DNA from: a virus
Strand: one strand, 5' to 3'
IMG/VR virus record: IMGVR_UViG_3300045581_000655
Location: 1 to 49,171 of that record
DNA: 49,171 nt
The position numbers were made by a program, and so were the translations under genes. Within the stretch, counting starts at the first letter, position 1. Every line of letters begins with the position of its first letter. The notes under the pieces were generated by a model that saw only the letters and a program-made list of their open reading frames with translations, ran no database searches and had not been told where the DNA came from. Positions 1 through 49,171 of this stretch are shown piece by piece.

Positions 1-3000
1 GTACTCAAAAATGTAGGATCCCACTGGAAGTTCTGCTACATTACTTTCTATAACCCATACAGCAAGGTCTTTTGGCAATTGTGTTTCGTTGTAATCACCT
101 ATATAAAATATTACGTTGTCACCGGTTCCATCAACAAAAAATTCACGTACACGCAACAGTTTTGATTCAGCCTTGGCAGTAGCTGTAACTTTCTTAAGCG
201 GTGGCTGTTGGATGGTCACAGACGCTACCACAGACCCAACACTTTTATCTCCAGTAACTTTCCACGAGTATGGAAGTCTTCTATGTCTCAGTGCTTCACG
301 ACCACCAGAACTGATATCAACTTCTAATTTGCCGGTGCTGGGTAATTTAATATAGGCATTTTTCTTGCCACCATTGGCTCTCCAAATTTTATCTAACGCC
401 AGTGTTTCTGCAGGAGATCGTCTTCCTTCTGCTTTGCCATGATTATTGTAACTTGCTTCAGATGCTGTTTTGATATTAAACCCGGCAGCTATGTAAACTT
501 TACTATTAGCTTGCCATTCATTATAAAGATCTAAGTTGTATTCAATATAGGTTTCGTCGTCGGGGATCTTAGGATCAAAATATTCCACATATAGTTGATC
601 ATTTGGCTCGCCTTCAAAGGTCATCATCACTGGTACATCTTCTTTTGCGGTAATTGAAGCTGGAGTAATTTTCAATGACTTCAATGGAGCAGGCTGCTCT
701 TTGGCCGCAGGTAAACTTTCTGGTGGATTAGTAGTAACAGTGGTGGAAGACAATGTAGTCTTTTGAGCAGCTGGTAATGGCGGAGTTTCAATGAACAGCA
801 GGTATGTTACAACATTATCACTTTTATTGCCATCTGCTTGATATGTGTAAGGTAATGTAGCAGGTAATTGAAATAGCTTAGAATACTTAAAGTCAAAACT
901 TTTGGTGTCTTTAGATAATTTGGATGTAGTCACCGAGCTTCCAGTCACATCAAAACCTCTGGTATTGAGCATGTTTATCCAGTCATTTTTAGCATTCTCG
1001 GGCGACTTATATCTAGGATTAACTTTTAACTTGCCCTTTTCGCTGTAATGTTTTAATGCAAAACTTTTTCCACTTGCATATGAATAACTTTCTGTCCCGG
1101 TAGCATTTGCAGGGTTAGCATCATTATATTCTTTTTCAGCATCAGGATAAAAATTAAAATACGGATTATGGATCAATGCCAACATTCTGTAAGGATCAAT
1201 ATAGTCAGGATTGTTTTTACCTGTACTGTTGTAGTGATCTATAGCAGCTTGACTAGGAGTTTTAGTACCCCTTTTGTATTCAGCCATGGCATCGGGATAC
1301 ATAATCAGATATGGATGCATGAACTTACTGGTTTTTATATTAGATAATGCCATTGGTACAGTTTCATTTGATGATCCGACAATGTCTATACTCAATGTAA
1401 TAGGTTTTTTGGCTTCAATTAAATCTGTTATTTTTAAAATGTCATAACCATTTTTTCCATAACCTATGTCAACTACCGACGTTGGGATATCACTGGTTTT
1501 CCAAATCTTTGGATTTTTTGAATCCACTGCAGGAATATAAGTACGCCAAAATCTACCAGTTTCAACTATACCTAACTCTACCCAAGTTTTTTGCTTAGAA
1601 CCTGTGCCACCTTTTTTAATACCGATCATTATTTGTAAAGATTTATTAGTAGCATTCCAGTGCATACCTACAAATTGATAATCAGAATTAGGAATCAATG
1701 GTGATACGCTGGCGTCAATACCAACCGTGGCAGGGAACTTAGCAGCGGCTAGACTAGTTGAGGCTTTGGTTTCGTTACCCCAATTGGTAAATTCCAATGG
1801 CCATTTAGTTTCGTCGATAATCGCAGTAGGACCAACTCCACCACCCACTCCTGATTCTCTATTTAAAGTACCACCGCTATTACCACGTAATTTAGATTCT
1901 GGAAAATCTTTACTATTAGTCATGATCAACGGAATCATTACAGCATTGGCTGGTATAATATTTGGATGAAAATAACTAGTAATTACAGTTTCTTCACTGC
2001 TGCCAGCATATTTAATGGAAAAGGCTGTTCCAGTTTTTTTCTTATAAATTACTAAATCTGATTTACCGTCTACTGTTAACCCAGATCCATCAGGGGCTGT
2101 GGTGCTAGTCGCAGCCGCAGACGACGTAGCAGCGTCCGGGTCTTTGAGAGACATGTCATTTCTTAATAAACTATATCTAAATTTAACTTTTTTTCCGTTA
2201 CTGGTAGCTACATAAGCATACGGTAATAGTCTAGCACTCTCTTTACTGTTGTCCCATGTAGATTTCAAAACACCATCTTTGTTTAACCTATTATTAGGCA
2301 TGGTCTTAGTTATTGTATTGCTCTGCTTTCTAGACCCAGTTTGCCTATTTTTTGCCTCGTCGGGACTGTAATAATAACCGTTTTTATTTTTTAAACTAGT
2401 CTCTTGAGTAGCATGAAACGTTTTCGCATAGTCATCTGTGCTTTGTTTACGATCTGTTTTAGCCCATGCTTCGTCACATTCTGGATTGTATGCAAGATAA
2501 GCATTGTCGACCAAACGTTTAACACGACTAGGGCTTAGTTTGTCAGTGGGATCTTTAGTATAGTGTTTTTCACTGTAGGCTTGTGCTTCAACCGATTCTA
2601 TGTCCTTATTTGGATTTTCCTTAATAAATTCGTCATAGGCTTCATGGTAATACACCATGTAAGGATTCTTGTGTCCAGGTGCCGGAGTTACTTCTTCAAC
2701 AGAAAACGCGGCTTCAGCAGGTCCACTGAATGTGAAATCTGAGAGAGCTCCTACCTTGGCACTAAGAGTAGTTGGGGAGACCTTGAATTCTGAGGCATTA
2801 ACTGCTTTGATTTCTAGTTTTCTTGTAGGACCGTTTACGAATTCTATTGCCGAACCGTAGCCTTTGAATACTATATTATAGGTGTAAGTTCCAGGCTGAT
2901 CAACATGTGCATCCATTGGTGTAGCAAACTGTCCATTTTGATCAAGGCTCAATTCACCTTTATTTTTGTCAGGACTAAATGTACCATTGTCACTAGATAT

Positions 3001-5451
3001 GGTATAATCAAATTTGACATCAGGTGGGCCATTTCGAACTCTTACACCAAACTTCTCAAGAGTGTTAATTTGATTATCTCCGACTGTAGCAGAGCCGCCT
3101 TGATCATGTATGACTTCAAAAATTGGATCGTATTTGGTTGTATTTGCTTTTGATGCAGTATCTACCACTGTTACTATATATTCTCTTTGATCCAAATTGG
3201 TAGTAGACTGGTCTCTGGTTTTTAAAATACCTATGTAACTGTTTGAATTAAGCGTTAGTGAATAGGTATAAACACCTTTGACTCCAAAAGTACCAGTGCT
3301 AGTGTAGCTACCATTGGCATCTAAAGCCAAATCAAGCGGACCTCCCCAATTGGCTACACTGGCAGAACTGGTCCCACTTATGTTAGCCAATGGCGGACCT
3401 CCGCTTATTTTAATAGTTATCGGTTCCGCTAACGAATGCTCATGTCGATCCATTATGGATTCTTTTGGTTCAATGATCATGTCGTAGACTTTGGGTTTAA
3501 CATTAACAATATATCTACGCTCAGGCCCATCGGTAACCGTTCCGGTGAATTTGCTCAATGTTACATCGTAAGTGTATATTCCCGGTGCCGATAATTGATT
3601 TAGTTCAGCCAGTGTGACCGCGGCATAACCATTTGAATCTAACACGCCAGTCTGTGTAGGAGGAGGTTTAGCCGCATCAGCAGCAGTTTTAATTAATGCT
3701 TCAAATGAATTAGTATTACCGTCTGTTTTAAACTTATTTAAATATTCAGTCATCTTTGCCTTAGGTGGCTCAGATTTAAAATATTTGTAGTAAAGTTCAG
3801 TTACTGTAATAGCTGCTGCACCTCTAGTGGTGCCAGATAAATTTCCTTTTTGTATACTCGAACCAGTGGCGTAGCCCAGTGGTGGACTATAAGTTTTTGT
3901 AATTGTATAGGTAGCCCCTGGAGGGCCGTCCTTAAATTTTGTATCAATAGTTTCCGTATGATCATATGTTTTTTCTAGCATACCATCGATGTCTTCGGGA
4001 GTGATCTTAAACTTATATTCAAGGGCGGCAGGGGAAGCGGCCTTTACCTCCGGTATAGAGTTATCCAGCAAAGATATAGTGTCAGACGTATAAAAAGGAT
4101 TACTGGTTATATCTGTATACAATTTAACTGTAAAAGTTTCAGTGCCTTCAGTGGTTAAATCGTCCTTGGCTGTATAGGTAACAGTGGCTATGTCGGTGGT
4201 TAAAGCCTGATTGGCTGTTGATTCAAAATCACTGGCACTGGTAGATCCGTGTGCTAACTCAGCATATACAGTTCTAGACTCTCTATTCTCAAAAGTAAAT
4301 TCGATTTCAACTTTGCCAGGCTTACGTGTTCCATCTGAACCAGTGTAAAACTCATTGAAGTTTTGAGAATAGCCTGTATCGGTAGGAAACCTAATTTTGG
4401 TACTCTTTACTTTGACCGGCGGTAAAGTGGTTGTTTCACTGGTCGAAGGCGCAGCAGTGGTTGTTACAGTTATGTTAGGAGCAGCAGCCCCGGGAGTTGC
4501 ATTTACCACAATGAGAGGGCTGTCTGAACCAGGTGTACCATCTGTACCACCAGTGCCAGGTGTACCATCTGTACCACCAGTGCCAGGTGTACCGTCTGTG
4601 CCATCTTTACCATCTTTACCACTGGTGCCATCAACTCCGTCTTTGCCATCCTTGGGATATTCTATCCTACCAAACATGTCAATCATACTTAGACTATACT
4701 GAGGATTTCCACTTGTAACCAGACCAGTGGCAGTCCAAGTATAGACTCCGGGCTCGAGCCGTCCCCCATTGGTAAGATCTACTACTTTTTGTCCACGGCT
4801 ATCTAACTGTATTGTGCCATTGGTTGGGCCACTGTAAGTCACCGTGTCGTTGGCATAGCCTTTAAATACAGCTGGTATAGGTTGATTACTAACTGCGGTA
4901 CTAGGTCCAGTGATTGCCAATTCTGCTGGTAGTATGGTACAGGTTTTAGATCTGGCCAGTAGTACCCCATTGTCGTCATCGGTATACAATGTGATTTGAA
5001 ATTGCTGTGCTGTTTTAATTGGTGTGGTAATAACATGAAAGGTGCCACTGTAACCAATGGTATCAACGGTGCCATTGGTTACATCCAGACCCCCGCCGGT
5101 GAATAATGTTGTGGTGTTAGGAAAAACTGCACGCCAACGTACTTTACCAGTGACGCCAATTAAACTTGTGGTCCAATTATAGTGTATGGTGCTAGTACCC
5201 TTGATAATACACTGTCCACTGGTACAGTCCTCAGCGACTGGCATAACGGTCCACTCAGGGCCTGATATGGTTTTAACAAAACATGCTTGTTTGTCTGTGG
5301 TTCTTATGGTCCCACCTAAGATTCCGTCTTTGAAATCACTGGTGATTGGCGGAGTGTCACCTAAGCCTTTAATAGTGATTACCTGTGACGTAGCTACAAC
5401 TTCACCAGACAGTCCACCTTTCCTAAGTTTTACAACAAACTTTTTAGCCAT
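1..5451 (-). CDS. Giant modular tail-fibre/adhesin protein, 3' end cut by window edge (at least 1817 aa)
   Basis: The minus frame is open from an ATG at 5451 to the left edge; I found no stop in the part I checked codon by codon, so the C-terminus lies outside. Residues 1-70 (start MAKKFVVKLRKGG, then SQVITIKGLG) match the N-termini of the genes starting at 10268 and 19798. A beta-sandwich shared with those genes follows (about 80-180). Next come a collagen-like run of about 14 Gly-X-Y triplets (264-307), a Thr-rich linker, a Calx-beta-like domain (350-460), a DUF4214-like helical segment (about 540-590) and several Ig-like repeats. At least five Y-x-x-YPD...HY...G-x-x-EGR-type modules lie in Ig loops. 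The start is two bases after the upstream stop and has no clear Shine-Dalgarno. It is probably a host-binding virion fibre; receptor unknown. Structure is clear, function inferred. Confidence 0.85.
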   Translation of the reverse strand, partial: MAKKFVVKLRKGGLSGEVVATSQVITIKGLGDTPPITSDFKDGILGGTIRTTDKQACFVKTISGPEWTVMPVAEDCTSGQCIIKGTSTIHYNWTTSLIGVTGKVRWRAVFPNTTTLFTGGGLDVTNGTVDTIGYSGTFHVITTPIKTAQQFQITLYTDDDNGVLLARSKTCTILPAELAITGPSTAVSNQPIPAVFKGYANDTVTYSGPTNGTIQLDSRGQKVVDLTNGGRLEPGVYTWTATGLVTSGNPQYSLSMIDMFGRIEYPKDGKDGVDGTSGKDGKDGTDGTPGTGGTDGTPGTGGTDGTPGSDSPLIVVNATPGAAAPNITVTTTAAPSTSETTTLPPVKVKSTKIRFPTDTGYSQNFNEFYTGSDGTRKPGKVEIEFTFENRESRTVYAELAHGSTSASDFESTANQALTTDIATVTYTAKDDLTTEGTETFTVKLYTDITSNPFYTSDTISLLDNSIPEVKAASPAALEYKFKITPEDIDGMLEKTYDHTETIDTKFKDGPPGATYTITKTYSPPLGYATGSSIQKGNLSGTTRGAAAITVTELYYKYFKSEPPKAKMTEYLNKFKTDGNTNSFEALIKTAADAAKPPPTQTGVLDSNGYAAVTLAELNQLSAPGIYTYDVTLSKFTGTVTDGPERRYIVNVKPKVYDMIIEPKESIMDRHEHSLAEPITIKISGGPPLANISGTSSASVANWGGPLDLALDANGSYTSTGTFGVKGVYTYSLTLNSNSYIGILKTRDQSTTNLDQREYIVTVVDTASKANTTKYDPIFEVIHDQGGSATVGDNQINTLEKFGVRVRNGPPDVKFDYTISSDNGTFSPDKNKGELSLDQNGQFATPMDAHVDQPGTYTYNIVFKGYGSAIEFVNGPTRKLEIKAVNASEFKVSPTTLSAKVGALSDFTFSGPAEAAFSVEEVTPAPGHKNPYMVYYHEAYDEFIKENPNKDIESVEAQAYSEKHYTKDPTDKLSPSRVKRLVDNAYLAYNPECDEAWAKTDRKQSTDDYAKTFHATQETSLKNKNGYYYSPDEAKNRQTGSRKQSNTITKTMPNNRLNKDGVLKSTWDNSKESARLLPYAYVATSNGKKVKFRYSLLRNDMSLKDPDAATSSAAATSTTAPDGSGLTVDGKSDLVIYKKKTGTAFSIKYAGSSEETVITSYFHPNIIPANAVMIPLIMTNSKDFPESKLRGNSGGTLNRESGVGGGVGPTAIIDETKWPLEFTNWGNETKASTSLAAAKFPATVGIDASVSPLIPNSDYQFVGMHWNATNKSLQIMIGIKKGGTGSKQKTWVELGIVETGRFWRTYIPAVDSKNPKIWKTSDIPTSVVDIGYGKNGYDILKITDLIEAKKPITLSIDIVGSSNETVPMALSNIKTSKFMHPYLIMYPDAMAEYKRGTKTPSQAAIDHYNSTGKNNPDYIDPYRMLALIHNPYFNFYPDAEKEYNDANPANATGTESYSYASGKSFALKHYSEKGKLKVNPRYKSPENAKNDWINMLNTRGFDVTGSSVTTSKLSKDTKSFDFKYSKLFQLPATLPYTYQADGNKSDNVVTYLLFIETPPLPAAQKTTLSSTTVTTNPPESLPAAKEQPAPLKSLKITPASITAKEDVPVMMTFEGEPNDQLYVEYFDPKIPDDETYIEYNLDLYNEWQANSKVYIAAGFNIKTASEASYNNHGKAEGRRSPAETLALDKIWRANGGKKNAYIKLPSTGKLEVDISSGGREALRHRRLPYSWKVTGDKSVGSVVASVTIQQPPLKKVTATAKAESKLLRVREFFVDGTGDNVIFYIGDYNETQLPKDLAVWVIESNVAELPVGSYIFEY
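4531..4602 (-). repeat. 27-bp tandem repeat encoding collagen-like Gly-X-Y triplets
   Basis: Two identical 27-base units (4531-4557 and 4558-4584) are followed by a partial third. They encode GTDGTPGTG on the minus strand and lie inside a run of about 14 Gly-X-Y triplets extending to about 4660. The unit length keeps the reading frame. Confidence 0.85.
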
Positions 5452-5453
5452 TA

Positions 5454-8400
5454 TTAATTGGGATGAATTTTGCCATTCACTGCAATACTACAAGTTTTTA
5501 GAACTTTATCATCTTTATCGATAATTTCTAAACGTGCGGTTCCAGAGTAATTAGGATAAGAGTTGGTTTGAGGTGCACCTGGGCAGTAGTAATTTACTGT
5601 GGTATTATTATAAAATGTGGCTACCACTGACCTACCTAAAGTTGTACTAGATACATTATTACTACCACGCCAGGGATGACCGGTGGTGCTACTCGACGGT
5701 ATCCCTGACCTTCCTGGCGTCGATCCTGAAAAGGACACACCGCCACCAGGAACGAATTGTCTAACCGCAGTTAGAGTTGCATTGTCGGATCCAATCGTAA
5801 TTCCTCCGGTGGCGAAATTTGTTGAAGGACTACTGGAAGACCAGCTAGATGACCTCCCAGGAGTACCTGGTATAGCAGGATAAGTGAACGTTCCTGTTAA
5901 AGGTGTAAAACGCATTCTGTACATACTGGCTATGTTATTACCAGCAGCTTTACCATCTATTTTACACCATAGAAAATCTGCTTGTGTGACTTGACCGTCC
6001 TTGCCCCATTCCATTCTTCCATCACCGAATATTTTTATATAAACATTTTTATAATCGCCACCGCTGGACCAATATCCATTTAGACTGATCCCACCCGGTA
6101 AATCTACAGTAACATTAATTGCAGGATCACCTATTGGCACTGCATTAATTCCTTCTAATGTCACTGGTGGGAATTCAGGCAATAATCCCCAATCTGTTGG
6201 TGCTGCAATAGAATTGGTCCAGTAAACAGAGATAGCTCCGTTTCTACCATTGCCCCCTTGATCGGTGCCTCCGTGACCATAAAAATCTCTGTGTCCTATA
6301 TAATCATTTGGTGAGATAGTGCCTACTTTGCCTGCCAGATATTCTTTTGCTTGCCAGACTAAACCAGCATTAATAAGAGCTGTTCCTGATGTTCCTGCAC
6401 GACCGTCACTGACTGAATCACTTCCCCCAGCTCCGCCGGATACTCCAGTTTTTACACCAGCAGTGGCCGCAGCATCGGCGGTACTAATGTAACCTTGTCC
6501 GCTACCACCACCGCCACCTCCATCTACTGATGCAGTTTGACCAGCTTCACCACTGGATCTTAAAGTGACCGGAAGTGTTCCGCTCCCGGTAGCCGCCGCC
6601 GCGGTATATGATCCGTCTGATTGCTGAGTAACTTCTTTATAAACTGGAATTAAACTACTACCAGTGATACCACCACCACCATGGTTAGCAGGCTCTGTTA
6701 AATTGTTTGGAATCCAGCTTGCTCCGCCACCACCACCACCACCGCCGGCAGCAGCTATCGATATCTCTTGACCAGAAATTAAACGTACCGCAAGTAATGA
6801 GGATCCACCACCGCCACCACCACCACCTGAGGATCCAACACCTCCTGCTGCACCACCATCGCCGCCGGTGCCATGTGACGTAGCCGAGTAAGGTAAAGTA
6901 AATCCTGAGCCACCTCTGCCCCCAGCTGCACCACTGGAGCTACCATTTCCGCCACCACCACCTCTACCAACGGCTCCAATTAATTTCTTAGTGGCTGTGG
7001 ATGTTATTTTCACTATGCCACGTAAGGCCGCTGCTGAGCCACCGCGACCTCCGGTTCTTCCACGCGGTGTTTGAGCTGGCAGTGCGTGAGTTCCAAACCA
7101 AATACTATTTGCTGTGTCCTGTATAGTACAACCCAATGATCCAGGTCCACCGGTGTTAATACCAACCAATTTAATTTGGTGTACTCCGGCCGTTAAATTA
7201 ATATCTTTTTCATACGCAGTCATAGGTGCACTATAATTCGTTATCGCCGTCACCACTTCGTTACCATCTATGTAAACAGAGCCTCCGTTGTCACACATAA
7301 ATCTAATTTTATAACTTCCCGTCGTTGCTAAAGTAAAATTATAAGTCCTTTCAAAACTTGCACTATTGATATCTGTGTTCCAAATACCATAAATGTTTAA
7401 CCATCCTTGCCCCCAAGAAGGTAGTATCTGCACACTATTATAAGCAGAATTTTGTGCTGATATCACCGGGGTAAGAGTCGCTAACGATTCGAAATCGGAA
7501 CCGCCACCGCCACCGCCACCGCCTAACATTTTGAACATTACCCAAACCGATCCAGTCGGAAGTTCTGCGCCGCCTAGCATATCTTCGAGCCTAGCTTCAG
7601 ATCCAAAAGCACCTTGGTATAACAAAGCGGTACCAGTTTGTACAACTAAATCGGCGCCGACAACAGATAGTTCGGCCGAGCCGCTGCTTTTATCACCAAA
7701 AAAGTAATATCTATTGTCGGCGCCCGGAGTCAACGACAAGATACCATCACCTATTAAATCCGTGCTCAGATATCCGTCACTCCGTGTAATACGGAATCTA
7801 CGTGCCTGATTAGTACCGTCAACATTAGTTACAGGTGTAGGTATCCCATCTTGACCTTTAGTAATTTTATATACAGTGACTAATTCATCTTGCTTGCCTT
7901 TAATAGTTATAGGCACGCTTTCGACCTGACTGGTCTGTGGACCAAAAACTTGAATGCCATCTCCAAAACTTACTTTAAAATCGTGTACTACCTGCTGTTG
8001 TCTACCACGTACTTGTAACACAATAGGATTAACCATAGAATATCTATAAGTTCCAATTGGTACTGTAACTTCACCGTAATCAACTGATGAGTTAGGTTTA
8101 ACCAGCGCAGCCGTTTGTATCGTTTGAGTAGGCGGGAGGTCTGTGGTCAAATATTTTTCTGCGTCAGTGGGGCTAACACGCCCTTCTTTGCTGCCTATTT
8201 CTGTGTAATGTTTGTTGGCATAATTGACCGGTGTGGTAATGATAAATTGTGACCTAAACGCTTCTCTAACATCAGGATATAAACTAAAATAAGCATGATC
8301 ACTGGTGCTGGTAAATGTAATTGGGTCTCTAGTAATATTAATAACATCGCCCACCGATGATCTAACCACAATGGAATACGTTTGGTTTGGTAATGTATAC

Positions 8401-10268
8401 TCTTCACCAATTACACGCAGACCTTGAGCTGCAATTACTTTTAGAGAATGGCTGGTATATAAGGTTCCGCCGGCATTAACTACGTCAGATCTAGCACTGT
8501 CAAAATTAAATGTGTAATCACCAGCTGGTAATGCAGCACTTAACAACGGATTCAGATCTACAGTTAACACTCCGGAACCAGGCACAATAGGCAATAATTT
8601 TCCGCTGCCTGGAAGATTAGTACCAAAGACTTTGATAGTATCGTCAGTGGCCAATGAGTAAATAGTCATTTCAATTGGTTTACCACTCTCTACTACGTCT
8701 GGTCCTTCAACTTTCATCACAAACTGTTTAGTCACTGTGACTTGAAGTTCTTTTGTAGTTTTTAAATCCACGCTGGTAAAAACAAATTTGTAAGGACTAG
8801 TTCTACCTAATAGTCCGGTAGTAATTTGTTCCACTATACGACCATCACCGTTGCCAATGTCGGTGACGCTGGGTATAGTACCGCTTAATGTACGGTTAAA
8901 TTCTATGTCAATTGCAGATCTACTAAGATATCCTAGCTTGCTGCCAAATTCTGTATGATAATTATCAATCCAGGTATTAATAGTGCCAGCGTTTGTGCCG
9001 CTGGCTAATGCCGCTGTCCATGCTGCACGAGCATTAGGATAATAATCTAAATAGGCACTGTCAATGGTAGGTTTACTGAGATACCAATTAACAACGTCAT
9101 TGGCTTTACTGGTAACAGTAACTGAGTACGGTGTGTTCTGTGTAACAGTGCTGGCGCCAGACACATCAAATTGTTTAAGAGCTTCAACTTTAACATTGTA
9201 TGTTAAACGATTAGTTGATATTGACCCATTAAAAACAAAAGTAGCCAAAGAACCTACTACCAATGTAGAACTTTGGGTAGCACTTAAAAGTTGTATTGGT
9301 TCAACTTGGTCACTGCCTAAATTAGTCGGCAACGATGCATTATTAAATGAACTTGTTGCTATTCCTGGGTGATTATAAAATACATTTTCGTTAGGTGCAC
9401 CACGTAGTGTAACAACCAATGGGTTTCCGGCTGCTACCATACCTGGAGGATCTGTGGCGAAACTTAACAGGTAATATCCTTCTGAGGTTATAGTTACTGT
9501 TTTATTAACAGGATCTGCTGTTAAGTTTCCATCAAATGTATAACCATAATTACCCGGCGTAGATTCTCTACCTCCTCTGATATCACTGATACTCATGGTA
9601 CCAGTTGAATCTAATATAACATTGCCAGTTATACCTGCTGCTTCGCTTCCGGCCGCCCCAGTATAGGTAACAAACTCTCCAGGGTAACCTTTTATGGTTA
9701 AAGGAATCGGAGTTCTAAATGCCACTGTGCTTGGCATGTCCACTGTCAATCTCTTGGCAATAATTCTAATTTTCCCAGATCTGGCCAGCTCATTGGCGAT
9801 ATTAAATTCACCGTTCCATAGTGTGATTTCAACTTCTCTGTCCACATCAACTGGACTGGTACTTACTCTGAAAGTACCTGTTAAACCAGTGGAGGGTATT
9901 GAACCAGGACTATATTTGGCTGTTAATCCGTTGCCTGTGTATAAGATTTTTTGATTAACATTAACTGCATACCATTTAAGTACTGACGTAGTATTAGCGA
10001 CATTAACTGCCCAATTGAGCACAATGTCAGAACCGGCTTCAACCTGATACTTGACTGGAGTTAAAATCCACGTTGGTGATCTTAGTTCTTTGTAAAAACC
10101 ACCTTTTTGGGCACTGGTATTAACTTGCCCAGTAAGTGCGTTATCAGCGAAATCACTGGCAGCGATGGGTCCAGAACCTAATCCGTCTATGGTGATTATT
10201 TGACTGTTGGCTACAAGAGTCCTACCTACACCATCTTTCCATAATCTAACTATAATTTTTTTGGCCAT
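5454..10268 (-). CDS. Ig-repeat tail fibre/adhesin with PA14-like and glycine-rich domains (1604 aa)
   Basis: The N-terminus (MAKKIIVRL, SQIITIDGLG) is paralogous to those of the genes starting at 5451 and 19798, and the same beta-sandwich follows (about 75-175, ending LARSGKIRI). Ig-like repeats then run to about residue 880. Two carry an inserted Y-x-x-YP...HY...GS module (SAYLDYYPNARAAW near 9060 and HAYFSLYPDVREAF near 8300). Residues about 913-1350 form a glycine-rich domain with an embedded PA14-like beta-sandwich (about 945-1048, containing SVYIDGNEV). The C-terminal 250 residues are Ser/Gly-rich beta structure ending in NGKIHPN and are not recognised. A 33-base gap with an AATAAATA box precedes the gene; no good Shine-Dalgarno is visible. 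It is a probable distal receptor-binding fibre. The glycine-rich part resembles the polyglycine-helix fold of T-even gp38 adhesins, which is inference. Confidence 0.85.
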   Translation of the reverse strand: MAKKIIVRLWKDGVGRTLVANSQIITIDGLGSGPIAASDFADNALTGQVNTSAQKGGFYKELRSPTWILTPVKYQVEAGSDIVLNWAVNVANTTSVLKWYAVNVNQKILYTGNGLTAKYSPGSIPSTGLTGTFRVSTSPVDVDREVEITLWNGEFNIANELARSGKIRIIAKRLTVDMPSTVAFRTPIPLTIKGYPGEFVTYTGAAGSEAAGITGNVILDSTGTMSISDIRGGRESTPGNYGYTFDGNLTADPVNKTVTITSEGYYLLSFATDPPGMVAAGNPLVVTLRGAPNENVFYNHPGIATSSFNNASLPTNLGSDQVEPIQLLSATQSSTLVVGSLATFVFNGSISTNRLTYNVKVEALKQFDVSGASTVTQNTPYSVTVTSKANDVVNWYLSKPTIDSAYLDYYPNARAAWTAALASGTNAGTINTWIDNYHTEFGSKLGYLSRSAIDIEFNRTLSGTIPSVTDIGNGDGRIVEQITTGLLGRTSPYKFVFTSVDLKTTKELQVTVTKQFVMKVEGPDVVESGKPIEMTIYSLATDDTIKVFGTNLPGSGKLLPIVPGSGVLTVDLNPLLSAALPAGDYTFNFDSARSDVVNAGGTLYTSHSLKVIAAQGLRVIGEEYTLPNQTYSIVVRSSVGDVINITRDPITFTSTSDHAYFSLYPDVREAFRSQFIITTPVNYANKHYTEIGSKEGRVSPTDAEKYLTTDLPPTQTIQTAALVKPNSSVDYGEVTVPIGTYRYSMVNPIVLQVRGRQQQVVHDFKVSFGDGIQVFGPQTSQVESVPITIKGKQDELVTVYKITKGQDGIPTPVTNVDGTNQARRFRITRSDGYLSTDLIGDGILSLTPGADNRYYFFGDKSSGSAELSVVGADLVVQTGTALLYQGAFGSEARLEDMLGGAELPTGSVWVMFKMLGGGGGGGGSDFESLATLTPVISAQNSAYNSVQILPSWGQGWLNIYGIWNTDINSASFERTYNFTLATTGSYKIRFMCDNGGSVYIDGNEVVTAITNYSAPMTAYEKDINLTAGVHQIKLVGINTGGPGSLGCTIQDTANSIWFGTHALPAQTPRGRTGGRGGSAAALRGIVKITSTATKKLIGAVGRGGGGGNGSSSGAAGGRGGSGFTLPYSATSHGTGGDGGAAGGVGSSGGGGGGGGSSLLAVRLISGQEISIAAAGGGGGGGGASWIPNNLTEPANHGGGGITGSSLIPVYKEVTQQSDGSYTAAAATGSGTLPVTLRSSGEAGQTASVDGGGGGGSGQGYISTADAAATAGVKTGVSGGAGGSDSVSDGRAGTSGTALINAGLVWQAKEYLAGKVGTISPNDYIGHRDFYGHGGTDQGGNGRNGAISVYWTNSIAAPTDWGLLPEFPPVTLEGINAVPIGDPAINVTVDLPGGISLNGYWSSGGDYKNVYIKIFGDGRMEWGKDGQVTQADFLWCKIDGKAAGNNIASMYRMRFTPLTGTFTYPAIPGTPGRSSSWSSSSPSTNFATGGITIGSDNATLTAVRQFVPGGGVSFSGSTPGRSGIPSSSTTGHPWRGSNNVSSTTLGRSVVATFYNNTTVNYYCPGAPQTNSYPNYSGTARLEIIDKDDKVLKTCSIAVNGKIHPN
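6215..7530 (-). other. Glycine-rich domain with embedded PA14-like sandwich in the 1604-residue fibre
   Basis: A run of eight glycines opens the domain near 7500-7530. The PA14-like part (about 7120-7430) has YGIWNTDI, then SYKIRFMCDNGGSVYIDG and GVHQIKLVG, and ends at GCTIQD. Gly-rich segments then continue to AISVYW near 6220. The same arrangement occurs in the 2268-residue adhesin. Confidence 0.7.
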
Positions 10269-10273
10269 AAACT

Positions 10274-10281
10274 TATTTATT
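10274..10281 (-). promoter_or_regulatory. Candidate late promoter box before the 1604-aa fibre gene
   Basis: The minus strand reads AATAAATA, 6-13 bases before the start codon within a 33-base gap. It is very close to the ATG, so a transcript from it would have almost no leader. Confidence 0.25.
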
Positions 10282-10301
10282 ATTAAAGTTAAATGCTATT
10301 T

Positions 10302-13300
10302 TTACTCATCACCAAATTGTAACCCATGCCCGAGGTTTACGTTAGTTGGAAATAATATATTAATTGGATTGGGCGTATTCACTGATCCGCCACCTGGAGT
10401 CGTATACACTGGAGCTCCTGGTTTTACCCAGGTAACATCACTTGGGACTCTAGTGCCATCTGTTCTATTTGTAATTGTACCAATATTACTGGTACTCTCA
10501 CTGCCCCCGGGTCCTTCTACATATAGTTTAAATGTATATCGTCCGCCAGGAGTAAACGTTCTATTTCCATAGGTGCTTAAAGCAGCCCCACGTGAGTAAC
10601 CGCCCATGATACTTTCCTGGGTGGTATACTTGTGCTGTTCATATGGAAACGAAGCTGGTCCAGGAAAATCATCACTGGGTGTTCCGGAAATCATATCAAT
10701 TCTTAAAAGAGTTATTTCTCCCGACGTTGTCCATCTAAAACTTCCTGTGCTGTCGACGGAAAAGGTTAGTATCTTAGGTGGTGGTTTAGTTGTGGCACCG
10801 CCTGGAGTGCCCCCTGGAGTGCCCCCTGGAGTGCCCCCTGGAGTAGCAGGAACACTACCTCCCATACCAGGAGTTCCTGGAGGATAGGTAGTAGCTTCGC
10901 CGGCTATGTAATCTGAATCTTTAGGTGATATGGCCTGAATCTTAAATGAGCAAGCACTTTTATTTTTGGCAGTGCTTGCTATAAGAGTACCAGATGTCCA
11001 ATCACCTTTCCCTGTACCCTTTGTGGCTTCGTCGTCACCGTAGGGTTGTCTTCCTTGGACACCTGGAAAAGTGGTTTTAATACCAGTATTGACAATGCGT
11101 ACTGTAACTGTTTGATTAGATTTCGCAAAACCGGAATGACATACTATACTACTGAGATTGGGGCCTTGAGTAGTTCCGTTATCTAGATTAACAGGGCCCC
11201 ATAGATAGCCATACGAATTGCTGCCATACATGTGACCACCACCAGCACCCAATGGATATTTTGCGATTCCTTGAACAGTAACTTTACCGTTACTGCCAAA
11301 CACTATACCTGTGCCATAAAATTTAGCAGATTGAATCCATGCTTTTGATCCATCATAAACATTAGGACAGCATGTTTCAAAGTTAACCGGCTGACATTGA
11401 GTTGGATCAGTGGGATCAACAGGAGGAACAGATTGCTGCACTTCTCTTTTTTCTAATTTAAATGAGCAGCTTCTGCGTGTCATTGATGCCGAAGTTACCC
11501 CATTGGCGGTTTTGCTACCAAATGTAGTTTTAGATCCATTATTAATAATGCGTATATTCCCGGTCTGTCCATCAGAAAAGATTCCAGCATGTACCACTGC
11601 CATGCTGATATCTGATCCCCAGGCATAGCCTTCCTCGTTATCTCCCCAAACCACACCCGATCCATTAACTTTTGCACCAGTGACACTACTATTACCATTT
11701 ACTATTGACTGTTGGAGTCCAGGAACAGTAACTCCAGAAAGAGTGGTAGTAGTATTATAGACCAATGGACAACAATAAATGAAATCAATGGGAGTACATT
11801 GTGTAGTAGGTGAAGGGCCACTAGGATTGAATAACCTTACAGCACAAGAATCGCCGTCATAGCCCAAACTTTGTATGCCATTGCTGTTGGTACCAGGAAA
11901 TCCATATTTGTTTCCCAATGGTATAATTTCTATAGAACCAGTTTCGCCGTCAGCCAGTAAACCTGCGTGTACCACCGCTTTTCTAAAATCTGATTTAAAA
12001 CTATAACCAAAAGTGTTATTTCCAAATACCTCACCAGCCGAGCTGGAACTACCAGTGATTGTAGCAATGTTGGATGCATCAGCTGGGGTACTGAAACCTT
12101 CTAAAGTAACTTGAGCATAAGAACTAGGACATACATTAGTTCTAGCAGTGCCTTCTTCCTTCTTTAAGGTATAGGCGCAATAAGAGGTTGAAGAATCGGT
12201 ACTCCTTGAATTGACACCATTGCTAGTACTACTGGGAAAAGATTTTTTCCTACCAATGGATGTGATCTTAATTAATGCTGTTTCGTTATTTGAAACAATG
12301 CCGGCATGGATAGCAGCTTGACCCCAATGACTATGTTCTGCGTATCCAAAAGTATTATTACCATACACTGCCGACGCGGCCAATTTGGGTGCTATACTTC
12401 CACGCACTGTACCAATATCAGCGGTAAACGCACCATACTTTTCACCACCTTGATCATAGATCATCATACCCTTGGGACCAGTGCCTATAAACAAAAAACT
12501 GCCAGTTTGATTAAATGCTGCCGTTGAACAAGCTGTATCATCAATTGGTGGATCCGGATCCACAGGTGTAGGTGGTTGTGTAGTTTGAGTAATAGTCAGT
12601 TTAAATGTTGCAGTATTACAGGTTTTAGTATTATCTGTAGTAAACGTCCAGGTATAATTATCAGGTGCTATAGTGTGCCCTTCAGGTAATAGAGTAATTT
12701 CTTCTTTACCATCGGGACCTAAGTTTACCCCTTCAACAGAGCTGGTCACACCAGTGTAATGTACTATGTCGTTTTCACGGCCAGTTATAATAACTCTAAC
12801 TAGTGCACCGGCTCTAAATGTCGAAGCACCAGTGGCACTGGCCACCGTCAATTCTGATCCTGGATTTACTCTAAGAGTAAAGTTCCTTGTAGCTGAACCA
12901 CCAGCAAACGACATACCTGCTGGCGGGCTAAAATTAAACGTATAATCGTATCTGCCAGGCACCACAAATTGTCTAGGTTCAAAGGTATATGCTCCACCAG
13001 AACCTAAGTTAAGATTAGGAATTTCTTGTCGTCCAGTTCCATTGGTCAAACTTCCAGCAGGACCAGTTATAACCAGAGACATACCTGCTCCTGGGGGACC
13101 ATTGCGTATTCCTACAGTGGCAGTACCACACTGCGTAATGGTGTTACCAACAAATGGAAATGTGTTAACTGTGGTTGGGTAAGGTGGTAGAGTTGTAGTA
13201 CTGGTTGTGGTAGTGGTTGGTACCGGCACTAAAATAGGAGGTTGTGTAGTAACTGTGCCAGTTGGTGGTGCTGCTGTAAAATTACCAGTCCAGGTCAGAA

Positions 13301-16300
13301 CATTACCATTGGCATAACTATATCCTGTGGGGAAATAAAATGTATAGGTATATACACCTGGAGTATAAAATTGTTCGACCGGGCCCAGGTAACTACCGCC
13401 GGGATCCAATTTGTATTCGTCTATTAGATTCCCTGCCAGTGTATTGGGTGGTCCTGACTTTTCTACTCGTACTCGTTCACTGTAAGGCCCACCAACAATG
13501 GCAATGCTGAAGTCAGTTTTAACGTAATTGGTATACTGTCCGGGTGTGGTGTTAGCTGGATAAATCTTAGGATCGAATATTGTTGGAACTTCCACTGTAT
13601 CGATACTGTAGTATAATTTTTCAGTTTCGCGCACAGATGTTATTCTAAACAAACCTTGCGTGTTTTCTTCCCACAATAACAAATTAGCGCCAGTATCGGG
13701 GTTCTGTCCAAAAATAGAATACTCGCCGGTTTTAGCACCATAAAAGTTCTTAATAGAAATCACAGCCCTACTAGGAATCGGTGTTCGTATATTATCTGGG
13801 AAGCCCACAGTACCTAAACGCACTATACCTTGACCAGCGTAATATTCACTAAGTGCTAAATCCCCAGAACATATTATATCCTCTTGAGGCAACGGATCAG
13901 GTGGTTTGATACCTTTTTCTTCTTGTTTTACTACAAAACTATGAGTACCAATGGCCACAAACTGATGCAGCACTACACCGTCAATATCAGTGATAACACC
14001 ACCAGTGGCCCTCACTGGGGATGGATATTTTACAATAACAATACCGCTGCCACCGTTACCTGCTCCGCCCCATGGGCCACTAAAAGCACTACCGCCACCA
14101 CCGGTATTAGCAGCTCCGTGGTTACTTGCAGCAGCGAATCCGCCATTGGTTCCTCCTCCGCCAAGGCCACCAGGATATGGGTAGTTAGTGCTGTCAGTGC
14201 CGCCACCGCCACCGCCATAGTACTTGGCGAAACCAGTGATTTCTTTACGGACTCCGTTACCACCCGCACCATTTGTATTACCTATTTGTGCTGCTCCACC
14301 ACCACCCCCACCTAGTTCAATAATACCGCGATCAATGAATGTGCACGAATTTGATCCTGCATTAAATGTTTTAGAATTGGTAAGTGCTCTAGCAGCTTCT
14401 ACTGTATCAGGACTCGCGGCCACTGACCCAAAAAATGTATCAAGAAAAGGTTTATCTGTGATTAACCAATTTTTATCTAAACAAATTTTTGTCCAATATG
14501 CTAGACCACCTGCGTCAGCTTTTCTAAACAATCCATATCTAGTATCACCATTACTGAGAGTAAACGCATTGTTTGATACATAAACATCTTGAATATTTAG
14601 AGCTCTTTTCTTGAAAGCTAGCACATCATATCGATCTTTAAATTCGTTAACAAAGTTATCAATGTCATAACATTTGCTGGTACCTACTGCACCAGCGAAA
14701 CCTTGGAGAGCAACACCTGTACCTGCTAAACGTCCCGAATTAGTTCCACCACCAGATCCGCCATTACCTCCATTGGCCAATCCAGCACTGCCGGCCCCGC
14801 CACCACCACCAATGGCAATAAGTTTGTCAAATTTTGAATTTTGTCCATTGGAGACCTGTAATCCAGACTTAGATGCATTAATAATAACTACTAGACCGTT
14901 TCCTGATGCACCTGAGCTATCACCCCCGCGTCCAGTAATGCCTTTATAGTGTTCGTCAGCTGAATTACCAGCCAGCGACTGATCACCGGTGCTTTTTCCG
15001 CTGTCACCTATAAACAGTTTACCATCACCAGTCTGGCATATACCACCCCCGCCACCACCGCCACCACCGGCCGACGATGACGATCCACCACCGGCACCAC
15101 CGCCAAAGCCTGCTGTTTCAGCAGGTAGAGCATTTGTAGCAAATGCATAATAAGATTCATCCTGCGTGGTTATGGTACACCCAACTGCCGGGCCTATTTC
15201 ATTTGTGGGTAATTTTGGTGCATCTAAAAACACCGAACAACCAGTGGAACTAAAACTATTAAATGTTTTTACTGATGTACGCGATCTTGCTGATTCACCT
15301 GGATCAGCATCAACTGCACTGAAAAAGATTTTATAGAAATCAGCTGAAGTCACATTCCAATTATTCTGATACGATCCTTTAGTCCAATATGCTAAACCAC
15401 CAAGATCCGGTAATCTACCTAGTCCATACCTTTTGGTACCGTCTGGCAACGTAAACTGTGTATCAACTGTTAAATATAACTGTGCAATTTTATCAGCTCT
15501 AGATTTAAAATCATTGAAATCATTGCTACCACGATTAGCGTTTACAAAATCGTCCATGGTATAACAACGAAACGCAGTTACTTCGCTGACTAAACGTATT
15601 TTCCTTATACCCTGTGTTATTTGAATTTTTGTTTCTACTGAAGCACTGTATTGTTTTGACTCTAGTACACGTATTCCATCAATGTATAACGAAGCTAGAT
15701 GTTGAGCTCCTAGTTTAACTTTGTAGCTATCTGTTTTAGTAAAATTTACATAGTAAGTTCTATTAAAATAATCACCAATAGCAGATCCATTTGATAATTC
15801 CCATACACCATAATAATGGAGCCATGGATAGTGCAACGAGTTATGAACAAGTCCTACTGTGATACTAGAAGTTCCACCTGAAGTACCAATGCCGTCAGTA
15901 CCCTGCGGTCCTGCACGACCGTAACTACCTTGTCCATTGCCGCCGCCACCGGCTGGATTAATTGAACTACGATTACCACCTGCCCCGCCACCGCCACCGG
16001 CTACCAATAGCCCAGTTTTATCTAAAGACAGACCTTTGATAGCCGAAGATCCACCACCACCGCCACCTGCATAGGCTTTGAGTTTATAATCAGGCGAAAC
16101 GATGTCAGAGCTAAAGAATTTTATTTCACTGGTACCGCCATCTTTGTCACTTAAATAATAAGGTTTATTATCACCAACTGCAACCTTCAATCCTACAGTT
16201 CCTGCATTTGGCGGTATACTAATTTGTACATAACCATTGGAAAAAACCAAATTTAAAGCAACTGGGTGTACTGCTGCCCTAATAACAACGTCATTATTGC

Positions 16301-17108
16301 CATTTAGTACCAATACCGCATTGCCCATACTTTTTAATCGGTACTGTGTGGTTTCTTTATTAAAATATATAGTGTTAATATTTTGATCAGCAAGCGCATT
16401 CACTGATTCTTGACTGGCAATTATTTTTCCACCAGAATATTTGTAATCTTCCTCAATGAATATAGAAGTACCACTGTTTGAACCATAATAGTTAGCATTG
16501 CGTAATAAAACTAACACCGGGTCTTTAGTGGACAAATTTACCCTTGGTCTATTATCTGTGCTGCCTGGAGGTGGTATCACTGCAATTTTATAATCAGGAT
16601 TCATTGCACTATATTCTAGTGCACCATTACCACCTGTACCATAGCCGTATCCACCTAACTCAGTATCTTGCTGAGTTCTTGCCAGTCCACCTGCACCGAC
16701 CCAAATTTTCCATGTTTCGGTTTTACTTACGCTGATATTAGTTTTTACAATACTGGCTCCGCCACCGCCTCGTGTGTTAACACCGCCTTCACCACGACTG
16801 CCGCCGCCACCAGCCCCCCATAATTTTACCGTGTAAAGTCCAGGCTTAATGGTAACTTCATATTCCCCGGGTATGTCAAAATAAGTAGGAGGTTCAACAG
16901 ATTCACTTGCCGCCCCATCACCCTGTACAGAAGAATTAGTAGGTGCTTTACCACCAGCACCCACAATAACTTCAATATTCTGCCCGGCTGTGACCAGGTA
17001 ACCTGCATCATGGATTACACCACCACCGCCACCACCACCGGCAATGTCTTGGCCGCCAGCACCACCACCGGCAACCACTAATACTTCAACTTTACTAAGA
17101 TCGGTCAT
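10302..17108 (-). CDS. Giant glycine-rich / LCCL-domain adhesin (2268 aa)
   Basis: The protein starts directly in a glycine-rich domain (VLVVAGGGAGG, residues 1-70), followed by more glycine-rich segments to about 1035. These are interrupted by a PA14-like beta-sandwich (about 420-510) and two copies of a DUF4214-like module, each bracketed by Cys (515-624 and 813-922). A motif ending AVISIKNFYGA (about 1105-1125), frequent in marine phage fibres, follows. Then come three Ig-like repeats with a Thr/Pro-rich linker (near 13165-13225), four tandem LCCL-like domains (about 1543-2061; AAIHAG, AVVHAG, AVVHAG and SSIVCHSG cores), a GTPGG-repeat linker and a C-terminal fibronectin-like domain similar to the end of the preceding 893-residue protein. 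It starts 8 bases after the upstream stop, with weak AGAG before the ATG. It is a probable receptor-binding protein. LPS or glycan binding is inferred from the LCCL family. Confidence 0.86.
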   Translation of the reverse strand: MTDLSKVEVLVVAGGGAGGQDIAGGGGGGGVIHDAGYLVTAGQNIEVIVGAGGKAPTNSSVQGDGAASESVEPPTYFDIPGEYEVTIKPGLYTVKLWGAGGGGSRGEGGVNTRGGGGASIVKTNISVSKTETWKIWVGAGGLARTQQDTELGGYGYGTGGNGALEYSAMNPDYKIAVIPPPGSTDNRPRVNLSTKDPVLVLLRNANYYGSNSGTSIFIEEDYKYSGGKIIASQESVNALADQNINTIYFNKETTQYRLKSMGNAVLVLNGNNDVVIRAAVHPVALNLVFSNGYVQISIPPNAGTVGLKVAVGDNKPYYLSDKDGGTSEIKFFSSDIVSPDYKLKAYAGGGGGGSSAIKGLSLDKTGLLVAGGGGGAGGNRSSINPAGGGGNGQGSYGRAGPQGTDGIGTSGGTSSITVGLVHNSLHYPWLHYYGVWELSNGSAIGDYFNRTYYVNFTKTDSYKVKLGAQHLASLYIDGIRVLESKQYSASVETKIQITQGIRKIRLVSEVTAFRCYTMDDFVNANRGSNDFNDFKSRADKIAQLYLTVDTQFTLPDGTKRYGLGRLPDLGGLAYWTKGSYQNNWNVTSADFYKIFFSAVDADPGESARSRTSVKTFNSFSSTGCSVFLDAPKLPTNEIGPAVGCTITTQDESYYAFATNALPAETAGFGGGAGGGSSSSAGGGGGGGGGICQTGDGKLFIGDSGKSTGDQSLAGNSADEHYKGITGRGGDSSGASGNGLVVIINASKSGLQVSNGQNSKFDKLIAIGGGGGAGSAGLANGGNGGSGGGTNSGRLAGTGVALQGFAGAVGTSKCYDIDNFVNEFKDRYDVLAFKKRALNIQDVYVSNNAFTLSNGDTRYGLFRKADAGGLAYWTKICLDKNWLITDKPFLDTFFGSVAASPDTVEAARALTNSKTFNAGSNSCTFIDRGIIELGGGGGGAAQIGNTNGAGGNGVRKEITGFAKYYGGGGGGTDSTNYPYPGGLGGGGTNGGFAAASNHGAANTGGGGSAFSGPWGGAGNGGSGIVIVKYPSPVRATGGVITDIDGVVLHQFVAIGTHSFVVKQEEKGIKPPDPLPQEDIICSGDLALSEYYAGQGIVRLGTVGFPDNIRTPIPSRAVISIKNFYGAKTGEYSIFGQNPDTGANLLLWEENTQGLFRITSVRETEKLYYSIDTVEVPTIFDPKIYPANTTPGQYTNYVKTDFSIAIVGGPYSERVRVEKSGPPNTLAGNLIDEYKLDPGGSYLGPVEQFYTPGVYTYTFYFPTGYSYANGNVLTWTGNFTAAPPTGTVTTQPPILVPVPTTTTTSTTTLPPYPTTVNTFPFVGNTITQCGTATVGIRNGPPGAGMSLVITGPAGSLTNGTGRQEIPNLNLGSGGAYTFEPRQFVVPGRYDYTFNFSPPAGMSFAGGSATRNFTLRVNPGSELTVASATGASTFRAGALVRVIITGRENDIVHYTGVTSSVEGVNLGPDGKEEITLLPEGHTIAPDNYTWTFTTDNTKTCNTATFKLTITQTTQPPTPVDPDPPIDDTACSTAAFNQTGSFLFIGTGPKGMMIYDQGGEKYGAFTADIGTVRGSIAPKLAASAVYGNNTFGYAEHSHWGQAAIHAGIVSNNETALIKITSIGRKKSFPSSTSNGVNSRSTDSSTSYCAYTLKKEEGTARTNVCPSSYAQVTLEGFSTPADASNIATITGSSSSAGEVFGNNTFGYSFKSDFRKAVVHAGLLADGETGSIEIIPLGNKYGFPGTNSNGIQSLGYDGDSCAVRLFNPSGPSPTTQCTPIDFIYCCPLVYNTTTTLSGVTVPGLQQSIVNGNSSVTGAKVNGSGVVWGDNEEGYAWGSDISMAVVHAGIFSDGQTGNIRIINNGSKTTFGSKTANGVTSASMTRRSCSFKLEKREVQQSVPPVDPTDPTQCQPVNFETCCPNVYDGSKAWIQSAKFYGTGIVFGSNGKVTVQGIAKYPLGAGGGHMYGSNSYGYLWGPVNLDNGTTQGPNLSSIVCHSGFAKSNQTVTVRIVNTGIKTTFPGVQGRQPYGDDEATKGTGKGDWTSGTLIASTAKNKSACSFKIQAISPKDSDYIAGEATTYPPGTPGMGGSVPATPGGTPGGTPGGTPGGATTKPPPKILTFSVDSTGSFRWTTSGEITLLRIDMISGTPSDDFPGPASFPYEQHKYTTQESIMGGYSRGAALSTYGNRTFTPGGRYTFKLYVEGPGGSESTSNIGTITNRTDGTRVPSDVTWVKPGAPVYTTPGGGSVNTPNPINILFPTNVNLGHGLQFGDE
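10801..10836 (-). repeat. 12-bp tandem repeat encoding GTPG linker
   Basis: Three exact copies of cctggagtgccc (plus-strand spelling) are followed by a diverged fourth. They encode the flexible GTPGGTPGGTPGG linker between the LCCL-like block and the C-terminal domain of the 2268-residue adhesin. In-frame gain or loss of units would be tolerated. Confidence 0.9.
10925..12480 (-). repeat. Four tandem LCCL-like domains in the 2268-residue adhesin
   Basis: Domains span roughly 12160-12480, 11825-12135, 11445-11770 and 10925-11373. Each has the LCCL order: a (V/M)(Y/F/W)G-x-N-x-x-GY segment, a core (QAAIHAG, KAVVHAG, MAVVHAG, IVCHSG), a beta segment with G-K/N/S-x-x-F, then NGV-x-S or NGIQS in the first three and a closing C-x-(Y/V/F)-x-(L/I). 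Domains 2-3 and 3-4 are joined by Cys linkers of pattern TQC-x-P-x-x-F-x-x-CCP-x-VY. The fourth is the most diverged, with an insertion before its core. Confidence 0.8.
14343..14672 (-). repeat. Cys-bracketed DUF4214-like module, copy B
   Basis: Residues 813-922 of the same protein, from CYDIDNFVN to the Cys of GSNSC. The core is RYGLFRKADAGGLAYWTK, followed by NW, a Phe-rich helix and KTFNAGSNSC. It shares the frame of copy A, including the terminal Cys, and is flanked on both sides by glycine-rich sequence. Confidence 0.75.
15237..15566 (-). repeat. Cys-bracketed DUF4214-like module, copy A
   Basis: Residues 515-624 of the 2268-residue adhesin, from CYTMDDFVN to the Cys of SSTGC. It contains KIAQLYLTV, RYGLGRLPDLGGLAYWTK and the closing KTFNSFSSTGC. 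The (Y/L)xxR-x-PDxxGLAYW core is the DUF4214 signature. It has exactly the same Cys-to-Cys length as copy B and sits inside a PA14-like/glycine-rich region. Confidence 0.75.
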
Positions 17109-17116
17109 ACTCTATT

Positions 17117-19798
17117 TTATGGAACAGTTATAGTTAAATCGCTAGGCAAAGATACCCCACCTTGTACATTGTAAACATTTAGTCTAAATGTAACTGTTGT
17201 ACCTGATGAAATTCCAGCTTCTAAGCTGACAGGCCCCAATGACGTATTAGTGCTGTATAAATCATATATGGTTATTGCAGTGCTGGTATTAAAGGTTACA
17301 CTGTTTAAGGTAGCACGTACCAAGTGTCTCGCGATACTGGTTCCTGCTGCCACCCAATAATATCTGCCATCGCTGCTGTTTCTGCTGAAACTGGTAATGG
17401 TAGGAATAGCTACACCTACTGTGATAGCCAATGTGGTTGTATTGTTGGTTCTCGGAGCAGTACCGGTAAATGTCCATGAATATGGCCCTGGACTTAGGGT
17501 GGCCACACCTGCTAGTATGTTAAAGGTATATACACCAGGACCAGTGGACGGATTACTTAGTGTAATAGAACCATTGCTTACTGAACCTGTATAGTTAATT
17601 ATTTCGCCTGGGCTACCAGACACAGTGACATTAACTGCGGTGCCTGCTGGAGGATTGTAATTGTCTGCTACCACGGATAAGGTGTAAGGACTGTTGACTC
17701 TGACACTGTATGTTGGCCACACAGTATTTTTGCTCTTATTACCAGTAAAGGTCCACACATATGGTGTGGTAGAAGGTGCTAGTGTAATACCAGCTGCTAA
17801 ATCAACTGTACCCGACCCGGTGGCAGTTGTACCTGACCCTACCGTGGTTAATGTCAATGACGGTCCAGGAACACTACCAAATAGACTATTAACCACTTCA
17901 GCAGGTGCACCTGTTATGGTCACCACGATCGGATCGCCGCTTTGAACGCTGGGCTGCGGTCCGGTGACAGCCAATAGATACTTAGGTGTAACATTAAAAC
18001 TAAACGGGAATGTATAACTAGGATCATTGGAGCCACTGAAATTCACTGTGTAGTTATAATTGCTAGCAGGAAAATTCATTGGACTGATGTCTGCGGTTTT
18101 AGTTCCAGTAACATCCAAGGCAAATGTTATTGGTAGCTTGTTGGCTACTCTAGCAGTGATAATTTCAAAATTCGCACCAAACACTGATAGGTTAATAGGA
18201 TCTTGTTCAACAAATGTAGTGTTACCAGTTACATATAAATTGCTTTGAGCTATAACGTTGGCAGTTATAATAGGTGTTCCACTGGATTTATTACCGATAA
18301 AGGTCCAAGTATGACTGGCTATAGCCATTGATGTGCTTTGAGTAACGTCTATGGCACCAAGACCAAAACCATTCAAAGTCAACGAACCACTGGTATTACC
18401 TGTAAAAGTTACAAGTTCTCCATCAGCGCCCGACACCGATACCACAATTGGCTGCCCACGACGTACACCTGTTGGCCCATTGTAATTAGCACGCAGTTGC
18501 GTGGATTGACCTACAACAGAAACATGTGTAGGAGTATTAGCGGTAGCACTACCATCAAATGTCCAGGTATATTCACCAGGGTCAAGAGTAATACCCCCGG
18601 TTAAATCTAAAGATCTCGATCCCGATGCATCAAGTTGTGTAGTTGACAACATACCAGGATATCTGGTAATTGTAATAATTTCATTTGGAGCACCACTGAC
18701 TAAAACTGATATAGGCCTACCGGCAGTGACTGAGCTGGTAGGTGGTGTAACTGCCAATGTGTAATTTCTTACTTCCACTGTGACATTAGCCAGTCCTTGT
18801 GTGGCTTCGCCATCAAAGGTATAGGTGTAGGTGCCAGCTGGCGTATTAACACCGCGTCTAATGTCATCGACTACGGCTGTTGCTGTGCTTGATCCTGCTG
18901 ATTCTGGTATTTTAATCCTACTAGGCTGTGCATTATCATTTCGTGTTACTGTAACAGTATCACCAGCTACGCCAGTTACTGACACTGCAATAGGACTACC
19001 ATTAGCCACAATGCTCTGAGCTAACTGAGCAACAATAAATGATGTGCCTCTGACCGTAAGATCTAATGTAACCACATTGTTGGTTTTATCACCGTCTAAA
19101 ACCCACTTATAACGACCAGAACTAAGACTAACTAAAGGTGTAATGGATCCTGTATAAAAACCCGACTTGTCTAAAACAAATGACCCATTAGTCTCCCCTC
19201 TAAAGGTTACGTTTTCAAATGGAGCTCCACGAACCTCTACCAAAACAGGTTGCCCTTCTGAGATCACTGTATTGGTTAGTTTAGCAGTGAAATCAATTGG
19301 TAAAATTGTGATTGTATCAGATCTAGCCAGCGGTAGTCCGTCGGACAAGCTACCATTGTATAGTAAAATTTCTATCTTTTCTTCTCTGCCTACTGTATCG
19401 GTGTCAATTTCAAAACTACCACTGTTACCGTTTATGACTAGGTTGTTTACACTGCCTACATTGTCCAAGGACAGTCCGGAAAATATATCTGTGGTTCCCG
19501 GAAATACCGCGAACCAACTTATTAATGATGCTGAATTATTCTGTGCGGTCCAATTTAATTTTATGGTACTACCACCTTGAACTCTAGTATTATTAACATC
19601 AAGATCCCAACCCGAACCAGCAATCACTTTTGATATGGTGCCAACTCCGTTTTTGGTTGTTAATGTGCCGCGTAGGGATCCGTCAGTAAAATCTTTGGCT
19701 GAAATAGCGCCTTCGCCTAGACCTTTCACTGTGATGATCTGTGAATTTGCTAGGATTTTACCGCCTGATTTAAGTCTAACTATGAATTGCTTGGCCAT
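17117..19798 (-). CDS. Tandem Ig-like repeat fibre protein (893 aa)
   Basis: This is the plainest member of the paralogous fibre family. The N-terminus MAKQFIVRLKSGGK...SQIITVKGLG (1-65) and the following beta-sandwich (75-180, ending LARSDTITI) match the genes at 10268 and 5451. Residues about 185-800 are seven tandem Ig-like repeats of 80-95 residues. Each has the pattern GxPI-x-V-x-V-x-G-x-P-x-E-x-V near its start and PGxYxWTFxG near its end. None carries the inserted helical module found in the relatives, so this protein shows the undecorated scaffold. The last 95 residues form a different beta-domain ending SDLTITVP. A 31-base gap separates it from the upstream gene, with no convincing Shine-Dalgarno. 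It probably forms an extended stalk or decoration fibre; its binding partner is unknown. Confidence 0.86.
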   Translation of the reverse strand: MAKQFIVRLKSGGKILANSQIITVKGLGEGAISAKDFTDGSLRGTLTTKNGVGTISKVIAGSGWDLDVNNTRVQGGSTIKLNWTAQNNSASLISWFAVFPGTTDIFSGLSLDNVGSVNNLVINGNSGSFEIDTDTVGREEKIEILLYNGSLSDGLPLARSDTITILPIDFTAKLTNTVISEGQPVLVEVRGAPFENVTFRGETNGSFVLDKSGFYTGSITPLVSLSSGRYKWVLDGDKTNNVVTLDLTVRGTSFIVAQLAQSIVANGSPIAVSVTGVAGDTVTVTRNDNAQPSRIKIPESAGSSTATAVVDDIRRGVNTPAGTYTYTFDGEATQGLANVTVEVRNYTLAVTPPTSSVTAGRPISVLVSGAPNEIITITRYPGMLSTTQLDASGSRSLDLTGGITLDPGEYTWTFDGSATANTPTHVSVVGQSTQLRANYNGPTGVRRGQPIVVSVSGADGELVTFTGNTSGSLTLNGFGLGAIDVTQSTSMAIASHTWTFIGNKSSGTPIITANVIAQSNLYVTGNTTFVEQDPINLSVFGANFEIITARVANKLPITFALDVTGTKTADISPMNFPASNYNYTVNFSGSNDPSYTFPFSFNVTPKYLLAVTGPQPSVQSGDPIVVTITGAPAEVVNSLFGSVPGPSLTLTTVGSGTTATGSGTVDLAAGITLAPSTTPYVWTFTGNKSKNTVWPTYSVRVNSPYTLSVVADNYNPPAGTAVNVTVSGSPGEIINYTGSVSNGSITLSNPSTGPGVYTFNILAGVATLSPGPYSWTFTGTAPRTNNTTTLAITVGVAIPTITSFSRNSSDGRYYWVAAGTSIARHLVRATLNSVTFNTSTAITIYDLYSTNTSLGPVSLEAGISSGTTVTFRLNVYNVQGGVSLPSDLTITVP

Positions 19799-19829
19799 AT
19801 TATTACTTATGAGTTATAAAAATGCTGTT

Positions 19830-22800
19830 TTATTGTTTTGAAATTATTTTTCTACATAACCCAATTTGATCATAGAAAACTCTTAGATAGCCATCTGGGC
19901 CACAGGTAACCGCTCCCGGTAAAACTCTTTGTACTTCTTGAGCCAGTACACCTTGCTCTCTACGGTCAAAAATATCGTATTCATAAATGCCAAAACCCAA
20001 TGGATGTATATCAATGCGTTGAATGTTTGATTTCAGTCTAATATCAGAGTAATCGCCGCCAAGGGGCTCGGAGTTCTGCTGTGGGGGCTCAGGTGGTGGA
20101 CAAACATTATTAACTGTTCCAACAGTATATGGATTTAGTGCATTACTTTGCCTATTGAGTTCGTTATTATCGTTGCGTATTACCTTGAGCACCAAAACCT
20201 TGCTTGCATTACTGGAATTACTTACGGTGAACTTATATTCGTATTCACCCGACACTATATACTTAGGAACTCCCGGATATGGAAACGCCTGACTGAACAC
20301 CGGTGAATGTTCATTTAAATAAGGATGTTTCCACCAAGTTGGTGCTACGCTGTTGTTGACCATAAACTGCGGCTTATTCAATGACGCCAAATAAGGATAT
20401 TGTCCGGCAGATCCTGGTAATACTGTAGAATAAGTTATAATACCTACGTCACGATCAACAACCCAATATAACAATCTCGAAGGCTGTCTAGCATAACCCA
20501 CAGTTATTTGACCTGCTCTCATAATACCAATATCAGCGTAGGACCAGGTCCAATACCTTGCAATAGCATCATCAGACATCCCTGCAGGCCTACCCAAAAT
20601 TTCTACTATAGCTCTGTTTAACTCCCATTGGATAGCAATAGCATCAAAACTGTTAATGATTACAAGATCACCAGTGGCCACAGCCCTTAAATCGGCTGCA
20701 AGTGAATTACACAAAAAGGGATCAGCATAAGTGTCATAATTTCTTTTACTTTTTAATGCTAGGGTATTAGGGTCATAAACAAACATAGTATGCCCGCGCC
20801 CGCCGGTGGTTTGTGGTACACCACCTACTACCACAAAACTTGTGGCAGGATTTTGGGTCCGGTCAAAGTGACTGGAACTTACAAAAATATTTCTGTTAAA
20901 ATCCCCATTTAGATTAATACGTCCTTCACCATTGGCATCTAATACCACAGTTCTTGCTGGAAAACCATTGTTAGAAGGCCACATTCTACCTTCATTATAC
21001 CCATAAGTATCGTAATGCTCACGCGGTTTTGTTTTCCAGTCAGCATTGTTGGCCACGTCGGGATAATATGCAAGATAGTAAGCATTCGACTCTGCCGCGG
21101 TCATTGGTTGCGCTGGATACGCCTGTGTTAAAGTGCGTCTATCCATGCCTTCAACAAACATATGTGTTCCCTTGACACCTCTAAAAGTAGTAGGCTGTCC
21201 AGTTTGACTGTTGGGTATATTAATTAAGGCACATCCAAATGAAGCTATGAAAGGGGTATACATTGGAGCACTAATTCTTATTGTTTCCCCTGGGTTGCCT
21301 GTTATTTTGGCATACATGGTTTCGTGATTCATGTAATCTGCCATGGTGTTATTATTTTTTTCTAGCACCACGGTAAAAGTATAAACTTTTTTAACATTAA
21401 TGATCAAACTAATATTATTGCCAGTGGCAGCGAAACCAGAAGAATATGTATAGGTTCCAGGCTGTACATAGGTTATTTTTACTTCACTATTGGTTGTATT
21501 CCACCCACCAGAAGAATTTAAATTCACAGTTCCTTGATTTGGATCCGAGTTAGCCACTTGACTAACTTGTACAGCACCAGCGGCGGGGGTATGTTTCCAA
21601 TTTGTACTAACCTGAGATAAAGGAAATCCGCCGGTTAGTCTGAAAGTAACTTCTGAGCCTACCGGTATTTCTTTGGTACTGGCATCGATAGTGCCGCCGG
21701 TAAGACCATACACATATGATTCGTTGATCGCCTGATAAGTTATGTTTATGGTTAACGTTGTTGTAGACGTAGGACTGGTAATTTCTAATTTATCTGTGCC
21801 AGGTGCCTTAACAGCGCCAAGTTCATATGGCATGGGCCATTCTCTACTGCTATTAAAAGTTATAGATTGGGCAGCTCCGCCATTGGTTTTTACCGAAGCA
21901 GGCACGTTATCTTTGTCAGCTCTAACTACCCATACAATATTTCGATTACTAATCTTGTTTCCGGCTCCTAAAATAACTTTGATGTTATAAGTTTTGTTAT
22001 CAGCGGAATTAGTGAATAATTGATTTTGCCATTCAGCTTTTGGTGCGGTTTTATCAACCACTAAGAGACTAGTTTCTAAAATTGTACAGTTATAAGGAAC
22101 ATCCACATCCTTGGTAACACCAACAGCATTGAACTTCCAATTTAGCACTGTATTTGTTTGAAGTGTAGCACCGACTGCGATATCTACTAGCAAGTACCCG
22201 GCGTCGTCGCTAAAGGCCTCACCGGTGGTAGCTCCGGTCCATGTAATTTTTCTTTTGCCAACGGTATATATGGTGACCTTGATTTGAGACCCAAAGGACA
22301 CCGTTTGTGGACCACTTACAAATAATCTTAATTCATTGGTTATTAAAAAATCTGCATATATAGGTGTAATTTGTGTATTTTCTGCTTTGTTTCCAACAAA
22401 CGAAAATTTGTACTTAGTTTGCCTTGGTAATAAATTATTTGCATAGCTGACGGTAGCGAAATTGACCACTGCATTACCTCTATTAGCCACAGTTGATTGT
22501 GATGCTAATAATGTTACCGTAGATTTTGTTATTGCAGCTTCAAGGTCTTTTAATTCCTGATTGCTTTTCCTACCTTCTGCTTTACCATTGTTGTTGTAAT
22601 GATAATTGGCATATTCAAGTCTGGATTTCCCACTGGCATCTCCGAACTTGTTAGTGGTGTACGCATGTTCTACATCATAGTTGTAGTCAAAATAGTGTAA
22701 ATAGTCTGCTTTGGTTAGATTTTCATTAACATAAACAAATTCAACAACTTCATCAGGACTGCCGGACACTGTAAAATTATTTGTTTCTTTATAGAATTTA

Positions 22801-24017
22801 GTCTGTGTTGAGGGCGTAACAATTAAGTTTGGTATTATAGGCTTGACCTGTACCGTACACTTTACACTTTGAATTAATTTTGTAGATTGATTTAGCTCGC
22901 CAGAAAACAATACAACTTCAAATTCTTGATTAGTAGATACAATGCTGGTAGTAATTGTAAATTCACCAATCCTGTTGACTTCATTTTGTCGTTTAATATT
23001 AAATGCTGCACCGCGGGTTAATGGACTAATGCCTAATCCAGCATAATTAGTGGTTGTTCCGGGGTTAACAACAAACCAACTTAGTTCTTTAAGATCAGTT
23101 TTTTCTGGGGCTTCGTATTTAAATGTAAAATTTCCAAAACCACCAATTTTAACTGTGGAATCAGGATATAATTTCCAGTCTCCTAATGTTAAATTAACAG
23201 TTACTTTGTAAAACCTATTAGGGCCATTCTCTAACAATGCCGGAGCATAATTATCAAAATTAAATTCGTATTCATATGTGCCAGGCACAGGATAGATATA
23301 GCTAGCATCTGTCCATGTTCCATTGGCTGCAATGGTCTGTGGGGTACTTATCAAATATGGATTAGGCGTCCAAGGGGCTGCAACTGGAAAATTATCAAAT
23401 GCTCGAAAAGTTTTTTTAGCTGTGAACGTAGAATTTGGTGCTGCATCAGCAACATTTATAGTAATAGCAGTATTAGTGGTTGTAATGTAAGATCCAGTGG
23501 CATCACTAACAGGTAAAATTCTTGGATTATACCTAGGATAGGTACTGGTATCTAGTATGTTTAATTCGTTTGAAACGTAAAAACCACCGTCATAGGTTTC
23601 ATCGATACTGATAACAATCTGGAAACGCTCAGTACTGAGTTCAGTAATTGCATCAGTTTTAATTGTAAATGTAAAACTACCACTGTCAGCAGTTATAGTC
23701 CATTTAGTGGCGCCTACAAAATCATCAGCATTTGTGGTAATATGATGTATAAATGCATACAGTGTTAGCCCGCGTCTGTTGACAATGGTATAGGTCACTG
23801 TTCCTACTTTATTTGTAGTTTCGTCAAATGAACTAGGGGTAATTGCAACTGACCCTATGCTTACAGGCAAAGGCGGATAACTTGGTAAAGTAAGTGGCGG
23901 TCGTTCTATCTCTATCTCAGGAGTAGGGACAATTATTGTACAACCAAACTCATCCTGGATTTGCTTAAGTGATAATTTAGTATACCCAGGATAAGGAGTC
24001 CACGACGGTAAAGTCAT
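19830..24017 (-). CDS. Tail fibre with Calx-beta, Ig-like, ILEI-like and C-terminal S74 chaperone domains (1395 aa)
   Basis: The N-terminus contains YTKLSLKQIQDEFG, a fibre-type motif. A Calx-beta-like domain follows (about 52-155). Ig-like repeats include the sandwich shared with the MAK-type fibres (about 300-395). Two Y-x-YYPDV...HY...G-x-x-EGR modules sit in Ig loops (near 22700 and 21080). Residues about 1065-1180 fit the ILEI/FAM3 pattern: GRGHTMFVYDP, then YDTY, then IINSFDA, then an aromatic segment ending DIGIM. The C-terminus (about 1319-1395) is a short S74-type intramolecular chaperone with the SDIRLKSNI start and GVLAQEVQ motif. It is one base downstream of the S74 fibre gene. 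Members of the S74 family trimerise fibres and usually cleave themselves off before the Asp of SD-x-RLK. Glycan binding by the ILEI-like part is inference. Confidence 0.87.
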   Translation of the reverse strand: MTLPSWTPYPGYTKLSLKQIQDEFGCTIIVPTPEIEIERPPLTLPSYPPLPVSIGSVAITPSSFDETTNKVGTVTYTIVNRRGLTLYAFIHHITTNADDFVGATKWTITADSGSFTFTIKTDAITELSTERFQIVISIDETYDGGFYVSNELNILDTSTYPRYNPRILPVSDATGSYITTTNTAITINVADAAPNSTFTAKKTFRAFDNFPVAAPWTPNPYLISTPQTIAANGTWTDASYIYPVPGTYEYEFNFDNYAPALLENGPNRFYKVTVNLTLGDWKLYPDSTVKIGGFGNFTFKYEAPEKTDLKELSWFVVNPGTTTNYAGLGISPLTRGAAFNIKRQNEVNRIGEFTITTSIVSTNQEFEVVLFSGELNQSTKLIQSVKCTVQVKPIIPNLIVTPSTQTKFYKETNNFTVSGSPDEVVEFVYVNENLTKADYLHYFDYNYDVEHAYTTNKFGDASGKSRLEYANYHYNNNGKAEGRKSNQELKDLEAAITKSTVTLLASQSTVANRGNAVVNFATVSYANNLLPRQTKYKFSFVGNKAENTQITPIYADFLITNELRLFVSGPQTVSFGSQIKVTIYTVGKRKITWTGATTGEAFSDDAGYLLVDIAVGATLQTNTVLNWKFNAVGVTKDVDVPYNCTILETSLLVVDKTAPKAEWQNQLFTNSADNKTYNIKVILGAGNKISNRNIVWVVRADKDNVPASVKTNGGAAQSITFNSSREWPMPYELGAVKAPGTDKLEITSPTSTTTLTINITYQAINESYVYGLTGGTIDASTKEIPVGSEVTFRLTGGFPLSQVSTNWKHTPAAGAVQVSQVANSDPNQGTVNLNSSGGWNTTNSEVKITYVQPGTYTYSSGFAATGNNISLIINVKKVYTFTVVLEKNNNTMADYMNHETMYAKITGNPGETIRISAPMYTPFIASFGCALINIPNSQTGQPTTFRGVKGTHMFVEGMDRRTLTQAYPAQPMTAAESNAYYLAYYPDVANNADWKTKPREHYDTYGYNEGRMWPSNNGFPARTVVLDANGEGRINLNGDFNRNIFVSSSHFDRTQNPATSFVVVGGVPQTTGGRGHTMFVYDPNTLALKSKRNYDTYADPFLCNSLAADLRAVATGDLVIINSFDAIAIQWELNRAIVEILGRPAGMSDDAIARYWTWSYADIGIMRAGQITVGYARQPSRLLYWVVDRDVGIITYSTVLPGSAGQYPYLASLNKPQFMVNNSVAPTWWKHPYLNEHSPVFSQAFPYPGVPKYIVSGEYEYKFTVSNSSNASKVLVLKVIRNDNNELNRQSNALNPYTVGTVNNVCPPPEPPQQNSEPLGGDYSDIRLKSNIQRIDIHPLGFGIYEYDIFDRREQGVLAQEVQRVLPGAVTCGPDGYLRVFYDQIGLCRKIISKQ
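20510..20815 (-). other. ILEI/FAM3-like domain in the 1395-residue fibre
   Basis: The order of motifs fits the family: GRGHTMFVYDP (start), KRNYDTYAD, GDLVIINSFDA, a helix with AIVEILG, then a WSYADIGIM segment. The module lies between strands of the last Ig-like repeat, before VSGEYEYKFTV. Confidence 0.65.
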
Positions 24018-24018
24018 C

Positions 24019-25203
24019 TTAGGTTCTGCTTTCTAATTCGGCTACTTTCTGTTCTAGGGCCTTTATTGATTCTACCAATAAAGGTACCATTTTTTCATAA
24101 TTAACTGCTAGGTATCCAGTTTCACGTTCAATAACAGCCTCAGGCTGGATTGTTTGAACTTGTTGCGCCAACAAACCTACTTCGTTGATCAACGGATCTT
24201 TGTATAAATCTTCAGAGTTCCAGTTAAATGTAACTCCAGAAATCTGTTTTATTTTGGTTAATGGATCTTCTATGGGTTTAATGTTAGTTTTTAGTCTAGC
24301 ATCACTACTGGTAAAGGCTATAACATCGCCTTCGGCCTTAACATCGCCATTGCCTAACACTGTTAATACCTTACGATTGGTCTGCGAATCCAATGGAGTC
24401 AAATAAAGTTCTAATCTTGTTGGCTTAACTGTGGGAGACCAATCCCCATCACATCTAAAAACAAGGTATCCTTGATAGTTACTAATTACCGAACCATCAA
24501 AACCATGTGCAGCTAATGCCCCAATGGCATCATTGGATTTAAGTGCTAACATACTGTTAGAAGTACCACGAGCTCTTCTAAAATTAATGGTGCTAGCAAT
24601 TCCAATTGAATCATAAGCAGGCCTGTCGCCATAAGCATCTACTACAATTCTAGTACTGCGCCCATTGAGATCATCGTCGCCGTGTATGTGCAGACCAACT
24701 TCCTGTCCATTACCAGACACCTGCGGAAAGTTATTAAAGATTCTTAAAGTGGTTTTAGCATTATTAACTTCTAATTTGCCAGCAGCCGGCGTGCTACGCC
24801 CAATAGCATGGTTTCCAGTTACTGGTGTAACACTCATACCCTTTACACCAGCTACTCTAAATGGTGGAGCTCCGCTGTCCTTTTGTACAAACACATTGTA
24901 ATGAACATTCAGACTGCTGGTATTAAGTTCAACTCCGGCTCCACTGTTAACAAACTCTTCGCCGTTATAAACTTTTAGAACTTGATCTACACCATCGTAC
25001 CATAATTGTCCTTTAATTGGACTGGGTGGACTAGTCTGATTTGAAAAATTTTCTAATAGGTGAACAAGATTTTCGTTAAGACTTTCACCATAGCCAGCGT
25101 AGTTTTTACCAATTAGTGTTAAACTGGTAGTAACTACATCTGCTGTTCCTTCTTCAATTGTAACTAGTCTATCGCCGTTGCTTAAATTAATGTGATAAGG
25201 CAT
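24019..25203 (-). CDS. Tail fibre protein with C-terminal intramolecular chaperone (peptidase S74) domain (394 aa)
   Basis: The N-terminal 85 residues (start MPYHINLSNGD, then LTLIGKNYAGYGE, then GQLWYDG...LKVYNG) match a domain common at the start of marine T4-like phage fibres, probably for virion docking. A central beta-rich section follows. From about residue 298 a full S74 endosialidase-type chaperone runs to the end: SSDARLKTNIKPI, GLLAQQVQ, LAVNYEKMVPLLVESIKAL, then a short C-terminal coiled coil. The chaperone is known to drive trimerisation and self-cleave between the Ser and Asp of the SSDAR motif. The start is supported by a Shine-Dalgarno GGAGAG four bases upstream. It sits between the 204-residue virion protein and the 1395-residue S74 fibre. 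Confidence 0.93.
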   Translation of the reverse strand: MPYHINLSNGDRLVTIEEGTADVVTTSLTLIGKNYAGYGESLNENLVHLLENFSNQTSPPSPIKGQLWYDGVDQVLKVYNGEEFVNSGAGVELNTSSLNVHYNVFVQKDSGAPPFRVAGVKGMSVTPVTGNHAIGRSTPAAGKLEVNNAKTTLRIFNNFPQVSGNGQEVGLHIHGDDDLNGRSTRIVVDAYGDRPAYDSIGIASTINFRRARGTSNSMLALKSNDAIGALAAHGFDGSVISNYQGYLVFRCDGDWSPTVKPTRLELYLTPLDSQTNRKVLTVLGNGDVKAEGDVIAFTSSDARLKTNIKPIEDPLTKIKQISGVTFNWNSEDLYKDPLINEVGLLAQQVQTIQPEAVIERETGYLAVNYEKMVPLLVESIKALEQKVAELESRT

Positions 25204-25207
25204 CTAA

Positions 25208-25213
25208 CTCTCC
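25208..25213 (-). promoter_or_regulatory. Shine-Dalgarno fixing the start of the 394-aa S74 fibre
   Basis: GGAGAG lies four bases before the ATG at 25203. It is the strongest ribosome binding site in the window; most other starts have only weak or no matches. Confidence 0.7.
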
Positions 25214-25215
25214 GC

Positions 25216-25830
25216 TTAGTACAGTCCTGTAAGGTTAGTTAGGCTCTGTATTCGAATGGTATAATCAATTTGTATCAGTCTATTCAATGATTTTTGAACA
25301 GGGTGAAAAATTACATGGGTCAACAACTTGCCTACTCCAGGTGCTCCACCCAGATCCCAGGCTCGTACCCCAAGCTCATCAAACACAAACTGACTATCTA
25401 ATGTATTGGCATTATCAAAAGCAAATTGTCCTTGTGGTTCACCATAATCCAACAAGCAGGTTATAAGTACATCTGAATAAACTGTGCCTGGCACATGTCT
25501 AACTTCCATTTTGTTTCTTGCAGGATCTAAATTTTGTACAGTATCACCTACATCTACTGATTTATGAAAGGTATAATTGTATAAACCTGAGTTCTGCGTA
25601 TTGGTGTTAGGTGGCAAATAGGCAATAACACCGGTATTATTGATGCTGGTCCCACCTCGACCAAAATGCATTTCTCTTATAAAGCGTCTGTTACCAGCTA
25701 GACTAGCTGCCAGGCTTTCGCTGATGTTTTCAAAGTGAATAGCATTATGTTGATCAACAAAAACTTGTTGACTTTCTGGGTCAAAAATTTTTACATGTCC
25801 TGTTACTTTAATTTCTGCATCATGTTTCAT
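25216..25830 (-). CDS. Conserved T4-like virion structural protein, function unassigned (204 aa)
   Basis: This is a compact soluble protein with no signal peptide or membrane segment. It opens with KVTGHVKIFDPESQQVFVDQ and closes with HVIFHPVQKSLNRLIQIDY followed by TIRIQ. I recognise this style from unnamed structural proteins of marine T4-like phages but cannot assign a T4 gene. Position between the giant baseplate-type gene and the S74 fibre suggests a tail-peripheral or fibre-attachment role, by inference. The gene for a 51-residue protein lies immediately upstream (stop at 25833, start codon here at 25830). That protein ends in the same V-x-G-x-x-KI-x-DPE motif. No clear Shine-Dalgarno precedes this start, so translation may be coupled to the small gene. 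Confidence 0.75.
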   Translation of the reverse strand: MKHDAEIKVTGHVKIFDPESQQVFVDQHNAIHFENISESLAASLAGNRRFIREMHFGRGGTSINNTGVIAYLPPNTNTQNSGLYNYTFHKSVDVGDTVQNLDPARNKMEVRHVPGTVYSDVLITCLLDYGEPQGQFAFDNANTLDSQFVFDELGVRAWDLGGAPGVGKLLTHVIFHPVQKSLNRLIQIDYTIRIQSLTNLTGLY

Positions 25831-25832
25831 AA

Positions 25833-25988
25833 TTAGGCGCGACCTTGAGTAATAATTTCACCTGTTTCTGGATCGTGTATTTTAAAAAAACCTTGTACAT
25901 ACAATCCGCCATTTTCATCAGGCGCGGTATCTTCTTGGGGTTCTTGATCTTCAGGCTCAATATTTTTGGTATTATCAGTATTTATCAT
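25833..25988 (-). CDS. Small acidic virion-associated protein sharing the KI-x-DPE motif of its neighbour (51 aa)
   Basis: This short gene fills the gap between the giant gene and the 204-residue gene. Minus-strand ATG at 25988, TAA at 25833-25835, 51 residues. The start is supported by a Shine-Dalgarno CAGGA (25996-26000) seven bases upstream. Residues 1-28 are acidic and probably disordered (N, D, E, Q, P). Residues 29-51 (LYVQGFFKIHDPETGEIITQ) align with residues 8-27 of the next protein (VTGHVKIFDPESQQVFVDQ), sharing V-x-G-x-x-KI-x-DPE. It ends two bases before the next start codon, so the pair is probably co-translated. It may be a conserved accessory virion peptide or a partial duplication of its neighbour; function unknown. 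Confidence 0.8.
   Translation of the reverse strand: MINTDNTKNIEPEDQEPQEDTAPDENGGLYVQGFFKIHDPETGEIITQGRA
25979..25986 (-). promoter_or_regulatory. Candidate late promoter box overlapping the start of the 51-aa gene
   Basis: The minus strand reads GATAAATA, overlapping the ATG of the small gene. If active it would make a transcript starting inside that gene and serve the 204-residue protein and the S74 fibre genes. It could equally be a coincidence of the MIN codons. Confidence 0.2.
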
Positions 25989-25995
25989 GCTAAAA

Positions 25996-26000
25996 TCCTG
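25996..26000 (-). promoter_or_regulatory. Shine-Dalgarno supporting the 51-aa gene
   Basis: CAGGA lies seven bases before the ATG at 25988, between the stop of the giant gene and the small gene. It is the main evidence beside the shared motif that the small frame is translated. Confidence 0.6.
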
Positions 26001-26013
26001 CAAAAAAAGTTGA

Positions 26014-29000
26014 TCATTCTTCGTAATAGCTGGTTATATTAGGGAACAATGCATTTTTGTTTTGTACATTTAAACCATATAATATGATAACCGCTCCGCT
26101 GCCGCCGCGACCACCAAATGGACTTAAACCTGAGCCCAGTGATCCGCCACCGCCTCCGCCACCATATAGTCCTCCTTGTGCACCACCAAGGTAATAACCA
26201 TTACCATTTTGACCGCCGCCACCGTTGCCAAGTCCCTGACGACTTTCTAATGTACCTACTGTTCCACTTTCGCCGCCAATGGTGCTGTAAACTAATCCAA
26301 CACCGCCTCCTCCACCACCACCATATTCAGTGGTTGGATTATAGCCTGCGCCGCCGCCACCTGCACCATTTAGCCCGTCGGCACCATCGGTGTTGGTTAT
26401 TCCGCCGGCTGCACCATTGGATACCCAGCTGGCTGCTCCACCGCCTCCGCCACCATTTAGACCACCGGCACCACCTACACCGCCGTTGTCACCGGTATAC
26501 ATGCCACCCTGACTGCCTTTAACCGTTTGATCCCCACCGCGTCCGCCAAACCCGCACACAGTAGAATTATTGTTAAAGTAACTGTCACCACCGTTTTGAC
26601 CTGCTGATGCATAAGGAGCTTCCCCGCCGGCCCCTACTGCTACAGTGTAAACATTGCCAGGCACCACAGTGAATTGATTTTTCCAACCTACCCCGCCCCC
26701 GCCGCCGCCGGAACCACCATTGGCTCCATAACCGCCACCACCACCAGCACCAATACAAATTATATTAATCTTGGTAATGCCAGCTGGGCAGGTCCATGAA
26801 TATGTTCCCGGGGTTCTGTAAACTTTTGCTCTAAGCGGATATGGATCTGCAACTGTGTATACCAATGGGCGTAAATATTGAACATTAATTGCTGCCCCAG
26901 ATGGAACAGTTATGTTATAAGTAATACCAGTCACCACTGGAATATTTCTTCTTATTACTGGTGCTGGATTGCCTTTGATTCCACCAGGGAAAACATAGTT
27001 ACTAAATGTTAAGTCGGCGCCATTGGTACCGCCTAGATATTCTTCATAATAAGTAGGCTCAATGGCATAAATCTTGGTTTCAGTAACAGGCGTAGTGAAC
27101 TTATTGTTCCAACCATTGCCTGATTTAGTTTTGATTCCGCCAACTTTCAATCTAATTCTTGAAGTATAGGTAGTGGTAACCAACTGATCATTATCATAAG
27201 TGTAATGAGTAATAGACACATTACTTCCATCAATGGTCCTACTGCCTGGAATTAAATCGTATTGCGTCTGTGCTGCACTTTCTAAATTAGGACTTATTAG
27301 TCCAATGGCAGCCGAGCTAGTAACCGTGGTGAACACAGGCCCATAACCCGGCTCTCCTGTTTCCCAACCATTTACCCAAGTTGGATTAGATCTTACGCCA
27401 TCGGCACCACGTGCCGTTACCTGAATAGAACTAACTCCCAATGGTACTGTAATTGTGGTATTAGCTGTGTACGTATTAGATTCAAGTGCATAACCTGAAG
27501 GTACTGTTAAGTTAGCGATGGTAAATGATTGTGGAGGTACCGGTAAATCAGGTGCTGCTGTAGTTACGCCTCCACGTAATTCAAGTTTTACATGACTGAA
27601 ATATATTGCTTCGTTAAACTGTGATTCGTCATGACCTAAATGAACATTGGCTACAAATACGTTGGCTGTGTGCCCCACCCAACCAGTATCAAATCTAGTA
27701 TATCCATTTACAGTTTCGTTGTTACCGTATGGAGCATAGCTATAGTTTGTTCTTGTAAAATCAGCTGTAGCAAACAAGTTGGCAGTAAACACCGGTGCAC
27801 TACCAAGATTCTTGGCAACGCGAGCGTATACAGTATTATTCAGTGTTACAACACTTACTTCACTATCTAGACTATCTACAAAATGCATGAAGAAACTAAA
27901 ACGAAATTCAGTGTGTACGGGTAAATCATTTATAGTTAACACATAAGATCCAGGATCAGGGCCATGCATGTTTATAGCACCAAAACCTGTTACATTGGTC
28001 ATATTATAGTTTGAGCTCTTAGACCAGTTACCAACATAACTGGCCGCAGTAGTTCCTTCATAATAGAACCCTGGTGTAAACACTATGGTAGTTGGCGTAG
28101 CAATAAACTTGGTAGTTGTTGATGTAGTTGATGTACTAGTAGTGGTATACAACGGAGCCACACTGGTACTTGGGAATGATCTTCCGGTTCCCCAAATAAT
28201 TCTAATGGCACCGTCGCCGCCGTAACCCATGGTTTCATCGCCATTGTTTAGAGCTGCACCTGCACCGCCTGCACCAAAACGTCCTCCGGCTCCGCCGTAT
28301 GATCCAGCTGCACCAGCTGTTCCACTTGATCCGCTGATACCTGAACTTCCTGCTGCACCACCGGGGCCGCCGGTATCATTGCCGGTAACTGCTGCGCCGC
28401 CGTTACCATTGGTCCCTGAGCCAAAAATCCCAACCCCGCCACCTCCGCCGCCTTGTGCTACCTCAGTATTTCTATTTCCGCCTGCACCGCCACCTCCTGC
28501 ACCACCTATGCCAGATGTGCCAGCTTGAGCAATACCAGTGGTTCCTAAATGACCTGGTATTGTTCCACCACCTTGTCCACCTTGTCCACCTGCACCAGTG
28601 TAGCCACCAGCACCACCACCTCCTGCACCAGCCAATGGATAAGACGCTCCACCAGCACCACCAACACCGCCCCCGGCTGAGCCATGGGCGTTAGAAACTG
28701 CAAATGTACCACCAGCACCACCAGTGGATTTACCACCAGCGCCACCATTGGCAGAGAAAATCAATGTAAGTGATTTAATTAGCTGTGTGGCTGTGCCACT
28801 GGCTCCGGGTGCTCTACCACCTTCGCCCACAATTACTGTGAATACTTGGTTTCTAGTAACTGCAATACCATTGATCCAAGCCAATGCTCCGCCGCCACCG
28901 CCACCGTTAACAGATGCTCCTACTGCGCCAGCACCACCACCACCGATACCAACTACACTGATAGAACTTACATTAGCAGGTACAGTCCATGAATATGACC

Positions 29001-32000
29001 CTGGTGCTGTAAATTCAATTTCGCCGGCCGTTGCCGGTGGTACTGGTATCGTATAATCAGTGTTATATAAGGAACTAGCTCTAGCTGTACTTACATCTTC
29101 GACAGTTGATCCAGCTGGATGTACTGTAGCTACACTGGTACCATCGTAACCACGTCTAATCTGTTCTAGTGTATTTCCTGTTTTGCTAAAGTATGCTATG
29201 CGTTCACCATTAACCTGTATCACACCCGGAATTACGTTTACAGTGGCACCACCAGAGGTCACCACTGTAGGCGCCGTTAATTTGGATCCATCGGCCACTG
29301 ATATGTTTGTGGTAAACAATAATACAGGTGAAGTAAATGTAGTGGTTGTAGCAGCACTAAAAGCTGTGCCAGTGATTACATTAGCAAAATCTTTAAACAT
29401 TCTGAAACCATCTGTGGCACTGGTGTGTACCTTAATGGTTAGCGTGTCAAACACTCGACCTGGAACAAGTTCTTCGGGAGATCTCGTTAGCAATTCATCA
29501 ACAAAACTTCCACCTGTTACGCGAATATTTCCTGCACTGATACCCACATTAGATCCAAACGTGTCACCTATTAATATAGTATCGGGATCTACAATAGTAC
29601 TAGATACATAGGTACCTACCGCGGCCAAGCCTGGAACTAATTTAACCAATGATTTAGGAATATCATTGTTACCAGGCTTGTTAACATAGAAAGACATGAT
29701 TCTATCATTGGCATTAGTGTAAAACGCTTGATCGGTGATTTCTGTAACAGCGCCAAAGTTAAATTGATCGCCTGGGTCCATGTAGTAATTCACCACATAA
29801 CCGCGCCCTTGATAACTTAACAGTGTGTTGAACTCGTAGCCGGTATTAGGTTGCCATTCTTTAACCACGCTGGTGTATCCAACACGATCAAACTTAATGG
29901 TTAACTTGAGTTTTCTTACGGTTCTATTTTCTATTATAGGTACCAGTACCGCAGCTTGTGTTTCTGTTTCGGTGGGCAAAAGACCCATTGGAGATTTAGC
30001 AACGTCCCAACCTACTCCGTTGTAAATCCAGGCTTTATTTCCATACTCAAAATATTCACCATTCGCTGGGTTAGATGGGAAAGCAAACTGAACTCCAATA
30101 CTATAAAATTTTGGCACAGCAGCAATAGGTATTAAACGTGAACGGTACAAATCAAAGGAAATTGAACAATAAGCATCGGTGCTATTATCAGTAAAGCCCG
30201 AGTAGTTTTCAATACCATTGGATTCACCGCATTCAGGAATACCAACCAAGATATATGAACTATTGGTCTTAAATTCATTTGTGGTAAATGTTCCACTGGT
30301 GCCCCCACAGCGAGTAATCTGATTTGTTAATTGAGCACTCAAACGATTTAATTTAGGATCTCCACGAGTATGCAATACTATGATATGGTCAGAATTTGTA
30401 CTGGCCATGCTAAATGCTAATAACTCGGCTTGAATGGCATCTGTTTCTAAAGAATACTGTTGAGTTGAAACTAGAACACCATCGGTCCTGCGTATCTTAT
30501 GTAGTATATAACCATTGCTGGTGCCGGACCAAATAGCAGTGGCGCTACCAGTTTCACTTATACGATAAAGCCCTACACCGGGACCTGTGTTAGTATCGCT
30601 TCCTCCTTTAGAAACTACTCGGAATCTAAAAACTGTGTTATCAATGAATTTATTTCCGCCACGCCCAAATATTTCTAATTTTGGAGCTGTTAGATAGTTT
30701 TCGCCTGGGTTTACAACCTCAGCTTGTATGATACCAAACTTATATAAAGGATGGATCACTGTGTTAACAATGGCTGCATTACCAGTTTGGTTGTCTTGTC
30801 TGCGTAATAAAACTATCGGAGCAGAAGATTCCGAATCGGTCTTGTTAAAGTAGTTATATCCGCCATTGGCTATTTCAATTTTGTCTACATGATAACTATG
30901 ATTATTAATCCAATCTTGGTATATTGGCTGTGTCAGTAAGGTTTGATCAATAGGCTCTTCGCCAGTTGGTGTTCTAAAATCTCTCAACTTAGGTACCCAA
31001 ACTGCTGGTACATCAAAGTCGGTTACACCAAGCTGTAAAGGATCCATGTCTTTGTGTGAAAGTTTGTATTCACGTATTTTAGTTCTATAAGGTTTAACTT
31101 CGTTGATATATTCAGCAAAGTTTTTCTGTCTGTCCTGCACATATCCAGGAACCTGCTTCAGTCCATTGACATGATGATTTACTGCAATAAAACTAGTCTT
31201 AAAGAACCAATCAATGTATTTTTGCTCACCTAGTATTAGATCAATTGTATAGTACAGTACTTTGTTCCACTCTATTGCTAAATCGTCAACAAAGACATTT
31301 TGCTTAAGACCTTCTAGTACATATCTGAATTCTCTGTTAACGTCATAATCAAACCCGCGGCTGTCGAATTTTTCTGAATCGAAACCCAATGGTTTATAAA
31401 ATTCGTCAGACAGTTGAATAGTACCAAAATTTAAAGCAATAAGCTCGGGTACTAGCTTACCTTCGCTCAGATTATATCTGTAAAGTTCAGTGTTACCCGG
31501 TGTTATTTCAATGTCAAATAAAAAGTTCACTGTACTATCAAAATAAGACTCTGTGTTTAAAATTTTAACAATATCGCCAGGTTTGAACTCGTGTTTTAAC
31601 AAATCAGCAGAAGTGTTTAGCACATAATTAGGCACAGTATCATTGGTTATCCCTGGTGCGTACCATTGTACAAAATCCCAAAATTTGGCTACTTCATAAC
31701 TTTGTCTACGTAACAGCACATATCCATAATAATCATAAACAGTAGGACTGGTACCTCGAGACACTGACTTAATAAAGGCATATCTGTCACTAAAATTATA
31801 ATCGGGAATACTAGGTGATACTTGACCTTTAATAATCAATCGTGTTTCATATATAGACCAATATCCGCCCAAGGTTCGATCGTAGAATACATACACTCTG
31901 GTGCCGTTACTTGGAACTATGGTGCTTAAATCTTCAAAAGAAGAAACTGAAACGTCATACCAATTTTTCTTAGGAACTTGTTTGGCATAAAAATTATCTG

Positions 32001-35000
32001 CATCGCTGCTGATCAAATTGTAAATTCTATTGGCCAAAGGATAACGTAGTAGCACAGAATTTACATATTTTACAATGTTTTCTCTTGCTTTTAATTGATT
32101 AATAATCACACTTTGACGCGGAAATGCCTCGATACCATAACGACGCATGGTAGGCAGTGTAGGATCCGGCACTGCGTTTTCATAACGATCAACAGCGGCT
32201 AAACTGTCTATTATCTTTTCTTCTAGATAAGCAGGTAAAGCACTCTTAGGATTACCTTCTTGTACCAAAGCAAAATTGCTGTGTACAATGTTCTCGGTGA
32301 TTTTCCGTTTACTGCTGATATAGACTACTGAATCGGAACCATTGAGAAACTGTCCTACATTGTATAAAGCTACAGCATTATCTTTTAGTGCTACTAAGAA
32401 TGGAATATTTTGCGCGATTGGGTTTCTGATAACTTCTTCAAGCCCAGCGGTGCTATGACGCTTATTTTTATTACGCTTTAAACTGCTGCTACGAACCCAG
32501 AAGTAATATTTACTTTTGAAACCTGAACTGCTGAGATCGATTACAACCTTTTCGCAGTAAGCTGAATCATCTGGGTATAAAGGTACTCCGTCTAGGCCTA
32601 AACGTACATGTACACTGGGTATATTATCACTTTCTATCCATTCGTATACTTCGACCTGGCTTCCTGGGAACAGACGCCCCCAATTATTTGAACGATATAT
32701 TAAATCTCCATGTTCATAGTTAACGAATCTACAATTGTCTAGATTCCACCAATATACGCCTAGTTTTTCTGGGCCCCAGAAACTATGATCGTCAAAACCA
32801 ATTTCGATATTCTCTGGACTATATTTGTTGTACATGGCTGGGTCAGCACTGATCGTATAATCCAAATCTTGTAGTGCTGTACCTAGTATACGTCCTTTAG
32901 CCGGGTCATAGAGATCCAGTCTGGTCAAAATTCTTTTTTGTTTGTGACTGAAGATGTAGAAATTGTTGGCACTGTCGATGTCAACAATTTTAGTTTGTTT
33001 TCTAACACGATGAAAACGATACCTTGGGACCACTGTAACTTTTACTTCAGAAGTCACTGTGGCTACATTACCTAAGTTAAAGTTAGCACGAGCACCTAGC
33101 AATTTGGCTTCAGTGCTATTTTTAATAGTTTCTTCGAGATCCTCAATGGTAACTGTTTTATTATCAAGTACCACATTTTTATAATAAGCTAATTCGTCTG
33201 TGGTAGGTTTTCTATTAAGGTACAAATAGAAAAACTTATCTATTTGTATTTCTACTTCTTCCTCATCATCAACTTCTTCAATGGTCCAATAAAGATCTTC
33301 TTCGTCATTGACACTGGTAACTGAAAACTTAACTTCATCTCTTATGTCAGCAACAGTGAATACATCAATTTGATCAGTTTCTTGATTACCACATTCCATT
33401 GCTAGAATTTGATATTGTGAATCATAGCTTACGGTATTAATAACCGATTCGGTATTTGCATAGCTGACAATGGTTGGACGTAAAACTTCCCAGTGGCCTA
33501 GACCATTATCATCTAAGAACACAAGGTCGTTATTTAACCATCCATGCTTAGGTTTAGCATCTCTGAGTTCATCATGAGTTTCAAATCTCAATGGTTGAAA
33601 ATCAAGGTATGCCCCAGCGAATTCTCTAGTGTTAAACTGAAGGAATCTAGTAGTTTCAGCGGTCCCTTGTACAATCACTGTGCGATCAGTTACTGCAATA
33701 ATCCTATGAATGCCATTAAATAAATCATTTGTATATTTTACAAAAATTAAGTCGTCGACATTAAGGCTATGGTTATGATCAAAAACAAAACTGTATCTGT
33801 CGCTTAGATCAGGTTCGATACCAGTGATTCTACCGATGTTAAGAAACAGTCTGTAAACTTGCCATTCTTCATTGAAATCTTTAGCGAACCAAATCTTGTA
33901 GCCAGTGGTATATTTGTCTTCGTCAGCTGGGTTAATAGTGAATTTAGTTGCATCAAAAACTATTTCATTAACTTCGTTTTCTAACACATACCCTGCCGAT
34001 ATCACATCATCTTCATAGGTTATTTGTGTGGACAGGTTTTTGTCTCTAATAACATTTTTAATTGTTGGTGCTAGCACTTCTTCAACAAGTGCACGGTAAC
34101 CGTCTTGATCTGGGAAAATTGGATCAATATTTAAGTATTTGTTCCAATTCATTAATTTAGTTGTATCAGCTATATAATCACCATTGGCGATAGCTACTTC
34201 GCGCATGGCATTAATGTACAACTGTAAACGATTTTGTCTATTCCATTCTACTCTAGGATCTGGCACAGAATTTTCATTGGTTAGATCGTTGTTAGTAGCA
34301 GTAGGCAAGACCCAGATTATTTTAATTTTGCGTGGTAAGCTGAGTCTTAGTTGAGTGAGATTTTGTTTATAATTAGTGATGTCTGTATTGTTTCTAGCAT
34401 CATATAAACCATGATTAAGAATCACTATGTCTGCATCTATACTGTCAGGCCAGCGTCCATTTGCACCGTCCCCAAACAATATGTCAAATGATGACGAGCC
34501 CCCCACTGAACGAGTGGTGATAGCCATGTTAACATCTTGATTCAACGCTTGATAAATTAAATCAGATGGTGGTTCATCTACCCTATTAATTTGTAAATTG
34601 AGTTTACTCAAACTGTTGGTAGGCAAACCGTCACTATTATACAATTCTGTTGGATAGGGTACACAGGCGGTACCATAGTCAACAAAGGTTGCACTTAACG
34701 GATCATCAGGATCGCCGGCATCCTCAATTGAGTAAAATAATGTTTCTGTATTATCTATACCGGTAACCGAGAATTTTAGCACACGTTTTTCAGCATTGTT
34801 AATTGCCGCTGCAATATCTTTGACCAGTCTTGAGTAAACTGCATTGGTCATAAGTGCATCAGTGGGCTGCGGTATCTCTATATCAATTGATAATTGTTCA
34901 ACTGGTAATACCGATGTGATTACAATCTTAAACGGTTGACCGGTAACTAATGTATCAATTTCTGTGTCAACCAATGAGCTAATACTTAATTGACTTTCAC

Positions 35001-38000
35001 TACCATCAGCAGAAATAATTTCATATTCTACTTCTTCAGCATTTAGTAAGGATCCAATATCAAAAGTCAGTTTGCTACCTATTGTGGTTGGATCAAAAAC
35101 CAGCGCATTATCTTCGTTTTTGGTACGCATCATGTAGGAACTTTCGCCTACAATTTCCACACTATAGCTGAAATCTTCCACTGCACTAATTGTATATGCT
35201 ACAAGGTCACTGGGTTTCTGACCGCACATGATACCGTCGCCAAAAATTTCAATCTTTACTAGACGATTTTTATCTTCAGCAGCATTTATATTTTGTTCAT
35301 TGCGATTTAAGAAAATCTTATTGTCATAATCGTAAGGTCTTGTATAAAGCTGATTAGGATAAATTGCAGTAATTTCTTCGTAATCAGGTTTGTTACCAAA
35401 ACCTAAGAATTCAAAAATCAATGGATTACGTTTGATGACCGATTCAGTCATTGGGAATGTAATTTCTGGATTGGCATCAATGCCCCCAAACACACCTATT
35501 CTAGCTCCCCATTCTTCGTAGATCTCGATGTCATTGTCTATATTATCAAAGTTGCCTCTGGCTAGGCCGTCGATGGCATTATATGTTCCTTTGTCTTTGA
35601 TATAACCTTGATAAAATTTAATTTGACTGGTTTCATTAAGTCCGAGGTCAGTTAAGTTACTTCTGCTACGATACCCTATCAAGCTGTTACTGAACTTGAT
35701 AAATTCTTCATCCAATGGCAAAGCATCAACGTCGTAAATGTCTTTGCCTCTAGATGCCAATTGTGCAAAGTTAGGAACAATACCAGACTCTACAATAGTA
35801 TCTAATTCTTTCCAGTAATTTAAATTGAAAATTTCTGCGGGATCAATTTTTTGAATTGCACTGTAAAGTTTATCTTTGTAAGTTACGATGTCGCCCTTGT
35901 TGTAGATTTTGTTAGCCACCCACATATCAGCGGCAGCAGAAGTGTAGACAAACCCTGGCGGTGTCAATGTACCGTCCCAGTTGTCAGTTTTACTACCTGT
36001 CAGACGCATTTTATACTGTCTATTGCCTAACACAGGATTGTAAATAGTATCCTCAAACATGGTTTTATTATCAAAAACTAACACATGTTCAAACTCTACA
36101 AAATTAACATCTACCAATGCAATAGTTTGACCGCTTACAGTTGAAATAGTAGTACGTTGACCATCGCGTAACACAGTAAAGTCACTTGGTCTAATGCTGT
36201 TAAAATTGGCTCCCAACAGTCTACTTTGATAAAGCTGATTGGTTATTTCATCGACATAGTTTTCGTTTACTTGAATGTTTACACGATCTATAACCGGACT
36301 TAATATAAGAATATTTCCAGTTTTCCAGCCTTGTGCACACCAAGTTAAAAATTCTCTAGCACTTAGTATCCAATCACGTGCAACTGCTAATATTTTATCA
36401 TAGATATCAAACACAAATCCTTGTGCAACCAAGTAACGTTGATATCCTACTAGGAAATCAACTACTTGCTGATAACTGCTGAACTCGTAGCCATAAGGAA
36501 TTATAATCTTCTCAGGTCTGAATTCTGTAAACACCGTAGCACGTTTATCTAATGCTTCTATGGTATAACTTTTTCCTGCTATTTCACTAGGAATAATAGT
36601 AAAGTATGGATAACGCTGATCGTAACCTGTTACAGTAAAGCCATCGCCACTGCGCTCAATGATCACTGCACTGTACACAGCACGGTCCACTGGAACACTT
36701 TTGTTTAAATGTATGCTAAAGTTTTCGTCTGGAATCAGTACAGATTCGGCAGCACTGCTGGGAGCGAATTGCTCGGCAAACACGTTGAGATATTTCTTGT
36801 CGCTGAATCCACCTAGCTTGTGAACTAAATTAACTTGTGTACGATCCAATATGTTTCTTAACTTTTTAATTGGATCTACCCCAAGGTTAACCAGATAAGC
36901 ATGTATCCAATTTAAATATCCAACTGCGGTTATAATAGTGTCGCCGTCTACTTCACCATTGATTTTAAACTCGCGCATGGCTGGACGTCGTCTGGTCTCT
37001 GCGTAGGCATATTGAGTAACATCGCCAATGGCGAATCGACTGTAACGATAATGATCAATGTTTTGTGCAAAAAATCTAGCCGGCTTCAACAGTGCCATTG
37101 CACGTACTAAAGAATAAGCAAATTCACTGCTACGACGCCATGCAGTTTCAGCAGGACCGTGATCGCCTATTACAAAATTTCTACCAAAAGCAGTAGAATC
37201 AAATTCTGCCACCATTAGATCGTTAGGACTGATAATATTGCCACTTAGATCTACTGGAACTAATTTTTCAAATCCTGGTCTACGGAACCAAGGGACCGGC
37301 ATTGAATTAGTACTAGGATCTTTAACTATGCCTCTAGATATACTGTTTATGAGAGCTGCACGTTTAGCAGGTTCAGTCCAACTATATTTAGAATCCCACC
37401 ATTGTGGTTTAATCGTATGTCCTAACATCTCCCATGGGTGTGTATGAGGACGATCGGTGTCATAGTATAGTTTAAAGATGCCTCGCCAGTGTCCTGGTAG
37501 GGTAGCCCCTTGTTCATTTTTACAACGACTATAATTAAAAGTTAACGAGTTATCTTTATCATATTCGTCATTGGCGGCATAATTGAGATGATTAAAACCT
37601 ATCCACTTTAAAAATTCAGAGTTTACTACCTGATTGTATTCTGTAAGAGTATATTCAGTTTGTCTGAAATGCCCAGGGATGATACTATATATGTCAAAAA
37701 TTTCAGGATTATATTCAACCTTGATATTGTTATAAATTCGTTTTTCAAACTCTAACAATATATGATCACGAATGTCATTAAATGCTGGTGTTAAACTACC
37801 ATCATGGCCTTGTATTACATACCCGCCGCCGATGCCCTGTGTATCGTCAATAATTTTAGCTGGTTGGTATCTGGGATACATTCCTAATTTGGTAGGTGTT
37901 TCAGGAATGTAACTACCTGATGTGTCTCGATAAATTCTTACTACAATTTTGTCATCTACTGCTAACTTTACATGAGGCTTTAACTCTAAGAAATTACCAT

Positions 38001-41000
38001 TAACCACACAGTCGTCGTTGTTATACAGCAGTGTAGTATTATGATATACTAGATAAGCACGTACTTCACCACTGGTTAATCCTACTAAATCATAAACAAC
38101 GGTAGCTGGATTTAAAACTGTAATCACCATTTGATCGCCAGTTTTACCATGAGCTAACATGTCGCTGTAGTAGAATCCAAAGTCGTTAAGATTTTTATCT
38201 TTATTAATAGTCTGTATTGCTCTATCTAGTGTAGCTGGAATATTATCTACACTGGCATTGGGATCATTACTTACTATTTCTAATAATTTATTTTTAAATC
38301 TTGTGTATTCTCTACGAGCATGATCAATACTGCTCATTAAGTTAGCTTGCTCGTCAACTAAGAATGCTGCACAGTAAGTCAGTGGCGCACTATGTTGTAA
38401 TATAGTGCCTCCGCGATTATTACTATCAAATCTATTAAGATTATTTTTCCCTAATGGGTCTCCTACTAGTGCTCTTATATTTTGAGCGACTCTTTCATAA
38501 TGTCCACGCATTTGACCATGTGTCAAATATGTTACATCTTGATTATCGTAGTTGTATTCTAAGTTTTGCGGAATTTGATAATAGGCGCTGCTGTCTGTAG
38601 GACCCGAAAAAAGTATATCTATTCTATCGCCAGGCTCAAGATATCTTGGATCAACAACTATGGCATGCCTTGCACCAAAAGTCTGATAGCTCCAAATTGT
38701 AGCATTAGGGCTTCTAGATGTCACATACTTGTTGTTAATAAAAACTTTGATGTTAGGTTCTACGTCGGCCAATAAAGATTCTGGGCGAGGTTTTACCCCT
38801 AGTTCAAAATAACTTGTATACCCGTCATAAACATGACTGCGATGTTGCAGTTGGTTAGTAAAATCTAGAACGTAATTATAAGGATTGTAAGATTTGGCTT
38901 CGTTACTATTTTTTATAGTACTTTCTAGCACAGCTAATGCATAGGTTCCACTGTTAATATAATTTACCAAATTATTCAGTACGGCTGTGTCTAGTTCAGT
39001 CTGCGTCGGGTAACGACCAAGATAAACATTATAAATGATAGTAATTTCATTTTCTAAAAGTTTAGCTGAGGCCGATGTGTTTACTGTGTTTGATACACGA
39101 GTACCCACTAGAGGTTTAGGTTCATTATGTCCAACTGAGGACCATACGTTTAATTTAATACAATCGGTGTCACCGAATCCAGTATTCTTACGTATAAATC
39201 CGGTATTAATATTTTCGGTTACTAGCGTTTGATTGCCATTGATAAAAGTTTTGTAAGTAAAAGTATCTGTATCGTAATTATTAATAAAATTGATATCGCC
39301 TACAAAACCTGCTGCTACGCCATAACTTAAAGGAAATCCTAGTACTTCATCAGGAGTGCTGCTACCATGTACATAGGAAAATATCTTGGTACCTGAAAAA
39401 GTACTTTCAGAATAAGTTTTACTTTCGTTAGTTGATGCTACACCATTGACATCAAACATACGAGTTCCCAATGAAACATTGCGTATGGTAACTGGTGTTG
39501 ATCCAAGGAACACTGCATTGTTATCTAAAACAATATCAAACAATGGCTCTTGATTTGGCTGTGTTTTGGTTTGTGCTCTTTGCCACTCATAAAAAATGTC
39601 AACATATGATGTAACTGGGTCAATGTTAAAAAAAGAATCTAAATAAAAATCGCTACCGGCATTTATACCTTTATAGTTTGGGCCACCGGTAACAAATACA
39701 CTCCGATATGGGCTAACCGTGTCAATTTCAATCAGCTCTATTAGACCATAATTTACTTTAAGATCATTTAAACCGTTAACTGCCACAGTAAGAGGACGAT
39801 CCAAAATCAGATTGTTTACATCTAATATGTTAACAACAGTACCTAGTAATGTGCCATTATTTAAAAATATGCTATCACCGACACCAACGTCGGTACCAAA
39901 TGTGGTTGCAGCCGTTGGGTCAAGCCCTAATAATTGTGGTGAACCTACATATCCAGTTACTTTACCAACCACAGTGGACCTAAATGTAGTAGCACCTGTT
40001 TGATCTTGATAGCCAAATCTATAAATTTTCTTTCTAACAGCGGGATTATCGTCAGATTGAAAAATCACTGTGCTACCCGGTATGATTTCATAATCAGGCA
40101 ACATGATGTTTAATTCATAGTATGAACGACCTCTTATCTGGGTAGCTGCTTCGACCATGGGTACTAATGTTCCGCCAACTGATAATAATACATCTTGACT
40201 GAAAAAATGATCTACTGTGGTATAGAATCCGCGACCATGTTGAAATAATTGGAGGTCTGGTTCAAACTCAATAATCGGTCTACGAGCTTTAGGGAACAAA
40301 ATAGTTTCACGAGCGTCGCTGGTAACTAAATCAGGGTATTCTTGTTTGATTCTTTCAACCACACTGTTATGAATCCAGCGGTTAGTTCTCGACCATCCAT
40401 TGAAATCTCTGCTGGCCCGATTAATAGTAATGTAATCTTCTGGAGCAGAAACTACACCGTCGCCATCCACTATTTGACGTTGGAATTCCACTTCCATACT
40501 TTCTGCAGGAATTAATTTTATTCCTTTTCCTACACCTTCTACATAAAAAGATGCTTCTCTGTATTGTTCTGGTTCAACATAACTGTCAAACGTAATTTTC
40601 ATACCATTAAGAAATTCTACCCCTGACGGACTAGTATATGATAATTCCCCAATGATATCATTGATTACGTGTATACCTGGAACATCACGTACGAAAAATA
40701 TTTCACCTCTAATGTCAGTTTGATCATTTTGATAATATATTTTATTCAGTGGAGCAGTAATACTGGTACCAGTAACAAAGCCGTTGGCAGTTCGTAAATA
40801 TTCTTCACCCTGATTAATACCCGAGTCAATTCTAATACGAGTGTTAGCGGATAAATTTCTTACAAAAGTATATTGTACCTTAGGAGTAGCGGTTCCATCG
40901 TTAACTACACGACTTAACCACACACCATAACGTTCGTCAGTGGTTAGTGTAACGCCATTTCTGTTGACCCAATTTGATGATACTGTAGTAGAATTTATAA

Positions 41001-41853
41001 AGATAACTAGTTTGTTGTCGGGATAATAACCGGTGGTGTAAGCAGAATTATCTGAACTAGTAAATGTCTGAGTAATTGCTAGATCAACAGTGGTAAATGG
41101 ATACGCTAGATAATCTTCTTGAGCGTTTAGATTAGGCACTGTAATAGTTACATTGCCAGTGGACACTCCATTGTTAGCTACACCAAGAATATTCCTTACT
41201 GACAGATCAGTGTTATATATTACCGTACCCGACATAGATGGCTCAGTTTGTAACCATAAATTACCTTGTCCAGCAGTGTGGGTAACGCTTAGTGTATATG
41301 TTTTACCACGAGCAAGATACAACGGCGGATTACTACTTGTCGATACACTGCTAGTGTACACATTACCATTTCGCGATAGATCAATCTTAGATGTTTGAAT
41401 TGGTTTAAACGATCTAATTTGTATAGTTGGTGTAATCGCCAACTTGTTCCAATGATAATTGCTATAATTTACAAATTTATCAAGATCTATGTGCGGATCA
41501 AAATTATAATATTCAGAATTGAATAATCTATTATGATCAGTTGTAACAGCACCGTAATAGTTAAGTTTGTCAACAATGTCGGGATAAGAAATAACCGTGT
41601 CAATATTATCTTGAGTGTCCTTGATAACCACACTAGGTTCAAATTGATAATCTTGACGTTGTTTTGTACTTTCTAGAATAAATCCAACGTCGGACCTTAT
41701 ACTAGGACTAAATTTACGGCCAACAAAACCATTAATTTTTTTGAGCTCAGGTTCGCTGATCAGCTGATCCAGCGTACTACCTAAAAACTTTTTATTGGTA
41801 TCGGTCCTGAATATTTCAGGAAGAAAATTAATGGTTTTTCGATTAACTGCCAT
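26014..41853 (-). CDS. Giant baseplate-associated structural protein with C-terminal glycine-rich adhesin cassettes (5279 aa)
   Basis: The reading frame is 15.8 kb long. Residues 1-140 (FLPEIFRTDTNKKFLGS, HNRLFNSEYYNFDP, NYHWNKL) match the start of the very large structural proteins next to gene 6 in marine T4-like phages. A beta-sandwich follows (about 150-250), then a DUF4214-like module (931-990), a conserved RPHTHPWEMLG motif (about 1470), a CBM5/12-like motif W-x-x-NKIYNKGDIVTY (about 1974-2010), a degenerate SGNH fold (2200-2600), a second DUF4214-like module (2868-2925) and a conserved EYINEVKPYRTKIREY motif (about 3580). Two glycine-rich cassettes lie at 4281-4550 and 5011-5260, each introduced by PGxYSWT and separated by a Thr/Ser linker and beta domains. 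Its place after gene 6 is that of T4 gene 7, but orthology is not shown. It probably joins a baseplate part to receptor-binding tips. Confidence 0.85.
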   Translation of the reverse strand: MAVNRKTINFLPEIFRTDTNKKFLGSTLDQLISEPELKKINGFVGRKFSPSIRSDVGFILESTKQRQDYQFEPSVVIKDTQDNIDTVISYPDIVDKLNYYGAVTTDHNRLFNSEYYNFDPHIDLDKFVNYSNYHWNKLAITPTIQIRSFKPIQTSKIDLSRNGNVYTSSVSTSSNPPLYLARGKTYTLSVTHTAGQGNLWLQTEPSMSGTVIYNTDLSVRNILGVANNGVSTGNVTITVPNLNAQEDYLAYPFTTVDLAITQTFTSSDNSAYTTGYYPDNKLVIFINSTTVSSNWVNRNGVTLTTDERYGVWLSRVVNDGTATPKVQYTFVRNLSANTRIRIDSGINQGEEYLRTANGFVTGTSITAPLNKIYYQNDQTDIRGEIFFVRDVPGIHVINDIIGELSYTSPSGVEFLNGMKITFDSYVEPEQYREASFYVEGVGKGIKLIPAESMEVEFQRQIVDGDGVVSAPEDYITINRASRDFNGWSRTNRWIHNSVVERIKQEYPDLVTSDARETILFPKARRPIIEFEPDLQLFQHGRGFYTTVDHFFSQDVLLSVGGTLVPMVEAATQIRGRSYYELNIMLPDYEIIPGSTVIFQSDDNPAVRKKIYRFGYQDQTGATTFRSTVVGKVTGYVGSPQLLGLDPTAATTFGTDVGVGDSIFLNNGTLLGTVVNILDVNNLILDRPLTVAVNGLNDLKVNYGLIELIEIDTVSPYRSVFVTGGPNYKGINAGSDFYLDSFFNIDPVTSYVDIFYEWQRAQTKTQPNQEPLFDIVLDNNAVFLGSTPVTIRNVSLGTRMFDVNGVASTNESKTYSESTFSGTKIFSYVHGSSTPDEVLGFPLSYGVAAGFVGDINFINNYDTDTFTYKTFINGNQTLVTENINTGFIRKNTGFGDTDCIKLNVWSSVGHNEPKPLVGTRVSNTVNTSASAKLLENEITIIYNVYLGRYPTQTELDTAVLNNLVNYINSGTYALAVLESTIKNSNEAKSYNPYNYVLDFTNQLQHRSHVYDGYTSYFELGVKPRPESLLADVEPNIKVFINNKYVTSRSPNATIWSYQTFGARHAIVVDPRYLEPGDRIDILFSGPTDSSAYYQIPQNLEYNYDNQDVTYLTHGQMRGHYERVAQNIRALVGDPLGKNNLNRFDSNNRGGTILQHSAPLTYCAAFLVDEQANLMSSIDHARREYTRFKNKLLEIVSNDPNASVDNIPATLDRAIQTINKDKNLNDFGFYYSDMLAHGKTGDQMVITVLNPATVVYDLVGLTSGEVRAYLVYHNTTLLYNNDDCVVNGNFLELKPHVKLAVDDKIVVRIYRDTSGSYIPETPTKLGMYPRYQPAKIIDDTQGIGGGYVIQGHDGSLTPAFNDIRDHILLEFEKRIYNNIKVEYNPEIFDIYSIIPGHFRQTEYTLTEYNQVVNSEFLKWIGFNHLNYAANDEYDKDNSLTFNYSRCKNEQGATLPGHWRGIFKLYYDTDRPHTHPWEMLGHTIKPQWWDSKYSWTEPAKRAALINSISRGIVKDPSTNSMPVPWFRRPGFEKLVPVDLSGNIISPNDLMVAEFDSTAFGRNFVIGDHGPAETAWRRSSEFAYSLVRAMALLKPARFFAQNIDHYRYSRFAIGDVTQYAYAETRRRPAMREFKINGEVDGDTIITAVGYLNWIHAYLVNLGVDPIKKLRNILDRTQVNLVHKLGGFSDKKYLNVFAEQFAPSSAAESVLIPDENFSIHLNKSVPVDRAVYSAVIIERSGDGFTVTGYDQRYPYFTIIPSEIAGKSYTIEALDKRATVFTEFRPEKIIIPYGYEFSSYQQVVDFLVGYQRYLVAQGFVFDIYDKILAVARDWILSAREFLTWCAQGWKTGNILILSPVIDRVNIQVNENYVDEITNQLYQSRLLGANFNSIRPSDFTVLRDGQRTTISTVSGQTIALVDVNFVEFEHVLVFDNKTMFEDTIYNPVLGNRQYKMRLTGSKTDNWDGTLTPPGFVYTSAAADMWVANKIYNKGDIVTYKDKLYSAIQKIDPAEIFNLNYWKELDTIVESGIVPNFAQLASRGKDIYDVDALPLDEEFIKFSNSLIGYRSRSNLTDLGLNETSQIKFYQGYIKDKGTYNAIDGLARGNFDNIDNDIEIYEEWGARIGVFGGIDANPEITFPMTESVIKRNPLIFEFLGFGNKPDYEEITAIYPNQLYTRPYDYDNKIFLNRNEQNINAAEDKNRLVKIEIFGDGIMCGQKPSDLVAYTISAVEDFSYSVEIVGESSYMMRTKNEDNALVFDPTTIGSKLTFDIGSLLNAEEVEYEIISADGSESQLSISSLVDTEIDTLVTGQPFKIVITSVLPVEQLSIDIEIPQPTDALMTNAVYSRLVKDIAAAINNAEKRVLKFSVTGIDNTETLFYSIEDAGDPDDPLSATFVDYGTACVPYPTELYNSDGLPTNSLSKLNLQINRVDEPPSDLIYQALNQDVNMAITTRSVGGSSSFDILFGDGANGRWPDSIDADIVILNHGLYDARNNTDITNYKQNLTQLRLSLPRKIKIIWVLPTATNNDLTNENSVPDPRVEWNRQNRLQLYINAMREVAIANGDYIADTTKLMNWNKYLNIDPIFPDQDGYRALVEEVLAPTIKNVIRDKNLSTQITYEDDVISAGYVLENEVNEIVFDATKFTINPADEDKYTTGYKIWFAKDFNEEWQVYRLFLNIGRITGIEPDLSDRYSFVFDHNHSLNVDDLIFVKYTNDLFNGIHRIIAVTDRTVIVQGTAETTRFLQFNTREFAGAYLDFQPLRFETHDELRDAKPKHGWLNNDLVFLDDNGLGHWEVLRPTIVSYANTESVINTVSYDSQYQILAMECGNQETDQIDVFTVADIRDEVKFSVTSVNDEEDLYWTIEEVDDEEEVEIQIDKFFYLYLNRKPTTDELAYYKNVVLDNKTVTIEDLEETIKNSTEAKLLGARANFNLGNVATVTSEVKVTVVPRYRFHRVRKQTKIVDIDSANNFYIFSHKQKRILTRLDLYDPAKGRILGTALQDLDYTISADPAMYNKYSPENIEIGFDDHSFWGPEKLGVYWWNLDNCRFVNYEHGDLIYRSNNWGRLFPGSQVEVYEWIESDNIPSVHVRLGLDGVPLYPDDSAYCEKVVIDLSSSGFKSKYYFWVRSSSLKRNKNKRHSTAGLEEVIRNPIAQNIPFLVALKDNAVALYNVGQFLNGSDSVVYISSKRKITENIVHSNFALVQEGNPKSALPAYLEEKIIDSLAAVDRYENAVPDPTLPTMRRYGIEAFPRQSVIINQLKARENIVKYVNSVLLRYPLANRIYNLISSDADNFYAKQVPKKNWYDVSVSSFEDLSTIVPSNGTRVYVFYDRTLGGYWSIYETRLIIKGQVSPSIPDYNFSDRYAFIKSVSRGTSPTVYDYYGYVLLRRQSYEVAKFWDFVQWYAPGITNDTVPNYVLNTSADLLKHEFKPGDIVKILNTESYFDSTVNFLFDIEITPGNTELYRYNLSEGKLVPELIALNFGTIQLSDEFYKPLGFDSEKFDSRGFDYDVNREFRYVLEGLKQNVFVDDLAIEWNKVLYYTIDLILGEQKYIDWFFKTSFIAVNHHVNGLKQVPGYVQDRQKNFAEYINEVKPYRTKIREYKLSHKDMDPLQLGVTDFDVPAVWVPKLRDFRTPTGEEPIDQTLLTQPIYQDWINNHSYHVDKIEIANGGYNYFNKTDSESSAPIVLLRRQDNQTGNAAIVNTVIHPLYKFGIIQAEVVNPGENYLTAPKLEIFGRGGNKFIDNTVFRFRVVSKGGSDTNTGPGVGLYRISETGSATAIWSGTSNGYILHKIRRTDGVLVSTQQYSLETDAIQAELLAFSMASTNSDHIIVLHTRGDPKLNRLSAQLTNQITRCGGTSGTFTTNEFKTNSSYILVGIPECGESNGIENYSGFTDNSTDAYCSISFDLYRSRLIPIAAVPKFYSIGVQFAFPSNPANGEYFEYGNKAWIYNGVGWDVAKSPMGLLPTETETQAAVLVPIIENRTVRKLKLTIKFDRVGYTSVVKEWQPNTGYEFNTLLSYQGRGYVVNYYMDPGDQFNFGAVTEITDQAFYTNANDRIMSFYVNKPGNNDIPKSLVKLVPGLAAVGTYVSSTIVDPDTILIGDTFGSNVGISAGNIRVTGGSFVDELLTRSPEELVPGRVFDTLTIKVHTSATDGFRMFKDFANVITGTAFSAATTTTFTSPVLLFTTNISVADGSKLTAPTVVTSGGATVNVIPGVIQVNGERIAYFSKTGNTLEQIRRGYDGTSVATVHPAGSTVEDVSTARASSLYNTDYTIPVPPATAGEIEFTAPGSYSWTVPANVSSISVVGIGGGGAGAVGASVNGGGGGGALAWINGIAVTRNQVFTVIVGEGGRAPGASGTATQLIKSLTLIFSANGGAGGKSTGGAGGTFAVSNAHGSAGGGVGGAGGASYPLAGAGGGGAGGYTGAGGQGGQGGGTIPGHLGTTGIAQAGTSGIGGAGGGGAGGNRNTEVAQGGGGGGVGIFGSGTNGNGGAAVTGNDTGGPGGAAGSSGISGSSGTAGAAGSYGGAGGRFGAGGAGAALNNGDETMGYGGDGAIRIIWGTGRSFPSTSVAPLYTTTSTSTTSTTTKFIATPTTIVFTPGFYYEGTTAASYVGNWSKSSNYNMTNVTGFGAINMHGPDPGSYVLTINDLPVHTEFRFSFFMHFVDSLDSEVSVVTLNNTVYARVAKNLGSAPVFTANLFATADFTRTNYSYAPYGNNETVNGYTRFDTGWVGHTANVFVANVHLGHDESQFNEAIYFSHVKLELRGGVTTAAPDLPVPPQSFTIANLTVPSGYALESNTYTANTTITVPLGVSSIQVTARGADGVRSNPTWVNGWETGEPGYGPVFTTVTSSAAIGLISPNLESAAQTQYDLIPGSRTIDGSNVSITHYTYDNDQLVTTTYTSRIRLKVGGIKTKSGNGWNNKFTTPVTETKIYAIEPTYYEEYLGGTNGADLTFSNYVFPGGIKGNPAPVIRRNIPVVTGITYNITVPSGAAINVQYLRPLVYTVADPYPLRAKVYRTPGTYSWTCPAGITKINIICIGAGGGGGYGANGGSGGGGGGVGWKNQFTVVPGNVYTVAVGAGGEAPYASAGQNGGDSYFNNNSTVCGFGGRGGDQTVKGSQGGMYTGDNGGVGGAGGLNGGGGGGAASWVSNGAAGGITNTDGADGLNGAGGGGAGYNPTTEYGGGGGGGVGLVYSTIGGESGTVGTLESRQGLGNGGGGQNGNGYYLGGAQGGLYGGGGGGGSLGSGLSPFGGRGGSGAVIILYGLNVQNKNALFPNITSYYEE
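26070..26825 (-). other. Glycine-rich adhesin cassette B at the C-terminus of the giant protein
   Basis: It begins PGTYSWTCPAGITKINIICI, then has about 230 residues dominated by runs of 3-7 glycines, and ends SGAVIILYG. The entry and exit strands flanking Gly-runs match the glycine-rich domains of phage fibre tips. It occupies almost the last residues of the 5279-residue protein, as expected for a distal tip. Confidence 0.75.
28185..29020 (-). other. Glycine-rich adhesin cassette A in the giant protein
   Basis: It begins PGSYSWTVPANVSSISVVGI, has about 250 Gly-rich residues with many GGAGG and GGGG runs, and ends DGAIRIIWG. A Thr/Ser-rich linker and beta domains connect it to cassette B. It is laid out like cassette B but is not a recent copy, since the loops differ. 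Confidence 0.75.
34090..35250 (-). other. Degenerate SGNH-hydrolase-like domain in the giant protein
   Basis: Block I reads IEIFGDGIMCG, with Gly in place of the GDS serine (about residue 2206). Block II is TRSVGGSSS (about 2448), block III is VILNHGLYDAR (about 2481; Tyr in place of the GxND Asn) and block V is DPIFPDQDGY (about 2579; Phe in place of the His of DxxH). About 200 extra residues separate blocks I and II. The fold call is by motif order; catalysis is unlikely. Confidence 0.65.
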
Positions 41854-41863
41854 TGTCTATCCG

Positions 41864-44800
41864 TTAGATCCTAAAAGTTCTATTAGTGTTTGACAGGCTT
41901 TGATTGAGTTGATTAACATTGATACTGCTGATAATTTCTACATCATTGGCTGTAGCTGCACTAATAATAATTTCATTTGGCTCACAATTTATTTGATACA
42001 ATGCACCAAAATCAACATCAGGATCTCGCGGAACAATTACCACACTGGCCACCTTAGGAGTAAGTTCTTTGTGTAGATAAGCTGCCAGTTCGCTAAAATA
42101 AAATGTTTCACCAAAATCCCAATTTTCTGCTGCAAAGTATTCGTTAATTGCATTTATTACACTGGTTTTTACATCAGTGTCAGTTATATTTAAGCTAGGA
42201 TTTTTCACCACCTTAAACACAGCTTGCAGTGCAGATTCTGCCTTTGACCCAAATAATGGTTTAAAGGTAGCACTATGGAATATCATGGTGTCGCTAATAG
42301 TTTTAAACTTTTCTAGTCCTGCATAGTCAACCTGTAACTCAGTGCTAGTAGGAGCAGTTGGTTCAAGTAAACGTCCTGTAACATCTTGAATATATCTTCT
42401 ATAAGCACTATTATAAGCTGACGTTAGTACATAGATGTCTATAATGTTACTGATGTTAGGATCAACTCTATTGGTGTTAGGACTGTTATGTCTATATTGA
42501 AAATATAGGTTCTGCAAACCAGTTTCATATTTGTATTGACTATACTTGCCAGGTTGATTGGTATTCAATGGCGGACTTATCACCTTTTGTCTACTAGCAT
42601 TGATATCAATTTTAAAAAACTGCATGGTATTTACAGCAAAAAACAGTTGTCCAACATCATAGTTGTTAATTACCGGTAGTAAATCTTTGATATTTCTAAA
42701 TGCAGTTATAATATTTTCTTTTTTAATCAATCTCCATGTCTGAAACTGATCATACCTACTTTCAATTAGTTCAAAAAATACTAATTTGTTTTCAGGATTT
42801 GTAAGAGGTTCTACAATATGTTCAAACAGATAAGGGCTGTCGGGCACACTATCATCATTGGTATCGGCAAAAGTTACATATATGCTTTTGTTATCAATAA
42901 ATCCATCATTACGGCGAACCGGCTTATGGACTTGCCATACAAAATCTCGACCTATACTGGTAGGATTATTGTTTGCATCTAATTTAGAATTATTTTTTAA
43001 TACCTTGATATGATCCCTTACTACACTATTATTAAAACTATCGTAAACCTGCAGGCTAGGGTCATAAAAGAAATTGGTTTCCTGTTCACTGTAGAATACA
43101 TAGCGCAGTTGTTTGGTTTCAATTATGTAATTTTCGGCCTTGCCATCATAATAGAATGTACAGATAACTGAAGGATCATATTCAAAATTATTTTCTATCA
43201 CGTCCCAACCAGGCCAACTTACTGTGTCCTTGCTTTTGGAATCATAAAAGGGATTACTATTAACTGGTACCACGTCCATAACATACCGCAATCCAAAGCT
43301 AGAATAATTGCCAATTTTTTGTAGCATCCTGGTTTTTACATAATCAGGAAGACTATTATTAAATTTTGGAATTACCGAATCTAATATGGCACCACGAGGT
43401 ATTTTTAAATTAAGAGCAATAGGCCCAACACCGGTATTAGAATTCCCTTTATAATTGTTGGTGCCATCGCCCTTTATGTGCATAATGGCCGCATACATTT
43501 CGAGTTTGTCGTCCACTGTGCCTGGTACACCAGGCACAAGATTATTAACACTGTTAAAATAGTAATTTGGCGGTGCTACAAATTTAACCAGTGCACCAGC
43601 TTCGCAAAGGAAAAAGTTTTCATATTTGGCACCTTCGGCGGTCATCTTGGGCGATACAGGTTTCCTATTAACATCGAAGTACCCGGTGCTGGTGCTGTCT
43701 CCTAAGGTACTGGCTGTCCAAGTGATATTTTTCCTTACAGTGCCACTGCCATAACTTCTAATGTTTATAGTGCCTGACATGCTGGTGCTGTATTGACTGA
43801 TATAATAGAAGGTTATAATACCATCATCACCGGTTTCTATATTAGAAGTATCCCAAACTATTCTACCGTTGTCAGTACCATTGTTGTAAATAGTACCCTG
43901 TCCATTCACTGCTGACTCAGAACCAGTGACTTTAACAGTCTTGATCCATAATGGGTAACCCGGAGTGGCTACATCTAAAACAAGAATGTCTCCTACTCTA
44001 AGATCAAAAGTGGGATTATAAGGACTTAAAATATTGCTAAAATTATATACTAAATTATTTTCAACAATAAGATTGGTAACGTTATGGATACTGGTTTTGC
44101 GTCCTACATTGGTAGCTAGAAATTTTAACCCTACAATGTTTGAACTAGCACCAAATTCTGTAAAAATGGTAGTACCTAGTCGTTCAATTTCGTAGATCTC
44201 GCCTTCGATCATTTCCGACGCAGGTAATGACACTGTGGGCAATTTTTTAGCTTCTACCATGTCATAGTACTGATGCAACATTTCTTTGCTGCGTAGAATT
44301 TGTGCCTCAACTACATTAGCAATAATTGCCTGTATGTCGTATTGATTATTAAATGTAAAGGCAATATTATCTTTTACATATTCTCTGTAAAGTGCGCCGT
44401 CGGCACCAAAAATGTTGGTACTGCTGTATCTTCCGGTTGTGTCAAGTACATCAAGATAACGACTCAACCCAGAGCTGGTTCTATTTACTGCTTGTACTTT
44501 GAGAATACTGCTATAGTTAGTGTAGGGAAGGATATTGTAATCCTCCCCGGTGACCATGCGATTTTGTGTATAGTATTGTTGAGGAGCTCTTTGTTTTATA
44601 CTGTCGGCTGATTCTCTTGCGCTGGCATTAGCCACTGTGTATCTTAGACTAGCACGTATGGATATAGTTTCAACTCTACCAAATCTACTGATATAGTCTA
44701 AACTTACTTCCACACCTTGCATTTCGTCGGGTGTAATTTTATAAGTTAATCCATTACTGGTTCTATAATATAGTCGAAAAGGTCCGCTGGGTAAATTTGT

Positions 44801-45844
44801 GAATATTCCGTCACCAAAAACTAAACTAATTTGGTCATTGGTACGACTGTTAACTTGATATAAATTTCTTGCAGAATCTGATTTATTATAAATGACATTC
44901 ACGCCACTAACTGCTGGAACATTAGTCCAGAGTTGGTCTGTACGATTAGCACTGTCCAAACTATAAAGCCAGATATCGTTATTGTTAATATTGTTTGTAT
45001 CTATGTTTACTACTTTGTTTGCTACTACTTCGTCCACGCTAAAATCTATAGTTTTTAGTTCGCCTTGTTTAAAATATAAAAAATACCCGGTGTTGTTGCT
45101 GCTGTTGCCTAGGCCATCATTCATATATAAGAAATTAAACATCTTGCCAAGGTTTGGGGCTTCTTCGTAGACATAGTTTTGTCCTGCGCTGGTAGGACTA
45201 ACAATTTCAAAAGTCATGTCTTGATTGTCTACACTTGTGGAAAATCTGTAAACAGGTAGCACATCTTTCGTAATATTAATGCCGTATTCTTCGGTACGAA
45301 TACCGTTCACAGTGTTACGATTGCCAGGTTTTCCTACGCTCTGAGTACTGACCATTGCTGCATTTAAAATAGCTGTAAACTGTTCTAACCAATTTTCGTT
45401 GCTGGTGTCATTCCAATTAACAACCAATGTACTTAAATCGTTACCGTCGCTGTCATAAAGTAATTCAGTGGTTGACACTGAATCAATTTTGATATAGCCA
45501 GTGGCAGCTTGATTACGCTTAGGATTGTAACTTACCAGTCTTGCTAGTTTAAGAATACTATCTCTGCGTTCAGCAGTATCGATAAAATTTTCGCGAGCAT
45601 TTAGATCAGCTCTAAATGCCAGACTCTGACCAAAGAAAGCTATAAGATCAATTAAGGCAATGAATTCAGAACTTTCTGTGAAGTCATTGAAATCTTCCGG
45701 GTAATTACGCTTGACATAGTCAATCATGGTCTTACGCAAAGTTTCAAAATCGTAGGCAGTGAAGTCAGCCTCACGGAAGGTCTGATATACCTTCTTCCAG
45801 TTTTCTGCGCTGAGTAATCCAGTTTGACGTGAAATTATTGCCAT
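41864..45844 (-). CDS. gp6: Baseplate wedge subunit, T4 gp6-like (1326 aa)
   Basis: The N-terminus is typical of gp6: DFETLRKTMIDYVKRNYPED, then ESSEFIALIDLIAFFGQSLA, then ENFIDTAERRDSILKLARLV. In T4, gp6 dimers form the inner ring of the baseplate wedge, and the family is related to gpJ of phage P2. At 1326 residues it is about twice T4 gp6 (660). Much of the extra length is beta-rich, including a cupredoxin-like insert at about 612-700 that lacks metal ligands. The C-terminus keeps a wedge-type segment (VIVPRDPDVDFGALYQINC). The gene lies between gp25 and the giant structural gene, as in marine T4-like phages. A GATAAATA late-promoter-like box lies 18-25 bases before the start. Confidence 0.93.
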   Translation of the reverse strand: MAIISRQTGLLSAENWKKVYQTFREADFTAYDFETLRKTMIDYVKRNYPEDFNDFTESSEFIALIDLIAFFGQSLAFRADLNARENFIDTAERRDSILKLARLVSYNPKRNQAATGYIKIDSVSTTELLYDSDGNDLSTLVVNWNDTSNENWLEQFTAILNAAMVSTQSVGKPGNRNTVNGIRTEEYGINITKDVLPVYRFSTSVDNQDMTFEIVSPTSAGQNYVYEEAPNLGKMFNFLYMNDGLGNSSNNTGYFLYFKQGELKTIDFSVDEVVANKVVNIDTNNINNNDIWLYSLDSANRTDQLWTNVPAVSGVNVIYNKSDSARNLYQVNSRTNDQISLVFGDGIFTNLPSGPFRLYYRTSNGLTYKITPDEMQGVEVSLDYISRFGRVETISIRASLRYTVANASARESADSIKQRAPQQYYTQNRMVTGEDYNILPYTNYSSILKVQAVNRTSSGLSRYLDVLDTTGRYSSTNIFGADGALYREYVKDNIAFTFNNQYDIQAIIANVVEAQILRSKEMLHQYYDMVEAKKLPTVSLPASEMIEGEIYEIERLGTTIFTEFGASSNIVGLKFLATNVGRKTSIHNVTNLIVENNLVYNFSNILSPYNPTFDLRVGDILVLDVATPGYPLWIKTVKVTGSESAVNGQGTIYNNGTDNGRIVWDTSNIETGDDGIITFYYISQYSTSMSGTINIRSYGSGTVRKNITWTASTLGDSTSTGYFDVNRKPVSPKMTAEGAKYENFFLCEAGALVKFVAPPNYYFNSVNNLVPGVPGTVDDKLEMYAAIMHIKGDGTNNYKGNSNTGVGPIALNLKIPRGAILDSVIPKFNNSLPDYVKTRMLQKIGNYSSFGLRYVMDVVPVNSNPFYDSKSKDTVSWPGWDVIENNFEYDPSVICTFYYDGKAENYIIETKQLRYVFYSEQETNFFYDPSLQVYDSFNNSVVRDHIKVLKNNSKLDANNNPTSIGRDFVWQVHKPVRRNDGFIDNKSIYVTFADTNDDSVPDSPYLFEHIVEPLTNPENKLVFFELIESRYDQFQTWRLIKKENIITAFRNIKDLLPVINNYDVGQLFFAVNTMQFFKIDINASRQKVISPPLNTNQPGKYSQYKYETGLQNLYFQYRHNSPNTNRVDPNISNIIDIYVLTSAYNSAYRRYIQDVTGRLLEPTAPTSTELQVDYAGLEKFKTISDTMIFHSATFKPLFGSKAESALQAVFKVVKNPSLNITDTDVKTSVINAINEYFAAENWDFGETFYFSELAAYLHKELTPKVASVVIVPRDPDVDFGALYQINCEPNEIIISAATANDVEIISSINVNQLNQSLSNTNRTFRI

Positions 45845-45861
45845 TGTGTTCTCGGTTCTAA

Positions 45862-45869
45862 TATTTATC
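45862..45869 (-). promoter_or_regulatory. Candidate T4-type late promoter box before gp6
   Basis: The minus strand reads GATAAATA, one base from the T4 late consensus TATAAATA, 18-25 bases before the gp6 start and inside one of the few real intergenic gaps. T4-type late promoters need only this box. AT-rich sequence makes chance matches common. Confidence 0.4.
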
Positions 45870-45889
45870 GGTAGTATTAACTATAGATA

Positions 45890-46261
45890 TTATCTAGTAT
45901 TTTCTTTCATATTGCGTTCAAATTGCATGACTAAACGGTCAACTTGATTAGATGGTATGAAGGTTAATACCAGCTCTATTTTCACTCCGTCGGTGAATTC
46001 GGTAATGATGATATTCTGTATGCCAATTCGTGGATCATACCCAGCTATGCGTTTAACATCTTCGGTTATAGCATCTTTTACAGAATCCGTAAAAGGCTCA
46101 AAAATAACATCCCAAATTATAGTTCCAAAATTTGGGTTCATTAGTTTCTCGCCCTTGCGTATATGAAAATGATTGAATAAATCCTGCTTAGCCAAGTCAA
46201 AATCACTGATTTTGAACTTGCGTATTCTATTATAGGTACTGAATCCGTTATAGGTGGGCAT
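45890..46261 (-). CDS. gp25: Baseplate wedge subunit, T4 gp25-like (123 aa)
   Basis: The length and sequence fit the GPW/gp25 family. The conserved core is KGEKLMNPNFGTIIWDVIFE (residues about 36-55), followed by DAITEDVKRIAGYDPRI and a beta-strand pair ending VLTFIP. In T4, gp25 joins gp6 and gp53 at the core of the wedge and helps trigger sheath contraction. Homologues are universal in contractile systems (TssE in type VI secretion). It lies 45 bases upstream of gp6 and 15 bases downstream of gp5, so the three form one operon. No strong Shine-Dalgarno is visible before the ATG. Confidence 0.96.
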   Translation of the reverse strand: MPTYNGFSTYNRIRKFKISDFDLAKQDLFNHFHIRKGEKLMNPNFGTIIWDVIFEPFTDSVKDAITEDVKRIAGYDPRIGIQNIIITEFTDGVKIELVLTFIPSNQVDRLVMQFERNMKENTR

Positions 46262-46276
46262 AACTATTATTTAACC

Positions 46277-48535
46277 TTATCCTTGACCTGCAAGGGTATC
46301 AATGGCATAGCGTCCACGATTAAAATAAGTAGCTCCTGTGGTATTGTTAGCATCCTGGCCGCTAGAAGTTTTGCGCCAGTTGTTAGCGCCGCCAGCTCCT
46401 AATAGATGTGCGGTTTGTAACATACCACCCACTATCGACGGATCATCTGTGTTTTTAATGGCACCATTCCTTACCATTCTGTCGTAGTTAATTTGTGTAT
46501 ATCCTAGCATGGCTTTTTCTTGAGCAGCAGGATTGTTTAAAAAATCTTCTTGACTTTTAACCCCATCTTTACCAGTCCAAGCGTTAGGATCAGACAATGC
46601 CTTATTTCCACCTTTAAGACCTCCATATTGCTCAAAAGCCGCCTTACTGATATGCCCGGTCTCTACTAGAGCAGCGGCGCCCATTTGATATCTACCAATG
46701 TACTTTGTTTGTTTATTAACCGCGGAATAGTCTCCATCACTTTCATTGTAAGATATTTGCGTCATCAAAGCTCGTGTTTGCTCTTTAGTAAGCGACCCAA
46801 CACCAGACTCTGGATTAGGTGTAGTAGCTTTTTTAAGTTCACTCGGGGGAGCACCTCTTGTAAGTCCTTGTTGATTTGCTGCTACGATGCCCGGATCATT
46901 GCTTTGAGCTGCGCCGGTGGTCAAGACTGGATTACCCGAACTGTCAGTTACTGGATTACCTGAACTGTCAGTTACAACATTAGGTGGTTGCGACACTGGG
47001 GCACTGCCTTGAGTAATTGGTCCTGCAGGTTTACTGGTTGAAGGTTTAGCGGCCTGCGATCCAATGAAATTACCGTTTTGATCTTTTGATGCAGTGTTCT
47101 GTGGTGCATTACTTGATGAACTGCTTTCTCCTTTGAGGCGTGTCCAAGGTTCATGAGTAGGCACAATTGGCGCAATGCTGACCAGTTGCCCTTTCTTAAC
47201 TTCCCATTTTAATTTTAACTTTTCAGTTTCGTCGAGTTTATTGACTGGCAGGTCCTGCGGTTTTGCAACCTTGGGACCTTTTCCGCTGTTTAATTTAAGT
47301 TTTTCTTCTCCATGGATGATAATCTCTGCTTCACTGTGCAAACTTATATCAGAAGGTGTGTAGTGGCTTATAGTTCCGTCTGCCCCTATTTTGATTTCTG
47401 CACCGAATATAGTAGTAGCGGCCCCAGATCTAGTAATAAGTTCTCGGTCTCCATGAATATTAATATTATTTTTTACTTTTAGATTAAACGTCCCACCTAC
47501 ATCAATATTAACATTTTTATCAACATGAAGATTGAAATCTTGTTTAGTCCTAACATTTATACTATTACTGGCGTAAATGTTTAAGTGTCCGGTATTGGTC
47601 ATTTCTATCCATACACTGCCGCTGCTATTGGTTATATAAAGAATTTTTTCTTCATCGTCCATGAGAATCTCATGGCCCCCGGCACTGCGCCACCTTGTAA
47701 GATTACTGGTGCTGTCTTTGTCACCATCATCCATAACAAAGGTGTGACCCCCCAGTCTGGCCTTGATATTACGCTGCGCTAAACTTAGGTCCGGTGTTGG
47801 GAACGCCTGCTTATATGGCCGCCCCGGGGTACTAAACCCAAATGTAGTGCTTGGTGTTTCTCTCTGGCTGGTGGTTTTTATCATACCACGATTTTTCGTG
47901 AGATTATATCTGTCGAGACCTTGTTCTAGTAATATTCTAACCTGTGGTTCGTGTATGGGTTTTTTTGCATTGGTAAAATCTTTCCAGTTTAATTTTTCTT
48001 TACTTTGAAATTCATTAAACTCTGCCACTGGATAAAACTGTCCAGGTTCGATGGCTTCTTGTAATTCGTTATCATCCAGTTTTTCTGTATCTATTTTGTT
48101 GCTTGACCCAATCGCAGGTATCATATGATGGCCAAGTTGATTAAGAACTCCTGCGAACCAAAACCCTCGATTAGGATCTCCGGCAACAAAAATACAAAGT
48201 ACTAAATTTCCTAGGTCAGGCACAGGATACCACATTCCATAGGTATGTTGTACCTTGCTGAAACTGTTTACACCAGATGCCCAATCGTCGGCATCTTTTT
48301 GACTGGTTGTGCCTATATAAGGACTAGCATACCATACTGTACGCCAATTGGTTGAATTATTTTCATCACCACCATGATCGGGAATCCAAATACGCAACCT
48401 TCCAGAACGAGTTGGATCTACGTTATCCTTGACTACGCCGATATATGGACCCGGATCATATCTGAAAGTGTTGGTGTTCTTTCTAAAATGTGCTGGTATC
48501 CTACGATTTACTCTTGAGTCTTGATTAGCTGCCAT
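46277..48535 (-). CDS. gp5: Baseplate hub / tail needle, T4 gp5-like, with C-terminal peptidoglycan-hydrolase-like domain (752 aa)
   Basis: Residues about 30-150 are the gp5/VgrG-type OB-fold (YIGVVKDNVDPTRSGRLRIW, WYPVPDLGNLVLCIFVAGDP, WFAGVLNQ). Residues about 325-440 are short alternating repeats of beta-helix needle type (NINIHGDRELITR, EIIIHGEEKLKLN). A Ser/Thr/Pro/Gln-rich linker with two TDSSGNPV repeats follows. The C-terminal 170 residues look like a lysozyme or lytic transglycosylase: ISYNESDGDYSAVN, then YIGRYQMGAAAL. The Glu of NESDG (about 594) is the likely catalytic acid. In T4 gp5 (575 aa) the lysozyme lies between OB-fold and beta-helix; here it follows the needle. It starts one base after the upstream stop. 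The enzyme family assignment is less sure than the gp5 call. Confidence 0.92.
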   Translation of the reverse strand: MAANQDSRVNRRIPAHFRKNTNTFRYDPGPYIGVVKDNVDPTRSGRLRIWIPDHGGDENNSTNWRTVWYASPYIGTTSQKDADDWASGVNSFSKVQHTYGMWYPVPDLGNLVLCIFVAGDPNRGFWFAGVLNQLGHHMIPAIGSSNKIDTEKLDDNELQEAIEPGQFYPVAEFNEFQSKEKLNWKDFTNAKKPIHEPQVRILLEQGLDRYNLTKNRGMIKTTSQRETPSTTFGFSTPGRPYKQAFPTPDLSLAQRNIKARLGGHTFVMDDGDKDSTSNLTRWRSAGGHEILMDDEEKILYITNSSGSVWIEMTNTGHLNIYASNSINVRTKQDFNLHVDKNVNIDVGGTFNLKVKNNINIHGDRELITRSGAATTIFGAEIKIGADGTISHYTPSDISLHSEAEIIIHGEEKLKLNSGKGPKVAKPQDLPVNKLDETEKLKLKWEVKKGQLVSIAPIVPTHEPWTRLKGESSSSSNAPQNTASKDQNGNFIGSQAAKPSTSKPAGPITQGSAPVSQPPNVVTDSSGNPVTDSSGNPVLTTGAAQSNDPGIVAANQQGLTRGAPPSELKKATTPNPESGVGSLTKEQTRALMTQISYNESDGDYSAVNKQTKYIGRYQMGAAALVETGHISKAAFEQYGGLKGGNKALSDPNAWTGKDGVKSQEDFLNNPAAQEKAMLGYTQINYDRMVRNGAIKNTDDPSIVGGMLQTAHLLGAGGANNWRKTSSGQDANNTTGATYFNRGRYAIDTLAGQG
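46926..46973 (-). repeat. 24-bp duplication in the gp5 linker
   Basis: Two 24-base units differ at one base (46937 versus 46961) and encode TDSSGNPV twice. They sit in the low-complexity linker between the beta-helix and the C-terminal enzyme-like domain of the gp5-like hub. Confidence 0.9.
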
Positions 48536-48536
48536 A

Positions 48537-49171
48537 TTAAAAATCTATATTTCTTACGTCAAATGATTCTGCGTCTTGTCTAAAAGTGTCTTCGGGTACT
48601 AGCTCTCCGCCAACCTCAATGTATTCCCCGCCCTCTCCGTACTCGTCAAAAATAAAATCTTCGGATATTTCACCTGGTTGGTCGGTTACAGCTTCGTTAA
48701 AGGCTCCGAGATCAACACCTAGTCCTTCTGATTCTCTATTACTATTTTCATTGCTGTCACGATTGTCTTGCTCAAATAGTCTAATCATATCTAAAATTTG
48801 CACAAATTGACCACGCTCGAATACGTTATCAACCGTTATTATTTTATATTTTCCACTAAAACTATTCTGATTATTTTCTTCGTAATTGTATATACCTTCA
48901 TACAAACCCACTTCTTGATCAAGATCTTCTGGCGTTTTAAAAAACAAGTGAGCGAATATCTCCCCTGCATCCATGACAATACTAGTACCAGATCCATATC
49001 CTGGCGGATAATATACTTCATCCTGTTTAATGAGATCGGGGTCGCCGTGGATTTTTAATTTTACATTAATCATATCACCGCGGCTATTACTCATCATTGA
49101 TTCTTGTAGATCACCGGCTTCGATACTTTTCCTATTAAGATTTTTTTGTTTGTTATTACCAGGTTGTGAAC
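48537..49171 (-). CDS. C-terminal part of a large virion/baseplate structural protein, 5' end outside the window
   Basis: The frame is open to the right edge: codons upstream of the ATG at 49097 contain no stop and encode a Lys/Asn/Gln-rich stretch, so that ATG is probably internal. The visible 210 residues contain DMINVKLKIHGDPDLIKQDE, VMDAGEIFAHLFFKTPEDLD and KYKIITVDNVFERGQFVQIL. This combination resembles the C-terminal domain of large structural proteins upstream of gene 5 in marine T4-like phages. The tail is strongly acidic (DEYGEGGEYIEV) and ends in NIDF. One base separates its stop from the gp5 start. A baseplate role is inferred from context. Confidence 0.78.
   Translation of the reverse strand, partial: SQPGNNKQKNLNRKSIEAGDLQESMMSNSRGDMINVKLKIHGDPDLIKQDEVYYPPGYGSGTSIVMDAGEIFAHLFFKTPEDLDQEVGLYEGIYNYEENNQNSFSGKYKIITVDNVFERGQFVQILDMIRLFEQDNRDSNENSNRESEGLGVDLGAFNEAVTDQPGEISEDFIFDEYGEGGEYIEVGGELVPEDTFRQDAESFDVRNIDF

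Follow-up and report, generated by a model that had tools for sequence, protein, structure and literature searches.

A tandem array of four LCCL domains in a putative phage tail adhesin

The DNA analysed here (the window) is a 49,171-base virus record, a fragment of a jumbo-myovirus genome, and it encodes a protein of 2268 residues in which four tandem repeats, at residues ~1562-2060, are almost certainly LCCL domains in an array. The explanation that we favour as a whole, and consider rather probable, is that this protein is a modular tail adhesin whose C-terminal third displays the four domains, and that these belong to a phage-specific subfamily. LCCL is a known family whose ligand is disputed and whose study has concerned animals and apicomplexans; no description of it in phage tail proteins seems to exist. 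A first, sequence-only reading of this DNA knew of no described phage fibre with an LCCL array, and in agreement with this, no paper on LCCL domains in phages was found in the open PMC literature, from which most subscription papers are absent.

The Protein and Its Four Repeats

The features of the protein, in the order of its residues, are as follows:

10302..17108, minus strand: 2268-aa tail-module protein, a putative adhesin, with the LCCL array (ORF translation and Pfam)
16905..17099, minus strand: N-terminal glycine-rich domain PF21722, residues 4-68 (57.6 bits over four stretches, the others downstream)
12159..12425, minus strand: LCCL repeat 1, residues 1562-1650 (Pfam LCCL 45.2 bits alone; viral LCCL profile 94.8 bits)
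11829..12104, minus strand: LCCL repeat 2, residues 1669-1760 (Pfam LCCL 35.1 bits alone; viral profile 95.6 bits)
11766..11804, minus strand: Cys-rich linker preceding repeat 3, TQCTPIDFIYCCP, residues 1769-1781
11448..11726, minus strand: LCCL repeat 3, residues 1795-1887 (Pfam 34.6 bits alone; model pLDDT 84.7; 1JBI the best PDB match)
11364..11402, minus strand: Cys-rich linker preceding repeat 4, TQCQPVNFETCCP, residues 1903-1915
10929..11312, minus strand: LCCL repeat 4, divergent, with insertions, residues 1933-2060 (viral profile 22.0 bits; model pLDDT 64.6)

The Pfam LCCL profile (PF03815), which has a curated cut-off of 22.6 bits, matched the whole protein at 88.4 bits (E 3.7e-25) over three stretches. 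These matches span only profile positions ~22/31 to 96, leaving the classical N-terminal Cys-rich part unmatched. The core motifs quoted in the sequence-only reading were all found where it had put them, inside 10925-12480: AAIHAG at residue 1598, AVVHAG at 1711 and 1837, and SSIVCHSG at 1986 (window positions 12317, 11978, 11600, and 11153 for repeats 1 to 4). The LCCL core, a Tyr followed by [AV][AV][VI]HxG and then NG[IV]xS, is present, with the NG motif lost in repeat 4 (TLIAS); its Y, H, and G are invariant in 18 of 18 aligned phage domains, repeat 4 included. The paired Cys that had been noticed in the linkers are real, and the linker of repeat 3 recurs in similar form ahead of repeat 4. 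Neither Pfam nor the viral profile found further LCCL copies elsewhere in the window.

About 200 residues remain C-terminal to the array, which is therefore not the tip itself. Nearer the N-terminus, residues 83-162 match the ALK/LTK glycine-rich domain (30.3 bits over two stretches, cut-off 24.5), which, like LCCL, is named from animal proteins, in this case receptors. Glycine-rich stretches are separated by a Cys-bounded segment that occurs twice, at residues ~515-645 and ~813-925 (CYTMDDFVN...RYGLGRLPDLGGLAYWTK and CYDIDNFVN...RYGLFRKADAGGLAYWTK), and for which Pfam gives no match. The whole protein, its N-terminal half, and its 893-aa neighbour had no relatives in the viral contigs or in INPHARED, and no PHROGs family covered the array.

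The Predicted Fold and the Fourth Repeat

A model of repeat 3, with the 18 aligned phage domains as input, reached a pLDDT of 84.7 and a pTM of 0.80. The comparison with the Coch LCCL structure (1JBI) that had been proposed as a check on the reading came out in its favour: 1JBI was the best PDB match for both repeats 3 and 4 and, for repeat 3, the only PDB hit with a Foldseek E below 0.001 (5e-4; VIA-align Z 8.3, 2.8 A over 87 residues). The models of both repeats have the LCCL fold, two beta-sheets with a helix packed between them, like 1JBI, and at the sequence level, the phage LCCL profile matched the 1JBI sequence with an E of 2.3e-8. Cochlin (Coch-5b2) thus shares with the window repeats the predicted fold and the core (G..Y...S....AAVH.G, NG[IV].S), but it is a secreted animal protein with two vWA domains, a single LCCL, and an SSIC cysteine before the helix.

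Among viral structures in BFVD, the best fold match was a Klosneuvirus KNV1 “LCCL domain protein” (A0A1V0SJQ6, E 8e-6), which is likewise a virus-encoded LCCL domain, although in a 974-aa protein of a giant virus of eukaryotes rather than of a phage. Weak LCCL-like fold matches were also seen in Erwinia phage Deimos-Minion (A0A173GFW8, E 0.017) and Cronobacter phage PBES 02 (A0A0K1YAR6, E 0.047), where the matching proteins are small and uncharacterised. The LCCL profile found nothing in the stretch of the PBES 02 genome that was examined, so that this match is taken as a fold-level resemblance only.

The claim of four LCCL-like domains stood on Pfam alone for repeats 1 to 3, but not for the divergent repeat 4, which Pfam missed even when this repeat was scanned by itself. 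A profile of the 17 phage LCCL domains other than repeat 4 nevertheless found it at 22.0 bits, against a maximum of 7.1 bits among 500 shuffled versions of repeat 4; with a profile built without any window repeat, it scored 17.6 bits, and the best of the 500 shuffled versions 9.1. No other ORF in the window scored above 3 bits with the viral LCCL profile. The AlphaFold model of repeat 4 is of moderate quality (pLDDT 64.6), and its best PDB match is cochlin LCCL 1JBI (Z 7.0, 2.7 A over 88 residues). The remaining two PDB matches, 8i03 and 8ga8, are to Rxt3 chains in SIN3/HDAC complexes, and Rxt3 is also returned by Pfam for many of these LCCL domains. On this sequence and model evidence, repeat 4 is taken to be an LCCL copy that is divergent and carries two insertions. 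With three of the four repeats over the cut-off, the outcome that would have counted against the reading, no profile match together with an unlike fold, did not occur. That the repeats are not LCCL and resemble it by chance or convergence, as the lack of a Pfam match in repeat 4 and the absence of the classical Cys before the helix from all four repeats might suggest, is hardly credible and was rejected, for repeats 1 to 3 by three independent profile matches well above the curated cut-off and by fold matches to 1JBI (the only other strong members being Rxt3 structures, which are LCCL-related in these scans), and for repeat 4 by the shuffles and by its recovery with a profile built without it.

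The Gene Neighbourhood

Several genes in the window are recognisable as those of a tail or baseplate:

41864..45844, minus strand: gp6-like baseplate wedge protein (best matches Salicola SCTP-2, Sinorhizobium Phosso, and Agrobacterium Atu_ph07, E about 1e-115)
45890..46261, minus strand: gp25-like baseplate wedge protein (PF04965, 28.1 bits)
46277..48535, minus strand: phage baseplate spike with a gpV/VgrG-like OB domain (PF04717, 24.6 bits)
24019..25203, minus strand: S74 (endosialidase chaperone) tail protein (60.4 bits)

The relatives of the gp6-like wedge protein are jumbo myoviruses, including PA5oct-type phages, and their hosts are all Gram-negative. The LCCL gene is on the same strand as the gp6-, gp25-, gpV-, and S74-type genes and is closely packed, with 8 bases between it and the upstream ORF (17117-19798, minus strand) and 33 bases between it and the next (5454-10268, minus strand). 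Very long ORFs nearby on this strand have collagen-like, CBM5/12, GDSL-esterase-like, and glycine-rich matches. These long neighbours, together with the gp6-, gp25-, gpV-, and S74-type genes, place the LCCL gene in a phage tail/baseplate module.

One of the long ORFs (26014-41853, minus strand) encodes 5279 residues, very long by the standard of phage tail proteins, and has CBM5/12, GDSL-esterase-like, and glycine-rich matches. The protein encoded at 19830-24017 (minus strand) matches the ILEI domain (FAM3/interleukin-like EMT inducer) at residues 1074-1142 with 24.8 bits, slightly below the Pfam cut-off of 27, and also has an S74 match.

LCCL Domains in Other Viruses

The idea that LCCL might be unique to the window among phages did not survive: scans with the phage LCCL alignments found it in 24 other IMG/VR contigs. 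In the 21 of these 24 that were checked by Pfam, each had exactly one LCCL match over the cut-off, and the four-copy array is therefore special to the window among the viral contigs examined. The LCCL proteins of the other contigs are modular, and most have no relation to one another, as in the following examples:

L005: weak Mtd_N hit, pectate-lyase beta-helix, C-terminal LCCL
L026: four laminin-G lectin stretches, pectate lyase, C-terminal LCCL
L018: Ig-like domain, C-terminal LCCL; S74 tail protein and ILEI-like domain in neighbouring genes
L006: FnIII, LCCL
L027: SUEL galactose/rhamnose lectin, LCCL
L021: weak C-type lectin hit, LCCL

In L004, L005, L018, L024, and L026, no domain follows LCCL. 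In L005 and L026, it comes after a pectate-lyase beta-helix, an arrangement like that of phage tail spikes whose carbohydrate-binding modules are C-terminal, and which are likewise modular and sugar-related. The set of LCCL, S74, and ILEI-like domains in L018 occurs in the window too; the ILEI match there (L018:1384-5037, the gene adjoining the LCCL gene) has 25.6 bits and is again below the cut-off of 27. The phage nature of contigs of the L021 type rests on their IMG/VR assignment.

No LCCL was found by tblastn in 50,697 isolate phage records, whether the query was the whole array or one of five different domains, and no relative of the whole 2268-aa protein was found there either. A self-composed canonical LCCL query served only to widen searches and is not evidence.

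Bacterial Copies and the Moved Cysteines

A canonical-motif scan of genome contigs found bacterial LCCL at 57 loci in many phyla; a scan of bacterial genomes for the phage-type motif gave no loci. With the phage profile, 33 six-frame peptides from the bacterial loci were found to carry two to five LCCL copies, so that tandem LCCL arrays as such are ordinary in bacteria. Proteins with three to five tandem domains (L084, L068, L041, and others) are spread over many phyla. The bacterial arrays, from Verrucomicrobiota, Myxococcota, Acidobacteriota, Cyanobacteriota, Actinomycetota, and others, resemble that of the window in having two to five copies in tandem, in proteins of a few hundred residues, but they usually have a CP...YTDDSSIC cysteine pair (29 of 44) and fall outside the supported phage clade.

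That clade, seen in a tree of 63 domains, contains the four window repeats and 11 phage domains (bootstrap 100, SH-aLRT 99), and it is retained with support of 99/97 when the long branches, repeat 4 and cochlin, are left out. Its inner order is not resolved because the alignment columns are few; with these few columns, an origin of the window repeats from a single domain by local duplication had a p of 0.557 in the AU test.

The cysteines differ between the two groups. An N-terminal Cys and a Cys before the helix occur together in 29 of 44 bacterial copies, and a C-terminal Cys in one of 44; the Cys before the helix (YxxxSxxC) is present in 32 of 44 bacterial copies but absent from all four window repeats and from all 12 other phage copies counted. 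Instead, 4/4 window repeats and 8/12 of the other phage copies have an N-terminal plus C-terminal pattern (the count leaves out two phage rows, L031 and L032, both missed by the motif in the script). The Cys before the helix is typical of animal and of most bacterial copies, and is not needed to pass the Pfam cut-off; it is characteristic rather than defining, since Cys-free phage copies such as L021 score well (55.7 bits). Judged from the alignment, the phage cysteine layout is a distinct LCCL variant, and the supported clade suggests that the window repeats and most phage copies are one lineage in which the helix-adjacent Cys was lost and a Cys in the last strand gained. From Cys conservation only, the Cys preceding the first strand probably pairs with that in the last strand, which would tie both ends of the domain together; such an end-to-end bond would probably stand in for the one that usually joins the N-terminal part to the helix.

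Possible Functions of the Array

We lean towards the view, which is based on analogy, that the LCCL array binds a glycan or LPS of the host surface. Grounds for it are the tail-module context, the position of LCCL at the end of tail spikes, its lectin partners, and the animal precedent. The array would be exposed on the virion and would bind a component of the host envelope, either carbohydrate or LPS, several weak sites together giving avidity. Of the earlier proposal of an LPS- or glycan-binding receptor module on the virion, the tail setting is borne out by the gene lying in a baseplate/tail module, and the binding itself is plausible by analogy, with mixed evidence from animals.

CRISPLD2 (Lgl1) is described as an LPS-binding protein (PMC3683062). 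According to PMC10892792 and PMC3683062, LCCL proteins interact with bacterial cell-wall components, and Lgl1/CRISPLD2 with lipid A; the LCCL domains of CRISPLD2 were studied in work cited in PMC10892792. An LCCL peptide of Akhirin bound E. coli (PMC12839204). CRISPLD2 and Akhirin can thus be likened to the window protein, through published descriptions, as LCCL proteins reported to bind LPS/lipid A or bacteria, but they are secreted proteins of vertebrates. A simple lectin claim is weakened by the finding that the LCCL domain of cochlin, when isolated, failed to bind GAGs (PMC9987951).

The four repeats have diverged in sequence, and this could reflect ligand sites that are different or lost. 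A wider proposal, which we make tentatively and hold to be somewhat less probable than its contrary, is that phages of Gram-negative hosts use the moved-cysteine LCCL subfamily as receptor-binding lectins for LPS or capsule, and that the window phage does so as a four-copy avidity array.

Another possibility is that the array tethers the virion to its surroundings (extracellular polysaccharide, mucus, or particles) while another part of the tail picks the host. Capsid Ig-like domains are thought to act in this way, and the array is surrounded by collagen-like, glycine-rich, and carbohydrate-binding modules, while in other contigs LCCL accompanies Ig, FnIII, and lectin domains. However, LCCL is the very last domain in several contigs, two of which have a beta-helix tail spike ahead of it, and the end of a tail spike is where receptor contact usually takes place; we regard tethering as unlikely.

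Less likely still, the LCCL domains could be spacers or assembly modules that make protein-protein contacts in a fibre and bind no sugar. An LCCL-like fold can serve such contacts, since the yeast Rxt3 LCCL-like domains sit within an intracellular protein complex (8i03, 8ga8), and the LCCL proteins of Plasmodium function as a complex (PMC11285972). Such a role is hard to square with single LCCL domains that end unrelated phage proteins.

Significance

If the wider proposal is true, a fold used by animal innate immunity to hold bacteria is also used by phages that attack bacteria. The phage LCCL domains, of which some end tail spikes, would allow the binding partner to be tested with phages and bacteria. 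Phage LCCL would also extend the list of phage receptor-binding folds, and its changed cysteine layout would be a recognisable mark of the phage lineage in metagenomes.
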